From IMG/VR virus record IMGVR_UViG_3300042881_003808, positions 45,530-109,529 of that record: 64,000 bases of DNA; one strand, given 5' to 3'. Position numbers and translations under genes: made by a program. The notes beneath the pieces are model-generated. The model was not told the origin of the DNA. It saw nothing but the letters and a program-made list of their open reading frames with translations, and made no database searches. Shown in pieces: positions 1 to 64,000 of the stretch. Position 1 is the stretch's first letter, and every line of letters begins with the position of its first letter. Source of the DNA: a virus.

Positions 1-1
1 G

Positions 2-136
2 TTGCATCATTGGCGTGCAGGTGATGTATTTTCTTGGCCACATGCTGCCTGGCATGGTGCTGCTAATTTTGGCGATCATGCCATGACATTTTTACAGATA
101 ACCTATGACAACTTATCAGCTACCACATCATCGTGA
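2..136 (+). CDS. 2OG-Fe(II) oxygenase-like protein, C-terminal fragment
   Basis: This is the last 44 codons of a gene that begins before the window and ends at TGA 134-136. The visible end reads HWRAGDVFSWPH, then HGAANFGDH and LQIT. It closely parallels the C-terminus of the complete oxygenase-like gene at 10131-10805 (HWQAGDFHWFDW, then PHATANASH and LQITG). In that family the late His is the distal iron ligand and the basic residue near the end binds 2-oxoglutarate. It overlaps the next gene by 32 bases. The family call rests only on this paralogy. Confidence 0.55.
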   Translation: MHHWRAGDVFSWPHAAWHGAANFGDHAMTFLQITYDNLSATTSS

Positions 137-1010
137 CAAACCCTATGGAGCCGCAGGGCCTATTCAGGATCCCTGGATGCTGGAGTTTGTGCAGACTCGA
201 TGCAGTGATGCTGCTTCATGGCTGCAGGATGAGTCCTTGCATGAAAAGTTTGTGTCACGTTACCAGGAATGGATACCCACTAGTGAACTCAACAGCTGGC
301 AAGGTCTGGAGGAGTTTTCTCATGGTGTTGTTATGCAGGGTACCACTGAGGCATTTGACAAATTCTACATGGCCAATCATGCTCGTAGATTTCGTTGCTT
401 TCGTGGCGAATACATGTATCATCAACTGGCCTGGCGTAACCACTGGCCCAATCAGTGGAGCTACATCGAAGATGGTCCCATACTAGAAAATGATGCAGTG
501 GTGATCAGTCTGCCGTTTAGCGACACTGGTAACAAACATCAACATCATGATCGTGTGATCACTATATGTGAGAAACTGGGAGTGCCTGTGCTGCTGGACT
601 GTGCATATTTTGGCATCTGTAGCGGCATAGACTTTGATGTTTCCTCTGAATGTATCAAGGTACTCACATTTAGCCTAAGCAAGACCTTTCCAGTGGCTCA
701 TGCTAGAATTGGCATGCGACTAACTCGCAGTGATGATGACGATCCAGGATTTGTTAATCACAAGAGCCGATATGTTAACCGCATGGCCTGCGGGCTTGGT
801 GTTAGTTTGTTAGATAGAGTGGGACCAGACTGGGTATATCGTCAGTACCGACCACAGCAGTTGGTGTTTGCTCATCAACTGGGTGTAGAGCCTAGTCAGT
901 GTGTGATTTTTGGTCTAGGAGGTCAGCACTGGCAACAATACAATCGTGGTACCACCACCAACAGATTGAGTTTTCATAAATGGCTACCGCTGGGACGATT
1001 GCCACAATAA
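105..1010 (+). CDS. PLP-dependent aminotransferase-like enzyme (fold type I)
   Basis: The 301-residue protein has the two landmarks of fold-type I PLP enzymes. An Asp ends a hydrophobic strand (VPVLLDCAYFGI, D165) and would contact the pyridine nitrogen. A Lys in an SxSK context (LTFSLSKTFP, K193) would form the Schiff base, followed by ARIGMRL as in aminotransferases. It is shorter than typical family members (350-400), mostly in the C-terminal part. The start at 105 overlaps the upstream gene by 32 bases. The substrate is unknown. It may tailor an amino sugar or amino acid with the oxygenase and sulfotransferase-like genes nearby. Confidence 0.6.
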   Translation: MTTYQLPHHRDKPYGAAGPIQDPWMLEFVQTRCSDAASWLQDESLHEKFVSRYQEWIPTSELNSWQGLEEFSHGVVMQGTTEAFDKFYMANHARRFRCFRGEYMYHQLAWRNHWPNQWSYIEDGPILENDAVVISLPFSDTGNKHQHHDRVITICEKLGVPVLLDCAYFGICSGIDFDVSSECIKVLTFSLSKTFPVAHARIGMRLTRSDDDDPGFVNHKSRYVNRMACGLGVSLLDRVGPDWVYRQYRPQQLVFAHQLGVEPSQCVIFGLGGQHWQQYNRGTTTNRLSFHKWLPLGRLPQ

Positions 1011-1011
1011 T

Positions 1012-1040
1012 TTGACTTTATCCAGTTTTCTAAGTAAAAT
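1012..1040 (+). promoter_or_regulatory. sigma70-type promoter of gene 44
   Basis: TTGACT (1012-1017), a 17-base spacer and TAAAAT (1035-1040) lie in the gap before the clamp-loader gene. The predicted start is about 1047. The short leader carries AAGGA ahead of ATG 1062. Confidence 0.75.
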
Positions 1041-1061
1041 AAACTTTTTGCAAGGACACTC

Positions 1062-1979
1062 ATGAAAAATCTCTGGGCTGAAACTTATCGTCCCCGAACT
1101 CTACAAGACTATGTGTTTCGAGACGAAGCACAAAGACAACAGGTTGAAAGCTGGGTGAAAACCGGATCTATCCCTCACTTGTTGTTTTCAGGTGCTCCGG
1201 GTGTGGGCAAGACCACACTGGCTAGAATCATTATCAATGAACTCAACATTGATGAATTTGATGTGTTGGAAATCAATGCGTCCCGTGAAAACTCGGTTGA
1301 TACCATACGTGCCAAGATCACAGGCTTTGTGCAGACCATGCCATTTGGTGAACTTAAAGTGGTGTTGCTAGACGAAGCTGATTTTATCACGCCCAATGGT
1401 CAGGCAGCACTACGCGGCGTCATGGAGACATATCATGCCACAGCTAGATTTATTCTTACTTGCAACTATCCCAATCGCATTATTCCTGCTCTCCACTCCC
1501 GGTGTCAAGGGTTTCATATTGAGCGAACGGACCTCACAGAATTTACTGCTCGTGTGGCTACTGTGCTTGTGGCTGAGAGCGTGGAGTTTGATCTTGACAC
1601 CCTAGACACTTATGTCAAAGCAACATATCCTGATCTGCGCAAGTGTTTGAATCTGTGTCAGCAGAATTCAACCACGGGACAGTTGATAGCGCCAAGAGGT
1701 GATGAAACCGGCGGCCGAGAATGGAAGATAGATGCTGTGTCACTGCTCAAGGCCAATAGAGTAACAGAAGCACGTAAATTGATCTGCGGCAGCATACGTC
1801 CTGAAGAAGCAGAAGAAGTGTTTAGATGGATGTATGATAATCTTGATCTTTGGAGTGCTGAGCAGGAAAAGCAAGACCAAGCCATTGTTTACATTCGCAA
1901 TGGCATAGCCAATATTCCCTTGGTAGCTGACCAAGAAATTAATCTTAGTGCCACTCTTATTGAACTTACTAGCCTATGA
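1062..1979 (+). CDS. 44: clamp loader ATPase, large subunit (gp44-like)
   Basis: AAA+ ATPase that opens and loads the sliding clamp at primer-template junctions. The 305 residues carry Walker A GAPGVGKT (44-51), Walker B LLDEAD (D104-D107), and the SRC arginine-finger motif near 146-148. The N-terminal WAETYRPRTLQDYV is typical of gp44/RFC small subunits. Length is close to T4 gp44 (319). The start is set by AAGGA eight bases upstream. It overlaps the next gene by ATGA. No gp62 partner is recognisable beside it. The clamp (43473) and polymerase (39827) lie far away in this window. Confidence 0.95.
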   Translation: MKNLWAETYRPRTLQDYVFRDEAQRQQVESWVKTGSIPHLLFSGAPGVGKTTLARIIINELNIDEFDVLEINASRENSVDTIRAKITGFVQTMPFGELKVVLLDEADFITPNGQAALRGVMETYHATARFILTCNYPNRIIPALHSRCQGFHIERTDLTEFTARVATVLVAESVEFDLDTLDTYVKATYPDLRKCLNLCQQNSTTGQLIAPRGDETGGREWKIDAVSLLKANRVTEARKLICGSIRPEEAEEVFRWMYDNLDLWSAEQEKQDQAIVYIRNGIANIPLVADQEINLSATLIELTSL

Positions 1980-2350
1980 GATACCTTGTTATAACCTATA
2001 TTCAAAAACCTGTGAACCGTCGCAATCCACAAGGCGGATATGATGAAAGCGTGGAAGTTGTCAAACGTCTGCGTAGTCGTGATATTACCACGGGCAGTGT
2101 GATTCTAGATTTTCGCGACATGGCAGTGGTCAAATGCACTGTGAGTGGTCAAATTGGCAGTCGCGATTGGAACACAGTGCATGATTATTATCTGCAACAC
2201 TATCGCCATATTTTTGAAAGACTACATCTTGAAAATGGCCGGCAGCTCATGGTTGAAGACGCTAGTTCAACAACTGATAATACGGGGACGGAACACCCAC
2301 CCGAGCAGGATAGTCACAAAACTCCCCATGCTGTTCCAACATCTGCCTAG
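1976..2350 (+). CDS. conserved phage protein next to gp44, unknown function
   Basis: 124 residues, translationally coupled to gp44 by an ATGA overlap. The first 85 residues look folded, with hydrophobic strands such as SVILDF and AVVKCTV and an aromatic helix (DYYLQHYRHIFERL). The last 35 are polar and probably disordered. It occupies the place of gp62 in T4 but has no similarity that I can recognise to it. A replication accessory role is only an inference from position. Its 3' end overlaps the opposite-strand gene by 89 bases. Confidence 0.7.
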   Translation: MRYLVITYIQKPVNRRNPQGGYDESVEVVKRLRSRDITTGSVILDFRDMAVVKCTVSGQIGSRDWNTVHDYYLQHYRHIFERLHLENGRQLMVEDASSTTDNTGTEHPPEQDSHKTPHAVPTSA

Positions 2351-2894
2351 GAATATGATCTCTCACATAAGCTGAAATATCAGCGTAGTTTGAGATCAAA
2401 TAATTTTTGTCAGGGTAGGTTTTTTGATAAATCAATTGGTTAGAGGGTAGTAGGTCAATCATTACTTCATATACTACCACAACGCTTTGAGCGTGTAACT
2501 TTTTGATACTTAAATCAAACCACTGTTGCTGACTCTCAATCACAGGATCTACATCTTCTGGTGTGAGAATTACAGGTTCAAGATTGGGTCGCTGATCTTG
2601 ACTGGCCAAGTGCCAAAGTTCTAGCCTATTGGACAGAGCATGCGAAACCAAGGCTTCCACAAGATTTCTACGCACACTGTATATTGGTGTCACGTAGTCT
2701 AGCTCTTGTGGTGAAAAAAAGTTATGGCTATGAAAACAGGTTGGAATGTTTTTAAGCCATTGGATTTTGTCTAGATCATCTTTACTTTCAAGATGCACTA
2801 TCAAACTTTGATATTTTCTTCGAGCAATATAACTTGCTAATAACACCGAGCCTGTGCGGCCCGGTGTCAGTACTGCCACACTATTTTTAAACAT
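2262..2894 (-). CDS. sulfotransferase-like P-loop protein
   Basis: 210 residues opening with a strand and P-loop-like turn (VAVLTPGRTGSVLLASYI), the place of the 5'-phosphosulfate-binding loop of PAPS sulfotransferases. A later VRRNLVEALVSHALSNRL matches the 3'-phosphate-binding R...S helix. It is one of four such genes in the first 12 kb (also 7986, 9500, 10775). It is on the minus strand and converges on the gene at 1976. Acceptor unknown. Confidence 0.6.
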   Translation of the reverse strand: MFKNSVAVLTPGRTGSVLLASYIARRKYQSLIVHLESKDDLDKIQWLKNIPTCFHSHNFFSPQELDYVTPIYSVRRNLVEALVSHALSNRLELWHLASQDQRPNLEPVILTPEDVDPVIESQQQWFDLSIKKLHAQSVVVVYEVMIDLLPSNQLIYQKTYPDKNYLISNYADISAYVRDHIPRQMLEQHGEFCDYPARVGVPSPYYQLLN

Positions 2895-2901
2895 CCTGTA
2901 C

Positions 2902-3735
2902 TTATGAGTACAATTTTAGGATGTCAGATATGATTGGGTGACGTCGAATATCGCGGGTGCCCATTTCAATAAGTGTTAGGCCATTGACTTTTTCGCTGCT
3001 GAGTCTGCGACAAAGATCCAGTAGACCGTTGGTTTGGATATTCCGGTCCGCTTGTTCAGTGTCACCCGTAACTGTGATCTTGCTGTCCTCACCAATGCGA
3101 GTGAGCAGCATTTTGAACTGTGCAGGTGTGGCGTTTTGCATTTCGTCAGCAATGATCCAAGATCGCTTGAAAGTGCGCCCACGCATATAGGCCAAGGGAG
3201 AGATTTCAATGATCTGATCTTCTATCATGCGAGTGATATCTCGCTGGTGATAATATTCCTGCAGCACATCAAACAATGGACGAGTCCATGGCTCCATTTT
3301 GCTCACAAGATTACCCGGTAAAAATCCATGCTTTTCATCTTCAACGCCCACTGCTGGTCTAGTGAGAATCAATCTGTCAACCTGACGGCTGCGCAGTGCT
3401 CTAATAGCTGCCAGCATGGTCAGATAGGTTTTGCCAGTGCCTGCAGGGCCCACAGTGACCACAATGGGTGTGTTTTCATCTAGTAGATTAACCACTAGGC
3501 GTTCTTGATTTATGCTCTTGGGACGAAGTTCTACGGTACGGTTTGAGTTGTGTTGGCTGGGGAAAAAACTTATGTTGTTTACATCTTGTTCTACCAGGGT
3601 CATGCGTTTTTGAGCTTTGGCTCCGCGGGCTCTAGACAATTCCAATCCTCCTTTGATCATGTCGCTACCTCCATGGATATTTAGACTGTTGCGTAGGTCT
3701 ATGTGTGCTGATGTATCTGCATGGTCAAGCATCAT
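2902..3735 (-). CDS. phoH: PhoH-like P-loop ATPase
   Basis: PhoH family ATPase, very common in marine myophages, role unsettled (RNA or phosphate-stress related). It has Walker A GPAGTGKT (residues 95-102 from this start), then the family block around LTRPAVGVEDEKHGFLPG, Walker B WIIADEMQN, and VTGDTEQAD. The start used is the ATG at 3735 (ATGATG, so 3732 is equally possible). The open frame runs on to 3789, but those 18 residues would run into the regulatory gap and are not PhoH-like. It is divergent from the gene at 3801. Confidence 0.92.
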   Translation of the reverse strand: MMLDHADTSAHIDLRNSLNIHGGSDMIKGGLELSRARGAKAQKRMTLVEQDVNNISFFPSQHNSNRTVELRPKSINQERLVVNLLDENTPIVVTVGPAGTGKTYLTMLAAIRALRSRQVDRLILTRPAVGVEDEKHGFLPGNLVSKMEPWTRPLFDVLQEYYHQRDITRMIEDQIIEISPLAYMRGRTFKRSWIIADEMQNATPAQFKMLLTRIGEDSKITVTGDTEQADRNIQTNGLLDLCRRLSSEKVNGLTLIEMGTRDIRRHPIISDILKLYS

Positions 3736-3800
3736 AAGTAAAGAGCTTGTCAGTAATTTTCCTAAAACCCAGCACCTTGACAGAGTCAATAAATAAGAAC

Positions 3801-4403
3801 ATGGACAAAGACCTTTTTTCCGATCACAGAGATTACTGGAACGTAGCCCAGAATATAAAAAATATCTACGTTAGTCAAAATAGCCTGCTGACTTTGCTGG
3901 ACTTTGAGCGTGTGCTTGACGAACTGGATCTTTATGCATTTCGCAACTGGAGCCTGGGCGAGCTGGTGCAGGGACCAGATGTTGGAAAATACACCGTGAG
4001 CTGCACATTTATGTGGCCGGAAAAACTCATGCCTGATCCGCGTGGTGCCAAAAGACTGCTGCCATTTGACTGTAATATTGAATTCAAAAAAACCCAGATC
4101 AAAATTCCTGTGAAAATTCAAGATCCAGGTGATTATATTCCTGGTACCAAGAAAGCACGTATCATAGAAAAACCCATTTGGCTTGTGGAAATCACCATGC
4201 CCAAGGCCTTGATCAGCGACATACGCACAGGCTCCGTGGAATTTGAAGACGAGGAAATAGATCTAGCAGATCTGGATCAAGCCTATGAAGACGACCTGGA
4301 TCAAGAACAGTATCAAGATCAATCTGCCTCACCTGCACAGCAGGCCTTGGCAGCACCGCAGGCTCAACCGCAGCCTGGTGCAGCAGGAGCGATCAATGTC
4401 TGA
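3801..4403 (+). CDS. conserved phage protein, possibly virion-associated
   Basis: 200 residues from ATG 3801. The body (residues 1-135) is a mixed alpha/beta domain with YTVSCTFMWPEKLMPDP and IKIPVKIQDPGDYIPG. The last 60 residues are strongly acidic and then Gln/Ala/Pro-rich. It is coupled to the next gene (ATG at 4396 inside its last codons). I recognise the type from T4-like marine phages but cannot assign a function. An ATAAATA box at 3789-3795 is only five bases from the start. Confidence 0.7.
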   Translation: MDKDLFSDHRDYWNVAQNIKNIYVSQNSLLTLLDFERVLDELDLYAFRNWSLGELVQGPDVGKYTVSCTFMWPEKLMPDPRGAKRLLPFDCNIEFKKTQIKIPVKIQDPGDYIPGTKKARIIEKPIWLVEITMPKALISDIRTGSVEFEDEEIDLADLDQAYEDDLDQEQYQDQSASPAQQALAAPQAQPQPGAAGAINV

Positions 4404-4938
4404 TCTACAGCCAATTTTTGAATCCTTGGAATACAAGGATCTCGTGGGCATGATGAAACCCACTATTCACATCGATGAATTTAGCAGCAAAATGGGCGAT
4501 GATGATGATGTGATTGTGATCAGTTTTTATCTGCGCGACCAGCAAGCCGCCAAGGATCTCATGAACTGGTTTGAAAAAGGCTATGATTTTGTACTAGACG
4601 CAGATAGATCGCCAGGTGAAATCAAGCCCAACAGATATCTAGTGTACATTGAAATTCTGCGTCGTAGCACCGCAGGTGCCAAGGTGCAAGACCTACTACG
4701 AGATCTTGAAACACTCACAGAGTACAAACTAGATGATTGGGTCATGCACTACGAGGGCAAGGAACAGCCATTTTCACGTGATGAATTTGATCAGCTGGTG
4801 CCGTTGACTCCTGCTGCATACCGCGCCAAAAAAGAATCAGATCTAAATGAATGGCGTCAGCGAGCTGGACTTGACACCAAACCTATACACGAAAGAGATA
4901 GGTTACTAAGACAGTTGCAGAACGCAGCAGGAATCTAA
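4396..4938 (+). CDS. conserved phage protein, unknown function
   Basis: 180 residues, start chosen at ATG 4396 because CAGGAGC precedes it and it overlaps the previous stop by eight bases. The N-terminal half includes DDDDVIVISFYLRDQQAAKD, then DFVLDADRSPG. The C-terminal half is helical (PAAYRAKKESDLNEWRQRAG). Probably works with the flanking products (3801 and 4941), since the three form one tight transcription unit. Confidence 0.7.
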   Translation: MSDLQPIFESLEYKDLVGMMKPTIHIDEFSSKMGDDDDVIVISFYLRDQQAAKDLMNWFEKGYDFVLDADRSPGEIKPNRYLVYIEILRRSTAGAKVQDLLRDLETLTEYKLDDWVMHYEGKEQPFSRDEFDQLVPLTPAAYRAKKESDLNEWRQRAGLDTKPIHERDRLLRQLQNAAGI

Positions 4939-4940
4939 AA

Positions 4941-5267
4941 ATGCTATTACTTGACTTGATCATGGAACAGACTATCACACAGCCACCTGGTAAAGTTCCA
5001 GCAGCTGGTGGAGTACCAGTGCCTCCCACTGTGGACACATCTGGTGATGCAGCCAAGGCAGTGATAGCCAGTCCAAAGCCTGCGCCCAGCACAGCCAAAC
5101 CACAGCCCACTGGTCAACCTGCACAACAAGCACAACAGGCCAAGGCCGCACAACCAGCTGCTCAATCAGCTGCCGCGGCACAGTCAGCAGCACAGGAAAG
5201 TCAGGCCGAACTAGAAGAGCGTGTGATGAAACGCCTTCAACAGTTGGCTGGCATGCTAGGTCGTTGA
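4941..5267 (+). CDS. Ala/Pro/Gln-rich low-complexity protein
   Basis: 108 residues, AGGAA upstream of ATG 4941. Most of the sequence is Ala, Pro, Gln and Lys without predicted fold. Only the last 20 residues (ELEERVMKRLQQLAGMLG) look like a helix. This suits a linker or scaffold-like partner of the two preceding genes. It overlaps the opposite-strand methyltransferase by 12 bases. Confidence 0.6.
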   Translation: MLLLDLIMEQTITQPPGKVPAAGGVPVPPTVDTSGDAAKAVIASPKPAPSTAKPQPTGQPAQQAQQAKAAQPAAQSAAAAQSAAQESQAELEERVMKRLQQLAGMLGR

Positions 5268-5996
5268 TTTAACATATTCAAAATACAGTCGGCTGTTGCT
5301 GTCTTTTTTAAAGGTAGCAAGATGCAGTGCAAACTCAGTTTCAAATTGTTTTACTGTGGCAAAATCCCAAGGAAAAATATCTACCCAGGGTCCAGCAGCA
5401 TGAGCAATGCCTGGATTCACCCGCAGGTACATGTGTCCACCCGGCGTCAATAAATTCACACAGTGTGCGATCCGCGCCTGAATATCATCGCGACTGTTGA
5501 AATTAATGCTGCCAAGAGCAATGATATGATCATGCGATTCAGGAGGCACCTGATATTCTAGAATATCCACTTGATAGTCAGCACAGTTGTTATAGGGATC
5601 AATACCTATTAGATTTTGAATTCGGCCTTTGAATGGATGATATCCACAGCCTACGTCCAGCACTGACCGTGGATTGTGTTTGTTGATTTCGTCTGCCAGA
5701 GCCCAGCCTGTGTAGGTATATTCGTCGGTTCTAGGTTTCCAGATCTCTCCAAAGAATCTTGCACTGTAACGAGTGTCAAGGTCATGCACAATTTCATTCA
5801 GGGTGCCTACAAAATCACAGGAGAGCTGTAGTTCGCGTTCGATATTGTCTTTGAACTTTTTATATCGTGCAGGAGTCCATGGCAATGTGTGCACCTGTGT
5901 GCTTTGGTCAAACCCACTGGCCAAGTTTCGGTATCTGGCTAGGCCAAAACTCTGCTGAAGATTTTCCAGTATCAAACGAAAAATTTTGGTATTCAT
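5256..5996 (-). CDS. class I SAM-dependent methyltransferase
   Basis: 246 residues with a Rossmann methyltransferase core: SVLDVGCGYHPFKG (motif I), LIGIDPYNN (acidic end of strand 2), HDHIIALGSINF (motif IV region) and LLTPGGHMYLRVNPG (post motif). The N-terminal 90 residues are a family-specific extension. Substrate unknown. It is one of four methyltransferase-type genes here and is a reverse-strand insert between forward genes. Confidence 0.8.
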   Translation of the reverse strand: MNTKIFRLILENLQQSFGLARYRNLASGFDQSTQVHTLPWTPARYKKFKDNIERELQLSCDFVGTLNEIVHDLDTRYSARFFGEIWKPRTDEYTYTGWALADEINKHNPRSVLDVGCGYHPFKGRIQNLIGIDPYNNCADYQVDILEYQVPPESHDHIIALGSINFNSRDDIQARIAHCVNLLTPGGHMYLRVNPGIAHAAGPWVDIFPWDFATVKQFETEFALHLATFKKDSNSRLYFEYVKSTT

Positions 5997-6015
5997 TGAA
6001 TTTTTTCTAAATGGA

Positions 6016-6022
6016 CTAAATA
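6016..6022 (+). promoter_or_regulatory. late-promoter-like box CTAAATA
   Basis: CTAAATA in the divergent gap, 67 bases before the ferritin-like gene. It resembles the T4 late consensus TATAAATA. Confidence 0.5.
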
Positions 6023-6088
6023 TTTGTACACAAAGCCGTAAAAAATTTTATCCCCTTGTGTTTCCACATATATATCCTAGGAGAAATC

Positions 6089-6787
6089 ATGTTAACAGGA
6101 AAACAATTTGTTGAAAAAATTCGTGCCGAAAACTCAGCTCTGTTTGAGGCCAGTCGTCACAATGTTCGTGCCTACTTTGAAAGCCAGCCCAGCCAGCAAG
6201 AACTGGTAGACCATTTTGTTGGTCGCATGGTAAACGAGCGCATGAACATGGTAGAAATCAGCCAGGCCATTGCTAACCTGCCCGCTGACACTGATCCAGT
6301 TGAACTGCAATTGCTAACACAGCAGGCGCATGACGAAGCTGTGCATTTCCGCATGGTCAAAGAAGTTATTGAACACATTCAAGGTTCAGAAGTTGATGTT
6401 GAAGCAGCCATTGCTCGTGAAACAGCCAAGCCCACTGCCAAGGGCGCTGGTCTATTGGAAAAATACGGCGCACAAAACGACGAAGCCGCACTGGCAGCAT
6501 ATCAGCTAGTGGCAGAAGGTCGTGCTGAAGCTGTGTGGAACGAAATGGCAGACTGCATTGAAGATCAATACATTGCCACTCGCTATGCTAAAATTGCTAG
6601 AGACGAAGGCTTTCACAGCAAGATTGGTGCACGTAAACTGGCTCAATTGGTTGAAAGCGCAGAAGAACAAGCACGTATTGAAAAACTAGTGAGTGCAATG
6701 CGTCGTGATCTGTATGACATCAGCTGCCGTAACACCACTGCGGCCGAAGCAGGTCGTAAGCTGGTATCAGAAGCCTACGGTTGGTAA
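6089..6787 (+). CDS. ferritin-like diiron protein
   Basis: 232 residues, start at ATG 6089 behind AGGAGA. An almost all-helical sequence carries two ExxH motifs on separate helices: DEAVHF (E83, H86) and DEGFHSKIG (E173, H176). Glutamates in preceding helices (E56 in VEISQAI, E143/E147 in EGRAEAVW) complete the E...ExxH...E...ExxH diiron pattern. Such four-helix proteins include oxidases, desaturases and hydroxylases as well as iron stores. It heads a run of forward genes (6089-10805) with tight spacing, so an oxidative tailoring step is plausible. Confidence 0.7.
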   Translation: MLTGKQFVEKIRAENSALFEASRHNVRAYFESQPSQQELVDHFVGRMVNERMNMVEISQAIANLPADTDPVELQLLTQQAHDEAVHFRMVKEVIEHIQGSEVDVEAAIARETAKPTAKGAGLLEKYGAQNDEAALAAYQLVAEGRAEAVWNEMADCIEDQYIATRYAKIARDEGFHSKIGARKLAQLVESAEEQARIEKLVSAMRRDLYDISCRNTTAAEAGRKLVSEAYGW

Positions 6788-6788
6788 A

Positions 6789-7337
6789 TTGCGCATAGGA
6801 CTTACACAACGAGTCCTATATCACAGAGGTAGGGCTTATGACTCACTAGAGCAAGTGTGGTACGAATTTCTAGATGGTCATAAGCTCTTTTTAATTCCCA
6901 ATACCAAAGACTACGATTATCAAGAGCTGTGTGCAAATCTTGATTGTCTTATAATAACCGGTGGTGATGACAGTGCAGTGCGTAGACGCACAGAACTCAA
7001 GGTTGCCACTATCATGATGCAGAGTTTCAAACCCATACTGGGCATTTGTCATGGTGCTATGTTGCTCACAGATGTGCTGGGAGGCACCGTGACTGGCACA
7101 GATGGACACAGTGACACTGTTCACGAAATAAACTATGCAGGCAGACGTATCATGGTCAACAGTCATCATGATCAAACCATAGGACGAGCCCACAATGCTG
7201 CCCGGGTCTTGGCCACTGATGATGACGGAAACTGTGAAGCCTGGATTGACGGATTATTGGCTGGAATAATCTGGCATCCAGAACGCATGAAAGCACCATT
7301 TATTCCAGCAGAAATTCAACAGGTAATAAAACTATGA
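6789..7337 (+). CDS. class I glutamine amidotransferase-like hydrolase
   Basis: Class I GATase fold with a complete triad: nucleophile elbow GICHGA (C87), and IWHPER (H163, E165). LIITGGDD and NSHHDQTI are usual family blocks. I place the start at TTG 6789, just after the upstream stop, because it gives RIGLTQR, the normal N-terminal strand. A GTG at 6693 would add residues read out of frame from the ferritin-like gene. The nearest functional types are gamma-glutamyl hydrolases (PuuD, or the hydrolase of the Campylobacter capsule phosphoramidate pathway). Confidence 0.82.
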   Translation: MRIGLTQRVLYHRGRAYDSLEQVWYEFLDGHKLFLIPNTKDYDYQELCANLDCLIITGGDDSAVRRRTELKVATIMMQSFKPILGICHGAMLLTDVLGGTVTGTDGHSDTVHEINYAGRRIMVNSHHDQTIGRAHNAARVLATDDDGNCEAWIDGLLAGIIWHPERMKAPFIPAEIQQVIKL

Positions 7338-7996
7338 TGATCAATATTCAAGGTGTGTTTGAAACTCAGGATCGCTGGCCTTTGCGAATTATCAAACTAG
7401 AAACAGGCGAAAGTCGTGCGTTTGATTATACTCGTGGCACATACTATATCATGTTGCAGAATGCCAGTTACTACAGCGATAATGTCAAATTTGAAGATGT
7501 TGATGCTGCGCTGTGTGTTAATAATCACTTTACAATCAAGTGCGCACGTGGCAGCGCAGTGGTCGTTGAATATCTAGGACTGCGTTTGCTAGAAAGTCGT
7601 TACTATGTTCAGGATCAACTAGGACAAGGTAATTTAAGTTATATAGATGGTGGCACTAACACCACTGCGGTGAATCCAGGTAGACTGGGTGATCCTGTTA
7701 TCAACTACGTTCATTTTCCTGCGGGCATGACGCAGACCCTACACACCCATCCTAGTCATCGTGTGGGCATGGTACTCAAAGGCCGTGGACTAGTTGAATT
7801 GGACAACAGCGATTTTCCATTAAAACAGGGTGATGCGTTTTTTCTGCAGCGTAATGTTCTGCATAATTTTACATGTCCTTACGACGAAGACGTGGTTTTA
7901 TTTGTGTTTGCTCCAGATTCGGGCACAGGTCCTACAGACGAAGTAAATCCATTAAAAATCCGTACCTATATTGGCCAACAACGATATGCCCGCTAA
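7334..7996 (+). CDS. cupin-domain protein
   Basis: 220 residues. The C-terminal half is a cupin barrel with HFPAGMTQTLHTHPSHRVG (His-x-His plus a third His) and LKQGDAFFLQRNVLHNF (the late metal-ligand His). The N-terminal half (to about 120) is another beta-rich region, so this may be a bicupin whose first barrel lost its metal site. It overlaps the GATase stop by four bases. Likely a metal-dependent isomerase, epimerase or oxygenase. Confidence 0.75.
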   Translation: MMINIQGVFETQDRWPLRIIKLETGESRAFDYTRGTYYIMLQNASYYSDNVKFEDVDAALCVNNHFTIKCARGSAVVVEYLGLRLLESRYYVQDQLGQGNLSYIDGGTNTTAVNPGRLGDPVINYVHFPAGMTQTLHTHPSHRVGMVLKGRGLVELDNSDFPLKQGDAFFLQRNVLHNFTCPYDEDVVLFVFAPDSGTGPTDEVNPLKIRTYIGQQRYAR

Positions 7997-8648
7997 AAGA
8001 CTATTGATCCTAACAGGGCCTCAGGGCTCTGGAAATCATGTGCTGAGTAGAGTTTTTTCCTGGCATCCTGAAGTGCGTGGCTGGGACGCACTGAAAAGCA
8101 ATTATTGGGTACCCAGTGACCAAGAGCCATTTGCAGAATTTTGGGTGCATCCAGAGCGTTTGACTGCTGATTATTTTCGGGATCATCAATATTATTTTGC
8201 CAATGTGAGTGCACCATTTTTCTATGACGGTGTAAGACAGTTGCCAAAAATACGCGAAGTTGCTGAACGTGCTGAGAGTTTTGGCGTAGAGGTAGTAGTG
8301 GCCATAGTGAGTCGGGATAAAAATATCAATGCCTATCAACAAGAACGTGTGGGAGGTGAGGTCACGCTGTATTCTGCAATCGAATACTATCAATCCGAGC
8401 TGCTGGAAAACTTTGAATGTCATTTTATCAGCAATGAAACCTTTTTTCTTTGGCACACAAACTATCTACAGTACCTGTCACGGTTACTGAGATTCCCCAT
8501 AGATCTAGAACACAGCACTGAAATGATTGATGCCAACCCCAACAGAAAATACGTGGCAGCAGTGATAGATCACTGGTTAGACAAACACATACAAGCCGGA
8601 CGCAGAAAATTTGTGGATCGTGTGCTTGACAAACTACAGGAGAAATAA
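7986..8648 (+). CDS. P-loop protein, sulfotransferase-like
   Basis: 220 residues from ATG 7986, starting with RLLILTGPQGSGNHVLSRVF, a P-loop with the GSGNH variation seen in sulfotransferase-like proteins. VVVAIVSRDKNINAYQQERV occupies the place of the 3'-phosphate-binding helix. A TTG at 7971 would add five residues. It lies directly before the fused APS-kinase-like gene (no gap), which favours use of PAPS or a related activated group. Confidence 0.55.
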   Translation: MPAKRLLILTGPQGSGNHVLSRVFSWHPEVRGWDALKSNYWVPSDQEPFAEFWVHPERLTADYFRDHQYYFANVSAPFFYDGVRQLPKIREVAERAESFGVEVVVAIVSRDKNINAYQQERVGGEVTLYSAIEYYQSELLENFECHFISNETFFLWHTNYLQYLSRLLRFPIDLEHSTEMIDANPNRKYVAAVIDHWLDKHIQAGRRKFVDRVLDKLQEK

Positions 8649-9503
8649 ATGGCAGAACGCATATTGGTCATGGGACTACCTGGTGCAGGTAAAACCTATT
8701 TCGCAGAACGCTTGAAACAGTATCTTGAGAATCATGGTACTATCAACAATATTGACCCCTCAAGAGCCTTGAGCATGGAAAACTACATAGGTGATTATCG
8801 TGTGCAAGTGGACTGGTTCAACGCTGATGAAATACGTCGCAGATTCAATGACTGGGATTTCAGCCGTGATGGACGTATTCGTCAGAGTCTGCGTATGTTT
8901 GAATTTGCCATGAAATGCTCGGGTGATTATGCCCTGTGTGATTTTGTGGCGCCTCTGCCGGAAATGCGTGCTAACTTCAAAGCAGACTGGACTGTGTGGA
9001 TTGATACAATTGATGCAGGCCGTTATGAGGACACCAATCGTGCGTTTGTGCCTCCCGAAGTATATGATTTTAGAATCACAGAACAGCATGCTGAACGTTG
9101 GGTGGAGTTTGTAGGTGAACACATACTAGATCAACGTCGTAGGCCTACGTTTGATTATCGCCGAGAAACAGTGCAGATGCTGGGACGTTGGCAACCTTGG
9201 CATAAGGGACATCGTGCGCTGTTTGACAGGCTGATCACACGCACCGGACAGGTGGTAATTCAAATACGAGATGTACAAGGCTGGCAGGGATCCAATCCAT
9301 TTAGTTTTGAACAGGTTCGTGAAAGAATTCGCAGAGATCTAGATCCCCTGTATCAAGGACAATATCTAATTCAGCTGGTGCCAAACATCGTACACATTGG
9401 CTGGGGTCGCAACGTGGGCTACACCGCAGCAGAAGAAATATTTGATGATGATATTAATTGCATCAGCGGCACTGCGATCAGAGCACAAATGGGCTTGAAA
9501 TGA
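8649..9503 (+). CDS. fused APS-kinase-like and HxGH nucleotidyltransferase
   Basis: 284 residues, two domains. Residues 1-160: P-loop kinase GLPGAGKT (9-16), then NADEIRRRFNDWDFS, RIRQSLRMFEFA and CDFVAPLPEMRANF, matching the blocks of adenylylsulfate kinase (CysC). Residues 175-284: nucleotidyltransferase with GRWQPWHKGH (H185, H188) and ISGTAIR (272-278), more like NMN adenylyltransferases than ATP sulfurylase. Together they could make an activated nucleotide donor for the flanking sulfotransferase-like enzymes. A nucleotide-salvage or phosphoramidate-type role is the alternative. Confidence 0.75.
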   Translation: MAERILVMGLPGAGKTYFAERLKQYLENHGTINNIDPSRALSMENYIGDYRVQVDWFNADEIRRRFNDWDFSRDGRIRQSLRMFEFAMKCSGDYALCDFVAPLPEMRANFKADWTVWIDTIDAGRYEDTNRAFVPPEVYDFRITEQHAERWVEFVGEHILDQRRRPTFDYRRETVQMLGRWQPWHKGHRALFDRLITRTGQVVIQIRDVQGWQGSNPFSFEQVRERIRRDLDPLYQGQYLIQLVPNIVHIGWGRNVGYTAAEEIFDDDINCISGTAIRAQMGLK

Positions 9504-10138
9504 AATATATTTTTGTAACAGGTGCGCCGGGTAGTAAATGGAGTTCGGTAATAAAAAATATCTACTACAGCCGTGACATAGATCGTTCGGATTTTAGTCA
9601 TGCCCGCACCTACTATCATGATGCCAACGGACACATGGATTTGATGCATCTGGGCAGCTATTTTGACCCTGGCATGGAATTTGGCGACTGGTTTGATCGC
9701 ATTGAAGGACACACTCGCAAGGAGTGCGAGGCAGAATTTGATCGGCCTTTTTCAGGCACAGGCGTTAGAATTATTCGCAGTCATGTGTTTGCACACAACA
9801 TAGCGTATCTACGCACACACTGGCCTGACTCGCCGGTGATCATGGTACATCGTTCCGATGACGCCTGCCTGGGCTGGTGGGTAAAATGCGGACATTTTGA
9901 TATTACCTATCCAGACTACAGTGCATACTACAAAGACCTGCGTGTGATGGCGCATCGTATTGAACAGCAAAATGGTGACATCAGCATGGTATGGCGACAG
10001 CAACCTGGTGTTGAACCCAAAAACAACATCGAGCTGTGTGCTGCTCTGGGTATTTCGGCTCCCACTCTTTCCTCGCACAAGCAGGTATATGAATATCATG
10101 ACATCGAAGTAAAAGTCCTGGGAGCAAGAAATGTCTAA
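9500..10138 (+). CDS. sulfotransferase-like P-loop protein
   Basis: 212 residues, ATG 9500 overlapping the previous TGA. It opens with YIFVTGAPGSKWSSVIKNIY, a P-loop variant. IIRSHVFAHNIAYLR and SPVIMVHRSDDACLGWW follow, the latter at the position of the PAPS 3'-phosphate loop. It forms a coupled unit with 8649 and 10131. Confidence 0.6.
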   Translation: MKYIFVTGAPGSKWSSVIKNIYYSRDIDRSDFSHARTYYHDANGHMDLMHLGSYFDPGMEFGDWFDRIEGHTRKECEAEFDRPFSGTGVRIIRSHVFAHNIAYLRTHWPDSPVIMVHRSDDACLGWWVKCGHFDITYPDYSAYYKDLRVMAHRIEQQNGDISMVWRQQPGVEPKNNIELCAALGISAPTLSSHKQVYEYHDIEVKVLGARNV

Positions 10139-10805
10139 CGATTCAAGTTCTTGGCAGTGGTGCAAACAGCGCAGCAACTATCATTTTGATAACACAACAT
10201 ACGATCAAGCAGGCGATTACATACATCTCATGGGCAGGTTTGTGGGCGACTGGTCTCAGGAACTTGATCAGGTGCTGCAACAAACTCACAGTGTGACCTG
10301 GAGCACTCGCAAGAATTATCAAGGACAGTCTCGTGTGAGTCCTATGTTGGCTCAAGAGCTCTATGACCTTGAGTCAGTGGGAGCCGATCCTGATCTAGTG
10401 CTCACTGATCGCATGGATTATCCGGATCAAGTGCCTGTGTTTGCTCGCATGATTGAATACTTTGGCATGGAAAATTGTCGTAGTCAGATACACATACAAC
10501 GCACCGGACAGATGTTTAATCTACACATAGACAAACTGTATGAATATGCAGACCGTGCTGAAGATGTGTTTAGATTTGTTGTGATGCTCGCAGACTGGGA
10601 GCCCGGACAGTTTTACTGCTATGGAACCTATCAATACACACACTGGCAGGCCGGAGACTTCCACTGGTTTGATTGGCCCAACGTTCCACATGCCACTGCC
10701 AATGCCAGTCACACACCGCGACCCACACTGCAAATCACAGGGCGTGCCACTGGTATTACCAAACAACGGATCAATCAATTACATCTGGACCCGGTGTTTG
10801 TTTGA
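10131..10805 (+). CDS. 2OG-Fe(II) oxygenase-like protein
   Basis: 224 residues on a double-stranded beta-helix pattern. FNLHIDKLYEY gives the His-x-Asp iron pair, and NVPHATANASHTPRPTLQITG gives the distal His and the basic residue for 2-oxoglutarate. It shares the end with the fragment at 2-136 and with 50691-51245. It overlaps the preceding gene by eight bases and the opposite-strand gene by 31. Expected to hydroxylate a small molecule or a glycan or peptide precursor. Substrate unknown. Confidence 0.65.
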   Translation: MSNDSSSWQWCKQRSNYHFDNTTYDQAGDYIHLMGRFVGDWSQELDQVLQQTHSVTWSTRKNYQGQSRVSPMLAQELYDLESVGADPDLVLTDRMDYPDQVPVFARMIEYFGMENCRSQIHIQRTGQMFNLHIDKLYEYADRAEDVFRFVVMLADWEPGQFYCYGTYQYTHWQAGDFHWFDWPNVPHATANASHTPRPTLQITGRATGITKQRINQLHLDPVFV

Positions 10806-11938
10806 TCAGAATCATGTTCCAATAGTGGTACGTCGTGAAAACGCCTGAGTTCCTGGCGACTGTGATCCAGTAACTGTTGTTCGGTATAGGGTTCACCAAG
10901 GCCTCGACTTTCTACCCACTGATTATACCATTCAACTGATTGGTCAAAATTGCGTGTGAGCAGTTTCTTTTCCAGCATGGTTTGTAGTTTGATAGGCACG
11001 TTGCTTACCAGAATCTTGTGGTCAACCAGTTCATCTATGGCCTGTTGACTTTTTTTGTAGTTCAGCGCATTGTCACGTAGAAACACTTGGTCACGACTGC
11101 TGAGTGTGGCCACGGCTTCTCTTACTGTGCGTGGTGGTGTGGGCAGCGCACGGTCTTGTGATGGCCCAGGCAGCAACAGAGTACGATCATGTTCTAGTCT
11201 GGCTCCCACTGCACTCATGTCACTCACTAGATAATGACATCGATTCCAGTCTCCAAACTCTATACCAAACATGTTGTTCCAGCTCAAGCGTTGAGTCTGA
11301 TTTTGGAAAATATCTAGACCTAGGATATAGCTTTCGATATTTTTCATGTGAGTATCATATTGAAAGTAACTGTTCACATGAAAGTGTCGGTCGCACCAGT
11401 CTAGATAGTCTCTATAGGCGTCAAGATATTTCCATAGATTGGTACGATCAACAGTGATGCCATGCTGATAGAGATCTGCTAGGGTCTCAAACTTTTGCTC
11501 ATGACTATAAACATTCAGTTGTTTGGTCTTGGTCACTATACACCAGCTCAATGCATGCTCGAATAGATTTTCCCTGCGAGCACTGATGATGTAAAAATTG
11601 TCATTGAGATATTGATAAAAAGGAATCTGCTGTGCTAGACTGTCTTCACGATTGCGCAGATGATACAGAGCAAGCCTAGAAGTCTTGTAGTGCTTGACAC
11701 TGTCAAGCAGTGTGGTTATCTGCTCTAGAGTCTGAAAATATCCATACTGTCCTTTTTCTTTGCTTTTGCCCAGCACCTCGGTACGAAACACCGGACTGTA
11801 GTATTTGATAATTCCGTTGGTGAGCTCGTGAAGATTGATCACTGGTTGATCAAATTCATGAAACTGCATGTAAATGGTAATTAAACGCTGTAAAAGTGTG
11901 CTGCCCACACGATCTGGCGTAAGTATAAGAACATTCAT
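10775..11938 (-). CDS. large sulfotransferase-like protein
   Basis: 387 residues. NVLILTPDRVGSTLLQRLI is the 5'-phosphosulfate-type loop, and FYIISARRENLFEHALSW matches the 3'-phosphate-binding segment. The C-terminal 150 residues are a family-unique helical extension. Reverse strand, with its start facing the spanin gene at 11981. It is the longest of the four sulfotransferase-like proteins here and may use a polymeric acceptor. Confidence 0.62.
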   Translation of the reverse strand: MNVLILTPDRVGSTLLQRLITIYMQFHEFDQPVINLHELTNGIIKYYSPVFRTEVLGKSKEKGQYGYFQTLEQITTLLDSVKHYKTSRLALYHLRNREDSLAQQIPFYQYLNDNFYIISARRENLFEHALSWCIVTKTKQLNVYSHEQKFETLADLYQHGITVDRTNLWKYLDAYRDYLDWCDRHFHVNSYFQYDTHMKNIESYILGLDIFQNQTQRLSWNNMFGIEFGDWNRCHYLVSDMSAVGARLEHDRTLLLPGPSQDRALPTPPRTVREAVATLSSRDQVFLRDNALNYKKSQQAIDELVDHKILVSNVPIKLQTMLEKKLLTRNFDQSVEWYNQWVESRGLGEPYTEQQLLDHSRQELRRFHDVPLLEHDSDQTNTGSRCN

Positions 11939-11980
11939 GGTAGTTGATTACTTAGTGAATTTTTTCAAGGTGAACACAAG

Positions 11981-12436
11981 ATGTTTTGGATAATTTCTTA
12001 TTTGCCCAGCGACCTACTGTCAGCTATTGGTCTTATATTGCTGGGCGCAGGCGTGTTGATCACTGCCCTGGCATCATTGATAAAATTTGTGCCTGTGATC
12101 AATATGTATCGTTTGCACTTTCAAGTCTTGGGTGTGATCATACTGTTGGCAGGTGTGTATTTGCGTGGTGTGTTTGAAACTGAAATAGTCTGGCGAGAAC
12201 GAGTACGAGTAGCAGAAGAAAAAGTTCGAGCCGCAGAAAAACAAGCCCAAGAAGCCACTGCACAAGTGGTCACAGAATATCGTGATCGGGTGAAAGTTGT
12301 AAAGCAAAAGGTTGAAGTTGTGAAAAAAGAAATACAGGTTCAACGCGAGGTTATCAATGCCGACTGTAGACTGAATCCCACTGCTGTGGATCTTTATAAT
12401 CGCAGTATTGCTGCGCCTGTGGAGAACAAAAAATGA
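11981..12436 (+). CDS. i-spanin (Rz-like)
   Basis: 151 residues: two N-terminal hydrophobic segments (about 12-35 and 45-62), then a long charged coiled coil (RERVRVAEEKVRAAEKQAQE onward) and an end reading TAVDLYNRSIAA, as in Rz proteins. It overlaps by ATGA with a lipoprotein gene, the usual i-spanin/o-spanin arrangement. Spanins fuse inner and outer membranes in the last step of lysis, so the host is Gram-negative. Two N-terminal segments instead of one is unusual. Confidence 0.75.
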   Translation: MFWIISYLPSDLLSAIGLILLGAGVLITALASLIKFVPVINMYRLHFQVLGVIILLAGVYLRGVFETEIVWRERVRVAEEKVRAAEKQAQEATAQVVTEYRDRVKVVKQKVEVVKKEIQVQREVINADCRLNPTAVDLYNRSIAAPVENKK

Positions 12437-12744
12437 CTTTGGAAAAGAACCAGCAAAAACGCAGCTTCCTGATTGGCATGCTGCTGCTAATCCTGTTTGT
12501 GGTTGCCATGTGTTCGGGCTGCTCCACTCCGGTGCCAGTCACACAGAAATTTCCCGCTGCTGATCCTGTGATGATGGAGCCTGCCCCAGCACTGGTGGCC
12601 TTGCCCAAGGACACGGTGGAACTGGACAAGCTGATTGAAAACACAGCAGAAAACTATGGACGTTATCATGAAATGGTGCGCAGACTAGAACTCTGGCAAA
12701 CATGGTACACCAAGCAGAAAAAGATATTTGACTCCGTGCAATAA
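12433..12744 (+). CDS. o-spanin lipoprotein (Rz1-like)
   Basis: 103 residues with a lipoprotein signal: charged start, hydrophobic LLLILFVVAMCSGC and a lipobox Cys. The mature part holds a helical segment ENYGRYHEMVRRLELWQTW like other Rz1-type partners. It follows the i-spanin with a four-base overlap. Confidence 0.75.
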   Translation: MTLEKNQQKRSFLIGMLLLILFVVAMCSGCSTPVPVTQKFPAADPVMMEPAPALVALPKDTVELDKLIENTAENYGRYHEMVRRLELWQTWYTKQKKIFDSVQ

Positions 12745-12745
12745 C

Positions 12746-13621
12746 ATGCTGTTTCCGGATTTGATCTTGCACAGCCGTGTGAATCAAACCTGGCATACGT
12801 CGGGCATGGACAGTCTAGAACACTGCAACGATCCACAGCATTTTCAAAACTATCCTTGGCCCATTGTTTATCAATACAACAGTCGTGGCTTCCGCGATCA
12901 AGAGTGGCCTAATAATTTTCAAGATGTGATTTGGTGCGTGGGCGACAGCTTCACAGTGGGCATAGGCTCGCCCTTGGAACACACCTGGCCCTGGCTGTTA
13001 TCACAACACCTAAATCGGCGTATCATCAATGTCAGCATGGATGGCGCCAGTAATCAATGGATAGCTCGTAGAGCCAGTGAAATACTTGCATCTGGACTGG
13101 CATCGCACATGGTGATACAATGGAGCTACACACATCGCCGTGAGAATCAGGACCTTGAGCAGCTGATTGATCAAAGATGGCGTGCGTTCTATCAAGACGT
13201 AAGAGATCACAGCTGGCCAGCGTGTCCTGCCTGGCAGCAGCGTGATCAGTTGCCAGTGAGAATTCAACAGGAACTTGCTCGTGATCCCTACTGGCAACAG
13301 ATTGATCAGATACACGACGAAGAACGTAGAATAGATGTGCCTAGAAGAGAAGCAGTGCTGGATCCCACTTTGAATTCTCAAAACTTTCGCGAGTGTTTGA
13401 ATCAAGTGGAACACAGTCAGGGCATGATCAAGGTACTGCATACCTTTATACCAGACTGGAGCAATGATCCAGCGTTGACAGCGGAAATTCAGCAATGGCC
13501 CAGGCATAGAACCTGGTTGCCTGAAATTCAACGCCTGGACTGGGCTCGTGATCACCATCATTATGACCTTAAAACAGCACACAAACTGGTGCTGGACATC
13601 CAAAATAAACTACTAGTATAA
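12746..13621 (+). CDS. SGNH/GDSL-type hydrolase
   Basis: 291 residues from ATG 12746, two bases after the spanin stop. Block I is CVGDSFTVGIG (S68 nucleophile), followed by INVSMDGASNQW (block II/III Gly and Asn) and a C-terminal ARDHHHYD that could give the Asp/His pair. SGNH enzymes deacylate or deacetylate glycans and lipids. Its place in the lysis cassette suggests an envelope polysaccharide, but a tail-associated role is possible. Confidence 0.7.
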   Translation: MLFPDLILHSRVNQTWHTSGMDSLEHCNDPQHFQNYPWPIVYQYNSRGFRDQEWPNNFQDVIWCVGDSFTVGIGSPLEHTWPWLLSQHLNRRIINVSMDGASNQWIARRASEILASGLASHMVIQWSYTHRRENQDLEQLIDQRWRAFYQDVRDHSWPACPAWQQRDQLPVRIQQELARDPYWQQIDQIHDEERRIDVPRREAVLDPTLNSQNFRECLNQVEHSQGMIKVLHTFIPDWSNDPALTAEIQQWPRHRTWLPEIQRLDWARDHHHYDLKTAHKLVLDIQNKLLV

Positions 13622-13632
13622 CCAAGTGTGAT

Positions 13633-13677
13633 AGCTGCCCCTGTTTGCTAAATATTGGCAAACTACAACAGGGAGCT
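13633..13677 (+). promoter_or_regulatory. late promoter inside SD-sequestering hairpin
   Basis: AGCT (13633-13636) and CCCTGTT (13639-13645) can pair with AACAGGG (13667-13673) and AGCT (13674-13677), with TGC/GCA inside. The right arm contains the Shine-Dalgarno AGGGAG of the endolysin gene. The loop contains the late box CTAAATA (13648-13654). Transcripts from that box would start near 13660 and lack the left arm, so only late mRNA would expose the ribosome site. Confidence 0.65.
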
Positions 13678-13680
13678 ACA

Positions 13681-14295
13681 ATGGAGCTAAAACTCAACCA
13701 ACTCAAAGAGATGGTGCACGGCATACCCTATGCTGAACAATGGCACCACGCACTGGAGCAACTACTTCCAGACTATCAAATCAATACCCCCAAGCGTATC
13801 GCAGCGTTTATTGCTCAATGTGCGCATGAGTCAGGTGGGTTTAGATTTGTCAGCGAAAATCTCAACTACAAAGCGGAAAGTCTCATGAAGGTTTTCCCCA
13901 AGTATTTTCACACCAAGGAATTGGCCAATGCCTATGCTAAAAATCCTGAAAAAATCGCCAACAGAGTCTATGCCAATCGCATGGGCAACGGAGACGAAGC
14001 ATCAGGTGATGGCTTTAAGTATCGAGGCCGCGGATTAATTCAACTCACTGGCAAAGAAAATTATTCTTGGTTCGCAGCCAGTCTGCAGATTTCCCCCGAA
14101 GAAGCCACAGAGTACATGAGCACTTTTGAAGGTGCTGCTCAGAGCGCCTGTTGGTTCTGGGAGACCAACAACCTAAACAAAGAAGCCGACGCAGGTGATA
14201 TCAAGCTCATGACACGCAAAATCAATGGTGGTTTCATTGGACTTGAGGATCGTATCAAACACTATAATCATGCACTGCATGTGCTAGGAGTATAA
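13681..14295 (+). CDS. endolysin, GH19 chitinase/lysozyme fold
   Basis: 204 residues from ATG 13681. AQCAHESGGF (E50, catalytic acid region), then LNYKAESLMKVFPKYF and YRGRGLIQLTGKENY are the standard blocks of GH19-type phage endolysins that cleave peptidoglycan. There is no signal peptide, so it needs a holin. Candidate holins lie just downstream (14675, 15142). Timing is probably set by the hairpin and late box upstream. Confidence 0.88.
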   Translation: MELKLNQLKEMVHGIPYAEQWHHALEQLLPDYQINTPKRIAAFIAQCAHESGGFRFVSENLNYKAESLMKVFPKYFHTKELANAYAKNPEKIANRVYANRMGNGDEASGDGFKYRGRGLIQLTGKENYSWFAASLQISPEEATEYMSTFEGAAQSACWFWETNNLNKEADAGDIKLMTRKINGGFIGLEDRIKHYNHALHVLGV

Positions 14296-14296
14296 C

Positions 14297-14443
14297 ATGG
14301 CCAAAGCAAAACAAAGCGCAACCGCTGTAACACACACTTCGGTACACAAGCGTACCAGTCAAGGTGGACGCAAACCCAAGACCAGTAGCATGAACAAAAA
14401 TCGTCGTCGTGGGTTCAAAAAGAATCGTGGACAGGGAAGATAA
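14297..14443 (+). CDS. small basic phage protein
   Basis: 48 residues, starting one base after the endolysin stop and ending one base before the next start. Rich in Lys/Arg, Ser/Thr and Gly (THTSVHKRTSQGGRKPK, then SSMNKNRRRGFKKNRG). No hydrophobic core, so probably a nucleic-acid-binding or disordered peptide. Its place in the compact operon supports translation. Confidence 0.6.
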   Translation: MAKAKQSATAVTHTSVHKRTSQGGRKPKTSSMNKNRRRGFKKNRGQGR

Positions 14444-14444
14444 T

Positions 14445-14678
14445 ATGTCTATGAAATATCTAATGGCGTTGCTGGCACTGCCAGTGCTCATGGGCTGTCA
14501 GGAAAACTATCGTTATCCCTGTCAGGATCCTGACAATTGGGAGAAAAAAGAATGCCAAAAACCCTATTGTAGTGCCAACGGTACCTGCCCCGAAGACCTA
14601 ACACACTATGAAAAAGAAAAAGTCAACAGCGCAGCACCTCAACCTGTGCCTGCGCCTGCTCAAGGAGAATGCAAATGA
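14445..14678 (+). CDS. small Cys-rich lipoprotein
   Basis: 77 residues from ATG 14445. The signal ends in ALPVLMGC, a lipobox. The mature part has five further Cys (PCQDP, KECQKPYC, GTCPED and GECK) and a proline-rich tail. Likely anchored in a membrane. In the lysis region it may assist lysis or superinfection exclusion. Function not known. Confidence 0.65.
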   Translation: MSMKYLMALLALPVLMGCQENYRYPCQDPDNWEKKECQKPYCSANGTCPEDLTHYEKEKVNSAAPQPVPAPAQGECK

Positions 14679-15139
14679 TTAAAGACATGTGGGAAGGCCC
14701 AAGATACACCACAGAAGAACTAAATGCCAGATTAAAATTCTTTATTGGAATTGTGCTGGGATTGACCCTGTTTGGCATTGTGTTTGTGGTGCTATACAGT
14801 TTGATTTTTGTCACACAGCCCATGAATGGCATGAGCCCAGTGGATAATAAATTCTTTGAATTGATTATTCCCATTGCTACGTTCTTAACTGGAACACTGT
14901 CAGGAATCATGCTAGCAGGTGATGACAAGGATCTGCGTGCCAAGGCTCTAGAGTCTGCCAACAAGCCTTACACACCACCACCTGCACCAGCTCCTGTGCC
15001 TGCAGCCAAGTCTGTGAACAGTTTTGCTCCAGTGGCCGCAGCAGCACCAGTGGCTGCGTTCAGTGATTTTGTTCCGCAAGTGGTATCAGGGTTTGGTGGC
15101 AAGCCAGCACCAACTGAACCTCCGCATCCGGAGCTGTGA
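14675..15139 (+). CDS. two-TM membrane protein, holin candidate
   Basis: 154 residues from ATG 14675, with AAGGAG upstream. Hydrophobic segments lie at about 22-47 (FFIGIVLGLTLFGIVFVVLY) and 66-87 (LIIPIATFLTGTLSGIML). They are followed by a Pro/Ala-rich tail of about 55 residues. Coupled to the lipoprotein (ATGA). Topology and neighbours fit a holin or holin partner, but no family is clear. Confidence 0.6.
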   Translation: MIKDMWEGPRYTTEELNARLKFFIGIVLGLTLFGIVFVVLYSLIFVTQPMNGMSPVDNKFFELIIPIATFLTGTLSGIMLAGDDKDLRAKALESANKPYTPPPAPAPVPAAKSVNSFAPVAAAAPVAAFSDFVPQVVSGFGGKPAPTEPPHPEL

Positions 15140-15141
15140 AC

Positions 15142-15381
15142 ATGACATGGCTATGTCGCATGCTCACAGCAGAAGGTGAACGTTATCCTAGCAGCAAGCG
15201 TGTGATAACGTTTGTGGCCTTTGTGCTGGTGGCCGTGGGATTTTTTGCTGAAACTTTTTTTGGTTATACCACAAAACAATTTACCATGGAAAGTTTGATG
15301 TATATAGTACTAGGAGGCCTAGGATTCACGGCCTCAGAAAAATTTTCTAGAAAGGAAAAACAAAATGACGTATCTCAGTAG
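15142..15381 (+). CDS. two-TM holin-like protein
   Basis: 79 residues from ATG 15142. Two membrane segments (VITFVAFVLVAVGFFAETFF and ESLMYIVLGGLGFT) and a charged C-terminus (EKFSRKEKQ), a layout common to small phage holins. It lies between 14675 and a secreted protein and ends 17 bases inside the next gene. Together with 14675 it is the best holin candidate of the window. Confidence 0.6.
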   Translation: MTWLCRMLTAEGERYPSSKRVITFVAFVLVAVGFFAETFFGYTTKQFTMESLMYIVLGGLGFTASEKFSRKEKQNDVSQ

Positions 15382-15568
15382 CATTCTATTCGCAATTATG
15401 TTGGCCATGAGCCTGCCTGTAATGGCCAATAATCATGAAGCCAAGCCTGAAACCAAAAAAGTCTGTATCAAGACCAAAGATGCAAAGAGCGGCAAAGAAA
15501 TCGAAAAGTGCCGTGATGTTAAGATACATAAAAAGCTCGAGGGCACTGAAATTCCACCTAAAAAATAA
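15365..15568 (+). CDS. small secreted Lys-rich protein
   Basis: 67 residues: a signal peptide ([16 protein letters not shown], cleavage likely after Ala 22) and a short basic mature part with two Cys ([21 protein letters not shown]). Probably periplasmic. Last gene of the lysis/membrane operon, directly before the terminator. Confidence 0.6.
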
Positions 15569-15574
15569 TAGGTG

Positions 15575-15600
15575 AAAAAGGCCCCGGTGGGCCTTTTTTT
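15575..15600 (+). terminator. strong rho-independent terminator
   Basis: Perfect 10-bp stem AAAAAGGCCC / GGGCCTTTTT with a CGGT loop and continuing T tract. A second short hairpin (CACCTA 15555-15560 with TAGGTG 15569-15574) sits just upstream over the stop codon. It ends the lysis operon exactly one base before the dnaJ start codon. Confidence 0.9.
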
Positions 15601-16380
15601 ATGGATCATTACAAAACACTAGGTGTAGATCGACGAGCTTCAGCTGAAGATATCAAACGTGCATTCCGCAAGTTGGCCATGCAACATCATCCAGATCGCG
15701 GAGGAGACGAAGCTCGTTTCAAAGAAATTCAAGCGGCTTATGATGTGTTAAGCGATCAGCAGCGTCGTGCTGAATATGACAATCCACGACCACAGGGCTT
15801 TAGATTTTCCACAGGTCCAGGTGCTGGCGGCTTTGACTTTGATCAAATATTCAATATGTTTGGCACTGACATGGGCAGACGTCCCATGCGTAGTCAATTA
15901 AGACTGAGTCTATGGATCACACTGCGTGATGTGGCACAAGGCGGTCGTCGCACACTGAATGTGAGCAGCAGCGCAGGATCAAATCTAGTGGAAATTGAAA
16001 TTCCCGCCATGATCGATGATGGTGCCACTGTGCAGTATCCTAAAATGGCACCAGATGGTTCGGATCTCTTGGTACAGTTTAGAATCAAACCAGATCCGGT
16101 TTGGCAGCGTCAGGGCAGCACCCTGTTATTGGATAAACCTGTGCTGATCTGGACTCTGCTTCAGGGAGGAGAAATCACTGTTAACACTCTCACCGATCAA
16201 ACACTCACAGTGCGAGTTCCTGCTCATACTCGTCCGGGCACCATGCTGCGTGTGCGCGGTCATGGCTTGAAAGACAATCAAGGACGATCCGGTGATCTCA
16301 TGGTACGTGTGCAAGCACAGCTTCCGGACACAGTCAGTCCAGAATTAATGGCTGCTATTCAACGTGAAACCCATGGCTAA
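15601..16380 (+). CDS. dnaJ: DnaJ/CbpA-type co-chaperone
   Basis: 259 residues. N-terminal J domain [20 protein letters not shown] with HPD at 30-32 and EYDNPRP. A short Gly/Phe region (60-85) follows, then the two beta-barrel C-terminal domains ([33 protein letters not shown]). No CxxCxGxG zinc finger, so the CbpA type. It would stimulate host DnaK. The start is unambiguous, yet the ATG abuts the terminator T tract and has no Shine-Dalgarno. A clpA gene follows, suggesting a proteostasis pair. Confidence 0.9.
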
Positions 16381-16400
16381 GTATTTTTATACCAAAACTG

Positions 16401-16429
16401 TTGATCACAAAACCAAACTGCTGTACAAT
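16401..16429 (+). promoter_or_regulatory. sigma70-type promoter of clpA
   Basis: TTGATC (16401-16406), a 17-base spacer and TACAAT (16424-16429). The leader of about 20 bases carries AAGGA before ATG 16456. Confidence 0.6.
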
Positions 16430-16455
16430 ACATACTCAACTACCAAGGACTGGCA

Positions 16456-18717
16456 ATGACCCCAAACCCAGATATTGAAAAAATTGTAGATCATGCAATA
16501 CAGTTGGCCAAAAAGCGCCAAAATGCCTATATCACCGTGGAGCACGTACTTTTGGCCATGGTTATGTATCCTAGTTTTCGTAGAATACTAGAACGTTTTG
16601 GAACCAACTGTGATGCCTTGCAAGGTGAGGTCGAAGCCTATATTGACTCACAGAAAAACACAGCTCGTAATCCCACGGATCAGCCTAGAAAAACACACGC
16701 ACTGGAGCGACTGTTTAATCGAGCACTGACTTCTGTGATGCTCACAGGTCGTCGTCAAACCAATGTGATCGATATCTATCTTAGTATCATGGCAGAATCA
16801 CACAGCCATGCTCAGTATTTTTTGTTGAAGCACGGAGTCAACAAACAGGCGTTCCTGGAGTTCTACAACAAACTACAAGGACGTGACGACGCTAGACTCA
16901 GTCCAGATCAGGCTAATGAAATTCTCAATGAGTACTGTACCAATCTCACTGACATGGCCAATCGTAGCCAGCTGGAGCCCATGATTGGTCGTGAGCGCGA
17001 AGTTGAAGAAATGATCACGGTGCTGGCCAAGAGATTCAAGAGCAATGTGCTCATGGTGGGCGATCCTGGTGTGGGCAAAACAGCCATTGTTGAAGGCCTA
17101 GCACAGGAAATGGCAGCAAATCGTGTGCCAGAGTTTCTACATGATCATGAACTATACAGTCTTGAAGTAGGCAGCTTGTTGGCAGGGTCAAAGTACCGCG
17201 GCGAATTTGAAGAAAAATTCAAGCTGGTCATGGCCGCATTGGAAACCAAAAAGAAATGCGTGTTGTTTATTGACGAAGCACACACCATGCGAGGCGCAGG
17301 TAGTTCAGGATCCAGTACCCTGGACATGGCCAATATGATCAAGCCTGCTATCACCAAGGGCGCACTGAAAGTGATTGCCAGTACCACCTGGGAAGAGTAT
17401 TACGAAAGTTTTGAAAAAGATCGTGCGCTGATGCGACGTTTCTACAGACTCAGTATTGACGAACCCACGCCAGAGGTAACCGAACAGATCTTGATTGGCC
17501 TGAGTCCTAGATTAGAAAAGTTTCACAACGTGGAAATTACCACAGAAGCCATTACCACTGCGGTTGAACTTGCAGGTCGTTACATACACGACAAAAAGAA
17601 TCCAGACAAGAGCATTGACCTTATTGATGCTGCCTGCGCACGTGAGCGTGTGAAAGACGCAGGCACTGTGCCTATCACTGCTGCCTTGATACAGGAACAG
17701 CTCAGCAAGGTCAGCGGAGTGCCTGTGGACAGACTAACATCTGAAAGCAGCCAAAATGTCATTGGACTGGAAGGCAACATCAAGAGTCGACTGTATGGGC
17801 AAGACTCAGCTGTTGACTCTGTGTTGGAGAGAATCTATATCAGCTTTGCAGGCATTGCCAAGGTGGGCAGACCCATTGCCAGCTTTTTGTTCCTAGGTCC
17901 AACGGGCACAGGCAAGACCGAACTGGCCAAGCTGTTGAGCAGCAATCTTGACATGAAGCTGCTGCGCTATGACATGAGTGAATATCAAGAGCGCCACACA
18001 GTGAGCAGTCTGATTGGTGCACCGCCCGGCTATGTGGGCTTTGAAGACGGCAACGTGGGCGGTGGCAAGCTGATTTCAGATCTCAATAAAAATCCGTTTT
18101 CTATTCTTTTGTTTGACGAAATTGAAAAAGCACACCCTGATGTGATCAATATCATGTTGCAGTTGCTGGACGAAGGACGCATTACCTCCAGTAATGGCAA
18201 AACAGTGGACTGCAAAAACACCATTGTGATCATGACATCCAACCTGGGCGCACGTGACAACGAAAACAACAACATTGGTTTCAGTACCGAACTAGAACGC
18301 TCGGGCGAAGAAGATCGAGCCATGAAAGAGTTCTTCCGTCCTGAACTGCGCAATCGTATTGATCAGATCTGCAAGTTTAACAAACTTGACACTCTGGCAA
18401 TCAAGAAGATCGTGGTTAAATTTGTTGAAGAACTACGTGCGGGACTAACACAACACAATATTCGCATCAGTCTCAGCGAACCTGCTGTGAACTATCTGGC
18501 TGAACAGGGCTACGACAGCAAAATGGGCGCACGTCCACTGAGTCGCAAGATTGATGAACTTATCCGTGTGCCATTGAGCAAGCGCATATTGTTTGAAAAA
18601 CTGCGTGACTGTCAGATACATGTGGACTACGATCAAGAGCTGAAGTTTGATGTCAAGCCCTTGATGACACATCGTGTGGAAAGTGACGGGCTCATAGTTG
18701 TAGACACGCCAGAATAA
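16456..18717 (+). CDS. clpA: ClpA-type AAA+ unfoldase
   Basis: 753 residues, the size of ClpA (no ClpB/ClpC middle domain). Clp-N repeats at 1-145, Walker A1 GDPGVGKT (202-209) with LFIDEAH, Walker A2 GPTGTGKT (481-488) with LLFDEIEKAHPD, and C-terminal KMGARPLSRKID. The loop after the second ATPase core holds IGF (607-609), the tripeptide that docks on ClpP. It should therefore be able to feed host ClpP; no phage clpP is seen in this window. Role possibly in degrading host regulators or remodelling complexes. Own promoter upstream. Confidence 0.92.
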   Translation: MTPNPDIEKIVDHAIQLAKKRQNAYITVEHVLLAMVMYPSFRRILERFGTNCDALQGEVEAYIDSQKNTARNPTDQPRKTHALERLFNRALTSVMLTGRRQTNVIDIYLSIMAESHSHAQYFLLKHGVNKQAFLEFYNKLQGRDDARLSPDQANEILNEYCTNLTDMANRSQLEPMIGREREVEEMITVLAKRFKSNVLMVGDPGVGKTAIVEGLAQEMAANRVPEFLHDHELYSLEVGSLLAGSKYRGEFEEKFKLVMAALETKKKCVLFIDEAHTMRGAGSSGSSTLDMANMIKPAITKGALKVIASTTWEEYYESFEKDRALMRRFYRLSIDEPTPEVTEQILIGLSPRLEKFHNVEITTEAITTAVELAGRYIHDKKNPDKSIDLIDAACARERVKDAGTVPITAALIQEQLSKVSGVPVDRLTSESSQNVIGLEGNIKSRLYGQDSAVDSVLERIYISFAGIAKVGRPIASFLFLGPTGTGKTELAKLLSSNLDMKLLRYDMSEYQERHTVSSLIGAPPGYVGFEDGNVGGGKLISDLNKNPFSILLFDEIEKAHPDVINIMLQLLDEGRITSSNGKTVDCKNTIVIMTSNLGARDNENNNIGFSTELERSGEEDRAMKEFFRPELRNRIDQICKFNKLDTLAIKKIVVKFVEELRAGLTQHNIRISLSEPAVNYLAEQGYDSKMGARPLSRKIDELIRVPLSKRILFEKLRDCQIHVDYDQELKFDVKPLMTHRVESDGLIVVDTPE

Positions 18718-18736
18718 TATCTTGGTGTTTAATGAG

Positions 18737-18743
18737 CTAAATA
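18737..18743 (+). promoter_or_regulatory. late-promoter-like box CTAAATA
   Basis: CTAAATA in the short gap after clpA, seven bases before the small gene at 18751. Any transcript from it would have almost no leader for that gene. Confidence 0.4.
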
Positions 18744-18750
18744 ACACACT

Positions 18751-18921
18751 ATGGCAAAAATACACGAAGAAGTATTGGTTATCAAAGTCAGCAGGTTAGT
18801 CAAAGACGATCAAAGTCTTGCTCATGGTTCCCTTATCACACCAGAAGCTGTGTCTGCGCTTGAACAGGTAGCACAGGAACTGGTGGGACCTGGGTCTGTT
18901 GTAGAAGTAGAACAGGCCTGA
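18751..18921 (+). CDS. small conserved-looking protein
   Basis: 56 residues, starting in the gap after clpA. A beta strand (EEVLVIKVSRLV), then LITPEAVSALEQVAQELVG (helix) and SVVEVEQ (strand), a compact beta-alpha-beta pattern. No family recognised. Confidence 0.6.
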   Translation: MAKIHEEVLVIKVSRLVKDDQSLAHGSLITPEAVSALEQVAQELVGPGSVVEVEQA

Positions 18922-18946
18922 ACTACCCGCACTTGCCCGGCACTGC

Positions 18947-19381
18947 ATGGCCTCAGTGACTTTTTCCTGCGACATTTCAGCACCCCTAGACGCGAACTTG
19001 CGTCTAGAAGTTTTCTGTGACGGTGCATCAGCAGCGGTATTTGAACCCGTACACAATCACAAATTCACATACACTTTTGCAGACAGTGTGGAACTCACGG
19101 ATCACAAGATTGAGTTTGTGATGACAGGCAAAACTCAGGATCACACTCAGGTTGATCACGCAGGCAATATCACAAGCGATTGCTTGATCTATATCACAAA
19201 CAAACAGTTTGAAAACATTGATGTCAACTATGCTTTTGACAGCCATGCTGTGTATCACCATGATTTCAATGGCACCGCTGCTGCTGTGCAAGACGGTTTT
19301 TCAGGCATCATGGGCTGTAATGGACGTGTGAGTTTTGAGTTTACAACTCCTATCTACCTTTGGATGCTAGAAAACCTCTAG
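18947..19381 (+). CDS. beta-rich phage protein, unknown
   Basis: 144 residues with alternating strands (ANLRLEVFCD, KFTYTFADSVELTDHKIEFV, CLIYITNKQFENIDVNYAF). This suggests a beta-sandwich such as a carbohydrate- or virion-surface domain. Five His lie in the middle (HDF, VYHHD). There is no clear ribosome site at ATG 18947. Conserved in look, function not assigned. Confidence 0.6.
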   Translation: MASVTFSCDISAPLDANLRLEVFCDGASAAVFEPVHNHKFTYTFADSVELTDHKIEFVMTGKTQDHTQVDHAGNITSDCLIYITNKQFENIDVNYAFDSHAVYHHDFNGTAAAVQDGFSGIMGCNGRVSFEFTTPIYLWMLENL

Positions 19382-19397
19382 CGGTAAATAATAGATC

Positions 19398-20456
19398 ATG
19401 CAAACACTTGTGATCTATCCCGGCCGTTTTCATCCATTTCATCGTGGCCATTTGGCCAGTTATCACTGGCTCACCAAGAAATTTGGGGACAACTCTGTAT
19501 TTGTGGCCACTTCAGGCAAACAGGAACCCGAAACATCTCCGTTTAGCTTTGCAGACAAGCAGATGATGATGGTCAAACTGGGTATTCCCGCAGGACACGT
19601 GGTACAGGTCAAAAACCCTTACCAGGCACAGGAAATCACACAGAACTTTGATCCCAACGACACAGTGTTGATATTTGCTATCAGCGAAAAAGACGCTGAA
19701 CGCATCAGTTTCAAACCCAAGCGTGATGGATCGCCTAGTTATCTACAGCCATTTCCTGAAAACGGCAAAGGACTCAAGCCCATGAGTCAGCATGGTTATG
19801 CCATACTAACTCCCAAGGTCAACTTCCGTGTACAGGGTCAAGACGCAGACAGTGCTAGTCAGATACGCAAACTCTATGCACAAAGCAACGACTCGGGGCG
19901 TGACAGTATACTAGTGGATCTCTACGGTGATGCGGATGGTAATCTAAGAAAGATATTTGATCAACGGTTATTGCAGTCTGATGAAGCAGTGGTCAACGAA
20001 ACTGTGTTGATCAATGATCCCGAGGCTGGCATACAGCTACGTCCGCCAGGCGGCATGGGCACATGGGATGAATCAAGTCTGGTTAAAAATCTCACCAGCA
20101 AGATAACCGATCTCAATAGACTGCTGTCAACTGGACAATATCGAGCACTATACCAGGTAATCTATGATCGCGGTACCTTGGAAAGCATGATCAAGGCACT
20201 GGCTGATCTAGAAAAATTCCGTGAACGTCAGGGACGTCGTCCCATTGCTCGTGGGCGTGAAATTGATATCAGTGCTGATTACCTTGAAGAAAAATGGAGT
20301 GAAAAATACAAACGCAGCATCAACTGCGCCAATCCTCGAGGATTCAGCCAAAAGGCACACTGTGCTGGCCGTAAGAAAAACGAAGCCGCACTGGAATCCC
20401 TACGCCGTATGAAACAACGCATTCTAGAAATGCGCAAACGTTCAAAAGCCAAGTAA
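19398..20456 (+). CDS. nucleotidyltransferase (HxGH) with Cys/basic tail
   Basis: 352 residues. Residues 1-160 are a cytidylyl/adenylyltransferase Rossmann domain with YPGRFHPFHRGH (HxGH at 15-18) and QDADSASQIRKLY replacing the ISGTxxR motif. Residues 170-290 look like an added helical region. The C-terminus carries SINCANPRGFSQKAHC followed by GRKK, a two-Cys basic cassette met in other phage proteins. GTAAATA (19384-19390) precedes the start. Could activate a sugar-alcohol or nicotinamide nucleotide. Substrate unknown. Confidence 0.72.
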   Translation: MQTLVIYPGRFHPFHRGHLASYHWLTKKFGDNSVFVATSGKQEPETSPFSFADKQMMMVKLGIPAGHVVQVKNPYQAQEITQNFDPNDTVLIFAISEKDAERISFKPKRDGSPSYLQPFPENGKGLKPMSQHGYAILTPKVNFRVQGQDADSASQIRKLYAQSNDSGRDSILVDLYGDADGNLRKIFDQRLLQSDEAVVNETVLINDPEAGIQLRPPGGMGTWDESSLVKNLTSKITDLNRLLSTGQYRALYQVIYDRGTLESMIKALADLEKFRERQGRRPIARGREIDISADYLEEKWSEKYKRSINCANPRGFSQKAHCAGRKKNEAALESLRRMKQRILEMRKRSKAK

Positions 20457-20463
20457 TTTTCTG

Positions 20464-20509
20464 CCTCTCTGTGCTACAATTAAATATCAAGCACTTTTTA
20501 TCAGAGAGG
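20464..20509 (+). promoter_or_regulatory. SD-sequestering hairpin with late-like box in loop
   Basis: CCTCTCTG (20464-20471) pairs perfectly with CAGAGAGG (20502-20509), which contains the Shine-Dalgarno of the gene at 20515. GTGC/GCAC can pair inside. The loop holds TACAAT (20475-20480) and TTAAATA (20480-20486). A transcript started in the loop lacks the left arm, whereas read-through mRNA from upstream would be folded shut. Confidence 0.55.
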
Positions 20510-20514
20510 AATTT

Positions 20515-21477
20515 ATGGTTGACCAAACAACAAACGACAGCGTAGCAGCAGAAAGTCTGCCCGTTGAATCTGCACCTGCTGAAGCACCTGCCGCGGATAA
20601 CAACTCAACACAAATTCAAGTTAATGTTGATTTCCTAAGAAAAACTCGAGTACACATCTGCATGCCCTGCTATGGCGGCATGCTCACAGAACAATGCTTT
20701 ATGAGCTTTGTTAAATGGGGCAATGCCTGCAGACAACTGGGCATTGACTGGACTGTGGAAACCATGACCAATGAGAGTCTGATTTCACGAGCACGAAACA
20801 CACTAGTGGCCAAATTCCTCAGTAATCCAGAAAGCACACACTTGATGTTTATTGACGCAGACATCGGCTGGGAGCCTTGGCATCTGCTGGCTCTGCTTAA
20901 CCATGACAAGGATGTTGTGGGAGGTCTTTATCCCATGAAAACCATTCCTGTGAAATGGTGTGTGAACGGCATTCCTGGTGCTCCAGACAATGACCCCAAT
21001 GGACTACTAGAAGTTACCAAGACTGGCACAGGATTTCTGTTGATCAAACGCGAGGTATTTGAAAAACTCAAGGCACACCCTGCTGTAAAGCCTTTTGCCA
21101 ATGACATTGGACTTGACGCTAGCCTAGACAAAGACATGAAAACCTACTTTGACACTGCTGTGCGCGAAAATCGTTACTACAGTGAGGATTGGACCTTCTG
21201 CGAAAACTGGCGCGATCTGGGCGGTCAGGTCTGGGTGGATAAGCGTATTCTTCTGCGTCATGTGGGCACACATACCTTTGATTTCGCTACACAGGAAAAC
21301 ATGTATCGTGAACTGCACAAAGTAGCACAGGCCAATGGCAAAGCCTTGAACGCCGACAGTGATCTAACACAGCCTGTGCCTGCTCCTGTGGTATCAGGTC
21401 CAGAACCAGTGGCTGCTCCTGTGAAAGCTCGCGTACTAAGCGCCAGCGAGAATCTAGAAACCGAGCCAGCTGCCTAA
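20515..21477 (+). CDS. GT-A-type glycosyltransferase
   Basis: 320 residues from ATG 20515 (GAGAGGA upstream). An Ala/Pro/Glu-rich N-terminal 40 and C-terminal 45 residues flank a glycosyltransferase A core. The core has RVHICMPCYGG (nucleotide strand), HLMFIDADIGWEP (DxD metal motif), GGLYPMKTIP and SEDWTFCENWRDLGG (acceptor/base motif). Such phage enzymes decorate virion proteins, DNA or host surface. Expression is probably gated by the hairpin upstream. Confidence 0.8.
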   Translation: MVDQTTNDSVAAESLPVESAPAEAPAADNNSTQIQVNVDFLRKTRVHICMPCYGGMLTEQCFMSFVKWGNACRQLGIDWTVETMTNESLISRARNTLVAKFLSNPESTHLMFIDADIGWEPWHLLALLNHDKDVVGGLYPMKTIPVKWCVNGIPGAPDNDPNGLLEVTKTGTGFLLIKREVFEKLKAHPAVKPFANDIGLDASLDKDMKTYFDTAVRENRYYSEDWTFCENWRDLGGQVWVDKRILLRHVGTHTFDFATQENMYRELHKVAQANGKALNADSDLTQPVPAPVVSGPEPVAAPVKARVLSASENLETEPAA

Positions 21478-21480
21478 ACA

Positions 21481-21487
21481 ATAAATA
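21481..21487 (+). promoter_or_regulatory. late-promoter-like box ATAAATA
   Basis: ATAAATA eight bases before ATG 21496, in the only gap upstream of the giant multidomain gene. Fits late expression of that block. Confidence 0.5.
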
Positions 21488-21495
21488 CAGTTCAT

Positions 21496-24400
21496 ATGCA
21501 TATCGATGAACTGGAAAATTATAATTTAGCCGACGCTGTACGATTTCACGACGAGCTGAATCCTGGACTTTGGGGCAAAGACGAACATCTGCGCCCCGAA
21601 GTTCGTGAAGCACTGCTGCGCATTGCAGACGATTTTCGTGAATTTCTAGGTGTTAGTGATCTTGAAGTTCAAGACATCACTATTTCTGGCAGCAATGCTG
21701 CCTATAATTACACCCCCAACAGTGATATTGATCTACATCTAGTGGTCAATATTCCCGAGCTTGACGATGAAGTCTATCGCGAATTATTCAACGCGAAAAA
21801 ATATCAATACAACGATCAGCACGATATTCGTGTGCGCGACGCTGATGTTGAACTCTATGTGCAACCAGCCAATGATCCGCATATCAGCCAAGGCATCTAT
21901 AGCCTAGTAAACAACAAGTGGCTGTCAGTTCCCCGACGTCAACGAGCCAAGATAGATGACGACAGTGTGCGTCACAAGGCCGAAGATCTAGAAGCTAGAA
22001 TCAATCAGGCCATTGAATCTGGCGATCGTGAAACCATGGATCGCTTGTGGCAAAAGATCAAGGACATGCGCAAAAGCGGACTAGAACAAAAAGGTGAATT
22101 CAGTACAGAAAACCTAGTGTTCAAGATGCTGCGTGTGAACAAATTAATAGAACGTCTGCAAACAGCACGTCAAGCAGCACGTGATCAAGAACTCAGCCTT
22201 AGCGAAAGAAAACGCAAGAAGTCTCGTAAACGCTATGCATATGGTGGTTACTGGTATCCAGGCTACAGCTATTATGGCAGCGGTTCTGAAGGCAGTGACA
22301 GTGGTGGCGATGGCGGCGGTGAAAGTGTTCAAGAAGACGTAGGCTCAACCTGGGATGGAGTGAGTCCTACCACAAGAATGTTCACTAGCGAACAAGAACA
22401 CACTGAAAACAAAAACGTAATTGGTAAATTTGCTAGATTTGTGGCACAGCAGATAGGCATGAGCAAGTTGCCACGTATCCGTGTCACACGAGATCCAAAA
22501 TGGAGTTCCAAAAACGGTACATTTGGACACTATGATCAAAATACACAAACACTGACCATTAGTCTGGCCAATCGCCATATCATGGATGTGCTTAGAACCA
22601 TGGCTCACGAGCTAGTGCATGCACATCAGGATCGCGAACATGGCTTGCCTAGCACAGCTGGCAAGACTGGTAGTCCATATGAAAACGAAGCCAATGCGGT
22701 GGCGGGTCGTATCATGCGACGTTGGGCCAAGAAACATGGCAATATGTTTGATCAGCCTGCCACAGAAGACTATGATCCCAATGCCAGACCTCCAGGACCT
22801 GAAACCAAACCCACTATGCCAGCTGGCACTGTGAGAGTTGATGTTAGTGATGTGTATGACTGGTACAAACTAGGACAGCACATCAGTGACCTCGAAGGTC
22901 TAGGCAAACATGATTTTGGCAAAGGACCGCCTAGTGCTATTTTTAGTTTTGGTGACGAAGACACCGAACACAAATATATTAACAATCTGAAGCGCACTGG
23001 CCTTGATGTCACGGACATTGATCCACGCGATCCCAATCAGCCGCCAGGCATGAAGAAAATCAAAACAGATCCAACCTATAATGTTGATGAAGATTGGAAA
23101 AGCAGTCTAGGTGCAGCAGCCGCGGCTGCATGTATTGCAGGCACACCAGGCTGTGCTACCACTAACACAGATAGCAGTCCCACTGCTGATGTGCTAAGAG
23201 GTGTACAAACTGTAGGACGTACAGCACAGGCAGTAAAGGACATGGGCGTGGGTGGCGCCAAAGAAGAACTAATCAATCAACTTCGTGACAAACTGCGCGG
23301 TATACGTGAAGCCACTGGTTACATTCCCACAAAAAAACAAGCTCGTGATCCTAGATTCTCCATGGCCTTGACAAAGGATATTCAGCCAGGCCAGATTGGC
23401 AAGGAAGCAAACAAACTAAAGTTAGACACTGACAGTCAAGGTCATCCTGCGCTGTTAATGAAACGTCTTAACAATCTGCTGGAATCAGTTAAGACAGACG
23501 AACAATTAGACGAAGACGAACTGTTTGAACTCAAAATGAGTCCCAGCAATCTGGCCAAAATGGCCAAAGACATTGATGCTAGAGCTGGTCTAGAGTTTGA
23601 AATGTATGTGCCTAATGTAGACGCCGACGACGAGGAATTTGAATCCGAGCCGGATTACGGTGCCGACGAATATTTCCCTATGGGTCCAGGCTGGCAGAGT
23701 GATGTTATGGATTTCTTCCGTGGTGGAGATATGAGCAGTCCTAGAGTTCTTATTCAACGGGCAATTGATGAACTAAATGAAAATTTTTATGAGTGGGTTG
23801 GCGAGCAAGAAGAAGAGTTTTTAGCATCCAACGAAGGACGAGAACGAGCCATAGAAATCGCTACCAGCAATGTAAGCAGAGACGATTTTGAAACAGACGA
23901 AGAATATGAAGCTGCCGTTCGCGAATACCTGACAGACAATGAAGACGACATTAGAGATGAATTAATAGACGAATTCCGCGATGATCTTGATAGCAAGTTC
24001 GAAGAATGGCTAGACGATCAAGGCATTCGTATGATGGCAGATTTTGCGAGCGAATACGGTTTAGAATGGCCATATTGGACCGAGCCAGATGATTACAGCA
24101 GAGGCGGAGCAGACATCGACGACGTAGCACGAGACTTCCAAGATGCTGTTGGACGTCCGGTGAAAACTGGTGGTTATCACAGCGGTGCTTATAGTCAAAC
24201 CAATAACTATCGTGTGGAAACAGACAGTAGCTTGAGTGATCCAGACGAACCAGGTGATGCAGGCTTGGAGTTTATCAGTCCGCCCTTGACCATTCCTGAG
24301 ATGCTGGGAGATATCAAAAAGATCACTGCCTGGGCTAATCGTGTGGGTGCATATACCAATGACACCACTGGCCTACACATGAATATCAGTGTACCAGGGT

Positions 24401-26307
24401 ACAGCATGCAAAAGCTAGACTATGTAAAGTTGGCCATGTTCTTGGGCGACAACTATGTTCTAGAGCAGTTTGGTCGTGCAGGAAATACCTATTGCAAGTC
24501 AGCCCTGAATAAAATCAAAGCAGAAGTAAAACAAGATCCCGCAAGACTCAAAAACATGCTTCAGGCCATGCAGGGAGAATTAAACAGCATAGCCAGCAAA
24601 ATTGTTCATACCGGCAACACTGACAAATATACCAGCATCAACACCAAGGACAATCGTGTGGAGTTTCGCAGTCCTGGCGGCGATTATCTTGACATATTAG
24701 CCAACGATCCTGCACAGATCACAAACACACTGCTGCGCACAGTGGTAGCTTTGGATGTGGCCATGAAACCTGAAGCGTTCCGTCAAGAGTACATGAAAAA
24801 GCTGTACAAGACTCTCACACCAACGGAATTCACAGGCGGTCGAGGCGAGCGTCAAACTAGATTGGAATCACAGACCAACGAGGTCGCTGACCTGCTCAGC
24901 AAGTACATCGCAGGTGAATTGCCGCAGTCAGCACTAAAAAGCTTTATCCAGCAGATTAAGAAAAAGCGTGACGATAAGAAGCAGCCACCAGAAACGCAAA
25001 CACCTAGTCGTGATCAAGAGTTTTCAGGCACTTGGGAAATTGTGGCTCGTAATACCGACGAAGTAGTACGCCAATTTAGTGGTGTTGGTAATGCCATAAG
25101 AGATGCTGAAGTGTGGGCAAGAAGATGGGCAATGGATACCGGATATGATGATCCGTACTATGTGCGCCCTGTAATGCGACCAAGAACCGCGCCACCTGAA
25201 ACCTCCATTTATCAAATTGTAAACTACCAAGACGGTGAAGTGTTAAGTCCGGGACTAAACATGCCTTGGGTTTATGCTCGTGCTCTTGCTGATGATATAG
25301 CTCGGCGTCGTGGTATGGGTAGAGCCGACATCAGAATTGTTGACCTAGAAAACAATCAGACCTATAGTTTTGAAGGTAGACTGATACAGCCAAGTGTGAG
25401 AGCCACTGCCGGGGAACCTGTACCAGCTGGTAGTGTAGGTGGTGGATTCGCTCGAGCACCACATACCAGCATATATCAATTGATTGATAATAGAAATGGT
25501 CAAATAATGCTAGGCGGCGAAACAAGAACTTTTGCTGACACCGTAGAGAAGGCCAATATTTTAATGCGTGACTATAGGCTTACAGCTGATGATATTAGAA
25601 TTGTTGATATGTATACCAATACTGTATATGATATCAATGGTCGTCCTGTAAGTGGCAACAATGCTAATACTTCTAGCATAGATGGCGAGCAAAGCACAGA
25701 TGCCAACTACGAAATCATTGATCTTGAAACTCGTGGACCAGTTTTTAGATTCATTGCCAACACCGATCAAGAAGCACAGAGAAAGTTTATAGATTGGTTG
25801 GAAGCAGGTGATCGCTTTATTGGCCAGTATTATTGGCGTAGAATTGAAGGTCGTGGCATACCAGGGTCAACAGCAGAACTGCAACGACAGCGATCAGATC
25901 AGCAAGTACAAGGTTTTAGAGTCTCTTATACCGTTACCCATGACGATGAAGTTAGAAATAACACTGTGACTATTCAAGCCCGTAATGCTGACGCTGCAAT
26001 GGATGTTATGAGAACTAATTTACAACGGGCTGGATATGAGGTTCTTAGAATTGAAGCTGAACCTGTGGCACAAACTCTAGAGCCACCACCAGAAACAGTA
26101 GATATTTCAATGCCCGGTCAGGCTCGCGGAACAGAAAGCTTACCACCCGGCAACACTCGCTGGTTGATACTTGATCCAAACGACCGTGAAGTATATAGTT
26201 TTGTACATCGTAGTAATCAAGGCGAAGCAAATCAATATGCTGTGAACTGGCTAAGACAAAACGGTCTACTAGGCAGTGGCGAATTCATGGTGGTGCCAGC
26301 AAGATGA
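21496..26307 (+). CDS. giant polyvalent protein: NTase, zincin, amidoligase, repeats
   Basis: 1603 residues. Visible modules: (1) pol-beta-type nucleotidyltransferase, 1-230, with SGSNAAYNYTPNSDIDLHL (GS near 66, DxD near 78-80); (2) low-complexity Gly/Tyr/Ser linker, 240-275; (3) zincin peptidase with HELVH (371-375) and ENEANA (E396); (4) EDWKS plus an Ala-rich hydrophobic stretch, 532-556; (5) phage motif YIPTKKQARDPRF, 605-640; (6) amidoligase-like COOH-NH2 ligase with GLEFEM (698-703), GLHMNI (959-964) and NRVEFRSPGGD (near 1054), interrupted by an acidic insert; (7) six or so repeats of an IY(Q/E)I(V/I)-type unit, 1179-1603. The modules fit the polyvalent-protein concept of phage effectors. 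It overlaps the next gene by four bases. Confidence 0.8.
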   Translation: MHIDELENYNLADAVRFHDELNPGLWGKDEHLRPEVREALLRIADDFREFLGVSDLEVQDITISGSNAAYNYTPNSDIDLHLVVNIPELDDEVYRELFNAKKYQYNDQHDIRVRDADVELYVQPANDPHISQGIYSLVNNKWLSVPRRQRAKIDDDSVRHKAEDLEARINQAIESGDRETMDRLWQKIKDMRKSGLEQKGEFSTENLVFKMLRVNKLIERLQTARQAARDQELSLSERKRKKSRKRYAYGGYWYPGYSYYGSGSEGSDSGGDGGGESVQEDVGSTWDGVSPTTRMFTSEQEHTENKNVIGKFARFVAQQIGMSKLPRIRVTRDPKWSSKNGTFGHYDQNTQTLTISLANRHIMDVLRTMAHELVHAHQDREHGLPSTAGKTGSPYENEANAVAGRIMRRWAKKHGNMFDQPATEDYDPNARPPGPETKPTMPAGTVRVDVSDVYDWYKLGQHISDLEGLGKHDFGKGPPSAIFSFGDEDTEHKYINNLKRTGLDVTDIDPRDPNQPPGMKKIKTDPTYNVDEDWKSSLGAAAAAACIAGTPGCATTNTDSSPTADVLRGVQTVGRTAQAVKDMGVGGAKEELINQLRDKLRGIREATGYIPTKKQARDPRFSMALTKDIQPGQIGKEANKLKLDTDSQGHPALLMKRLNNLLESVKTDEQLDEDELFELKMSPSNLAKMAKDIDARAGLEFEMYVPNVDADDEEFESEPDYGADEYFPMGPGWQSDVMDFFRGGDMSSPRVLIQRAIDELNENFYEWVGEQEEEFLASNEGRERAIEIATSNVSRDDFETDEEYEAAVREYLTDNEDDIRDELIDEFRDDLDSKFEEWLDDQGIRMMADFASEYGLEWPYWTEPDDYSRGGADIDDVARDFQDAVGRPVKTGGYHSGAYSQTNNYRVETDSSLSDPDEPGDAGLEFISPPLTIPEMLGDIKKITAWANRVGAYTNDTTGLHMNISVPGYSMQKLDYVKLAMFLGDNYVLEQFGRAGNTYCKSALNKIKAEVKQDPARLKNMLQAMQGELNSIASKIVHTGNTDKYTSINTKDNRVEFRSPGGDYLDILANDPAQITNTLLRTVVALDVAMKPEAFRQEYMKKLYKTLTPTEFTGGRGERQTRLESQTNEVADLLSKYIAGELPQSALKSFIQQIKKKRDDKKQPPETQTPSRDQEFSGTWEIVARNTDEVVRQFSGVGNAIRDAEVWARRWAMDTGYDDPYYVRPVMRPRTAPPETSIYQIVNYQDGEVLSPGLNMPWVYARALADDIARRRGMGRADIRIVDLENNQTYSFEGRLIQPSVRATAGEPVPAGSVGGGFARAPHTSIYQLIDNRNGQIMLGGETRTFADTVEKANILMRDYRLTADDIRIVDMYTNTVYDINGRPVSGNNANTSSIDGEQSTDANYEIIDLETRGPVFRFIANTDQEAQRKFIDWLEAGDRFIGQYYWRRIEGRGIPGSTAELQRQRSDQQVQGFRVSYTVTHDDEVRNNTVTIQARNADAAMDVMRTNLQRAGYEVLRIEAEPVAQTLEPPPETVDISMPGQARGTESLPPGNTRWLILDPNDREVYSFVHRSNQGEANQYAVNWLRQNGLLGSGEFMVVPAR

Positions 26308-27881
26308 GAGCCAGCGAGTTTATTGTAGAATCAAAGATACCTGATGTGGTCTATCACGGCACGGCATCTGCCAACCTCACCAACATAATGAAACACGGTA
26401 TCAAACCCAAGTTAAATCGTTATGCATACTCCAATAGACAACACGGTGGCGGAATAGCAACAGGTTTAGAACTAGAGCCAGGTAAACGTAGAAGTGATTT
26501 AGAAACTATCAGCACCAGTGTGAACTTTGACAACAGTTTAGAGTATGCCAAATTGGGTGGCAGCACAGGTTCAGGCTCTCCTGGCGTGGTACTAGCGTTT
26601 CGTCCATTGCCCAGTGATAGCTTTGAAGAAACCGGCATGCCTGGTGAAGTTGTATTCCGCAATGCTATCTCTCCAGATAGACTACAAATAGTCTGGCCCC
26701 AACGACTAGCGGGCAAAGAAAAACAACTCGCACAAAAAGCCGAAAAGAAAAAACAATCAGGTGCTGAAAAAACACAGCAGATCAAAAGCATTAACCAGCA
26801 ACTCAAAGCCGCAGGTTCTAGTATAAGAATCAAGTCAACCAACCCTAATACTGCAAGAATTGCCATATGGTTTATGGATCCTGACAACCCTGTACAGGTA
26901 GGCAACACCAACATAGATGATCAAAATTTCGCAGTATTCTTGAAAAAAGAACTAGCTAACCCTGCACCCAACAAACAACGCTATTATGGTAGAACCAATT
27001 GGTTAAATGAATTCGCTCCTGAAGGATTTGAGCAATACAGTTTATACACCGGTGATGGTGTTAGAAATCATTTAGTTGATAAATTTTCGTCATTAAACGC
27101 AGCCAAGGAAGAAGTTGAGTTTATATGGGACTCAGATCCCGAAGCTCGTCTGGCTATATGGTTTATTAAAAATCTAAATGATGAAGTGGTGTGGTCCTAT
27201 GATCCACAGGAAATAGCGGATGCGCCAAGATATCAGTTTAGAAAAAAATCTGATGATCTTGAAGAAATGAATCGTAGAGGATTCCTAGGAGCCATGGGAG
27301 CAGGTGCAATGGCTGCTGCGGGAGTTCCCTCACAAGCAGCTAACAAGGTGGGACCACCCATGCTCAGTGCCAACATTGGTGCAGAAGAGGCTCTTCATCG
27401 TGCGGCTCGTGCTGCTGGCATACGTGGCGTGGAACTTGCGCAGTTTCTAGCACAGTGTTATCATGAGTCTGGCGGCTTTAAATACATGCAAGAACTAGGT
27501 GATCCACGTTATTTTCTACGATACGATCCTAGAGTAGATCCTGCCAAGGCACGTGTGCTAGGTAATGTAAAGCCAGGAGATGGTGAACGCTACAAGGGTC
27601 GTGGATTTATACAGATCACTGGCAGAGATAACTATCGTAGAGCCGGTGAAGCTCTGGGTCTGCCCTTGGAAGACCGGCCAGAACTCGCAGCTAGAATGGA
27701 TGTGGCAGCACGTATTGCAGTATGGTATTGGAAACAAAGAGTCAAGCCCAATGTGTCTAATTTCAATGACACTCGTGCGGTGACTCGGCAAATCAATCCC
27801 AACATGCGCGGTCTTGAAGATCGACATGAAAATTTCAAAGACTATAAAAAGGTCTTTAGTATGAATTGGAAAGCTGTATGA
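26304..27881 (+). CDS. tagged protein: ART-like domain plus GH19 lysozyme
   Basis: 525 residues. N-terminal tag MRASEFIVE; then VVYHGTASANLTNIMKHGI (H18-G19-T20), the first block of ADP-ribosyltransferase-like folds, extending to about 150. A middle region of two repeats (ARIAIWFMDPDNPV and ARLAIWFIKNLNDEV) follows. At 322 comes MNRRGFLGAMGAGAMAAAG, like a twin-arginine signal, then GH19 (355-525) with CYHESGGF (E388) and YKGRGFIQITGRDNY. An internal start at 27267 could yield the Tat-like lysozyme alone. Probably a virion-carried enzyme that opens peptidoglycan on entry. Confidence 0.78.
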   Translation: MRASEFIVESKIPDVVYHGTASANLTNIMKHGIKPKLNRYAYSNRQHGGGIATGLELEPGKRRSDLETISTSVNFDNSLEYAKLGGSTGSGSPGVVLAFRPLPSDSFEETGMPGEVVFRNAISPDRLQIVWPQRLAGKEKQLAQKAEKKKQSGAEKTQQIKSINQQLKAAGSSIRIKSTNPNTARIAIWFMDPDNPVQVGNTNIDDQNFAVFLKKELANPAPNKQRYYGRTNWLNEFAPEGFEQYSLYTGDGVRNHLVDKFSSLNAAKEEVEFIWDSDPEARLAIWFIKNLNDEVVWSYDPQEIADAPRYQFRKKSDDLEEMNRRGFLGAMGAGAMAAAGVPSQAANKVGPPMLSANIGAEEALHRAARAAGIRGVELAQFLAQCYHESGGFKYMQELGDPRYFLRYDPRVDPAKARVLGNVKPGDGERYKGRGFIQITGRDNYRRAGEALGLPLEDRPELAARMDVAARIAVWYWKQRVKPNVSNFNDTRAVTRQINPNMRGLEDRHENFKDYKKVFSMNWKAV

Positions 27882-28606
27882 AAATCACAGAATTTGTCAC
27901 GGAAGACTGGCAAAAGACCAATCGCAAGGACAAGACCTCGGGCATGAGCCGCAAGGCAGTTAAACAATACCGCCGTGAAAATCCCGGCAGTAAACTGCAA
28001 ACCGCTGTGACCACCAAGCCCAGCAAGTTGAAAAAAGGTTCTAAGAGCGCCAAGCGTCGCAAGAGCTTTTGTGCTAGAATGCGTGGCATGAAGAAATCAC
28101 GCACTTCAGCCAAAACAGCTAGAAATCCCAATTCAAATATTAATAAAGCACTGCGCCGTTGGAACTGCGAAAGCATTGAGCAAATGCAAGAGCTGGTAAT
28201 GATTGCCGAGCAAAAGATCGCTGCGTTGCGGCAAGGTGTGGCGGAAGATCAAGAAGATATCGTAGCCGTCATTGATGGTGTACGTTCGGATAGAACTTAC
28301 AACGATAGATATCACGCACACAATTCTTTATCAAAACTAGTGGGATATGGCAAAGCCAAGGTAGCAGAATTGTATATTAACGGCGAAAAAGTAGAACACT
28401 TTGAACTAGGAAAAAAATATATTGATTTTGAACCCAAGAGTCTAGGTTCAATGTCAGAGGCAGGTCCATTCTCATACGGTGCCAAGAAGCCTAGAAAAGG
28501 TAGTGTGGCAGATCTTGCTGCAAAGAAACGCCAAGAACAGGAAAAAGGCAAGCTGCCTGCGGAACCTAAAGACCATATGGTTGGCACAGCACGGATAATC
28601 AAATAA
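27878..28606 (+). CDS. tagged basic protein with Cys/Arg cassette
   Basis: 242 residues from ATG 27878 (overlaps previous stop). N-terminus MKITEFVTED fits the tag family. Residues 10-100 are strongly basic and include KRRKSFCARMRGMKK, NPNSNINKALRRW and a following Cys, a motif seen repeatedly in T4-like phage proteins. The C-terminal half is a mixed domain (KVAELYINGEKVEHFELG) ending in a Lys-rich tail. Possibly DNA-binding and head-packaged. Function unknown. Confidence 0.65.
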   Translation: MKITEFVTEDWQKTNRKDKTSGMSRKAVKQYRRENPGSKLQTAVTTKPSKLKKGSKSAKRRKSFCARMRGMKKSRTSAKTARNPNSNINKALRRWNCESIEQMQELVMIAEQKIAALRQGVAEDQEDIVAVIDGVRSDRTYNDRYHAHNSLSKLVGYGKAKVAELYINGEKVEHFELGKKYIDFEPKSLGSMSEAGPFSYGAKKPRKGSVADLAAKKRQEQEKGKLPAEPKDHMVGTARIIK

Positions 28607-28607
28607 A

Positions 28608-29144
28608 ATGAGAGCACAAGAATTTTTAAAAGAAGAAACAGGCAATGAGCAAGATTTAGAATCTCTCAAGGAAGCCTGCGAAAACTGGATGGAAATGTAT
28701 TTTGATGCTAATGACATCAATACAATTTTAACACATCCTTATAGTCAACAATTCAAGCAACCACCAGCCGGTATAGAAAAACTTTATCGTGGACTGGTAG
28801 TTGCCGGTGGAAAAGTAAAGGCGGTGCCCGGTAAAAGCAATAGAAAGTTTGTGGCCTATGCCACACACCCCTACGGTGCTGAAGCATTCTTGGCCAGTCT
28901 TGATGTTGGCGGTCGTAAAGTAATCATTGAAAAACAGTTTAACCCCGCTGACTTTGTGTTAGACTTCACAGGCCTGTATGAAAGTTTGTTTCCTGATCAA
29001 GGTCTTCACAATCGGTATGAAACTGAATACGAAGTTTGGATGCGAGCCACAAGATACTATCAGTCAGCGTCAGAGCAAGAAATAATTAAAGACACTGCCT
29101 GGGGTCAGACCGACGACGGTGAACCAGGTAGAGGAAATCTCTAA
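28608..29144 (+). CDS. tagged ADP-ribosyltransferase-like protein
   Basis: 178 residues. Tag MRAQEFLKE; then the R-S/T-E type pattern of mono-ADP-ribosyltransferases: KLYRGLVV (R61, strand 1), KFVAYATHPYGAEAFL (strand with Thr in the STS position, near 84-98), and YETEYEVWMRA (E138/E140/E142 giving the ExE end). T4 Alt is a packaged, ejected ADP-ribosyltransferase, so the pairing of tag and fold is suggestive. Catalytic competence uncertain because STS is replaced by ATH. Confidence 0.6.
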   Translation: MRAQEFLKEETGNEQDLESLKEACENWMEMYFDANDINTILTHPYSQQFKQPPAGIEKLYRGLVVAGGKVKAVPGKSNRKFVAYATHPYGAEAFLASLDVGGRKVIIEKQFNPADFVLDFTGLYESLFPDQGLHNRYETEYEVWMRATRYYQSASEQEIIKDTAWGQTDDGEPGRGNL

Positions 29145-29689
29145 TGAGAGCTTCTGAGTTTATCGCAGAAGGTGTGTCAGTGAGAGATCAGATCCTAGCT
29201 GATGTTAAAAAACACGGCGGTGATACCGATGATTACTTTGTAAGATACACCAGTGTTGATAAACTAGGCTTCAGCGCACGTCAATGGTTTTCTAGAACCC
29301 CCGATGTGGATCATCCAAAATTTCACGTGGACTTTATAGGACACGATGTGGGTCGATTGGCACTTTGGTTTTATCCCTTGAAAACTGCCATGGACACCAG
29401 TAGAACTCTGTATGGCAGTGAACAACCCTATGTATGGTTGGTCAAGCTCCGTCCTGATGCTTGGCTACAGACTGTCAAGCGTGGCGACAACACAGTTGAG
29501 CCGCCACCTCCAGGCAAACAAAGAGTGGGAATACTGCGCATGAGTCAACCTCCTGCTGCTATCTTTTTCCGGCCCGCATTTGATGTGATTGGTAGATATT
29601 ATGATTATGCCTCTAGACACAAAAGACATGGTGAAGTCAAAGGGCCTCCCCCGCCCACACTGTTCCAAAGAATTCGGGGTGAACGATGA
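29144..29689 (+). CDS. tagged protein, unknown domain
   Basis: 181 residues, ATG at 29144 overlapping the previous stop by one base. Tag MRASEFIAEG, almost identical to the T4 internal-protein peptide. The body has YFVRYTSVDKLGFSARQWFSRTPD, RLALWFYPLKTAMD and WLVKLRPDAWLQ, compatible with a divergent ART-like or other alpha/beta fold. A Pro-rich end follows. No catalytic motif I trust. Confidence 0.65.
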   Translation: MRASEFIAEGVSVRDQILADVKKHGGDTDDYFVRYTSVDKLGFSARQWFSRTPDVDHPKFHVDFIGHDVGRLALWFYPLKTAMDTSRTLYGSEQPYVWLVKLRPDAWLQTVKRGDNTVEPPPPGKQRVGILRMSQPPAAIFFRPAFDVIGRYYDYASRHKRHGEVKGPPPPTLFQRIRGER

Positions 29690-29709
29690 AAACATTTAGG
29701 AACTAGACC

Positions 29710-30807
29710 ATGCGCTTACACGAAATTCAACAACAGCGTAGACCGCATCTTTTTCTTGACATGGATGGTGTTCAAGCAGACTTCTTTTCAGCCTGGGCAC
29801 GCTTGTTTGGCAAAGAACGCTACAAAGAAATAGGCAATCGCGCACAACGCGAAGCCACTATCGCAGATCTCAATGCACGTGGTCCTGAATTTGTAGAAGA
29901 ATTCTTTACAAACTTGCCTGTGTTGCCTGGTGCGCAGACTCTAATTAAGTTTCTACGTGACAATGATATCAAGTACACAATTCTAAGTGCGCCGCTGCGT
30001 GGCAACGAAGCTGCTAGTATCCGCGGAAAGTTGGCATGGTTAGATCGCCATCATCCTGGCACATCTGCCACTGCGATCTTCACAGGCGAAAAACAACGCT
30101 ATGCCACTACCAATGGTGAACCAAATGTGCTAGTTGATGACTTCAAGAAATATGTGAATGCCTGGACCGCAGATGGTGGCATTGCTGTGCTGTATCGTTG
30201 GAATAATGTTGGCGCTGCAATTGAACAGTTGAAAAAGATCTATGGATTAGAGCCAGGTGCTCAGGTCAACAGTCTTGATGCATTACAAGAGGCAGTGGTA
30301 GGCACGCTGTATCCTAAAAAAATACTAGGCACTGCTAGAGTAGGTGACTTGTCTATTCCTATACACCGTCATCTATATGATCAAGCGCAGAGCCGTGGAA
30401 TTGATCTAAAAACCATAGAACGCACACTGCGTAGACTGCCCAGAATAGCCAGCAAACTCAAAAAAATTGAAGCAGGAAACAAGGTATGGGTTTACAACCC
30501 TCACGATGAAATTAGTCTAGGCTTTTTTGCACTGGACAGTGGTGGATATTTGTTGAACACAGTGATTCCCAATGCGCCACATCAACAGGGAGTTACTGAT
30601 GTGATACGCATGTATGAAGCAGACATTGAAGAAAATTTTGCAGACGGTAAAGTCAAGGGCCGGAGCCGGCCTGGGCGTGTAAAACGTGCGGGTGCCAGTT
30701 GTGATGGCAGTGTAACCAGTTTAAGAGCCAAGGCCAAAAAATACAGCGGCGAACGAGGTCGAATGTACCATTGGTGTGCAAACATGAAATCAGGACGTCA
30801 AAAATGA
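29710..30807 (+). CDS. HAD phosphatase fused to C-terminal basic cassette
   Basis: 365 residues. Residues 12-170: HAD 5'(3')-nucleotidase-like with FLDMDGVQADF (both Asp present), TILSAPL, and VLVDD (acidic motif IV). Residues 195-310: a second domain (RHLYDQAQSRGIDLKTIERT, KVWVYNPHDEISLGFF). C-terminus: SCDGSVTSLRAKAKKYSG then RMYHWCANMKSG, a two-Cys basic cassette frequent in T4-like phages. N-terminus MRLHEIQQQ is a weaker member of the tag family. May hydrolyse nucleotides or a phosphoester. Confidence 0.75.
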   Translation: MRLHEIQQQRRPHLFLDMDGVQADFFSAWARLFGKERYKEIGNRAQREATIADLNARGPEFVEEFFTNLPVLPGAQTLIKFLRDNDIKYTILSAPLRGNEAASIRGKLAWLDRHHPGTSATAIFTGEKQRYATTNGEPNVLVDDFKKYVNAWTADGGIAVLYRWNNVGAAIEQLKKIYGLEPGAQVNSLDALQEAVVGTLYPKKILGTARVGDLSIPIHRHLYDQAQSRGIDLKTIERTLRRLPRIASKLKKIEAGNKVWVYNPHDEISLGFFALDSGGYLLNTVIPNAPHQQGVTDVIRMYEADIEENFADGKVKGRSRPGRVKRAGASCDGSVTSLRAKAKKYSGERGRMYHWCANMKSGRQK

Positions 30808-31226
30808 GAGACCTACTTAATATACTAGAAGCAGTGAGCCGCGGCTGTCCTCCTGCAACACAAGACATTGATCTTAATCTAAAGAATCGTCAGAAGGCCA
30901 TAGAAGAATATCATTATGGCCCGCTGAATCCCAATGAACCCAATGAAGAATACTGGGCTGAACTAGCCGACAAATGGAATACCAGTGATATTGAATCTGT
31001 AAAACAGAATCGCTGTGGCAACTGTGCTGCATTTGACATCTCAGAAAAAATGCTGGACTGCATTGCCACTGGTATTGGTGCAGAACCCGGATCAGATCCA
31101 CATGATACCATAGATGCTGGTCAGCTAGGCTACTGTAAGTTTTTGAAATTCAAATGTGCTGCCAAGCGTACCTGCGATGCCTGGGTAGAGGGTGGTCCTG
31201 TGACAGGAGAAAAAAATGAGAGCTAA
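30804..31226 (+). CDS. conserved phage Cys-rich protein
   Basis: 140 residues, ATG 30804 overlapping the previous stop. N-terminus MRDLLNILEAVSRG has an I-L-E site. The body shows GPLNPNEPNEEYWAELADKW, then CGNCAAFD, CIATGI, YCKFLKFKCAAKRTCDAW, six or more Cys arranged as if to bind metal. It resembles a small protein widespread in T4-like marine phages. Function not known. It overlaps the next gene by 11 bases. Confidence 0.75.
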   Translation: MRDLLNILEAVSRGCPPATQDIDLNLKNRQKAIEEYHYGPLNPNEPNEEYWAELADKWNTSDIESVKQNRCGNCAAFDISEKMLDCIATGIGAEPGSDPHDTIDAGQLGYCKFLKFKCAAKRTCDAWVEGGPVTGEKNES

Positions 31227-31590
31227 AGAATTTGTAAAAAAGTCCGCCACTGAAGCTGAAATGCCCTGGAAGGATGCAGTGGATGCAGGTGCCATGACCA
31301 CACAACAGGGTGCCAAAATAGCTGCCAGTGATATTTCTCAAGCCATTGGTGATTTGGAAAAAAATCAAGCTGCCATTGGTAAAGAAATTGCCACACAAAG
31401 AGCTGCTGCCAATTCAGTGCCCTCCAACGTACAAGTGACCAGCATGAAGCCAGATGGCAGTTGGACCGGACGTGAGCTACCCAAAACTACTAAAATTGGT
31501 CCTATTTCAATTACACGAGGCAGCGGTAATCCTGTAGCCGGCGGTGCAGTGAAAAAAGCACCACCTGCCTATCCCCCAGGCGCCATCTAA
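31216..31590 (+). CDS. tagged small protein
   Basis: 124 residues starting MRAKEFVKKSATEAE, with GGAGA upstream. Ala-rich helical centre (ISQAIGDLEKNQAAIGKEIA) and a Gly/Pro-rich end (PPAYPPGAI). No known fold. Grouped with the tagged set by N-terminus and position. Confidence 0.65.
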   Translation: MRAKEFVKKSATEAEMPWKDAVDAGAMTTQQGAKIAASDISQAIGDLEKNQAAIGKEIATQRAAANSVPSNVQVTSMKPDGSWTGRELPKTTKIGPISITRGSGNPVAGGAVKKAPPAYPPGAI

Positions 31591-31655
31591 AAATACACCT
31601 GCTGATTTCAGGCCACTAAGTACCAGGCGAAAATTCGCTTTTTATAGGAGACTTT

Positions 31656-32594
31656 ATGGCAACCAAAAAACCGGCCAAAAAAACAGCAGCGCCAGCTAAG
31701 AAAGCAGCCGCTCCTGTAGCCAAAAAACCCGTGGCAAAAGCAGCCAAGGCCAAACCCAAGGCTCGAGCCAAACCCCGTGCGCAGGTAGTTGAAGCTGTGG
31801 AACAGGAACTGGAATTCAAACCAGTGAGCAGTTTCTTGAGCATGCATGCTGCCATGGATCCCGAGGCACAAGCAGCCATGATCGCAGAGCAGACCAAACG
31901 TGCGTTTGATGTTGAAGCCTATGTACAATTTAATGTGGCTCAAACACAGGTAGCAAGATCAATCGTTGAAGAAAACGTCACTGACGCCATGCAGAGCTGG
32001 GCTATCAATGCCGGTGGTAATCGTGAAATGATCATGCGTACCACAGACGATGTTTATCGCAATCGTCTCATGATGTTGAATCTGTTGAAGCCCGAGAATC
32101 CTGTGGAAGCAGCGTTTCAGGAAAGCATGATCAACAAGACCAAACTGGAATATCTGCAACATCGTAATGTCATGAACCGTCGCATGGCTGATATTGCATA
32201 TGAAATGGCCAATGCTATCAAGGCCATTGGTGCAGCGTCGGAGAAATTCTATAATGCCAACGAAGAAATGGCAGCATTTATCAACGACACCGCAGACGAA
32301 AATGCAGTATGGTTTGATGGTGAGCTGCGTAAAATGATGCGTGAAGCCTCAAATGTCACAAATGATCAGCGTATTCAGCACACCATGGAAGTGAGTCAGC
32401 TGCTAGCAAATGATGCACAAACAGGCCGTGCTCGTATTCGCGAAGTTGCAGAATTTGCACAGGGTCTTGGTGACAGTCTGCAGGAACTGCAAGAGTCAGG
32501 CAATGAACTGCGCGAAGAAGTGATTAATATTCGTGAAAAGATCGACGCAGGTCAACGCCGTATCGCTGACACCATTGTAAACAAGCGTAAATAA
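31656..32594 (+). CDS. H1-like Lys/Ala/Pro N-terminus plus helical domain
   Basis: 312 residues behind AGGAGA. Residues 1-47 are a histone-H1-like tail (repeats of AKK, AAP, KPVAKA). Residues 60-312 are almost wholly alpha-helical with coiled-coil potential (LQELQESGNELREEVINIRE). Could bind DNA through the tail and assemble through the coil, as a nucleoid or packaged-DNA protein. No hydrophobic export signal. A terminator lies about 115 bases downstream. Confidence 0.65.
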   Translation: MATKKPAKKTAAPAKKAAAPVAKKPVAKAAKAKPKARAKPRAQVVEAVEQELEFKPVSSFLSMHAAMDPEAQAAMIAEQTKRAFDVEAYVQFNVAQTQVARSIVEENVTDAMQSWAINAGGNREMIMRTTDDVYRNRLMMLNLLKPENPVEAAFQESMINKTKLEYLQHRNVMNRRMADIAYEMANAIKAIGAASEKFYNANEEMAAFINDTADENAVWFDGELRKMMREASNVTNDQRIQHTMEVSQLLANDAQTGRARIREVAEFAQGLGDSLQELQESGNELREEVINIREKIDAGQRRIADTIVNKRK

Positions 32595-32596
32595 AT

Positions 32597-32848
32597 GTGG
32601 CCCAGATACGTTGGTGCTGGCGTTGGTACGATGGACATACCGCAGTAGCTAGAAACAGTCTGCGTAGGTCCCGTATACTAAACCAGTTACGCCGTATACA
32701 TAGACAACACCCCGCTTTGACATTCACAGTCAAACGCGGGGAGTTTTTTATAGAAGCATGGTTTGTGGATACAAATGATCTGCTGATATTTGCTTTGATA
32801 TGGCCACCAACTTGTCCTGTGTGGGAGAAATTTGATGATATTTCCTGA
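32597..32848 (+). CDS. possible small protein spanning a terminator
   Basis: 83 codons from GTG 32597, just past the previous stop. The C-terminal half (LTFTVKRGEFFIEAWFVDTN, LLIFALIWP) reads like a real beta-rich protein. The N-terminal half is Arg/Trp-rich and less convincing. A strong terminator hairpin (32710-32749) lies inside the frame. Either a real gene read by occasional read-through, or a chance frame. Confidence 0.4.
   Translation: MAQIRWCWRWYDGHTAVARNSLRRSRILNQLRRIHRQHPALTFTVKRGEFFIEAWFVDTNDLLIFALIWPPTCPVWEKFDDIS
32710..32749 (+). terminator. rho-independent terminator
   Basis: CCCCGC TTTGAC (32710-32721), loop ATTCACA, GTCAAA, one bulged C, GCGGGG (to 32741), then AG and six T. 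Twelve paired bases. Would end transcripts of the H1-like gene. Confidence 0.8.
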
Positions 32849-33119
32849 TATGCCTAAACGTCAACACTGGTGGGATCAACACACTGAACCTGTGTCGCCA
32901 GTTGCAGTTGAAACCCACACTGTGGTTGTGCCAGAACTCACGGCTGTCAGCGCCGAAGAATGGTTTGCCAAACATTTTCCAGACACAGTGCCCACAGCTT
33001 TGCCCAGTCACCGTGAGCCTTTTGACTGGCGTAAAGATCCACGGGGCACAGCAGAATTTGCTGCGCTGTGTGGGTTCTTGATAGCATGGGTAGCCTACTG
33101 GTATCAAGTATCTCACTAA
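32835..33119 (+). CDS. small protein with C-terminal hydrophobic segment
   Basis: 94 residues from ATG 32835 behind GGGAGAAA. Polar N-terminus with FPDMPKRQHWWDQH, middle EEWFAKHFPDTVPTALP, and a C-terminal hydrophobic stretch (FAALCGFLIAWVAYWYQ) that could be a tail anchor. No family recognised. Confidence 0.6.
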   Translation: MIFPDMPKRQHWWDQHTEPVSPVAVETHTVVVPELTAVSAEEWFAKHFPDTVPTALPSHREPFDWRKDPRGTAEFAALCGFLIAWVAYWYQVSH

Positions 33120-33122
33120 ATA
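33116..33122 (+). promoter_or_regulatory. late-promoter-like box CTAAATA
   Basis: CTAAATA straddling the stop codon of the gene before and four bases before ATG 33127. It more likely serves the genes from 33342 on. Confidence 0.35.
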
Positions 33123-33126
33123 ATTG

Positions 33127-33342
33127 ATGCGCTTGAATGAACTATTTGAAAACTTGGTACAAAACTATGATCTATACCAAGCTCAGGTGAAAATACAGCA
33201 GCCTGGTTATCTAGGACGTATCAACGTCACGGTGAGTGCGCCCAGCGCCGCTGCGGCACGAGCACTGATCAAAGCACAGTATAATGTAAAAACACATGAT
33301 ATTGGCCAAGTTCGTCGCATGCCCGCAGGAAAGAAACTATAA
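33127..33342 (+). CDS. small protein, unknown
   Basis: 71 residues: MRLNELFENLVQ helix, then strands AQVKIQQPG and RINVTVSAPSAAAARALIKAQY, a beta-alpha pattern like small ribosomal or dsRBD-type minifolds. Last base shared with the next start. The N-terminus is a weak tag relative (LFE). Confidence 0.6.
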   Translation: MRLNELFENLVQNYDLYQAQVKIQQPGYLGRINVTVSAPSAAAARALIKAQYNVKTHDIGQVRRMPAGKKL

Positions 33343-33764
33343 TGCGTGCTAGAGAGTTTGTTCCAAGAGCCTGGTATGTAACAGTAAACGGTGATCCTGG
33401 CATTCTCACAAGAAACACCACACCTGGTGAACAGCCCTGGAGAGTCACTTGGTTTGATAGAGAAGATCATGAACCCAATGGTCACACGGACATCAGCAAA
33501 CTACAAGCCCGTCAGATTCAACGCGGTAACAACATAGAAGTTGTAGATCAAGACATAATTTACTATATAGATGCCGGTGAAGAACTTGCGGAAAACAGTT
33601 TGTTCTGGCGCCAATATCCTTGTACCAAAGACTGTTCAGGTCACCAAGCAGGTGATTCCTGGGCACAGGCACGCGGTATCACAGATGTAACACAATGCCC
33701 TCCTGGCAACAGCAACAGCTGGTGGGAAGGCTGCAAAAGCGAAGCCGAAAAACGTCCTTATTAA
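33342..33764 (+). CDS. tagged protein with four-Cys C-terminal motif
   Basis: 140 residues. N-terminus MRAREFVPRAWYVTVNG, then a beta-rich part (WRVTWFDREDHEPNG, NIEVVDQDIIYYID). The C-terminus has YPCTKDCSGHQAGDSWA followed by CPPGNSNSWWEGC, a four-Cys cassette recurring in T4-like phage proteins. Probably structural or packaged. Function unknown. Confidence 0.65.
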   Translation: MRAREFVPRAWYVTVNGDPGILTRNTTPGEQPWRVTWFDREDHEPNGHTDISKLQARQIQRGNNIEVVDQDIIYYIDAGEELAENSLFWRQYPCTKDCSGHQAGDSWAQARGITDVTQCPPGNSNSWWEGCKSEAEKRPY

Positions 33765-33767
33765 GCT

Positions 33768-35666
33768 ATGAAACAAAATGTGTATCTTTATGCTCCTAAC
33801 TTTGAGTCAGGACATGGAAATGTAACGTCGGTGTGGCTACCCTATACAGTGGGCTGTATCTGGAGTTACGCCATGACCGATCAAAGGCTACGAGATAACT
33901 TTAATTTGTGTGGTCTTGGGTTCCTGCGTGATCCAGTTGATCAAGTGGTTGATAGTCTTGACAACCCAGCGGTGTGTGGATTTAGTACCTATATCTGGAA
34001 CGAAAACTACAACCTTGCTCTCAGTAAGGCTATCAAGCAAAGGTATCCCAATTGCTTGATCTTGTTTGGTGGTCCTAATGTGCCCAATGAAGAAGAAGTT
34101 CTGCGACAGTGGCGCAAGGATCATGCCTGGATTGATGTATCCATTAGATACGAGGGAGAAATTGCGTTTAAAAATGTGTTGCATGATATTCTTGACAACA
34201 AGGTCAAAAGAGACTATGTGGCACATAGAGTAGAAGATCTTGAAGTGCCTAGTCCTTATCTAACCGGACTGTTTGACGACATTGTCAAAGACAAACAATT
34301 CATGTACTCCATGACCATTGAGACCAATCGTGGTTGTCCATTTCCCTGTACCTTTTGCGACTGGGGTAGTTTGACCTATGCCAAGATCAAGAAATTTCCC
34401 TTGGAAAAAGTTTTTGCAGAAATAGAGTGGTCAGGACGTAACCAAATTGAGTTTATTAGTCTAGCTGATGCTAACTTTGGCGTGTTTCCTGAGCGTGATC
34501 AAGCCATTGCCGAATGTTTTATTGAAACCAAGAAAAAATATGGGTATCCACAGCAGATCAGTTGTACATGGTACAAAAACTCCAATGAAGTAATTTTAAA
34601 CATAGCCGAGGATCTTACACGTCATGGCCTAAACCGTGGACTCACACTAAGTGTACAAAGCATGCACGAGCCCACGCTCACTGCTATCAAACGCAAGAAC
34701 ATGAAGATCAATGATCAGAGTCTGCTGTTTCAAGAATGCAATCGTAGACACATACCTTTTTATACCGAGCTGATTCTAGGCATGCCCGAAGAAACACTGG
34801 CCAGCTGGCGTCAAGGCCATTTGGATCTAATTGAAATGGGCCAGCATGGTTGTGTGTACATGGCTCCCATTGAGCTGCTGCGCAACGCAGAAATGACCAA
34901 ACAGATTGATCAGTACAAGATCAAAAGCACAGTGATATCTGACTATTGGACCTGTGCTCGCAGCGGTATCAGCGAGTGCCAACACATAGCCACGGAAACC
35001 AATACCATGTCCACTGATGACATGATAGATGCTACTATTTTTTCCTGGATGATAATTTCATTTCATCATCACGGCTGGACAGAGCTATATTCAAGATATC
35101 TACACAAGCGTGGCTGGAGCTACAAACAGATCTACGATAATCTTGAAACATGGTTAATGAGCCACCCTTACTACAGCCAACAAATAGCAAAGTTTAGAAG
35201 CACAGTGAGTGATTTTTACCATCACAGTAGAAGCATTGAATACTATGCTCTCTGGGAAGGCGTAAAAAACATGTATGTGGATAGACAACAACATCTTGAC
35301 AACATAGCAGCATGGTTTCAAACTCTTTGTCAAGATGACTGCTGCGATGAAATAATTGAACTACAAAGGCATTGGATAATTGATCCATATGGAACCAGTA
35401 AGAACACAGTGGAACTGCCCAGTAACTTGATCTATTGGATATTAGATCTAGAACCCGTGGTAACCAAATCCCCCATACAGTGTGAATTTTCCACTAGCCA
35501 AACCGAGTCATGGGCTAACCTAGAGGAGTTCCTGAGTTTTGTTGTGCTACGCAGAAAAGAAAGTTTTGGCAAAGCCATTGTTAATATTTTGCCGCAACAA
35601 ACACCAGCTGATTTTGAACTAAATATGGAATGTCCAATGACATTGTCAAACTTGTCTGTAAGCTAG
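33768..35666 (+). CDS. B12-binding radical SAM enzyme
   Basis: 632 residues. Residues 1-160: cobalamin-binding-type Rossmann domain (VCGFSTYIWNENYNLALSKA, LILFGGPNVP, DVSIRYEGEIAF), the order seen in BchE-like class B enzymes, without an obvious DxHxxG. Residues 180-420: radical SAM barrel, ETNRGCPFPCTFCDWG with C190-x3-C194-x2-C197, then LTLSVQSMHEPTL and YTELILGMPEET. Residues 430-632: helical extension. Likely a methyltransferase or ring-forming enzyme. Three bases after the preceding gene. Rare cargo for a phage. Confidence 0.85.
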   Translation: MKQNVYLYAPNFESGHGNVTSVWLPYTVGCIWSYAMTDQRLRDNFNLCGLGFLRDPVDQVVDSLDNPAVCGFSTYIWNENYNLALSKAIKQRYPNCLILFGGPNVPNEEEVLRQWRKDHAWIDVSIRYEGEIAFKNVLHDILDNKVKRDYVAHRVEDLEVPSPYLTGLFDDIVKDKQFMYSMTIETNRGCPFPCTFCDWGSLTYAKIKKFPLEKVFAEIEWSGRNQIEFISLADANFGVFPERDQAIAECFIETKKKYGYPQQISCTWYKNSNEVILNIAEDLTRHGLNRGLTLSVQSMHEPTLTAIKRKNMKINDQSLLFQECNRRHIPFYTELILGMPEETLASWRQGHLDLIEMGQHGCVYMAPIELLRNAEMTKQIDQYKIKSTVISDYWTCARSGISECQHIATETNTMSTDDMIDATIFSWMIISFHHHGWTELYSRYLHKRGWSYKQIYDNLETWLMSHPYYSQQIAKFRSTVSDFYHHSRSIEYYALWEGVKNMYVDRQQHLDNIAAWFQTLCQDDCCDEIIELQRHWIIDPYGTSKNTVELPSNLIYWILDLEPVVTKSPIQCEFSTSQTESWANLEEFLSFVVLRRKESFGKAIVNILPQQTPADFELNMECPMTLSNLSVS

Positions 35667-35917
35667 ATTGCCGCTGGGAAGGGCTTGCCCCAACCTATCG
35701 CGCCTGGGTCAACAATGAGCTGTTTACCGAACGCACTTGGATTTGGACTGAAAACTATATTGAAGAAATATTTCAAGTCAAGGCCATACCCGGAAAATAC
35801 CGTATTAGATTTGAGTTGGTACAGCCCTGTCTAGCGGACTTGATTTTTCTAGAAATGCGAGCATTGCACGGTCCAGTGCGTGTAAAAAGTGGTGGCATAT
35901 TTTTGATTGATTCTTAA
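35630..35917 (+). CDS. small beta-rich phage protein
   Basis: 95 residues from ATG 35630, inside the end of the radical SAM gene (37-base overlap). CRWEGLAPTYRAWVNNELFTERTW and YRIRFELVQP suggest a small beta-sandwich. A CTAAATA box at 35619-35625 lies five bases upstream. Similar short proteins occur in T4-like marine phages. May partner the radical SAM protein or be virion-associated. Confidence 0.65.
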   Translation: MSNDIVKLVCKLDCRWEGLAPTYRAWVNNELFTERTWIWTENYIEEIFQVKAIPGKYRIRFELVQPCLADLIFLEMRALHGPVRVKSGGIFLIDS

Positions 35918-35918
35918 C

Positions 35919-36095
35919 ATGAGAGCAAGAGAATTCATAGGCGAAGATGTATCAACTACCAGCGCCAGTATTGCCCCGGTTGCACAGAGCCTGGGACACA
36001 TGCCAATGATCAGTCGCATGGGCCGAGTGCCTACTGTGCATAAATATCAGACTAGAAAACCTAAACGGACTAAAAATGCTGGCAGAATCGCTTAA
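35919..36095 (+). CDS. tagged 58-residue peptide
   Basis: 58 residues: MRAREFIGEDVS, a Ser/Thr/Ala linker, and a Lys/Arg-rich end (YQTRKPKRTKNAGRIA). Tag plus basic tail is the layout of T4 internal head proteins. It overlaps dps by 20 bases and carries ATAAATA (36040-36046), a possible late box for dps. Confidence 0.6.
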   Translation: MRAREFIGEDVSTTSASIAPVAQSLGHMPMISRMGRVPTVHKYQTRKPKRTKNAGRIA

Positions 36096-36519
36096 AACTA
36101 TATTGGCTTCAAGCTACGCTTATGTGATCAAAGCGCAGTTTTTTCATTGGAACGTAGAAGGGCCTGACTTTGCTCAACTGCATGATTTCTTTGGCAAGAT
36201 CTACGAAGAAGTCTATGACAATTCCATTGATCGCTGTGCTGAATTCATCAGAGTACTTGATGACTACGCTCCGGGTAGTTTTGAACGATTCGCGGAACTG
36301 TCTATTATATCTGGACAAATCAAAGTACCTCGTGCTCGACTCATGCTGGAAGAACTATTACAAGATACAAATAATATGTTGGCATTGTTAAACACTGCGT
36401 TTCAAGAAGCAGATGCAGATCAACAGCAAGGTATTGCTGACTTTCTGGCCGAACGAATTGACGCCATGGGCAAACATCGTTGGATGTTGAGATCGTTTCT
36501 CAAGGAAGCACGAGCATGA
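36076..36519 (+). CDS. dps: Dps-like ferritin
   Basis: 147 residues, four-helix bundle of the Dps family. It has QFFHWNVEGPDFAQLHDFFG with H24 and H36, then NSIDRCAEF with D52 and E56, the complete intersubunit ferroxidase set. Normal Dps length is 155-165; the N-terminal DNA-binding tail is absent. It would store iron and detoxify peroxide, or protect DNA. It lies inside the tagged block and overlaps both neighbours by a few bases. Confidence 0.85.
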   Translation: MLAESLKTILASSYAYVIKAQFFHWNVEGPDFAQLHDFFGKIYEEVYDNSIDRCAEFIRVLDDYAPGSFERFAELSIISGQIKVPRARLMLEELLQDTNNMLALLNTAFQEADADQQQGIADFLAERIDAMGKHRWMLRSFLKEARA

Positions 36520-37397
36520 ACGATATCTACACCATCCTAGCCAGACTGGAAGCCATACAAGAAGGCAGTACCACGCCAACTAAACTGTCAAAAGATCTCA
36601 ACCCGCAACAAAAAGCAGTGCCTCAATTGCCTGCTCTGTTCAAGCCTAATAAGATTTCAGTTCTGGGTGCCAAAACTGATCCAGATCATCCCATGCGTGG
36701 TTACGCAGTGGGTGCAAGTGAAAGTGCTGAAACCGAAGTAGAAGAAGACTGGCGCAGTGCCGCAGCAGCAGGTGCATTGGCCGCTGCTAACCTTCTGGGT
36801 ACACCGGCTCAAGCAACAGAACCTGTGAAACCAATCACAGTAGCGCATGTGACCATAGATGGTGAAACACGCACATACAATCTTGGTGATAGATTTAAAA
36901 GTTCCAAAGAAGCAGAAAAGTTTATCAGCGATGTACTAGATCGTCAAGGGCTGTCAGGTTACAGTCTTGACATCAAGACCGGCGTGCCAAAGAACACAGA
37001 CAGCACAGCAATGAAAGAACAAATAATCGCAGCCGAAGACATGCTGGGCAAAATACGTCGTGACTTAGCAGATTACCTCCGCAGCGTAGAAGATGAACTA
37101 GTGGGACGAGATAGATCACTGATACGCAAGGCCAAGCAAGAACTCGCCAAACCTGACATTGAAAAGTTTCTACCAGTCAAAGTTATCAGCACCGACGATG
37201 GTAAAGAACTCAGAATACATGGCAACGAAGACGATGGATTTAGAATCAGTGTGCATGAAAAAATGCTACCCACTGCATTTGAAAGCCTTGAAGAAGCCAG
37301 CATGGCCTGCGAAATGTACTGTGCTCGTAGGCGTGGCCAGCCCATGGAAGCCAATCCAGACTACGTGGATGAGCGCGACAGCACAGCAAAGCATTAG
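36516..37397 (+). CDS. phage protein with Ala-rich hydrophobic segment
   Basis: 293 residues from ATG 36516 (overlaps dps stop). N-terminus DIYTILARLEAIQEG with an I-Q-E site, then KAVPQLPALFKPNKISVLG and DPDHPMRGY, a block I recognise from T4-like phages. At 77 comes VEEDWRSAAAAGALAAANLL then GTPAQAT, nearly the same as the EDWKS segment of the giant protein. The remainder is helical (EDMLGKIRRDLADYLRSVED). Possibly packaged and proteolysed. Function unknown. Confidence 0.68.
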   Translation: MNDIYTILARLEAIQEGSTTPTKLSKDLNPQQKAVPQLPALFKPNKISVLGAKTDPDHPMRGYAVGASESAETEVEEDWRSAAAAGALAAANLLGTPAQATEPVKPITVAHVTIDGETRTYNLGDRFKSSKEAEKFISDVLDRQGLSGYSLDIKTGVPKNTDSTAMKEQIIAAEDMLGKIRRDLADYLRSVEDELVGRDRSLIRKAKQELAKPDIEKFLPVKVISTDDGKELRIHGNEDDGFRISVHEKMLPTAFESLEEASMACEMYCARRRGQPMEANPDYVDERDSTAKH

Positions 37398-37500
37398 ATG
37401 ACCACCTTAGGACCGTAAGTGTTGGTCGTAGGCGGCTGCTGCCTGTGAACTAGAACCGCTACCTCTCGTTCCAAAGTGAGCTTTTATAATAACAATAATA
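37398..37500 (+). other. 103-base non-coding gap, possibly structured
   Basis: No frame of note. GTAG-G-CGG (37428-37435) can pair with CCGCTAC (37456-37462), with a further GGC/GCC inside. TATAAT (37485-37490) sits ten bases before the next ATG without a matching -35. Not a tRNA by loop sequences. Confidence 0.4.
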
Positions 37501-37704
37501 ATGATCTACACCAGATGGATCGACGACGAAGAATGGTACCATGTGTGCAATGATCATGGCGACTGTTTGATCCACACACGCAACCGACAACTGGCCTATT
37601 TTGTAGAACAACACAGTCGTGGTCTACCCCGTGGTTTATATCTGAGCATTGGCGGAGATCGACGTAGAGATAAAAAGCGTCCGTTGTTTAGGCGTCAACG
37701 CTGA
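37501..37704 (+). CDS. small basic protein, unknown
   Basis: 67 residues: MIYTRWIDDEEWYHVCNDHG, LAYFVEQHSRGLP, and an Arg/Lys-rich end (GGDRRRDKKRPLFRRQR). No ribosome site. AATAATA directly precedes the ATG. Convergent with the methyltransferase at 37695. Confidence 0.5.
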   Translation: MIYTRWIDDEEWYHVCNDHGDCLIHTRNRQLAYFVEQHSRGLPRGLYLSIGGDRRRDKKRPLFRRQR

Positions 37705-37707
37705 CGC
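37692..37707. repeat. inverted repeat at convergent gene ends
   Basis: GCGTCA (37692-37697), loop ACGC, TGACGC (37702-37707) across the two overlapping stop regions. It could act as a bidirectional roadblock, but neither side has a T tract. Confidence 0.4.
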
Positions 37708-38441
37708 TGCCAAACATACCTTGCACCACGATTTAGCGTTTGATCCTGAGTTTCACCAATGAATCCTTGATAGGCTGACATCACAGGCGTTTGTCCTAGA
37801 GCTTCGCTGATCATGGGCACAACACTGAGATGATCTATACGAATGTCCATGCACAGCCTGCCTCCAATTCGCAAACTTTGCAACACCTGTGGCCAGTACA
37901 TTTCAAACGGTAGATGCCAACACCAGCACCATGTGCTGATCACAAGATCTAGATCCTGTGGCCAAGGGCTATCTGGTGGTTGGAGCACGAAACGCTGCCT
38001 AGCCAACTGGTTCGCTGTTAACAATTCTTCAACCACGGGCCAAGAATTATAATAGGGATGATCTGATCCATGTCTGACATAGTATGCAGGATCATAGGTA
38101 AAGTCGTTTTGATCAACCAGCCAAAATCTAGATTCTGGAAGTATCTTGGCAGCTATGATGTCCAGTATGCCTAATCCAGAACCAAGGTCCAATATCCTAG
38201 CATCAGCAGCTAGATCAAACGCACCTAGACGTTCGCATCTTTGCCAGTGCCATGTATAATATTCTGACAGTTTACCGGAAAGATCAGGAGCTGCACTGTT
38301 GATAAAATTACCGGTTTGAATTTTAACTAGATTCTCACAGAGAGGATCTATAGGAAACTGTAGATCAACATTTTGGAATTTAGTTACAACAGAAAAATCT
38401 ATCTGTGGAAATGTGGGTTTGAAAGTCAAAACAGTTGACAC
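37695..38441 (-). CDS. class I SAM-dependent methyltransferase
   Basis: 248 residues with ARILDLGSGLGILDIIAA (motif I), SRFWLVDQND (strand 2 acid), DLVISTWCWCWHLP (motif IV) and LRIGGRLCMDIRID. The start is GTG 38441 by frame; no strong ribosome site is visible. Reverse strand between forward genes, like the one at 5256. Substrate unknown. Confidence 0.78.
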   Translation of the reverse strand: MSTVLTFKPTFPQIDFSVVTKFQNVDLQFPIDPLCENLVKIQTGNFINSAAPDLSGKLSEYYTWHWQRCERLGAFDLAADARILDLGSGLGILDIIAAKILPESRFWLVDQNDFTYDPAYYVRHGSDHPYYNSWPVVEELLTANQLARQRFVLQPPDSPWPQDLDLVISTWCWCWHLPFEMYWPQVLQSLRIGGRLCMDIRIDHLSVVPMISEALGQTPVMSAYQGFIGETQDQTLNRGARYVWQRQR

Positions 38442-38481
38442 CTATTGAAGTAGAAGCTAAAATACTTATCTAGGAGGATTT

Positions 38482-38739
38482 ATGAACCGAACATTCAGTG
38501 CAGAACAAAAAGCCAAACTCACGCAATTGATCAACGAAGGCATGCAGGTCATGCACGAAGTTGAAACACTCAATGGTGGTTTGAGCGACACTATCAAGGC
38601 AGTTGCAGAAGAATTGGAAATCAAACCCAATGTTTTGAAAAAAGCCATTAGACTCGCTCACAAAGCTGAATTTGGCAAAGAACAGCAGGATCATGCACTA
38701 CTAGAAGAGATTCTTACCACAGTAGGCAAGACTTTGTGA
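38482..38739 (+). CDS. dsbA: DsbA-like dsDNA-binding protein
   Basis: 85 residues behind a strong TAGGAGGA. FSAEQKAKLTQLINEGMQVM, EVETLNGGLSDTIKA, AEELEIKPNVLKKAIRLAHK matches T4 DsbA, which binds dsDNA and modulates late transcription. T4 DsbA has 89 residues. Its last four bases overlap the next gene's GTG start, so a radical SAM protein is translationally coupled to it. Confidence 0.88.
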   Translation: MNRTFSAEQKAKLTQLINEGMQVMHEVETLNGGLSDTIKAVAEELEIKPNVLKKAIRLAHKAEFGKEQQDHALLEEILTTVGKTL

Positions 38740-39782
38740 CCCGTAGAATCATTTTATTTGATTCAAAAAACTATCAAAACCAGGTCTGTCTAAGTCCGTT
38801 TGTCAGTGTTGAAATAGATGTACAAGGTAATGTGCGAATGTGTGGCTGTCAGGCCTGGATGCCCACCATCGTAGGAAATCTGTTTGAACAGAGTTTGCCA
38901 GAGATGTTGTCGTCGCCTTTGGCTCGTGCTATTAGAACCAGTATAGCCGATGGAACCTATAGATACTGCAATGAAAAAACCTGTGGTATTATTGCCAGTG
39001 GAGCACTGAACAGTGTTCACACAGTTCCACCAGAAGTCGCACTGCAACTCAAAGACAACACCAGATGGAGCTTGCCACATGAAATTTTCTTGGCAGGTGA
39101 CTTGACCTGTAATCTAAGCTGTCCAAGCTGTAGGAACAGTGTGATCACAGTGCCTGATCACGAAGTAGAGCAACAGATGCGGCTTGGTGAAATTCTCAGA
39201 GCTAATCTTTTTCCTGAACCCACTGATCAGTCAATAAAAATACATGTCAGCACCAGTGGTGAGGTGTTTGCAAGCCCAAGACTACTGTCTTTTATCAACA
39301 GCCTGGATGTTGATCAGTTTCCTAATCTTAGACTACATCTGCAGACCAATGGACTACTGATGCCTGCAAGATGGCATCGTTTGGGCAACATGGCTCAACG
39401 AGTTGACAAGGTCACAGTCACAGTTGATGCTGCCCAAGCTAATACATATGAGCTCCTAAGACGCGGCGGTCGTTGGGCCGACATTGTCAAAGCTCTGGAG
39501 TGGAGTTCAGATCACTGTGTGGCCAACAACATTGACCTGCATCTTCGTATGGTGGTTCAACGTGACAATTGGCAGCAGATGCAAGAGTTCTATGACATGG
39601 CCATGCTATATAAAGCAACCCTGGTTGAGTTTACTCGCATCAGCAACTGGGGGACTTTTGATGCTGTGGCCTTTGCTGAGGTTGACGTTTTTGATCCACA
39701 ACATGATCAATATGTTCCAGCACAAAACCTGCTACAACAAATAAGAATTTTGCCAAATGTGTTTGTTTCTGGCGGATTATAA
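38736..39782 (+). CDS. radical SAM protein with N-terminal SPASM-type region
   Basis: 348 residues from GTG 38736. Residues 15-90 look like a SPASM auxiliary-cluster region: C18, IDVQGNVRMCGC (C36, C38), GNLFEQSLPEML, and YCNEKTC. Residues 115-340 are the radical SAM barrel, GDLTCNLSCPSC (C125-x3-C129-x2-C132), with LHLQTNG and VTVDAAQANTYELLR. The usual order is barrel then SPASM, so this is a permutation or a twitch-like duplication. Peptide-modifying or carbohydrate-oxidising chemistry is likely. Confidence 0.8.
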   Translation: MTRRIILFDSKNYQNQVCLSPFVSVEIDVQGNVRMCGCQAWMPTIVGNLFEQSLPEMLSSPLARAIRTSIADGTYRYCNEKTCGIIASGALNSVHTVPPEVALQLKDNTRWSLPHEIFLAGDLTCNLSCPSCRNSVITVPDHEVEQQMRLGEILRANLFPEPTDQSIKIHVSTSGEVFASPRLLSFINSLDVDQFPNLRLHLQTNGLLMPARWHRLGNMAQRVDKVTVTVDAAQANTYELLRRGGRWADIVKALEWSSDHCVANNIDLHLRMVVQRDNWQQMQEFYDMAMLYKATLVEFTRISNWGTFDAVAFAEVDVFDPQHDQYVPAQNLLQQIRILPNVFVSGGL

Positions 39783-39791
39783 GATTGTTTG

Positions 39792-39820
39792 TTGACATTC
39801 TTTGCTTTTTTATATACAAT
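39792..39820 (+). promoter_or_regulatory. sigma70-consensus promoter of gene 43
   Basis: TTGACA (39792-39797), exactly 17 bases, TACAAT (39815-39820). The expected first transcribed base is at or next to A39827, the A of the polymerase ATG, so the mRNA is probably leaderless. No Shine-Dalgarno is present. Confidence 0.82.
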
Positions 39821-39826
39821 AACTAG

Positions 39827-42493
39827 ATGAGTTATGTTGACGCCCTTTTTGATCGTGACCACGATCGCATACATGTAGTAGAACGCAGAAACGGCGAACG
39901 CCGTTATCAAGAATATCCTGCCAACTATGTTTTCTATTATGATGATCCTCGCGGTAAGTTTCAGAGCATATATGGAACTCCCGTGTCTAGATTCTCTACA
40001 CGGAGTAACAAGGAGTTTCGTAAGGAACTGCGTATTCAAAGTGGAAAACAATGTTATGAGTCGGACATCAATCCGGTATTTCGTTGTCTAGAGGACAACT
40101 ACAAAGGCCAGGATGCACCCAAACTCAACGCAGCATTTTTTGACATTGAAGTAGACTTTGATCCTGAACGTGGTTACAGCAGACCCGACGATCCTTTCAA
40201 CGCAATCACAGCCATCTCGGTATATCTTGGTTGGTTGGATCAACTAGTGACCATGGCAGTGCCACCGCGCAGTGTGAGCATGGAGACTGCACAGGATCTT
40301 GTGAAAGATTTCCCCAACACTTTTTTGTTTGGCACAGAAGCAGAGATGTTGGCTATGTTTTTGGATCTCATAGACGATGCTGACGTGCTGTCGGGTTGGA
40401 ACTCAGAAGGCTATGATATTCCCTACACAGTTCAACGTATCACTAGAGTTCTCAGCAAAGATGACACACGCAAATTCTGTTTATGGGGACAGTTTCCAAA
40501 ACAACGAACGTTTGAACGCTTTGGTGCAGAAGCCCTGACATTTGACCTTGTGGGTCGAGTGCATATGGACTATATGCAACTTTATAGGAAATACACTTAT
40601 GAAGAACGTCACAGCTACAGCCTTGATTCAATCCTTGAATACGAAGAACTTGAGGGCAAGACCAAATACGAAGGTACGTTGGATCAACTCTACAATCAAG
40701 ACTTCCGCAAGTTCATCGAGTATAACAGACAAGACGTTAATGGACTGGCCTCGCTCGACAAAAAGCTCAAGTTCTTGGATCTAGCCAACACACTAGCACA
40801 TGAAAACACAGTGCTGCTGCCTACCACAATGGGTGCAGTGGCTGTGACAGAACAGGCTATTATTAACGAAGCCCACGAACGTGGTATGGTTGTGCCCAAC
40901 AGACAGGAGAGACACAGTGATGACGACACACAAGCGGCAGGTGCCTATGTTGCTTATCCCAAAAAAGGGCTCCACGAATGGATTGGCTCCATTGACATCA
41001 ACAGCCTCTATCCCTCAGCGATCCGCGCTCTTAACATGGCACCGGAGACCATTGTTGGCCAACTCCGGCCGCACATGACCAATCGGTATATACAAGAAAG
41101 GCAACAGCAAGGCATGAGCTTTGCTGCTTCATGGGAAGGATTGTTTGGCACACTAGAATATACCGCTGTTATGGAACAACAGCGGGGCACTGAAATCATT
41201 ATTGATTGGCAATCAGGCGAAGAGTCAGTTCACAGTGCAGCAGAAGTATGGCGCATGATTTTTGACAGTCGTCAACCTTGGATGCTCAGTGCCAATGGTA
41301 CTATTTTTACTTACGAACGCGAAGGCGTGGTTCCTGGCTTGCTGAAACGTTGGTATGCTGAACGTAAGGACATGCAGAAAAAAGCCAGAGAATACGAAGG
41401 AGTAGATGATGCACAATTTGAATACTGGGACAAACGCCAACTCGTCAAGAAGATTAATCTTAATAGTTTGTATGGCGCTATTCTTAACCCCGGTTGTAGG
41501 TTTTTTGATAAGCGCATTGGTCAGTCTACTACTCTTACTGGACGGGCGATTGCGAAGCACATGGACGCACACGTCAACGAATGCCTCACAGGACGATACG
41601 ACCACGTCGGAGAAACCATAATCTATGGCGACACAGACTCATGTTACTTTTCTGCTTGGCCTGTGCTCAAGAAAGAAGTAGAGTCTGGGCGAATGGAATG
41701 GAACAGCGATATCTGTATTCAACTCTACAATGGCATTGCAGATCAAGTCAACGAAAGCTTCCCTGCTTTCATGGAAACAGCTTTTCATGTGCCAAGAGAA
41801 ATGGGTTCAGTGATACGCGGCGGGCGTGAACTTGTGGCCACCAAGGGTCTGTTTATCACCAAGAAACGCTATGCTGTGATGTACATAGACAAAGAAAACA
41901 AACGTGTTGACATCAACGGCAAGCCGGGCAAGGTCAAGGCCATGGGGCTTGATCTCAAACGTTCAGACACTCCCAAGGTAATTCAAGACTTCTTGAGTGA
42001 AGTTCTCAATGATGTGCTACAAGGCGCCAATCGTGAACAGATAGTGGAAAAGATACGTCAGTTTAAATTTGATTTTAAAGAGCGCCCAGGTTGGGAAAAA
42101 GGTTCACCCAAGCGTGTGAACAACTTGACCAAGTTTGTGAAAGCCGAAGAACGCGAAGGTAGAGCCAATATGCCAGGACATGTACGTGCTGCCATGAACT
42201 GGAATGTTATGCGTAAAATGATGGGCGATAACTATTCAATGCAGATCATGGATGGCGCCAAGGTAATTGTTTGTAAACTCAAAAACAATCCATTGAACTG
42301 GACATCAATTGCCTATCCCACAGATGAGCTGCACTTGCCTCAATGGTTTAGAGAACTGCCATTCGATGACAATGGCATGGAATCAACTGTGATTGATGGC
42401 AAAGTAGATAATCTACTGGGTGTGTTGGACTGGGATCTGGAAGGCTCAACCAATACTACCAACACTTTTCAAAGTCTATTTGATTTTTCATGA
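39827..42493 (+). CDS. 43: family B DNA polymerase (gp43-like)
   Basis: 888 residues, close to T4 gp43 (898). 3'-5' exonuclease motif FFDIEVDF (D106, E108), polymerase motif A DINSLYPSAI (near 390), motif B KKINLNSLYGAI, motif C YGDTDSCY (near 600). The N-terminal SYVDALFDRDHDRIHVVER matches T4-like marine phages and fixes the start. It overlaps the next gene by four bases. No intein or split seen. Confidence 0.96.
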   Translation: MSYVDALFDRDHDRIHVVERRNGERRYQEYPANYVFYYDDPRGKFQSIYGTPVSRFSTRSNKEFRKELRIQSGKQCYESDINPVFRCLEDNYKGQDAPKLNAAFFDIEVDFDPERGYSRPDDPFNAITAISVYLGWLDQLVTMAVPPRSVSMETAQDLVKDFPNTFLFGTEAEMLAMFLDLIDDADVLSGWNSEGYDIPYTVQRITRVLSKDDTRKFCLWGQFPKQRTFERFGAEALTFDLVGRVHMDYMQLYRKYTYEERHSYSLDSILEYEELEGKTKYEGTLDQLYNQDFRKFIEYNRQDVNGLASLDKKLKFLDLANTLAHENTVLLPTTMGAVAVTEQAIINEAHERGMVVPNRQERHSDDDTQAAGAYVAYPKKGLHEWIGSIDINSLYPSAIRALNMAPETIVGQLRPHMTNRYIQERQQQGMSFAASWEGLFGTLEYTAVMEQQRGTEIIIDWQSGEESVHSAAEVWRMIFDSRQPWMLSANGTIFTYEREGVVPGLLKRWYAERKDMQKKAREYEGVDDAQFEYWDKRQLVKKINLNSLYGAILNPGCRFFDKRIGQSTTLTGRAIAKHMDAHVNECLTGRYDHVGETIIYGDTDSCYFSAWPVLKKEVESGRMEWNSDICIQLYNGIADQVNESFPAFMETAFHVPREMGSVIRGGRELVATKGLFITKKRYAVMYIDKENKRVDINGKPGKVKAMGLDLKRSDTPKVIQDFLSEVLNDVLQGANREQIVEKIRQFKFDFKERPGWEKGSPKRVNNLTKFVKAEEREGRANMPGHVRAAMNWNVMRKMMGDNYSMQIMDGAKVIVCKLKNNPLNWTSIAYPTDELHLPQWFRELPFDDNGMESTVIDGKVDNLLGVLDWDLEGSTNTTNTFQSLFDFS

Positions 42494-43434
42494 AACTAAG
42501 TGATTTGGTTCACTACAGAAACATACTACTGGCCAATCGCAGCCAGGAATGGCGCTGGCCTTTGCAAAACTATCTTGATCTGCAACAACGCAGTATGAGA
42601 CAAAATGTTGATACCCGTAATAAGTTTGAAACACAATTGGAACACAACATTGGTCAAGTGGCCACGGCACTGGGAAATCTAGAAGACTGTATCACTGACA
42701 TCATTGCCAATGTAAACAAGATGATATCAGAAATAGAACCACAGTACTTTGCTAAAAGCTACAATTGGTATCAACAAGAATCCAGTTTTGAAACAGTGGA
42801 TTACATATTGAATCGTAGACTACGGGTGCCTGCGGAAGACTTTGAACCTTTGCAATATCGTGTTAAAAATCTTACCGACTGGCGTTATCCATTGCTGTGC
42901 ATACGCCCCGGACGTGAAGATCATATACGCTGGTTGGTGCCAGCGCATCCGTTGTATATTGCAGATACCGAACATGAACTGTTAAAACCTGCCATTGAAC
43001 TGTTCAATCCTAAATATCAAAGACATCTACGTCCTTATAAGATTCGCGAGGATCACAGTCAGATGTTTGACTTTATTCCAGACGAACAGTTGGGGTTGAT
43101 CTATTCCTATTACTTTTTTAATTTTAGACCGTTTGAAGTAATCAAACGATATCTGTCTGAACTGTATCACAAACTCAGACCAGGTGGATCAATCATCTTT
43201 ACCTTTAACAACTGCGACTACTCAGGCGGTGTGCGTTTAACTGAAAATCAGTTTTGTTGTTACACTCCTGGTAAGATGTTGCAACGCTTGGTTGAAAGTC
43301 TGGGTTTTATCCACATGGAAACCTGCAACACCGACAACGGACTATACTGGATGCACCTACAACGTCCGGGCAATCTTGAAACTTTACGTGCTGGGCAGAA
43401 CCTTGCAAAAATCATTCCTAAAACAGTTGAATGA
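42490..43434 (+). CDS. methyltransferase-like phage protein
   Basis: 314 residues. The N-terminal 115 residues are helical with possible coiled coil. The C-terminal half resembles the later part of a Rossmann methyltransferase (LGLIYSYYFFNFRPFEVIKR, LRPGGSIIFTFNNCDYSGGV), but no motif I Gly-rich loop is clear. Similar genes often sit beside gp43/gp45 in T4-like marine phages. Function uncertain. Confidence 0.65.
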   Translation: MKLSDLVHYRNILLANRSQEWRWPLQNYLDLQQRSMRQNVDTRNKFETQLEHNIGQVATALGNLEDCITDIIANVNKMISEIEPQYFAKSYNWYQQESSFETVDYILNRRLRVPAEDFEPLQYRVKNLTDWRYPLLCIRPGREDHIRWLVPAHPLYIADTEHELLKPAIELFNPKYQRHLRPYKIREDHSQMFDFIPDEQLGLIYSYYFFNFRPFEVIKRYLSELYHKLRPGGSIIFTFNNCDYSGGVRLTENQFCCYTPGKMLQRLVESLGFIHMETCNTDNGLYWMHLQRPGNLETLRAGQNLAKIIPKTVE

Positions 43435-43435
43435 T

Positions 43436-43442
43436 CTAAATA
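43436..43442 (+). promoter_or_regulatory. late-promoter-like box CTAAATA
   Basis: CTAAATA directly after the preceding stop and 30 bases before the sliding clamp start. Confidence 0.5.
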
Positions 43443-43472
43443 TCTCTGTTATCATATACAAAAGGAGAACAC

Positions 43473-44195
43473 ATGAGAGACCAATTACTTGATCTAGTTG
43501 AACACACCTATGACCTTGGCTGCATTGATCTAATCAAGATCGATGGCACGGACAAAGAAACCACAATTTTTGGCTACGCCGAAAACAAAAACGTAGTACT
43601 AGAAGGCAAATTTCATACACCAGTGGCCGAATTCATTGGACACTTTGGTATGCCCAATCTCAGCAAGTTGAAAATTCTGCTGAACTTGCCTGAGTATCGA
43701 GAAAACGCCAAGCTCAGTATCACCAAGAAAACCAACGGTGATCCTGATGGCGTATACTTTGAAAATCAAACAGGTGACTTTCACAACACCTATAGATTCA
43801 TGTCAGCTGACATCGTGAGTCAACAAGTGAAAGATGTCAAGTTCAAAGGAGTGAACTGGGACGTGGAGTTTGAACCCACTGTGGCGTCAATTCAAAGACT
43901 TCGCATGCAGGCACAGGCCAACTCAGATGAACCTTTGTTGCAGGTACAGGTTGACAAACAGAATCTCAAGTTCTTGTTTGGTGATCACAGCACACATGCT
44001 GGCAACTTTGTGTTTCATGCAGGAGTATCCGGTGTTCTAAAACGTCCATGGGCATATCCAGTGGCAGTGGTACAATCAATTTTGAATCTCAATGGTGACA
44101 AGAAAGTTCGTTTTTCAGATGGTGGAGCTGCTGAAATCGTGGTTGATTCTGGATTGGCTACCTACAGCTACATTATGCCCGCACATCAGAAATGA
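43473..44195 (+). CDS. 45: sliding clamp (gp45-like)
   Basis: 240 residues behind AAAGGAGA. The internally repeated clamp fold is visible (KNVVLEGKFHTPVAEFIGHF, SKLKILLNLPEY, VRFSDGGAAEIVVDSG, TYSYIMP). T4 gp45 has 228 residues. It forms a trimeric ring for polymerase processivity. In T4 it also couples replication to late transcription, which fits the late box ahead of it. ATGA overlap with the next gene. Confidence 0.92.
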   Translation: MRDQLLDLVEHTYDLGCIDLIKIDGTDKETTIFGYAENKNVVLEGKFHTPVAEFIGHFGMPNLSKLKILLNLPEYRENAKLSITKKTNGDPDGVYFENQTGDFHNTYRFMSADIVSQQVKDVKFKGVNWDVEFEPTVASIQRLRMQAQANSDEPLLQVQVDKQNLKFLFGDHSTHAGNFVFHAGVSGVLKRPWAYPVAVVQSILNLNGDKKVRFSDGGAAEIVVDSGLATYSYIMPAHQK

Positions 44196-44560
44196 TAAAA
44201 ACTATTTCGTCTTCTAGCGCCTTTGTTCAAGTCACTGGTGGTTTTCCATCAAGCGGACCATACCTACAGACTCCCGCAGTGGCAGGACCTCCTCCTGCTG
44301 TTGGAGCTGTGAAATTTGATTCTGCCTCACAAAACCTACAGGTATGGGATGGCTTCAACTGGTTGAATATGTACACTAGTCATGCCATGGTTGGTTTAAA
44401 CCCAGCCGCTGAAGACGCAATTAAGTGGGCTCAACAAAAACAAAAAGAAGAACAAGAACTTGAAGAACTTATGCAACGATCTCCTGCGCTGCGTGATGCC
44501 TATGAAAAATTCCAAATAGTAAAGACACTAGCCACTAATGAAAACAGACAACCAGCATGA
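44192..44560 (+). CDS. conserved phage protein, unknown
   Basis: 122 residues: an N-terminal strand region (FVQVTGGFPSSGPYLQTPA), a small beta unit reading VKFDSASQNLQVWDGFNW that resembles a virion-fibre or adhesin motif, and a C-terminal helix (EDAIKWAQQKQKEEQELEEL). Coupled to the clamp by ATGA and overlapping dpdA by 23 bases. Confidence 0.65.
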   Translation: MIKTISSSSAFVQVTGGFPSSGPYLQTPAVAGPPPAVGAVKFDSASQNLQVWDGFNWLNMYTSHAMVGLNPAAEDAIKWAQQKQKEEQELEELMQRSPALRDAYEKFQIVKTLATNENRQPA

Positions 44561-46076
44561 TCTAACTGCTGCACAAAACGACTATGCTGTGTTTCTTCCA
44601 GCAGTGAGTAGTTTTTACAGTACCTATATAGGACGTCAACGCTATGAACAGTATGTAGAAGCCACACGCATGCCTGCAGGCATTCCTGACATGGAAATGA
44701 TGAACTTCTTTAATGATCAAAAGGCATTGTTTCCTTATCGTTGGGCACTGTATTCTGCAGGACATGCCAATCTGGATCTTACCAAACCAGATCCACGTGA
44801 AGACATGATGCGTAATCGAGGTAGTCACACAACTCTACTCTGTGACTCTGGTGGATTTCAGATTGCCAAGGGTGTATGGGAGGGAGACTGGCGAGATCCT
44901 AAATGTCCGCGAGCTCAAAAGAAACGCGAAGCAGCACTGAAGTGGCTTGATGGCATGGCTGACTATGGCATGACCTTGGATATTCCCACATGGACTGCCA
45001 ATGTACCTGGCGCTACAGAAAAAACAGGCATTAGAGACTACAACGATGCTGTTGCGGCTACACACTATAACAATGAATATTTCATTAAACATCGTCGTGG
45101 TGTTGCAGAAGGTGGCACACGTTTCTTGAACGTTTTGCAAGGAGCCAATCATACCGAAGCAGACGCATGGTATGATCTAATGAAACAGTATTGTGATCCC
45201 AAAAAATATCCTGGGCGCCATTTCAACGGCTGGGGCATGGGAGGACAAAACATGTGTGATGTGCATCTGGTTCTCAAAAGAATAATCACATTGATACATG
45301 ACGGCTTGTTAGAAAAGGGTGTACATGACTGGATGCACTTTTTAGGTACCTCCAAACTTGAGTGGGCAGTATTGCTTACAATCATACAACGCTCAGTACG
45401 GCGATACCACAACTCCGACTTCACCATTTCATTTGACTGTGCTAGTCCATTTTTGGCCACAGCCAATGGACAACTATATCACACCATTACCACAAAAGAT
45501 CGAGATAAATGGAGTTATCAAATGAGTCCCACAGCAGACAACAAAAAGTTTGCCACTGACTCTAGATCATTCCGTGATGCTGTGATGCAAGAAGGTATTC
45601 ATCCTGCGTTTGAAGATTCTCCAATATCTGCTAGACTAAAAATATCCGACGTGTGTGTATACAAGCCTGGCGACCTAAACAAAATTGGCAAGGAAGGACG
45701 CACATCATGGGATAGTTTCAGTTATGCCTTGCTCATGGGACACAATGTGTGGATGCATATCGAAGCCGTACAACGTGCCAACCGAGAGTTTGACACAGGA
45801 ACATCTCCAGACATGCTGGTGCATCCTCTCAATTCAGACTATGATGTGGCAAAAATTATTGATCAAATATTTGCCGCACGTGATCGACAACGCAGTCTAC
45901 AGATCATAGATGATCATGCTCGTGTGTGGGAACGAGTGATTGGGACTCGCGGTTTCACTGGTAAACGAGCAGTCAATGCCAACTCAATGTTCAACAGTCT
46001 GTTTGAAACAGTTGAAGACATCGAAACCACAGATGAATTGGATCAGGCCAAACTGGATGCATTGGAAGCTGAGTAA
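44538..46076 (+). CDS. dpdA: DpdA-like 7-deazaguanine DNA transglycosylase
   Basis: 512 residues of the TGT superfamily. LLCDSGGFQIAKG (D103, base-binding motif), GWGMGGQNMC, then HFLGTSKLEWAVLLT and TISFDCASPFLATANGQLY (D300, nucleophile position). The zinc-binding CxC cluster of bacterial tRNA TGT is missing, as in DpdA proteins. These exchange guanine in DNA for preQ0 or derivatives. folE, queD and queE in the same window would make the precursor. Protects phage DNA from restriction. Confidence 0.85.
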   Translation: MKTDNQHDLTAAQNDYAVFLPAVSSFYSTYIGRQRYEQYVEATRMPAGIPDMEMMNFFNDQKALFPYRWALYSAGHANLDLTKPDPREDMMRNRGSHTTLLCDSGGFQIAKGVWEGDWRDPKCPRAQKKREAALKWLDGMADYGMTLDIPTWTANVPGATEKTGIRDYNDAVAATHYNNEYFIKHRRGVAEGGTRFLNVLQGANHTEADAWYDLMKQYCDPKKYPGRHFNGWGMGGQNMCDVHLVLKRIITLIHDGLLEKGVHDWMHFLGTSKLEWAVLLTIIQRSVRRYHNSDFTISFDCASPFLATANGQLYHTITTKDRDKWSYQMSPTADNKKFATDSRSFRDAVMQEGIHPAFEDSPISARLKISDVCVYKPGDLNKIGKEGRTSWDSFSYALLMGHNVWMHIEAVQRANREFDTGTSPDMLVHPLNSDYDVAKIIDQIFAARDRQRSLQIIDDHARVWERVIGTRGFTGKRAVNANSMFNSLFETVEDIETTDELDQAKLDALEAE

Positions 46077-46083
46077 ACTGAGT

Positions 46084-46112
46084 TTGACATAATTTGTGTT
46101 GTGTTATAAAAT
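46084..46112 (+). promoter_or_regulatory. sigma70-consensus promoter of small-gene operon
   Basis: TTGACA (46084-46089), 17 bases, TAAAAT (46107-46112). Directs transcription of the run of small genes starting at 46143. Leader about 24 bases with CAGGAAA. Confidence 0.8.
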
Positions 46113-46142
46113 TGCAATAGATTATTTGTGACAGGAAAAAGA

Positions 46143-46352
46143 ATGTACCAAGATCAAATACGCCAACTAGAAGTTCAACATCGAGACCTAGACAACAAGA
46201 TTGACACACTGGAAAAAACCGGCATCTATGAAGACCTGCGTTTGCAAGAGCTCAAAAAACGCAGACTCATGGTACGAGATCAACTCAGTGAACTAAGACG
46301 CAGACAGTTTGAACACGATCACGAACGAGTTAATTACGACGATTATGAATAG
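46143..46352 (+). CDS. DUF465/YdcH-like small coiled-coil protein
   Basis: 69 residues from ATG 46143 (CAGGAAA upstream; GTG 46128 is an alternative). QLEVQHRDLDNKIDTLEKTG and LKKRRLMVRDQLSELRRRQF form two helices with the H..LD..I..L / LKK.RL..RD pattern of the YdcH family. Function of that family is unclear. Ends with ATGA-type overlap into the next gene. Confidence 0.68.
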   Translation: MYQDQIRQLEVQHRDLDNKIDTLEKTGIYEDLRLQELKKRRLMVRDQLSELRRRQFEHDHERVNYDDYE

Positions 46353-46875
46353 ATTAGGACATCACAACGCCAACTTCTTTATTGGTAATGAAGTTGAGCA
46401 TACACCCGCACACGGCAAGCGAACTCTGTTTGTGGTTGGGTATCAACCCGTGGAAGATATACAGGCAGTGTTAGATGAACACAACAGTTGGACAGACCCT
46501 GCTCTACATATCAAGCATATCTTTTTTGGTGCCAATGACAGCTATCATCCATTGACCAACCCAGATATCGTGGGCTGGGAAAACATCATACACAGTTTTT
46601 TGATGCGAGGATACTGGTGTAGTCTTGACATTCCTTTCAAGTACGTGGCTGAATTCAACGAAAGTGGGCTGTGCGAACACAATCGCTTTATTCCTATAAT
46701 CAAGGTTCCTGTGCCTTATATCAGATTGTGGAACTATAATACCTGTGTGAAAATTGATGACAAAGATTTCGCTGATACCAATCCAGGTGTCTGGGTACAC
46801 AGACTGCATGACCTCATGCACACAGATTGCTTTACTGATTGGAGCATGTACAACGACGACAAGGTGACAACATGA
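46345..46875 (+). CDS. conserved phage protein, unknown
   Basis: 176 residues: NFFIGNEVEHTPAHGKRTLF, FVVGYQPVEDI, HIFFGANDSYHPL, GYWCSLDIPFKYV. An alpha/beta fold with many His and Trp. Similar proteins occur in T4-like marine phages without assigned function. Confidence 0.65.
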   Translation: MNRLGHHNANFFIGNEVEHTPAHGKRTLFVVGYQPVEDIQAVLDEHNSWTDPALHIKHIFFGANDSYHPLTNPDIVGWENIIHSFLMRGYWCSLDIPFKYVAEFNESGLCEHNRFIPIIKVPVPYIRLWNYNTCVKIDDKDFADTNPGVWVHRLHDLMHTDCFTDWSMYNDDKVTT

Positions 46876-47183
46876 AATGGTTTGATCAATGGTTTATACG
46901 TAAATCTAAATGGGCCTGGGAAAACAAACATTTGGTGCGTGATGCATACGAAAGCGAGGGTAAATTGGTGAGTTCACAAGCAGTGGAAACTGACCTACAT
47001 GACTTTAACGATGGTTTGAGAATAGCTGTGAAAAAAGTTATAGGTGGGTCTGTGGTTACATTCAAAACCTACGATAGAAAAATTGATCGTAGCACAGACA
47101 GAACCTATATAATCACTAACGAACAAGATTTCAATACCGAACTTGGTAAGATTATTACCATGGAAAGTATGCGTCAACATTAA
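46872..47183 (+). CDS. small phage protein, unknown
   Basis: 103 residues, ATGA overlap upstream. MKWFDQWFIRKSKWAWENKH amphipathic start, then SVVTFKTYDRKIDRSTDRTY and FNTELGKIITMESM. No family recognised. Confidence 0.6.
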   Translation: MKWFDQWFIRKSKWAWENKHLVRDAYESEGKLVSSQAVETDLHDFNDGLRIAVKKVIGGSVVTFKTYDRKIDRSTDRTYIITNEQDFNTELGKIITMESMRQH

Positions 47184-47638
47184 TGCAACAACCTCCAAAA
47201 ATCCTTTATCGCGTAACCAGTCTCGCTGACAGATCGGTTAGAGTTCATCATGTTTTACAGCGTCTGAGTAGGGACCAGGTTGTGCGCATTGACCAGTGGT
47301 ATATGTGGGGGCAAGGCTTTGTTGCCGAGCACACAGATCTCGCCAGATATACCAAGTTTATTGAATGTGATCCCGAGCTAGGTTACCAGGTAGAAAACGA
47401 AGTTGCATCAAACTTTCAGTGGGAAGGACCAGACTGGAATGAAAAAGCTCAACATCGCATGCAAAAAGATCTTGCCAAAGGTGGAGTACAAAGAATAGTG
47501 GAACAACAAAGCAGTTGGAAGCTGCTTGAAACAAAAATATGGATCAATGCACCGTTTAGAGTTGACGAAGTTGACTTTTTAAACAATAATATAGTACTCA
47601 AGATTGATGTACCTTACAAAGGACAGATTAGAGCATGA
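47183..47638 (+). CDS. phage protein, unknown
   Basis: 151 residues, sharing one base with the previous stop. RVHHVLQRLSRDQVVRIDQW, YTKFIECDPELGYQVE and LKIDVPYKGQIRA. Mixed alpha/beta. No family recognised. Confidence 0.6.
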   Translation: MQQPPKILYRVTSLADRSVRVHHVLQRLSRDQVVRIDQWYMWGQGFVAEHTDLARYTKFIECDPELGYQVENEVASNFQWEGPDWNEKAQHRMQKDLAKGGVQRIVEQQSSWKLLETKIWINAPFRVDEVDFLNNNIVLKIDVPYKGQIRA

Positions 47639-48120
47639 ACTCACAAGAATACATTGACGTTTTAGAATCACACCTACAGGCCTCATTGGACACTAGGAAT
47701 CGTATTGTGCAACAGGCCAAAAGACAGATTTGGGTTACGTTCCGCAAAGAAGGCATTCACAAGTATCCAGCGGCTGCTACTGATCCTAATCTAGCCACAG
47801 GAGATGCATATGACGTTTCGTTTTTGGCCAATGCACATCGCCATATATTTCATTTTAGGGTGTCAATCGACGTATGGCACAATGACCGTGATATCGAGTT
47901 CATCCAATTCAAACGATGGCTGGAATCACTGTATTCAGGGCAAGAAAATTGTTTGCGATTGGACTACAAAAGCTGCGAAATGATCGCAGATGACTTATAC
48001 AATCAGATTGCTCAACGTTACCCAGATCGAGATATCTGTATTGAAGTAAGTGAAGATGGTGAAAACGGTTGCTGTGTTTACTACAACACACATCAACCTT
48101 CTATGAAAGTAAAAATCTAA
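47635..48120 (+). CDS. phage protein, unknown
   Basis: 161 residues, ATGA overlap. LASLDTRNRIVQQAKRQIWV-type N-terminal helix, then strands (HIFHFRVSIDVWHNDRDIEF, ICIEVSEDGENGCCVYYN). No family recognised. Confidence 0.6.
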   Translation: MNSQEYIDVLESHLQASLDTRNRIVQQAKRQIWVTFRKEGIHKYPAAATDPNLATGDAYDVSFLANAHRHIFHFRVSIDVWHNDRDIEFIQFKRWLESLYSGQENCLRLDYKSCEMIADDLYNQIAQRYPDRDICIEVSEDGENGCCVYYNTHQPSMKVKI

Positions 48121-48129
48121 AGGACTACT

Positions 48130-48321
48130 ATGCCTAATCTAAATAAACTAAACAAGGTTAATGAAACAGTATCAATCTATCGCTATGACAACGGTTGGAT
48201 GGTTGAAGTTGGTGGCCGTGATGACGACGATGAGTGGGTAACTGCTAAAGTGATTTGCAACACAGAAGTAGAAGTACTTGATTTAATTAAACAATACAAT
48301 ACACTACCATTGGTGAACTAA
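48130..48321 (+). CDS. small acidic protein, unknown
   Basis: 63 residues behind AAAGGA. ETVSIYRYDNGWMVEVGGRD and TEVEVLDLIKQYN give a short beta-beta-beta-alpha pattern. Part of the small-gene operon. Confidence 0.6.
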   Translation: MPNLNKLNKVNETVSIYRYDNGWMVEVGGRDDDDEWVTAKVICNTEVEVLDLIKQYNTLPLVN

Positions 48322-48331
48322 GGAGATTGAA

Positions 48332-48550
48332 ATGGCCAAGCCTGTAATCAAGCCAAACCCTCGTGTAACTCAAGTGTTTGATGACCTCGAACGTTATCTT
48401 GAATTCTGTCAAGAGTTTGGTTACCGTTACAATGAAGCAGAACTTTACAACTGGAAGAGCTATGCTTATCAACAGTTTATGAAGTTCTCTCAAGGCAAAC
48501 CAGTAAAAGACATGTGGTTTCAAGACCAGCGTAGGCCTGGGAGACCATAA
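48332..48550 (+). CDS. small protein, unknown
   Basis: 72 residues behind AGGAGA. Helical (VTQVFDDLERYLEFCQEFG, WKSYAYQQFMKFSQG) with a basic end. Likely a nucleic-acid or protein-binding early product. No family recognised. Confidence 0.6.
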   Translation: MAKPVIKPNPRVTQVFDDLERYLEFCQEFGYRYNEAELYNWKSYAYQQFMKFSQGKPVKDMWFQDQRRPGRP

Positions 48551-48552
48551 TA

Positions 48553-49755
48553 ATGAAAAAACTTTACTACATGGGGCTTGAAAGTTATCAAGCTCGTTAC
48601 ACTCTACAACTAACTGAATGGAATCGACGTGTGTTTGAACGTCGTGGGTTAGATGTGGTATATGTTCCAGGCACTGCTATAGACAACTCACAGGCCATAT
48701 CTGTGGGACAGGTTCTAGACGCACATGGTAGAAGTTACTTTGGCATGAGCCAAATGATGAATCTCGTGCAAATGCATAAGAACGGAGAGATTAGGCATGA
48801 TGATGTTATCTACTTTGAGGACATGTTTCAACCCGGTATCGAGAGCCTACCTTACATATTTGATCAGGTCCCTCGTGATCAGCGTCCCCGTGTTTTTGTT
48901 AGGTGTCTTGCTCAGTCCATTGATCCTGATGACTTTGTTCATGTATGGGGTCTTGAAAAGTGGATGGCGCATTACGAACGCATGGTCAATGAGTTCGCTA
49001 CCGGAATTCTCGCCACAAATGAGGAGATGGTTGCTCATATGCGTATTGCTGGATGGCGTGCTCCTATCTATAATATTTCTGGCCTAGCATTTGGCAAACA
49101 AGAAGTGCTGGAACGCATTGGTGGTTCTGACAACATCACTCCATTCAACCAACGTCCCATGAGAGTGGGCTTTGCTGCTCGATTTGATCAAGAAAAGCAG
49201 CCAGGCTTTTACATGGACTTGATTGATATGTGGAACAACCAAGCTGATTTCCCAGTGGAGTTTTGCTTGTTCTCTGGTGGGCCACTGCGTTCGAACAATC
49301 CAGAGTATATCGCTCGAGCTCGTGATCTTGAAGCACAAGGTCTCCTGACCATTCATGAGAATCTAACCAAGAATGATTACTATGATCTGCTCAATAACAC
49401 GCGAGTTCTTTTCAATTGCGCACTACAAGATTGGGTGTCAAACACTGTTAGTGAAGCTGATACCCTGGGTTGCAATGTATTATACCCTGCTTATCGTAGC
49501 TTCCCAGAAACTTTTGCAAATGATCCCAACCGTCTTTATGTTCCTTGGAGCATTGATGATGCATTCCACAAGCTGGAGAATCTACTGAAAGCACCACATC
49601 ACAACATGGGCTTGATTTCAGATTGGAACGATGGCACAGTGGATCGTGTGGTCGATATCATACTAGGACATGGTGAACAATGGAATCGCAGCGGCAATCG
49701 CTACAGAGATCATTTGCCCGGTGACAAATATCATGTTAGAAAAATAGGTGAGTAA
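48553..49755 (+). CDS. GT-B glycosyltransferase
   Basis: 400 residues. N-terminal domain with YYMGLESYQARYTLQLTEWN and DVIYFEDMFQPG. C-terminal domain starts MRVGFAARFDQEKQPGFYMD and contains LCLFSGG-like FCLFSGGPLRSN, NDYYDLLNNTRVLFNCALQD and the donor-site SEADTLGCNVLYP, as in family 1/4 enzymes. Next to an NDP-sugar epimerase, so it probably transfers a sugar to DNA or virion surface. Confidence 0.8.
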   Translation: MKKLYYMGLESYQARYTLQLTEWNRRVFERRGLDVVYVPGTAIDNSQAISVGQVLDAHGRSYFGMSQMMNLVQMHKNGEIRHDDVIYFEDMFQPGIESLPYIFDQVPRDQRPRVFVRCLAQSIDPDDFVHVWGLEKWMAHYERMVNEFATGILATNEEMVAHMRIAGWRAPIYNISGLAFGKQEVLERIGGSDNITPFNQRPMRVGFAARFDQEKQPGFYMDLIDMWNNQADFPVEFCLFSGGPLRSNNPEYIARARDLEAQGLLTIHENLTKNDYYDLLNNTRVLFNCALQDWVSNTVSEADTLGCNVLYPAYRSFPETFANDPNRLYVPWSIDDAFHKLENLLKAPHHNMGLISDWNDGTVDRVVDIILGHGEQWNRSGNRYRDHLPGDKYHVRKIGE

Positions 49756-49763
49756 CTTGCTGG

Positions 49764-49770
49764 CTAAATA
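49764..49770 (+). promoter_or_regulatory. late-promoter-like box CTAAATA
   Basis: CTAAATA 24 bases before the epimerase start, flanked by weak inverted arms GAGTA (49750-49754) and TACTC (49778-49782). Confidence 0.45.
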
Positions 49771-49794
49771 CTGGCTCTACTCAATAACTCCCCC

Positions 49795-50715
49795 ATGAAA
49801 ATATTCATTACCGGCAGTAACGGCTTTATCGGCCAACATCTTTTGCCTTTGTTACAACAACGTCATACTGTGGTTGAGCTTGTTAGCGACCTTAGAGATC
49901 ATGCCAAGGTTGTAGCTGAACTGCAAGCAGCTAACCCAGATATAGTAGTACATCTGGCTGCTCGCACCGAAGTTGAAAAAAGTTTTTATGAGCAAGTTAC
50001 TTTTAGTGACATCAACTACGTGGGCAGTGTTAATCTCATCGACGCAGCCAGCAAGTTAAGTAATCTCAAAAACTTTGTGTTTGCTAGTACCATGGAAGTC
50101 TATGGCTGGCAACCTATCAGCGATGAAGTCCGTGATCATGGCAAACCACTTGTGTCATTGGCTTTTGACGAAAACACTGTGCCCAATCCCAATGCTCCTT
50201 ATGCAGTGGCAAAGCTAGCAGTGGAAAAATACTTGGAATATGCTCATCGTGCTCTAGGTCTACCTTTCACAGCATTACGACAAACCAACAGCTATGGTCG
50301 TGGTGACAATGACTTCTTTGTAACAGAACAAATTGTCACACAGATGTTGCAAGGTCTTGATGTAGTGAAGTTAGGCTATGCCGAACCCTATAGAAACTTT
50401 ATCTGGATTGAAGATTTGTTGCAAGCCTGGATGCAAGTGATTGAAAATCCTGAGCAATGCAATCAAGGCAAGATCTACACCGTGGGTCCTGACAATCCAA
50501 TCAAGATAAGAGATTATGCAGAAAAGATTGCAGGCATGATTGGCTGGCAAGGCGAAATAAAATGGAATACCAAGCCGCATCGTCCCGGAGAAATCTACTG
50601 GTTAAATTCGGGTACCACAGCTATTACTCGTGATCTTGGATGGCGCCCTGTGATTGATATGGACACAGGTTTAGAAAAGACTATAAAAATATGGCGCCAG
50701 AAATTCAACAAATAA
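49795..50715 (+). CDS. NAD-dependent sugar epimerase/dehydratase (extended SDR)
   Basis: 306 residues. ITGSNGFIGQHLL (GxxGxxG), VVHLAART, FVFASTMEVYG and APYAVAKLAVEKY (YxxxK) are the full extended-SDR set. LRQTNSYGRGDN and YRNFIWIEDL are substrate-side motifs. It acts on an NDP-sugar and likely supplies a donor to the glycosyltransferases at 48553, 58329 or 20515. Overlaps the next gene by 25 bases. Confidence 0.9.
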   Translation: MKIFITGSNGFIGQHLLPLLQQRHTVVELVSDLRDHAKVVAELQAANPDIVVHLAARTEVEKSFYEQVTFSDINYVGSVNLIDAASKLSNLKNFVFASTMEVYGWQPISDEVRDHGKPLVSLAFDENTVPNPNAPYAVAKLAVEKYLEYAHRALGLPFTALRQTNSYGRGDNDFFVTEQIVTQMLQGLDVVKLGYAEPYRNFIWIEDLLQAWMQVIENPEQCNQGKIYTVGPDNPIKIRDYAEKIAGMIGWQGEIKWNTKPHRPGEIYWLNSGTTAITRDLGWRPVIDMDTGLEKTIKIWRQKFNK

Positions 50716-51245
50716 AACAAGGACACATTGACCTATCACGGTTTGGTGATTGGCACGAGAACTGTGATTTTGTTACACACCCAGATCCATGGAGTGGATT
50801 TAGTCCTGTGTATGCAGTTGATCGAGAACGTTATTTTAATATCACTGAGATAGCCATTGCTCGCAACATACCCGAGAGTCTTGAACACTATCTCTCGCAG
50901 CAATTTGCTTTTTTGTCCGATAAAGTTTATGCAGCACATCTAATTCCAGCAGGCAAGATATTACCATGGCATCAAGATGCATATCGAATCTACTGTGAAA
51001 AACGAGCAATCACAGATTTATCATTGATCACTAGAGTAATCATCTTTGTACAGGACTGGAAGGTTGGACACGGTCTACAAGTGGGTGATAGATCCATTGG
51101 CACCTGGCAGCGAGGAGATTGGGTGTCATGGCAAGGCGATACTCCGCATCTAGTGTATAACCTAGGTCAAGATCCAAGATATACCCTGCAGATTACTGGC
51201 ACAAAAATGTCAAACAATCTTGACCACGACCTAAATATTCTGTAA
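50691..51245 (+). CDS. 2OG-Fe(II) oxygenase-like protein
   Basis: 184 residues. LPWHQDAYRIY gives His-x-Asp; RGDWVSWQGDTPHLVYNLG and RYTLQITG give the distal His and Arg. It shares its end with 10131 and the 5' fragment at 2-136. It starts inside the epimerase gene, so it may act in the same sugar pathway. Confidence 0.68.
   Translation: MAPEIQQIKQGHIDLSRFGDWHENCDFVTHPDPWSGFSPVYAVDRERYFNITEIAIARNIPESLEHYLSQQFAFLSDKVYAAHLIPAGKILPWHQDAYRIYCEKRAITDLSLITRVIIFVQDWKVGHGLQVGDRSIGTWQRGDWVSWQGDTPHLVYNLGQDPRYTLQITGTKMSNNLDHDLNIL
51231..51237 (+). promoter_or_regulatory. late-promoter-like box CTAAATA
   Basis: CTAAATA in the last codons of the oxygenase gene, 49 bases before folE. Confidence 0.4.
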
Positions 51246-51286
51246 ACTAGCAACAGTCATCCTCGACTCAAACTCGGAGAAAAACA

Positions 51287-52111
51287 TTGTCAAACACTTA
51301 TACCCCTGATCCACTACTCAACACACCTGTAGACACAGAGTTTCAGCCACAAACCTATCAAGATCGATATGTGCCTTTGCCCACAAAGGTCTATGTCAAG
51401 GCCGGCGAAGTTGGACGACGCCAAGAATATGTGTCAGATCTAATCAAAGCTCGGATGAAGACTGATAACAAACGTTTTTGGGCCGGTGACAACATCAGTG
51501 ACTATATCACAGCAGAACAAAAGAGTCAGCTAATTGATGAAGCCACCGAAGCCTTTGAGCTTGTGTTGGATCGATTGTTGATTGATCGTGAAAACGATCC
51601 TAACTCACAAGGCACAGCCAGGCGCTTGGCCAAGATGTACTTCAATGAAATAATGGCAGGTAGATACGAACCAAGTCCCAACGCCACAGCTTTTCCAAAC
51701 GACACAGAAGATCGTTATGAGGGCATGCTGGTTGTACGCAGTGAGCTTCGTAGTATGTGTAGTCACCATCACCAACCAGTCAGCGGAGTTGCATATATTG
51801 GTATCATTGCTGCGGAAAAACTCATTGGTTTGTCTAAGTACACTCGTATCGCCCAATGGTGCGCTCGTCGTGGCACACTACAGGAAGAGCTGTGCAATGA
51901 TATCGCCAGAGAAATCATGAAAGCCACAGGCAGCAAAAACGTAGGTGTATACATTCAAGCCACACACGGTTGCTGTGAAAATCGCGGCATCATGGCACAT
52001 TCAAGTCTAACACAAACCACTGTATTGACCGGAGCTTTCAAAGACGATCCCAGCGTCAAGAAAGAGTTCATGGACAATATCAAACTTCAACAAGAATTCG
52101 CTCCGAGGTAA
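51287..52111 (+). CDS. folE: GTP cyclohydrolase I
   Basis: 274 residues from a TTG start with CGGAGA upstream. Zinc and catalytic residues are present: MCSHHHQPVSG (C158, H160-H162) and THGCCENRG (C229/C230). YTRIAQWCARRGTLQEELCN is the family block. Bacterial FolE is about 220 residues; this one has a longer N-terminus. Makes dihydroneopterin triphosphate from GTP, the first step to preQ0 (and folate). With queD, queE and dpdA it supports 7-deazaguanine synthesis. Confidence 0.93.
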   Translation: MSNTYTPDPLLNTPVDTEFQPQTYQDRYVPLPTKVYVKAGEVGRRQEYVSDLIKARMKTDNKRFWAGDNISDYITAEQKSQLIDEATEAFELVLDRLLIDRENDPNSQGTARRLAKMYFNEIMAGRYEPSPNATAFPNDTEDRYEGMLVVRSELRSMCSHHHQPVSGVAYIGIIAAEKLIGLSKYTRIAQWCARRGTLQEELCNDIAREIMKATGSKNVGVYIQATHGCCENRGIMAHSSLTQTTVLTGAFKDDPSVKKEFMDNIKLQQEFAPR

Positions 52112-52113
52112 TC

Positions 52114-52281
52114 ATGGAAATACAACCCAAAGACACAAGCAAAGGACATTTTTATGTTAGTCTTGCCAAAAGCGGCATTAGGATATTTGCTGGAGGCGTG
52201 TTGATGGTAGGAAACTTTTGGCTAGCAGGAGTATGCATCGTACTGGCTGAAGTATTAGGCGTAGTGGAGGAAATAGTATGA
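52114..52281 (+). CDS. small membrane protein
   Basis: 55 residues starting two bases after folE. Polar N-terminus, then hydrophobic IRIFAGGVLMVGNFWLAGVC and IVLAEVLGVV. It overlaps mazG by four bases. Function unknown. Confidence 0.6.
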   Translation: MEIQPKDTSKGHFYVSLAKSGIRIFAGGVLMVGNFWLAGVCIVLAEVLGVVEEIV

Positions 52282-52646
52282 GTGTGTTTCTAGACCAGAT
52301 GGCTTTTATGTTGGCTTGCGATCAAACAGTTGGCAAGTTCAACCAAGAACAATTCAACATGTATCTAAGCTTGATACAAGAAGAAGCAGACGAACTTGCA
52401 CAAGCTATCCAACAGCATGACAAAGTTGAAACCTTGGATGCATTGATTGACATCTTAGTGGTTACCATTGGTGCTATTCACAGCCTTGGAGTAGATGCCG
52501 AGGGAGCCTGGAACGAAGTGTTGGTTAGTAATTTGGCCAAGATTGACAAAGACACTGGTAAAGTGCGCAAACGCGAAGATGGCAAAGTTCTTAAACCAGA
52601 AGGCTGGCAACCTCCTAATCTTGGAAAATACGTTCGTCCACTGTAA
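52278..52646 (+). CDS. mazG: MazG-like nucleotide pyrophosphohydrolase
   Basis: 122 residues. EEADELAQAIQQ (ExxxE), then LDALIDILVVTIGAIHSLG (ExxD-type second metal site) and the end GKVLKPEGWQPPNL common to phage MazG-type enzymes. Hydrolyses NTPs or related nucleotides. In marine phages it is thought to tune host nucleotide pools. Coupled to the small membrane protein. Confidence 0.85.
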   Translation: MSVFLDQMAFMLACDQTVGKFNQEQFNMYLSLIQEEADELAQAIQQHDKVETLDALIDILVVTIGAIHSLGVDAEGAWNEVLVSNLAKIDKDTGKVRKREDGKVLKPEGWQPPNLGKYVRPL

Positions 52647-52656
52647 AGGATTCAGC

Positions 52657-52905
52657 ATGAAGAATGAACTACCAAAAGACTTTTACAAAAACCAAGCCAG
52701 TGCTGTGATAGATCGAGTTAGAAATCTCAAAACCTGGGAAATCACTAGAGTGCTTGACGAGCCGTTGGAATTTAGAGGAGGTCCTGTGCCTTTTGATATC
52801 AAGGCCGATCAAAAACGTGCTTGGTTCAAAGTGATAGCATTGACCAAACAAGAAGCAGAGCAGATGGTCGATGATTGGATGCGAGGAGCAGACCATGATC
52901 TCTGA
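52657..52905 (+). CDS. small phage protein, unknown
   Basis: 82 residues from ATG 52657 behind AAAGGA. VIDRVRNLKTWEITRVLDEP and RAWFKVIALTKQEAEQMVDD suggest a compact alpha/beta fold. It overlaps the HIT gene by 11 bases. Confidence 0.62.
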   Translation: MKNELPKDFYKNQASAVIDRVRNLKTWEITRVLDEPLEFRGGPVPFDIKADQKRAWFKVIALTKQEAEQMVDDWMRGADHDL

Positions 52906-53284
52906 TCTTGATCGTGCTATCGCAGACAAAAGAGCTCCTTGGACTGAGATAGAACGCACCGAATCTTTGTACACAGTGTTCAGAGATGCATTTGCAGTGA
53001 CTCCTGGACATTTGTTGTTTGTTCCCGCACAAGAAACCTGGGAATGTGTTGCGGCCTGCTATCAAGCTGCTTACGAAACTGGAGCAGCCGGTGTGACGCA
53101 GGGTCAATGGGACGCTTTTAACATCGGACAAAATGTTGGTGAGGCTGCTGGACAAACTGTGATGTATCCACATGTTCACATGATACCACGTAGACAAGGT
53201 GATTGTGCTGATCCCACGGGTGGAGTACGTGGAGTGATTTCCAGTCAACAAAACTACAAACGACCTGGATATATCAAACCATGA
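52895..53284 (+). CDS. HIT-family nucleotide hydrolase
   Basis: 129 residues from ATG 52895 (GAGGAG upstream). GHLLFVPAQETWE, FNIGQNVGEAAGQTVMYPHVHMIPR gives the histidine triad region with the catalytic HVH, followed by GDCADPTGGVRGV. HIT proteins cleave nucleoside phosphoramidates, Ap4A or adenylylated compounds. Next to mazG, which suggests nucleotide clean-up. Confidence 0.85.
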   Translation: MISDLDRAIADKRAPWTEIERTESLYTVFRDAFAVTPGHLLFVPAQETWECVAACYQAAYETGAAGVTQGQWDAFNIGQNVGEAAGQTVMYPHVHMIPRRQGDCADPTGGVRGVISSQQNYKRPGYIKP

Positions 53285-54183
53285 AGAAACTTTTGACTAT
53301 GTTGTTGCTGTTGACTATGTCAGTTTCAGTCAACGCTAAAAAATCTACGTCGCATCACCCAGCAGTTTGGGTCTACAACATTACCAAACAAGAGATAGTT
53401 ACCGCACGGTTTCACAATGAGACCATGCCCATTGCCAGTATAACCAAACTCATGACCGCCATGGTATCCTTGGATTATGATCGCGATCTTGAGAGAAAAA
53501 TCACAATGTTGCCGGGTGGACGACTGCCCGCAGGTGAACACAGTCGTCGTGATGTAATGACAGCAATGTTGGTGCGCAGTGATAACATAGCAGCCGAAAG
53601 CATAGCCAGGGACTATCCTGGAGGTCGTAAAGACTTTATCAAGGCCATGAATCGCAAGGCACAGGAGATTGCCATGGTTGGTGCCAGATTCATGGATCCC
53701 ACAGGACTGAGTTCTAGCAACGAAGCCACTGCTGGCAGCGTGGGCAACATGGTGCAGATTGCATCACTGTATCCTTTCATTGTGGAAACCAGTGTGAAAA
53801 AGCATGTGCTATTTGAGGTCAATAGAAAACGAAAGATTAGAACAATTTCTATTGACAATACTAACAAGCCCTTGCTTATGGAGTTTGACCAAATACGTGT
53901 GAGCAAAACTGGTTTTACAAATTCAGCTGGTTGGTGTGTGGGCATGTTAGTAGAAAGCAAAGGTCAGGAGTTTGTGATTGTGATTCTTCACAGTGAAAGC
54001 AAACAAAAAAGATATGAGCTAGCGAAATCTACCATTTACAATAATTTGGTTGATCATGAAGTTGATAATGTGGTCAATGACTCAGATCCCCAACCAGAAC
54101 CTGCGCCAGAACCAGAAACCATTGACAAAACAATTTATAGATGGTATAATAAGTTTTGGCTGTCAATAACCGGCAAATCCTAA
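53281..54183 (+). CDS. secreted S11 D-Ala-D-Ala peptidase (PBP7-like)
   Basis: 300 residues. Signal peptide (LLTMLLLLTMSVSVNA, cleavage near 19). Penicillin-binding core with SITK (S53-K56), SDN (100-102) and SKTGFTN (K209-T-G). FMDPTGLSSSNEATA is the family block of PBP7/DacA. A Pro/Glu-rich linker and short C-terminal segment follow. Acts on peptidoglycan in the periplasm. Separate from the lysis cassette, so it may alter the wall during infection. Confidence 0.88.
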   Translation: MKKLLTMLLLLTMSVSVNAKKSTSHHPAVWVYNITKQEIVTARFHNETMPIASITKLMTAMVSLDYDRDLERKITMLPGGRLPAGEHSRRDVMTAMLVRSDNIAAESIARDYPGGRKDFIKAMNRKAQEIAMVGARFMDPTGLSSSNEATAGSVGNMVQIASLYPFIVETSVKKHVLFEVNRKRKIRTISIDNTNKPLLMEFDQIRVSKTGFTNSAGWCVGMLVESKGQEFVIVILHSESKQKRYELAKSTIYNNLVDHEVDNVVNDSDPQPEPAPEPETIDKTIYRWYNKFWLSITGKS

Positions 54184-54197
54184 CTGGGAGAAATAAC

Positions 54198-54806
54198 ATG
54201 GCTAATTGGAAGGTTTCAACCTACTATAAAAAGTCCTGCGAAGAACATGAGTACTATTACAAAGATGGTGCTAGTATCATCCGTAAAACAGGTTATCGTT
54301 GGAGTAGTTTTTTTATAGAAACAGACGACGACAATCCTCCTGAGTTTGAATTTGACTACGTACCAGGGGGCGACGGCAAACTAGACAGCATCAACATGTA
54401 TGATTGCTGTGTAAACAACATTGTAAATTCAGAACTTGATTCAATGAGCGATGGCTGTTGGGAAGATATTGAGTTTCCTGAAGACATGGATGAGGAAGAA
54501 CAAGAACGCTTGCTAGAAGCGTTTGATGAATCCAGCATCTACGAAGTTCTTGAAGGCGAAGAAGGTTGGAGTCAAAACGATACTGAAGCCTGGGTATGGG
54601 GACCAATTCTTATTGAAGACGAACAAGGTAATCGTGTGAAAATCATCTGCGCTGACAAACAAGGTCGTGCTGTGGAATTCAAAGAGGATGATGAAGAAGA
54701 AATTACCTTTGACGAACTGGCCCAAATCAATCCCGAAGAACAAGCTGTTCGAGATAGTATGCCTGTATGGCCTTTCCCCACTGGTACTAGCGAGGAATCA
54801 AAATGA
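54198..54806 (+). CDS. very acidic phage protein
   Basis: 202 residues from ATG 54198 behind GGGAGA. Beta-rich start (NWKVSTYYKKSCEEHEYYYK, WSSFFIETDDDNPPEFEFDY), then runs of Asp/Glu (PEDMDEEEQERLLEAFDE). The charge suggests a DNA mimic or a partner of a basic protein. No family recognised. Confidence 0.65.
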   Translation: MANWKVSTYYKKSCEEHEYYYKDGASIIRKTGYRWSSFFIETDDDNPPEFEFDYVPGGDGKLDSINMYDCCVNNIVNSELDSMSDGCWEDIEFPEDMDEEEQERLLEAFDESSIYEVLEGEEGWSQNDTEAWVWGPILIEDEQGNRVKIICADKQGRAVEFKEDDEEEITFDELAQINPEEQAVRDSMPVWPFPTGTSEESK

Positions 54807-55120
54807 CTCTAGAAGAAGCAGTTGAACTAATAGAAAATCTCAACGAAGAAGCACATCAACTGGCATGGGATGCGTGGACCGAAGCAGATGAACTAGGAGA
54901 CTCCGAAGACGAGGATGACTGGATCGCTGCTGAAGAAAAACGTGAAGAAGCCAGTGAGGAACAGTCGCAACACTTCAGAGATCTGTATCATGAGTTGTCA
55001 GAAGAAGATCAAGCCGGTATTATTAATTGGCTTCAACAAGACGAAGACTTTAGAGAGCAGTTTTCTTCGTGGTTTGGTGATGATCAATATCAAATTGAGT
55101 TTGATTTTTTAGAAGACTAA
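54803..55120 (+). CDS. very acidic helical protein
   Basis: 105 residues, ATGA overlap. Over a third Asp/Glu (AWTEADELGDSEDEDDWIAA) and helical. With the preceding acidic gene it forms a pair; DNA-mimic anti-restriction proteins have this profile, but nothing specific is seen. Confidence 0.62.
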   Translation: MTLEEAVELIENLNEEAHQLAWDAWTEADELGDSEDEDDWIAAEEKREEASEEQSQHFRDLYHELSEEDQAGIINWLQQDEDFREQFSSWFGDDQYQIEFDFLED

Positions 55121-55201
55121 ATATCAATCACAGCGGCCTTCCTGGCTCTTCATCCCGCTTTACAAATTCTGCAGGCCTATATTAACTTATAGGAGAATTA
55201 C
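55117..55201 (+). promoter_or_regulatory. late box and structured leader of queD
   Basis: CTAAATA (55117-55123), then AGCGG (55132-55136) paired with CCGCT (55155-55159), then CCTATA (55176-55181) paired with TATAGG (55188-55193). The last arm runs into the Shine-Dalgarno AGGAGA. A translation switch is possible. It does not match the preQ1-I riboswitch consensus I know. Confidence 0.45.
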
Positions 55202-55720
55202 GTGCTTTACCTAAATGAAACACAACCCCCAAGAACTTACAAATATGTAAGCACCAAAGAGTATCATGATGCTTTTCCCTGTGCGTATCGCCAATGGCGT
55301 GCGGATAGTCATTGTAACTTGATTCATGGTTACAGTTTTAGCATGAAGTTCTACTTTGGCACAGATCTACTTGATGTGCGCAACTGGGCAGCTGACTATG
55401 GCGGCCTTAAAGAGCTTAAAAAGATTCTAGAAGATCAATTTGATCATACCTTGCTAGTAGCCATGGATGACCCAGAACTAGAAACATTCAAATTACTGCA
55501 AGAAAAGAAGTTAGCCAAACTTACTATTCTTCCTAGACTAGGCTGCGAAGGCCTAGCCGATATGCTGTACAAGTATGTGAATGGCGTGTATATTCCTGAT
55601 ATGTGGGGGCCTGGAGAGTCTGAAAGACTTTGGTGCTTCCGTGTGGAAGTACGCGAAACACAAAGCAACATGGCGTTCCGTGAGGGTCACCGTGAATGGG
55701 ATGAAGATCTGTTTGCGTAA
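55202..55720 (+). CDS. queD: QueD-like 6-carboxytetrahydropterin synthase
   Basis: 172 residues from GTG 55202 behind TAGGAGA. SHCNLIHGYSF (catalytic Cys and zinc-side His), FDHTLLV (Asp-His pair) and FRVEVRET (Glu near the end) mark the PTPS/QueD family. Two usual zinc ligands look changed: AYR in place of AHR, and HGY in place of HGH. It may use the extra His of SHC. Converts dihydroneopterin triphosphate toward preQ0. Overlaps the next gene by 20 bases. Confidence 0.85.
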   Translation: MLYLNETQPPRTYKYVSTKEYHDAFPCAYRQWRADSHCNLIHGYSFSMKFYFGTDLLDVRNWAADYGGLKELKKILEDQFDHTLLVAMDDPELETFKLLQEKKLAKLTILPRLGCEGLADMLYKYVNGVYIPDMWGPGESERLWCFRVEVRETQSNMAFREGHREWDEDLFA

Positions 55721-55871
55721 TTTTTGGAGACTATGGGCCAAAGCCCTAGGAGAAAAAGCCACTCAATCTGATTCTGAATCTGACAAAGTGGCTTTGATTC
55801 GCTCTGGTATTGTACTGATCTACATTGTCACAAATTTTTTTATCATAGCAGGTATTATTAGGCACTGGTAG
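55701..55871 (+). CDS. small membrane protein
   Basis: 56 residues, ATG 55701 inside the queD end. NFWRLWAKALGEKATQSDSE, then one membrane segment (ALIRSGIVLIYIVTNFFIIA). A small protein of this type recurs in T4-like marine phages. Function unknown. Confidence 0.65.
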   Translation: MKICLRNFWRLWAKALGEKATQSDSESDKVALIRSGIVLIYIVTNFFIIAGIIRHW

Positions 55872-55889
55872 TGTGCTAGGAGTAAACAT

Positions 55890-56105
55890 ATGAGTCAACG
55901 TATTCAAGAACTTGCCGATCAAGCCAAAGAGTCAGTGCCAAAAAATATACTGGCTCCTGATCTATGGATAAAAGAATACAATCGAATATTTGCGGAATTG
56001 ATCATCAAAGAATGTGCTGGTCAGTTTAATCTTGTGTATACTGACGAGCAGTATCAACGTAGAATAGACAAAACTATACTCAAACATTTTGGCTTGTACG
56101 CATGA
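55890..56105 (+). CDS. small phage protein, unknown
   Basis: 71 residues behind CTAGGAG. ELADQAKESVP, IFAELIIKECA and KTILKHFGL, helical. The segment F(A)ELI(I)(K/E)EC recurs in the gene at 56579 (FAEYIVEECA), so the two may be paralogs. Confidence 0.65.
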   Translation: MSQRIQELADQAKESVPKNILAPDLWIKEYNRIFAELIIKECAGQFNLVYTDEQYQRRIDKTILKHFGLYA

Positions 56106-56341
56106 GATACTGGACCATATGTTATCCTGATCGTCATCCCACACAAGACTTTGATATTGATCGCTGGGAGACTCTGTCAGATCAGGAGATACTGGATTCC
56201 TATTGGGATTATTGGTCAGGTAAAATGCTTGAAAAAGGTCCTAATGATTCTTGCACCTATGAGAACTGCATTACTGATTGGTGTATTGTACACTGGGCAG
56301 CTCGCAATCGTTGGCGTGAAATCAAGGAGTACTATGAATGA
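56102..56341 (+). CDS. small phage protein, unknown
   Basis: 79 residues, ATGA overlap upstream. DRWETLSDQEILDSYWDYWS and CIVHWAARNRW. A short Trp-rich helical protein of a kind common in T4-like marine phages. Confidence 0.62.
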   Translation: MRYWTICYPDRHPTQDFDIDRWETLSDQEILDSYWDYWSGKMLEKGPNDSCTYENCITDWCIVHWAARNRWREIKEYYE

Positions 56342-56595
56342 AACCCTTGATCTATAAGTTTCATCATTGGGCCAAGATTTGGGAACGAATCAAACAAGAT
56401 AATCCTCCCAGTGTATATCTCATACGCAGCAACATGCGGAAGACGCTGGGATTCACAGTGCGTGATCATTTACACTTTGACAGAGAAAGTCATAGCTATC
56501 GGCCTGAGGTACATCTAGATTTTTATGGTGAAAAGTACCTTAGTCATTTTTTACTCAAGTACGGAAATATCAAACATCATGACGAGACCAAGTGA
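56338..56595 (+). CDS. small phage protein, unknown
   Basis: 85 residues, ATGA overlap. Basic and aromatic (FHHWAKIWERIKQDNPPSVY, FTVRDHLHFDRESHSYRPEV). No family recognised. Confidence 0.58.
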   Translation: MKPLIYKFHHWAKIWERIKQDNPPSVYLIRSNMRKTLGFTVRDHLHFDRESHSYRPEVHLDFYGEKYLSHFLLKYGNIKHHDETK

Positions 56596-56911
56596 TTTCC
56601 CTGACTTTGATCGAGCCTACAAGTCGGTGCTGTTACCAGACAATCCTGACAGGTTTGACCATATAGCGGCACAGGCTAATTTTAATATCTATCACAACGA
56701 TCTTTGGCGCGGCACAGCGCGACGATTCGCTGAGTACATCGTGGAAGAGTGTGCGCAGTGCTGTGGAAGCCAGGCAGACAAAAAGGCCATACGAAAAAGA
56801 TTTGGTTTGCCTATTGAAGATCCAGTGAAATATCCGGGACCGGATCCCTTGGGCAGTGTACAATCTCAATATGCCCGAGAGTATAATCTTCCAAAAACAG
56901 ATGAAACCTAG
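56579..56911 (+). CDS. small phage protein, unknown
   Basis: 110 residues from ATG 56579. ARRFAEYIVEECAQCCGSQA and IRKRFGLP resemble the gene at 55890. It overlaps the Rieske gene by 11 bases. Confidence 0.6.
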   Translation: MTRPSDFPDFDRAYKSVLLPDNPDRFDHIAAQANFNIYHNDLWRGTARRFAEYIVEECAQCCGSQADKKAIRKRFGLPIEDPVKYPGPDPLGSVQSQYAREYNLPKTDET

Positions 56912-58016
56912 CCATTTTTATTTTGACAATCGCATTCTAGAAAAAGAACAACTGCTGTTCAATCATGCTCGTTATGTGGGACATGAACTGTTGGTTCCTG
57001 GCCTGGGTAACTATGCTGTGATCCCACAGGAAGGCGATGGTAGAATGTTGATCAACAACAGTGATGGCGTGCAACTCATGAGCAATGTGTGCAGACATCG
57101 ACAAGCAACTATCTTGCAGGGATCAGGACATCATGCACAAATTGTTTGCCCACTGCATGGTTGGACCTATGACAATCACGGCAAGCTCATTGGTGCGCCT
57201 TTTTTTGATCCATGCCCAGATCGACATTTACAAAAGTTTACCACTCAATCCTGGCATGGATTGATATTTGAACAAGGTCATTTTGATCTGGTAAAAGCAC
57301 TAGATCAAATCACTCACAAGTCTTATTTTAACTTTAACAACTATGCGTTTCACAGCCGCCAGCAGCATTGGTGCAACTATAATTGGAAGACCTTTGTTGA
57401 AGTATACTTAGAAGACTATCATGTGGATGCATTTCATCCAGGACTAGGTAACTTTGTAGATTGCAAACAGCTTACTTGGCAATTCAATGATCACTACAGT
57501 GTGCAGAGTGTGGGGATCAAACAGCGTTTACAGACTCCGGGCACACCTGTGTATCGTACCTGGCACAAAGCAGTAACTGACAGATGCCGTCCAAATCTAC
57601 CAGACTATGGAGCCATTTGGTTGTTGATATATCCCAACGTCATGGTAGAGTGGTATCCAGAGGTCTTGGTAATCAGCAGTGTATGGCCAGAGTCACCACA
57701 ACGAACTTTGAACATAGTGGACTTTTACTATCCCGAAGAAATCGCACACTTTGAAGCAGATTTCGTAGAAGCACATCAAGCTGCCTACATGGAGACCTGC
57801 TACGAAGATGATGAAATAGCTGAACGCATGGATCGCGGTCGTAGGCATCTTGACAGTCGAGGAGCCAATGACACAGGTCCTGTACAAGATCCTATGGAAA
57901 CAGGACTAAAGAAATTTCATGATTACTACGACCAATGGATTTTTACAGAACAACATAGAGCGTATGTCGCGCCGCGCATTGAAGATCCAGGCAGCGAAGG
58001 CGGAACATTGGATTGA
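56901..58016 (+). CDS. Rieske non-heme iron oxygenase
   Basis: 371 residues. Rieske [2Fe-2S] motif NVCRHR...VCPLHGW (C64-x-H66 and C83-x2-H86). Catalytic domain with NWKTFVEVYLEDYHVDAFHPG (H174 and H179, with acidic neighbours) as in ring-hydroxylating or demethylating oxygenases. It is the usual alpha-subunit layout in one chain. No ferredoxin or reductase gene is nearby, so host electron donors would be needed. Substrate unknown. Confidence 0.9.
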   Translation: MKPSHFYFDNRILEKEQLLFNHARYVGHELLVPGLGNYAVIPQEGDGRMLINNSDGVQLMSNVCRHRQATILQGSGHHAQIVCPLHGWTYDNHGKLIGAPFFDPCPDRHLQKFTTQSWHGLIFEQGHFDLVKALDQITHKSYFNFNNYAFHSRQQHWCNYNWKTFVEVYLEDYHVDAFHPGLGNFVDCKQLTWQFNDHYSVQSVGIKQRLQTPGTPVYRTWHKAVTDRCRPNLPDYGAIWLLIYPNVMVEWYPEVLVISSVWPESPQRTLNIVDFYYPEEIAHFEADFVEAHQAAYMETCYEDDEIAERMDRGRRHLDSRGANDTGPVQDPMETGLKKFHDYYDQWIFTEQHRAYVAPRIEDPGSEGGTLD

Positions 58017-58308
58017 TCAGATCATGCCCATAGCTCGAATACCCAACTCATTGCTGCAAGAAGTAGGACAATGGAGTTTGATACGCTCGGAGATCAACAA
58101 AACCATTGCAGAGCAAAACAATCACGCTAATTATCAGCAGCAGCAACGTATTGATCAACTGCATGAGGCACGTAGAATTCTACGTAACTACCACTATCAG
58201 AAAGACACTGAATGGATACGCAATTACGAATTCTATGAGTCGATCAAAGAACAACGCCTACTAGCAAGACACACCGTGAGAGGTATTTTTGTCGATCGTT
58301 ACGTTTAA
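57964..58308 (+). CDS. helical phage protein, unknown
   Basis: 114 residues from ATG 57964 (57919 also possible); it overlaps the Rieske gene by 53 bases. Almost all helix and rich in Gln/Arg (NYQQQQRIDQLHEARRILRN). No family recognised. Confidence 0.58.
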   Translation: MSRRALKIQAAKAEHWIDQIMPIARIPNSLLQEVGQWSLIRSEINKTIAEQNNHANYQQQQRIDQLHEARRILRNYHYQKDTEWIRNYEFYESIKEQRLLARHTVRGIFVDRYV

Positions 58309-58328
58309 ATTACAAGCAAGGAAACAGA

Positions 58329-59165
58329 ATGGAAAATTCCAAAAATCACAAATTTGATATAGCAGTGTTGCTGCCTACTAGAGGTCGTACCACTGCACTG
58401 ATGCGCAGCATCATGAGTCTAGTTAATAGAACAAGAAATCTTGATCGTATTCAATTCTTTATTGGGCTTGATGAAGATGACACAGTGGGTATAAACTATT
58501 GGCAGACCGAAGTAGAACCATTGCTGCGTCAACGCTCTGCTAACTTTACTGCCATGGTATTTGAGCCTTTGGGATATATCAGACTCAACGAATATGTAAC
58601 CGAACTAGCCAAACATTCGGATAGCAAGTGGTTGATGTTCTGGAATGACGATGCAATCATGGAGAGTCAGAACTGGGACGAGGAAATAATGAAATATCAA
58701 GGACAGTTCAAGGTGCTAGCAGTACACACGCATCGTGAACATCCTTATAGCATTTTCCCCATAGTGCCAAGAGATTGGCTGGATCTTTTTGGTTACATGA
58801 GTCCACATCAACTCAGCGATGCTTGGATCAGTCAGATAGGATATTTGGTTGATATCTGGGAACGCATACCAGTTTGGGTCACACATGATCGTTTTGACCT
58901 CACCGGCAACAACAACGATGACACGTACAATAATCGTCCTCAATTAGAAAATCAACCTGACAATCCAGAAGATTTTCACAGCAACAAATGGCACACTCGC
59001 AGAGTCAATGATGCTGAACGTTTGAGTCAACTGTTGGCTTCTAGAGGCATTGATCAAACTTGGTGGGAAAATTGCAAATCAGGCAAACAAGATCCCTGGG
59101 TCAAACTCAGTGCTAACGACATAAACAAACAAATGACACAAACGAGAACAGTTAATGGCCAATAA
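58329..59165 (+). CDS. GT2-type glycosyltransferase
   Basis: 278 residues. IAVLLPTRGRTTALMRSIMS (nucleotide strand and helix), FFIGLDEDDT, and WLMFWNDDAIMES in the DxD place mark a GT-A fold. HTHREHPYSIFPIVPRDWLD and VTHDRF follow. It overlaps a methyltransferase by 11 bases, so sugar transfer and methylation may be consecutive steps. Confidence 0.75.
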   Translation: MENSKNHKFDIAVLLPTRGRTTALMRSIMSLVNRTRNLDRIQFFIGLDEDDTVGINYWQTEVEPLLRQRSANFTAMVFEPLGYIRLNEYVTELAKHSDSKWLMFWNDDAIMESQNWDEEIMKYQGQFKVLAVHTHREHPYSIFPIVPRDWLDLFGYMSPHQLSDAWISQIGYLVDIWERIPVWVTHDRFDLTGNNNDDTYNNRPQLENQPDNPEDFHSNKWHTRRVNDAERLSQLLASRGIDQTWWENCKSGKQDPWVKLSANDINKQMTQTRTVNGQ

Positions 59166-59937
59166 CAGTGAACTGGTAGAAAAAATTCAAGCCTATTGGG
59201 ACAGGCAACCCTGTAACATTAGGCATAGTCAAAAACCTCTAGGCAGCGTAGAATACTTTGAAGAAGTCACAGCTCGTCGCTATAGAGTTGAGCCTCATAT
59301 CTTGGACTTTGCGCAGTTTCATCGCTGGCAGGGCAAGAGAGTATTAGAAATTGGCTGTGGTATTGGCACTGATGCCGAGCAGTTTGTGCGTCATGGTGCA
59401 GAATATGTGGGCATTGACATATCAGATGCCAGTCTACAAATCTGTCGTGAAAGATTCAAGGTCATGGATCTTCATGGAGAATTCCACAATGTAAACCTAT
59501 TGGATCCAGATCACATGGATCTTGGTCAGTTTGATCTTGTGTACAGTTATGGAGTCATACATCATAGTCCAGACATTGATCATCACATCACTGAGATACA
59601 CAAGCTTTTGCGACCAAACGGTGAGTTTAGATTCATGGTCTATGCCAAGAATTCATGGAAATATGCCATGATTCAAAAAGGACTTGATCAGTTTGAAGCA
59701 CAAGCAGAATGTCCTTATGCTGAGGCCTTTACTAGAGATGAAATTGAGGACATGTTAGATGGAATTTTTGACATCGAACGTATTAGACAAGCGCACTGTT
59801 TCATGTATAATGTAGCTGCATATCGCGAAGGTAGATATGAACTTGAACCCTGGTTTGCAGCAATGAGTGACACTATGCGTGATGCTGTGAGAGAATATCT
59901 GGGTTGGCATCTTTTGGTCAAGGCACGTAAAAAATGA
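59155..59937 (+). CDS. class I SAM-dependent methyltransferase
   Basis: 260 residues. RVLEIGCGIGTDAEQF (motif I), YVGIDISDASL, FDLVYSYGVIHHSPD (motif IV with His), LLRPNGEFRFMVY. The N-terminus YWDRQPCNIRHSQKP is seen in small-molecule and sugar methyltransferases. Coupled to the glycosyltransferase before and the PRTase after. Confidence 0.85.
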   Translation: MANNSELVEKIQAYWDRQPCNIRHSQKPLGSVEYFEEVTARRYRVEPHILDFAQFHRWQGKRVLEIGCGIGTDAEQFVRHGAEYVGIDISDASLQICRERFKVMDLHGEFHNVNLLDPDHMDLGQFDLVYSYGVIHHSPDIDHHITEIHKLLRPNGEFRFMVYAKNSWKYAMIQKGLDQFEAQAECPYAEAFTRDEIEDMLDGIFDIERIRQAHCFMYNVAAYREGRYELEPWFAAMSDTMRDAVREYLGWHLLVKARKK

Positions 59938-60500
59938 AAAAAATTCATATTTCTGACAAAGAAGTACGAGGCATGGTATTGGATATCCTGCGTCAAATGA
60001 CTCAAGATCGTTGGCTTCCGGACTATGTGGTTGGACTCACTCGTGGTGGACTTGTACCTGCTAACATGATAAGCCAGTACTTGAAAGTGCCCATGGAGAC
60101 TCTCAAGGTCAGCCTGCGTGACCAAAATTCTGAACCCGAAAGTAATCTGTGGATGGCCGAGGATGCATTTGGTTACATACCTCAAGAACAGCGAGGTGCG
60201 TCAGGAACAGTGACTGATCCTGCACTGCGCAAAAAAATCTTGATTGTGGACGATATCAACGACAGCGGCGCTACATTCAACTGGATTACCAAAGATTGGC
60301 CATCTGGCTGTATGCCAAATGAAACACATGTTTGGCGAGCTATTTGGAATCATTCGGTGAGATTTGCTGTGTTGGTAGACAACGCCAGCAGCAAGTCTGA
60401 GGTTTCTATGAACTATAGTGCTCGTACAATCAACAAGTTCGAAGATCCTAGTTGGATTGTTTTTCCCTGGGAGCAATGGTGGCATCCAACAAAAATTTGA
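59934..60500 (+). CDS. phosphoribosyltransferase-type protein
   Basis: 188 residues, ATGA overlap. VVGLTRGGLVPANMISQYL and ILIVDDINDSGATFNWIT (PRPP loop with DD) are type I PRTase hallmarks. FEDPSWIVFPWEQWW at the end resembles purine salvage enzymes. Probable nucleobase salvage; it could supply guanine nucleotides for folE. Confidence 0.85.
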   Translation: MKKIHISDKEVRGMVLDILRQMTQDRWLPDYVVGLTRGGLVPANMISQYLKVPMETLKVSLRDQNSEPESNLWMAEDAFGYIPQEQRGASGTVTDPALRKKILIVDDINDSGATFNWITKDWPSGCMPNETHVWRAIWNHSVRFAVLVDNASSKSEVSMNYSARTINKFEDPSWIVFPWEQWWHPTKI

Positions 60501-60525
60501 CACAACACACTAACTCAAGTATAAT
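60497..60525 (+). promoter_or_regulatory. perfect sigma70-consensus promoter of queE
   Basis: TTGACA (60497-60502), exactly 17 bases, TATAAT (60520-60525): 12 of 12 matches. A six-base discriminator is followed by the A of ATG 60532, so the transcript is expected to be leaderless. Confidence 0.88.
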
Positions 60526-60531
60526 CTACAC

Positions 60532-61398
60532 ATGGAAAAGATAACCTATACTGAAATTTTCTACAGCCTACAAGGCGAAGGAATGTATGCTGGCGTGCCC
60601 AGCATTTTCTTTCGTACCTATGGTTGTAACTTTAGATGCCGTAAATTTGGTAGATCACAAGATGAACAGATTGACGGACATAATCCTGAAGTGGTTGAAA
60701 TCATCAAAAACATTGCACAGTACAATAAATTTGAAGACCTACCTCTGGTGACCACAGGATGCGATACCTATGCGTCAATCTATCCCGAGTTCAAGCGTTT
60801 CAATCAACAAGAAACAGTGTCAACCATTGCTGATCAAATCCATGCACTATTGCCTGGTAACGTATGGCAAGATTCACATTTGATCATCACAGGTGGTGAG
60901 CCCTTGCTGGCCTATCAACAACTGTATCCGGAACTCTTAGAACTGTGTAGAGCCAAGGGACTGCGACATCTTACATTTGAAACCAACGGTACTCAAAAGA
61001 TCTATCCTGAAGTAGAAGAATATCTGTTTCAAGAGTTCACAAGACATGGACGCGACTTTGAGAACTTGACATTCAGTGTGAGTCCTAAACTGCCGTGTTC
61101 TGGTGAACCGTTTGAACGAGCCATACAACCTGAAGTTGTGCATCAATACGCATTGTATGGTCGAGTATACTTGAAATTTGTAGTGGCTACTCAGCAAGAC
61201 GTAGAAGACGCAGAACGTGCTGTGGCCGAGTATCGCAAACACAACGTGAACTGTCCAGTGTATCTCATGCCTGTGGGTGGTGTACCACAGGTGTATAACT
61301 TGAATACTCAACAGGTTGCACAGCTAGCACTGGAGAGAGGATGGCGTTACAGTCCAAGGCTACAAGTTGATATTTGGCGCAACGCATGGGGAACGTAA
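60532..61398 (+). CDS. queE: QueE-like radical SAM 7-carboxy-7-deazaguanine synthase
   Basis: 288 residues. EIFYSLQGEGMYAGVPSIFF and RTYGCNFRC begin like QueE, and LIITGGEPLL, FETNGT and VSPKL follow the family. The cluster motif is altered: C32-x3-C36 is followed not by x2-C but by RKF, and the likely third Cys is C77 in TTGCDTY, 40 residues on, aligned with the WCDT of bacterial QueE. So a loop of about 40 residues is inserted in the cluster motif. It makes the precursor of preQ0 for DpdA. Confidence 0.85.
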   Translation: MEKITYTEIFYSLQGEGMYAGVPSIFFRTYGCNFRCRKFGRSQDEQIDGHNPEVVEIIKNIAQYNKFEDLPLVTTGCDTYASIYPEFKRFNQQETVSTIADQIHALLPGNVWQDSHLIITGGEPLLAYQQLYPELLELCRAKGLRHLTFETNGTQKIYPEVEEYLFQEFTRHGRDFENLTFSVSPKLPCSGEPFERAIQPEVVHQYALYGRVYLKFVVATQQDVEDAERAVAEYRKHNVNCPVYLMPVGGVPQVYNLNTQQVAQLALERGWRYSPRLQVDIWRNAWGT

Positions 61399-61541
61399 GC
61401 AGTCCTTGTGTGAATATCTGTCGCATGCAAAACAACATCTGTATAGGCTGCTTGAGAACATTAGAAGAAATAGCCAATTGGCTTTATTATAGTGATCAAG
61501 AGAAACAGGAAATATTACAACAACTGGAGACAAGAAAATGA
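61386..61541 (+). CDS. DUF1289-type four-Cys protein
   Basis: 51 residues overlapping the queE end by 13 bases. SPCVNICRMQNNICIGCLRT then EEIANWLYYSDQEK matches the CxxxC...CxGCxRT...EIxxW pattern of DUF1289. Likely binds a metal or cluster. Its place after queE suggests a helper role. Confidence 0.75.
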   Translation: MGNVSSPCVNICRMQNNICIGCLRTLEEIANWLYYSDQEKQEILQQLETRK

Positions 61542-61765
61542 CAGAAACCAAACAACGTACCATTGCTAGAATGGTAAGCTATCGCATCACAGCCTGGCTG
61601 TTTACTATCTTCTGGACTTGGTTGTTCACAGAAGATGTAGCATCTGCCACAACGTTTGCCACTGCCTTGCATATCTTGCTCAGTATTGATTATTACATTC
61701 ACGAACGTGTATGGCTAAAGATCAAATGGGGCAAAATAACGGACAAAGATCATGGGACTGTTTGA
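61538..61765 (+). CDS. DUF2061-type membrane protein
   Basis: 75 residues, ATGA overlap. RTIARMVSYRITAWLFTIFW, TFATALHILLSIDYYIHERV and WLKIKWG match the DUF2061 two-helix membrane family, often beside adenylylsulfate or cofactor genes. Role unknown. Confidence 0.75.
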   Translation: MTETKQRTIARMVSYRITAWLFTIFWTWLFTEDVASATTFATALHILLSIDYYIHERVWLKIKWGKITDKDHGTV

Positions 61766-62159
61766 TAAATTTTTTAAATCTAAACCAGAAAAGTCAGTGC
61801 AACCACGCACTAGCGAGACTGAGCATAGACCACCTCCAGCACGTAAAAAAACTGCCAAGGAACTGGCCACTGAACGTGGAGAAGCCTATGTTGGTATTGT
61901 GAGTTTTGATCTTAATGCTGACGACATCAACTCAGGCAGTTTTGAACTAGAGTGGAATGACAAATTTATCACAAATCTTGTGCGTGCTGGATATCAAATG
62001 AAGCCAAACGAGCCCGAAGACGTGATTGTGGATCGTTGGTTTCAAAACATCTGCCGAAATGTTGTAATGGAAACCTGGGAACAGGAACAAGCAATGCGTG
62101 CCTCGGGTATCTATGTGCGTACCACTGACATAGGCAATGGTCGCAGCGAGGTTTCATGA
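61752..62159 (+). CDS. conserved phage protein, unknown
   Basis: 135 residues. MGLFDKFFKSKPEKS, a basic linker, then AYVGIVSFDLNADDINSGSF, FELEWNDKFITNLVRAGYQM, VDRWFQNICRNVV. I recognise this as a protein common in T4-like marine phages. Function not known. Confidence 0.7.
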   Translation: MGLFDKFFKSKPEKSVQPRTSETEHRPPPARKKTAKELATERGEAYVGIVSFDLNADDINSGSFELEWNDKFITNLVRAGYQMKPNEPEDVIVDRWFQNICRNVVMETWEQEQAMRASGIYVRTTDIGNGRSEVS

Positions 62160-62347
62160 TTGAACGTGAACGCATAAACTATCTACTACTGAGTGCGCTG
62201 GGCAGTGCAGAACTAGTTTACCAATGGTGGCATTCCAGAAATGCGGCTTTTGAATACGCTACACCTGAAGAGATCTGGCAGGAAGCACCTGAACGTGTGG
62301 CCAATTATGTGATACGAGCAGTAAACGTGGGAGGAGATTACTTTTGA
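62156..62347 (+). CDS. small DUF2384/Xre-antitoxin-like protein
   Basis: 63 residues, ATGA overlap. ELVYQWWHSRNAAFEYATPEEIW and ERVANYVIRAV match the end domain of MbcA/Xre antitoxins (W...S.N.AF....TP.E). No toxin partner is visible beside it. A free antitoxin could block a host toxin, but the match is short. Confidence 0.5.
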   Translation: MIERERINYLLLSALGSAELVYQWWHSRNAAFEYATPEEIWQEAPERVANYVIRAVNVGGDYF

Positions 62348-62817
62348 TTTTTAATCATATCAAAACTCTCAAAGAACAAGGCAAGCGTATAGGCATAACT
62401 TTTAGCACGTTTGATCTGTTGCATGCAGGGCATGTGGCCATGTTGGCCGAAGCTAAGAATCACTGTGACTATTTGATTGCAGGTCTACAAACTGATCCAA
62501 CCATTGATAGACCTGATACTAAAAATGCTCCAATACAAAGCATTGTTGAGCGGCAGATTCAACTAGCTGCCTGTAGATATGTTGACGAAGTCGTGGTGTA
62601 TCAAACCGAACAGGATCTAATTGATCTGCTGCTGATCTTGCCCTTGGATGTTAGAATACTGGGTGTAGAATACAAAGAACGTTCGTTCACTGGTGACAAC
62701 GAATGTTATAATCGTGGTATCGAACTGGTTTTCAATTCTAGAGATCATAGTTTTTCCAGTTCCAGTCTTCGCAAACGTGTGATACATGCCGAAACACAAC
62801 GTGCTCTGCAGTCATGA
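62344..62817 (+). CDS. cytidylyltransferase-like nucleotidyltransferase
   Basis: 157 residues from TTG 62344 (overlapping TGA). RIGITFSTFDLLHAGHVAML has the HxGH motif, and YKERSFTG plus SFSSSSLRKRV matches the ISSTxxR motif of TagD-type enzymes. It activates a polyol phosphate or similar with CTP. It belongs with the glycan genes. Confidence 0.85.
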   Translation: MIFNHIKTLKEQGKRIGITFSTFDLLHAGHVAMLAEAKNHCDYLIAGLQTDPTIDRPDTKNAPIQSIVERQIQLAACRYVDEVVVYQTEQDLIDLLLILPLDVRILGVEYKERSFTGDNECYNRGIELVFNSRDHSFSSSSLRKRVIHAETQRALQS

Positions 62818-63023
62818 GACGATACTTCGCTAGCACATTCAATATCACTGACACTGATATGGATATCATGGAGCACATACGTTGGTGCAGAAATAATCTA
62901 GGTGAACGTGGCCGTGACTGGGACTTCAGCGGCAATAACCGACGAGTACAGGTCTGGGTCAGAGAAGGGTCGCCTCAATTTACTTTTTACGAACTAAAAT
63001 ATGGTAGTCTACGTCAACGGTGA
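62814..63023 (+). CDS. small phage protein, unknown
   Basis: 69 residues, ATGA overlap. MRRYFASTFNITDTDMDIME, HIRWCRNNLGERGRDWDFSG and QVWVREGSPQFTFYELKYG. Small alpha/beta unit. It overlaps the next gene by 23 bases. Confidence 0.62.
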   Translation: MRRYFASTFNITDTDMDIMEHIRWCRNNLGERGRDWDFSGNNRRVQVWVREGSPQFTFYELKYGSLRQR

Positions 63024-63699
63024 TAGTCATGCTGCTGCGGCCGAAGCAGCGGTGCCATTTGGTTGGGCCGAAGACGATCCCTTTTATTATGGCATGGGCA
63101 AAAGACCACACCCTGAAAATGAACGTGTGAGTTTTGGTTGTGAGATAGCCAATCGTCTACATGCTATCTTGGACATAGATGCACAGTCCGGAGCCAGTAA
63201 TGCCAGAATCATGCGCACCACTAGGCAATGGTTGGATCATGCACAACCCAGTGCCAAAGACCTTGTGATAATTCAATGGAGTACCTGGGAACGCGAAGAG
63301 TGGTTGATTGATGGTGAATACTACCAAGTGGGCGCATCAGGCACTGATTCAGTTCCCGAATCACACCAAGACCAATACAAAGAATTTGTTCAAAAGGTGG
63401 ATTGGGTGGCCTGTAGAAATCATTGGCACCGAGCTATATGGAATCTACACTGTGAACTAGCCGAGCAAAAAGTTCCACATTTATTCTTCAACGGTAATAA
63501 CCATTTCCTAGGCGAAACTGAGTTGTTGGACTGGCAACACAGTTTTATTGGGCCCTATGATCCAAACAGCACCTACGATGCCCTACTGCGCCTAAATGGT
63601 TACAAACCTGTTAACAGTCACAGCTGGCATTTTGGAGCAGATGCCCATTGCTTTTGGGCGGATTATGTGCTACAATATGTTCACGATCATATACTCTAG
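63001..63699 (+). CDS. SGNH-type hydrolase
   Basis: 232 residues. YVNGDSHAAAA (S9), AQSGASNARIMRT (Gly and Asn blocks), and C-terminal SHSWHFGADAHCFWADYV with the Asp-x-x-His-type end. Same superfamily as 12746 but dissimilar in detail. Possibly an esterase or acyltransferase on a glycan. Confidence 0.7.
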   Translation: MVVYVNGDSHAAAAEAAVPFGWAEDDPFYYGMGKRPHPENERVSFGCEIANRLHAILDIDAQSGASNARIMRTTRQWLDHAQPSAKDLVIIQWSTWEREEWLIDGEYYQVGASGTDSVPESHQDQYKEFVQKVDWVACRNHWHRAIWNLHCELAEQKVPHLFFNGNNHFLGETELLDWQHSFIGPYDPNSTYDALLRLNGYKPVNSHSWHFGADAHCFWADYVLQYVHDHIL

Positions 63700-63706
63700 G
63701 TGACCT

Positions 63707-64000
63707 ATGCATTACTTGCTGATTGACACTGCCAACATGTTTTTCCGAGCTCGACATGTGGCACACAGAGCCAGTTCCACTGAAGAAAAAGTTGGTTATG
63801 CTCTACACATCACCCTGGCTGCTATCAATAAGGTAGCCAAGAAATTCAATGCTGATCACGTGGTGTTTGCATTGGAGGGACGGTCGTGGCGCAAAGACTT
63901 CTACGCTCCCTACAAGAAAAACCGTGCTGTGGCTCGTGCTGCGCTCACAGAAGCAGAAGCCGAAGAAGATCGAGTGTTTTGGGAAACCTATGATCACTTT
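63707..64000 (+). CDS. 5'-3' exonuclease / RNase H, N-terminal part
   Basis: The first 98 codons, running off the window. HYLLIDTANMFFRARHV has the metal-binding Asp of FEN/RNase H. VVFALEGRSWRKDFYAPYKK matches the T4 Rnh/5'-exonuclease second motif. Expected to remove RNA primers during replication. Confidence 0.8.
   Translation, partial: MHYLLIDTANMFFRARHVAHRASSTEEKVGYALHITLAAINKVAKKFNADHVVFALEGRSWRKDFYAPYKKNRAVARAALTEAEAEEDRVFWETYDHF

Follow-up and report, generated by a model that had tools for sequence, protein, structure and literature searches.

In T4, the protease gp21 cleaves after L/I-X-E, and in IPIII residues 4 and 7 direct targeting while residues 8 and 10 direct processing (accessible text of PMC9026906). 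Replacement of the cut-site E by D has been reported to block cleavage of T4 IPIII. In SPN3US, gp53 and gp54 have been described with the same 15 N-terminal residues ahead of bodies that have diverged (accessible text of PMC5694885), and 13 of the 14 cuts identified in this phage remove N-terminal propeptides, the other one being the C-terminal propeptide of the protease (accessible text of PMC10052503). Polyvalent proteins are multidomain proteins for which delivery along with the phage DNA has been proposed and which have been likened to polyproteins (Iyer et al. 2017, PMC5512222, in the part accessible). The virion proteins of the cyanophages S-CREM2 and S-SCSM1 have been reported, in the accessible text, without a description of a tag that directs them (PMC10665884, PMC9602691).

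We analysed a 64,000-nucleotide stretch of an uncultured virus (the window), in which a block of genes shares the N-terminal tag MRAxEF(I/V/L)xE. The EFI-x-E core of the tag matches MKTYQEFIAE of T4 ipII/ipIII (EFIAE). As in T4 IPI-IPIII, a short N-terminal peptide with a basic residue 2 and this core precedes unrelated bodies, and a gp21-type protease and head genes in T4 order belong to the same virus, as seen from a near-identical record, G025. Unlike the MKTY peptide, this tag has nine residues, starts with MRA and stands before many more bodies; xE is also found here within longer proteins, and copies of the capsid arm lie behind the tag. At 26304 and 29144 there are weak hints of an ART-like fold, which would recall T4 Alt, a packaged ADP-ribosyltransferase with an N-terminal leader. 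The head proteins of SPN3US and phiKZ are similar in that a gp21-related protease cuts them after E, but their motifs are AxE or SxE, their propeptides are mostly long and their bodies are paralogous. ART, lysozyme and peptidase domains are also described in polyvalent proteins, whose release is ascribed to embedded peptidase domains (accessible text of PMC5512222), whereas the cut motifs here fit a prohead protease. There is also a likeness in content with virion proteins of S-CREM2 and S-SCSM1: these include DUF6321 proteins, proteins resembling the capsid arm, and NMNAT/cytidylyltransferase proteins that start with FLTE- or FLKE-type leaders, although the tag is spelled MKxFxxFLxE there. 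Literature searches of titles and abstract starts, covering few subscription journals, returned no description of the tag or of prohead-protease sites between cargo modules.

Tagged starts in the window and in related loci

All seven tagged starts listed by the sequence-only reading of the window were present, with their ATGs and N-termini as claimed (Table 1). From composition, only about 0.003 (0.0032) chance occurrences of the strict start MRAxEF(I/V/L) are expected in the window alone. The xE end assigned to the tag was found in five of the seven (four (L/I)xE, one VxE), but the tags at 31216 and 33342 have K and R, respectively, as residue 9. Residue 7 is V in the tags at 27878, 31216 and 33342. 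Among the four weaker relatives proposed, those at 30804, 33127 and 36516 do have an early (L/I)xE, while in the start at 29710 (MRLHEIQQQ) the sole such motif is L-H-E at residues 3-5, with no (L/I)xE at the usual tag place. Relatives of the 30804 protein start with MRN(L/Y)(I/L)N(L/M)(L/I)E/A. No ORF of at least 40 codons on the minus strand of the window matched the tag regexes, and a related tag regex had no match in the remaining 45 kb of the window's record.

Table 1. Tagged and variant starts, predicted internal cuts and the upstream multidomain protein in the window. A slash marks a predicted cut.
Feature	Position	Strand	Description
MRASEFIVE/ tag	26304..26330	+	525-aa protein: weak KptA/ART-like match, TAT-like segment, GH19
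MKITEFVTE/ tag	27878..27904	+	DUF6321 protein
MRAQEFLKE/ tag	28608..28634	+	178-aa protein, fold without assignment
MRASEFIAE/ tag	29144..29170	+	181-aa protein
MRAKEFVKK tag, no cut-site E	31216..31242	+	124-aa protein
MRAREFVPR tag, no cut-site E	33342..33368	+	140-aa protein
MRAREFIGE/ tag	35919..35945	+	58-aa basic protein, diverged member of capsid-arm-like family
MRDLLNILE/A variant start	30804..30830	+	IxE is residues 7-9
MRLNELFE/N variant start	33127..33150	+	(L/I)xE-type end soon after start
MNDIYTILARLEAIQE/G longer variant leader (..LEAIQE/G)	36516..36563	+	293-aa protein
Predicted internal cut LEE/	27258..27266	+	before MNRRGFLG(TAT-like)-GH19 module
Predicted internal cut IEE/	30625..30633	+	before NFADGK module, NT5C-like protein 29710-30807
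Predicted internal cut LAE/	33585..33593	+	before CTKDCSGH module of 33342-33764
Predicted internal cut LEE/	20283..20291	+	before KWSxKYKRSINC module, cytidylyltransferase-like protein 19398-20456
1603-aa multidomain protein, untagged	21496..26307	+	nucleotidyltransferase-like start; directly upstream of tag block

Our search of 81 loci, that is, the window and 80 loci picked by DNA polymerase similarity with the tag ignored, gave 28 distinct starts of the form M[RK]AxEF[ILVM], against 0.057 expected by composition. Residue 9 was E in 24 of these starts, and residue 7 was I in 18, V in nine and L in one. Among genes called crudely in these loci, [RK]AxEF[ILVM] occurred 27 times, 24 of them directly behind M near the start of an ORF. 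A frame-blind scan of viral contigs placed 142 of 146 tag matches at most 60 codons from the upstream stop; likewise 142 of the 146 were distinct as 27-mers, and the tag codons differed silently. This indicates that the tag is conserved as a peptide and not as DNA. Shared DNA as the source of the tag was ruled out by the varying codons.

The claim that the bodies behind the tag are unrelated was borne out: the 203 distinct tagged proteins fell into 36 clusters, including 29 singletons, with one cluster of 55 members being chained via multidomain proteins. A singleton from Atu_ph07 was clearly a chance match. In the nearest isolates, Phosso and Atu_ph07, which both encode the protease, no tag was found between Clp and DNA polymerase, and genome-wide counts showed no excess over a reversed-pattern control (Phosso 6 vs 6, Atu_ph07 3 vs 1). 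Upon tblastn with two tagged families of one related locus (L040), no match was found in named phages. The sequence TATAAATA, the T4 late promoter, was absent from the window (1.49 expected), which is weak information for a divergent phage.

Domains and folds of the tagged proteins

The GH19 lysozyme domain of the 26304 protein is secure, in agreement with the lysozyme proposed for the block. The ADP-ribosyltransferase label proposed for tagged proteins is weak. The 26304 protein had a PTS_2-RNA match below the cut-off and a phmmer match to Tpt1 in the PDB (E 0.006). The 29144 model (pLDDT 72, four sequences) gave no significant structural match: the best Foldseek E was 0.24, and RES/PARP chains reached Z values of at most 4.0. 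The ART fold is common to PARP, RES and Tpt1. The 28608 protein, which looks ART-like by eye, had no match, and its single-sequence fold model (pLDDT 36) was of no use. Three relatives of the 29144 protein keep the tag residues, while the linker behind the tag varies in length.

Small basic peptides had been proposed for the block; the seven tagged proteins (58 to 525 aa) are not uniformly basic, with net charges of +11, +26, -9, +7, +5, -6 and +8. The 1603-aa protein is a candidate polyprotein; its sequence contains HELVH, and it had no Pfam peptidase matches. The cytidylyltransferase-like protein at 19398 matched S-CREM2 gp154 weakly (E 0.003 over 24 residues).

xE motifs at the borders of modules

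Some modules are the sole body behind the tag in one virus but part of longer proteins in other viruses. At 54 of 66 sites in such longer proteins, which are not all independent, [ILVMF]xE lay exactly at the module start, while interior-offset controls gave 0/60, 0/61 and 1/58 (offsets 10-20, 1/179 together). At interior offset 25 the motif was found in 25 of 88, which was explained post hoc by a conserved motif and by the border of a different module. This count is a stricter one, made because the first border count (both residues, 64/110) contained shifted registers; it left out five low-complexity starts, starts at most 30 residues from the frame start and tagged orthologues. Only P3 and P1 were constrained at the internal borders, across several unrelated modules and upstream proteins. 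In eight of 17 module families the site was missing in a majority. Of 35 contexts of the CTKDCSGH module, again not all independent, 34 had the xE motif before it. The presence of xE at module starts and its near-absence at interior offsets suggest that xE may serve as a cut code in general, which would divide polyprotein cargo into small proteins.

Four predicted cuts of this kind lie in and around the tag block of the window (Table 1). This internal xE rule within longer proteins is new here and was missed by the sequence-only reading. The LAE before the CTKDCSGH module is the sole (L/I)xE in its protein. The KWSxKYKRSINC module is found alone behind the tag in three other loci (L169, L184 and L203), and a module related to MNRRGFLG(TAT-like)-GH19 stands directly behind the tag in locus L015. 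The NFADGK border entered the strict count as its copy in L127.

Protease and capsid protein

The record of the window is a fragment from which head genes and the gp21-type protease are absent. The gp21-like protease, for which a search elsewhere in the genome had been proposed, was found in G025, which differs from the window's record by 2 mismatches in 19,901 bases. G025 encodes a gp21-type protease (profile match) together with a portal, a scaffold and a capsid protein (read by eye) in T4 gene order. PF03420 is the gp21 family. The protease was present in 13 of 14 tag-bearing records of at least 140 kb; one tag-bearing record (199,683 bases) had no match to the protease profile or the capsid profile. 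The leader of the G025 capsid protein ends in YLKE/NATAG, and LxE was found at the leader end in all seven IMG/VR capsid proteins read. In short tagged proteins, the sequence after the tag E is a copy of the capsid sequence after the capsid LxE, with E aligned to E.

Virion proteins of cyanophages

S-CREM2 virions have been reported to contain the DUF6321 protein gp137 and the nucleotidyltransferase gp156 (accessible text of PMC10665884). By our sequence comparison, both are relatives of window proteins. Five of six tagged S-CREM2 genes were represented in virions, compared with 47 of 213 others, in an exploratory test whose motif was chosen after looking. The middle motif [FYLIM][ILVMF]xE gave 6/12 vs 46/207 (p 0.04), while the loose [ILVMF]xE within residues 2-15 did not separate virion proteins (15/47 vs 37/172, p 0.10). 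A fixed-motif test on S-SCSM1 was not significant (1/2 tagged in virions vs 47/280, p 0.31). The virion proteomes of these two distant relatives give modest backing to head targeting.

Discussion

We consider it quite probable, judging from sequence comparison, that in this freshwater relative of T4 the tag directs proteins to the capsid in the manner of T4 and is trimmed by a gp21-type protease. The modular T4-like signal with a gp21-type cut proposed earlier is supported by the EFIAE core, the gp21/capsid locus of G025, the mimicry of the capsid arm and the border motifs. The first part of the tag, M-R/K-x-x-E-F, would bind the prohead core, and its end, [I/V/L]xE, would be the cut site at which the protease removes the tag as the head matures, leaving a mature protein that starts after the tag E. 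The tagged proteins would lie inside the head with the DNA and then enter the host with it. Cuts at [I/L/V/M]xE between modules would turn one targeted precursor into several mature proteins. For the window's virus, packaging, cutting and ejection of tagged proteins are inferred, and so is the DNA-borne arsenal proposed by the sequence-only reading.

The tag might instead address another site, such as the tail, a membrane, a phage-made compartment, or a host protease or chaperone, its likeness to T4 being convergent. A destination is not readable from sequence alone, and the two tags without E suggest that cutting may be a role distinct from binding. This reading is nevertheless improbable, since the sequence following the tag mirrors the one that follows LxE in the capsid protein, gp21 is present in nearly all large tag-bearing records, and tagged S-CREM2 proteins were found in virions. 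We give very little credence to the shared start being a functionless scar of recombination or duplication, with 3′ parts swapped behind a common 5′ end. Such a scar would agree with the exchange of bodies behind one start and with the adjoining tagged genes, but not with the silent codon variation that makes most tags distinct as 27-mers, with the tag residues retained in the 29144 family despite the changing linker length, or with the internal borders, where only P3 and P1 are retained.

More weight is due to the possibility, still an unlikely one in our view, that head targeting is right and the internal xE is left uncut, its E being the first residue of the module or a feature of a flexible linker. 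The motif is short, in nearly half of the module families most members lack the site, and the cuts identified in SPN3US are N-terminal, apart from the C-terminal one in the protease (accessible text of PMC10052503). Against this stand the constraint on P3 and P1 only, common to modules and upstream proteins of several unrelated kinds, and the single occurrence among the 179 controls at interior offsets 10-20.

With targeting to the head as the preferred reading, we incline somewhat towards a wider one, in which T4-superfamily phages of fresh water, and marine cyanophages in another spelling, package modular polyproteins. These would carry an N-terminal address and be cut by gp21 at (I/L/V/M)xE; the modules released, a changing set of small Cys-containing, basic and enzymatic ones, would reach the host together with the DNA. 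Some modules copy the mature capsid arm and may lodge in the shell, and the gain of xE at a border would suffice for cargo status. If this is true, the head-borne proteins of uncultured T4-like phages could be read from gene starts and internal xE motifs, and numerous proteins annotated as hypothetical could be tested for a part in early takeover and counter-defence. Phages could then trade cargo by means of a nine-residue address and a three-residue cut rule.

The N-terminal tag and its distribution

All seven tagged starts claimed by the sequence-only reading (MRAxEF(I/V/L)xE at 26304, 27878, 28608, 29144, 31216, 33342 and 35919) are present at ATGs. For the window, 0.0032 occurrences of M[RK]AxEF[ILVM] would be expected from composition (866 ATGs, each opening 35 codons or more). 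Across the window and 80 loci picked for similar DNA polymerases (81 in all), we found 28 distinct starts against 0.057 expected, and residue 9 is E in 24 of them. When genes were called crudely in these loci, with an overlap filter that dropped some window genes, [RK]AxEF[ILVM] followed M near the ORF start in 24 of 27 occurrences. The tag, which the earlier reading proposed to look for in relatives, occurs in 17 of the 81 loci. Sinorhizobium phage Phosso and Agrobacterium phage Atu_ph07, whose DNA polymerases share 50% and 46% identity with that of the window, have no tag at the place matching the window block and no excess of it. Counting a loose tag pattern across 21 IMG/VR records gave 96 occurrences, against 13 of the reversed pattern, an excess that is partly selection because many of these records were picked for the tag.

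Scanning IMG/VR in all frames for the DNA pattern of MRAxEFIxE gave at least 120 stretches. Among the matches listed, 145 of 146 run on for 40 codons or more or reach a contig edge, and 142 have an in-frame stop no more than 60 codons upstream. There are 142 different 27-mers among them, in which alanine is spelled by four codons and isoleucine by three. This indicates that the peptide is conserved and the DNA stretch is not; at positions 1, 3, 5, 6, 7 and 9, set by the search pattern, silent variation alone is informative. The bodies behind the tag are indeed unrelated, as had been claimed, since at least 203 distinct tagged proteins fell into 36 clusters. The commonest tagged group among the matches listed consists of two small proteins encoded in tandem, one of about 134 aa and one of about 125 aa (locus L040:10711-11492 and similar loci), beside spanin-like genes; it has no match among named phages.

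Protease and capsid-protein leader

T4 gp21 cleaves after L/I-X-E, and IPIII is targeted by residues 4 and 7 and processed by 8 and 10, according to PMC9026906. The F, I/L/V and E of the tag stand at places matching MKTYQEFIAE, with which ipII and ipIII begin in the T4 record (the ipI leader is longer). Capsid proteins of tag-bearing records have a short leader ending in LxE (YLKE, YLRE, YLAE, LLAE; eight examined, one of them from G025, an IMG/VR record). This LxE lies, under a loose alignment, in the neighborhood of the T4 gp23 leader end, which we take to be FLTE/A (slashes mark proposed cuts).

The gp21-like protease sought for this genome was absent from the window's own record, a linear piece of 109,529 bases matched by neither the gp21 nor the gp23 profile, but present in G025, which has identical tags and, where the tagged block could be compared (19,901 bases), 2 mismatches to the window. 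The G025 portal, scaffold, capsid protein and two small genes preceding the protease were identified by visual reading and by their resemblance to relatives that match the profiles. The protease was found in 14 of 30 IMG/VR records, and in 13 of the 14 tag-bearing ones of 140 kb or more; in tag-bearing G007 (199,683 bases), neither protease nor capsid profile matched.

Module borders inside longer proteins

If xE is a cut site, it is expected before embedded copies of tag-borne modules. Our module queries begin behind the tag, so the tag E is never inside a match. We discarded tagged orthologues, near-duplicates, five low-complexity starts and module starts lying no more than 30 residues from the beginning of the frame. 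Of the 66 internal starts left, 57 had E at P1, 54 had one of I, L, V, M and F at P3, and 54 had both. Control starts inside modules gave 0/60, 0/61 and 1/58 at offsets 10, 15 and 20, and 25/88 at offset 25, where 13 inspected cases were the CTKDCSGH module border, which one tagged protein has at that distance, or a conserved VIPE of one tagged family. The site is in the majority in 9 of 17 module families; six of the other eight are singletons, one from a chance match in Atu_ph07. In 34 of the 35 different contexts of the CTKDCSGH module, [ILVMF]xE stands directly upstream, and in 30 of them the E takes its most frequent position. These sites and the 66 starts are not all independent, since both sets contain upstream sequences that are related to one another. 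By this rule, four cuts are predicted in the window.

Internal cuts predicted in the window
Feature	Position	Strand	Basis
Predicted internal cut	after 20291	+	module border
Predicted internal cut	after 27266	+	border before TAT-like/GH19 module of 26304
Predicted internal cut	after 30633	+	module border
Predicted internal cut	after 33593	+	module border

(L/I)xE occurs just three times in the 525-aa protein at 26304: in the tag, at this TAT-like/GH19 border and at one other place. The TAT-like segment of that protein, NRRGFLGAMGAGAMAAAG (27267-27325; Pfam TAT_signal E 0.019, under cut-off), lies mid-protein directly ahead of GH19; in L015:2992-3612 such a segment comes right after the tag. Cutting after xE would make it an N-terminal export signal.

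Virion proteomes of cyanophages

DUF6321, the module of 27878, matched 335 phage records, mostly named Synechococcus or Prochlorococcus phages, and is part of longer proteins in the seven examined. S-CREM2 has this module in gp137 (56% over 91 residues), where MNE directly precedes it, and gp156 has 38% identity to the nucleotidyltransferase part of the untagged 1603-aa protein directly upstream of 26304; both are in the virion proteome published in PMC10665884. The motif F[ILVMF]xE, with its E at one of residues 8-12, occurs in 6 of 219 S-CREM2 genes, of which 5 are in virions versus 47 of 213 others (p 0.003, motif picked after looking). With the motif fixed beforehand, S-SCSM1 gave 1 of 2 tagged genes in virions versus 47 of 280 others (p 0.31; virion set of 48 from record labels, 45 being stated in PMC9602691); the one is an NMNAT starting MKSFLQFLKE. 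S-CREM2 gp12 (L244:7704-10313), a virion protein annotated Cas9, has SFMAE/A near residue 26.

Capsid-arm copies and proposed cargo

Behind the leader LxE, capsid proteins have NASAGSTVSGNIATL or similar, and short tagged proteins read EFIAE/NATAGATGSGSIATV. The tag E aligned on the capsid-protein E in L146, L162, L079, L069, L134, L193 and L186 (E-values 1e-4 to 0.5, small database). The window's 58-aa protein (35919-36095) is a diverged member of this group. By eye, S-CREM2 gp160 (L246) and S-SCSM1 ORF97, reported or labelled virion proteins, have stretches resembling the sequence behind LLTE/ and FLAE/, respectively, of their own capsid proteins. The letters of such small proteins differ between phage groups, each resembling its own phage's capsid protein. 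Behind the capsid-arm-like gene comes an untagged Ferritin/Dps-like gene (36076-36519; Pfam Ferritin above cut-off, PHROG DNA binding protein), an order found in many relatives.

GH19, NT5C and DUF6321 are above Pfam cut-offs, which upholds the lysozyme proposed for the block; of the ART-like claim there are only hints, in the folds at 26304 and 29144. The block also holds an untagged 312-aa protein with a K/A/P-rich, histone-H1-like start (31656-32594), and two radical SAM proteins flank its end (33768-35666 and 38736-39782). By analogy with T4, the cargo may be ejected with the DNA.

Most testable features of the T4 capsid-targeting system are found in the window virus, except that two of its seven tags lack the E; the T4-like signal proposed earlier probably stands with that exception. 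Judged from sequence, the tag probably targets proteins to the head and is trimmed by gp21, as the T4 capsid-targeting sequence is. That one tagged precursor would be cut at internal xE borders into several proteins is favored only slightly over its opposite. Reuse of the cut code within long proteins, together with capsid-arm copies behind the tag, looks new.
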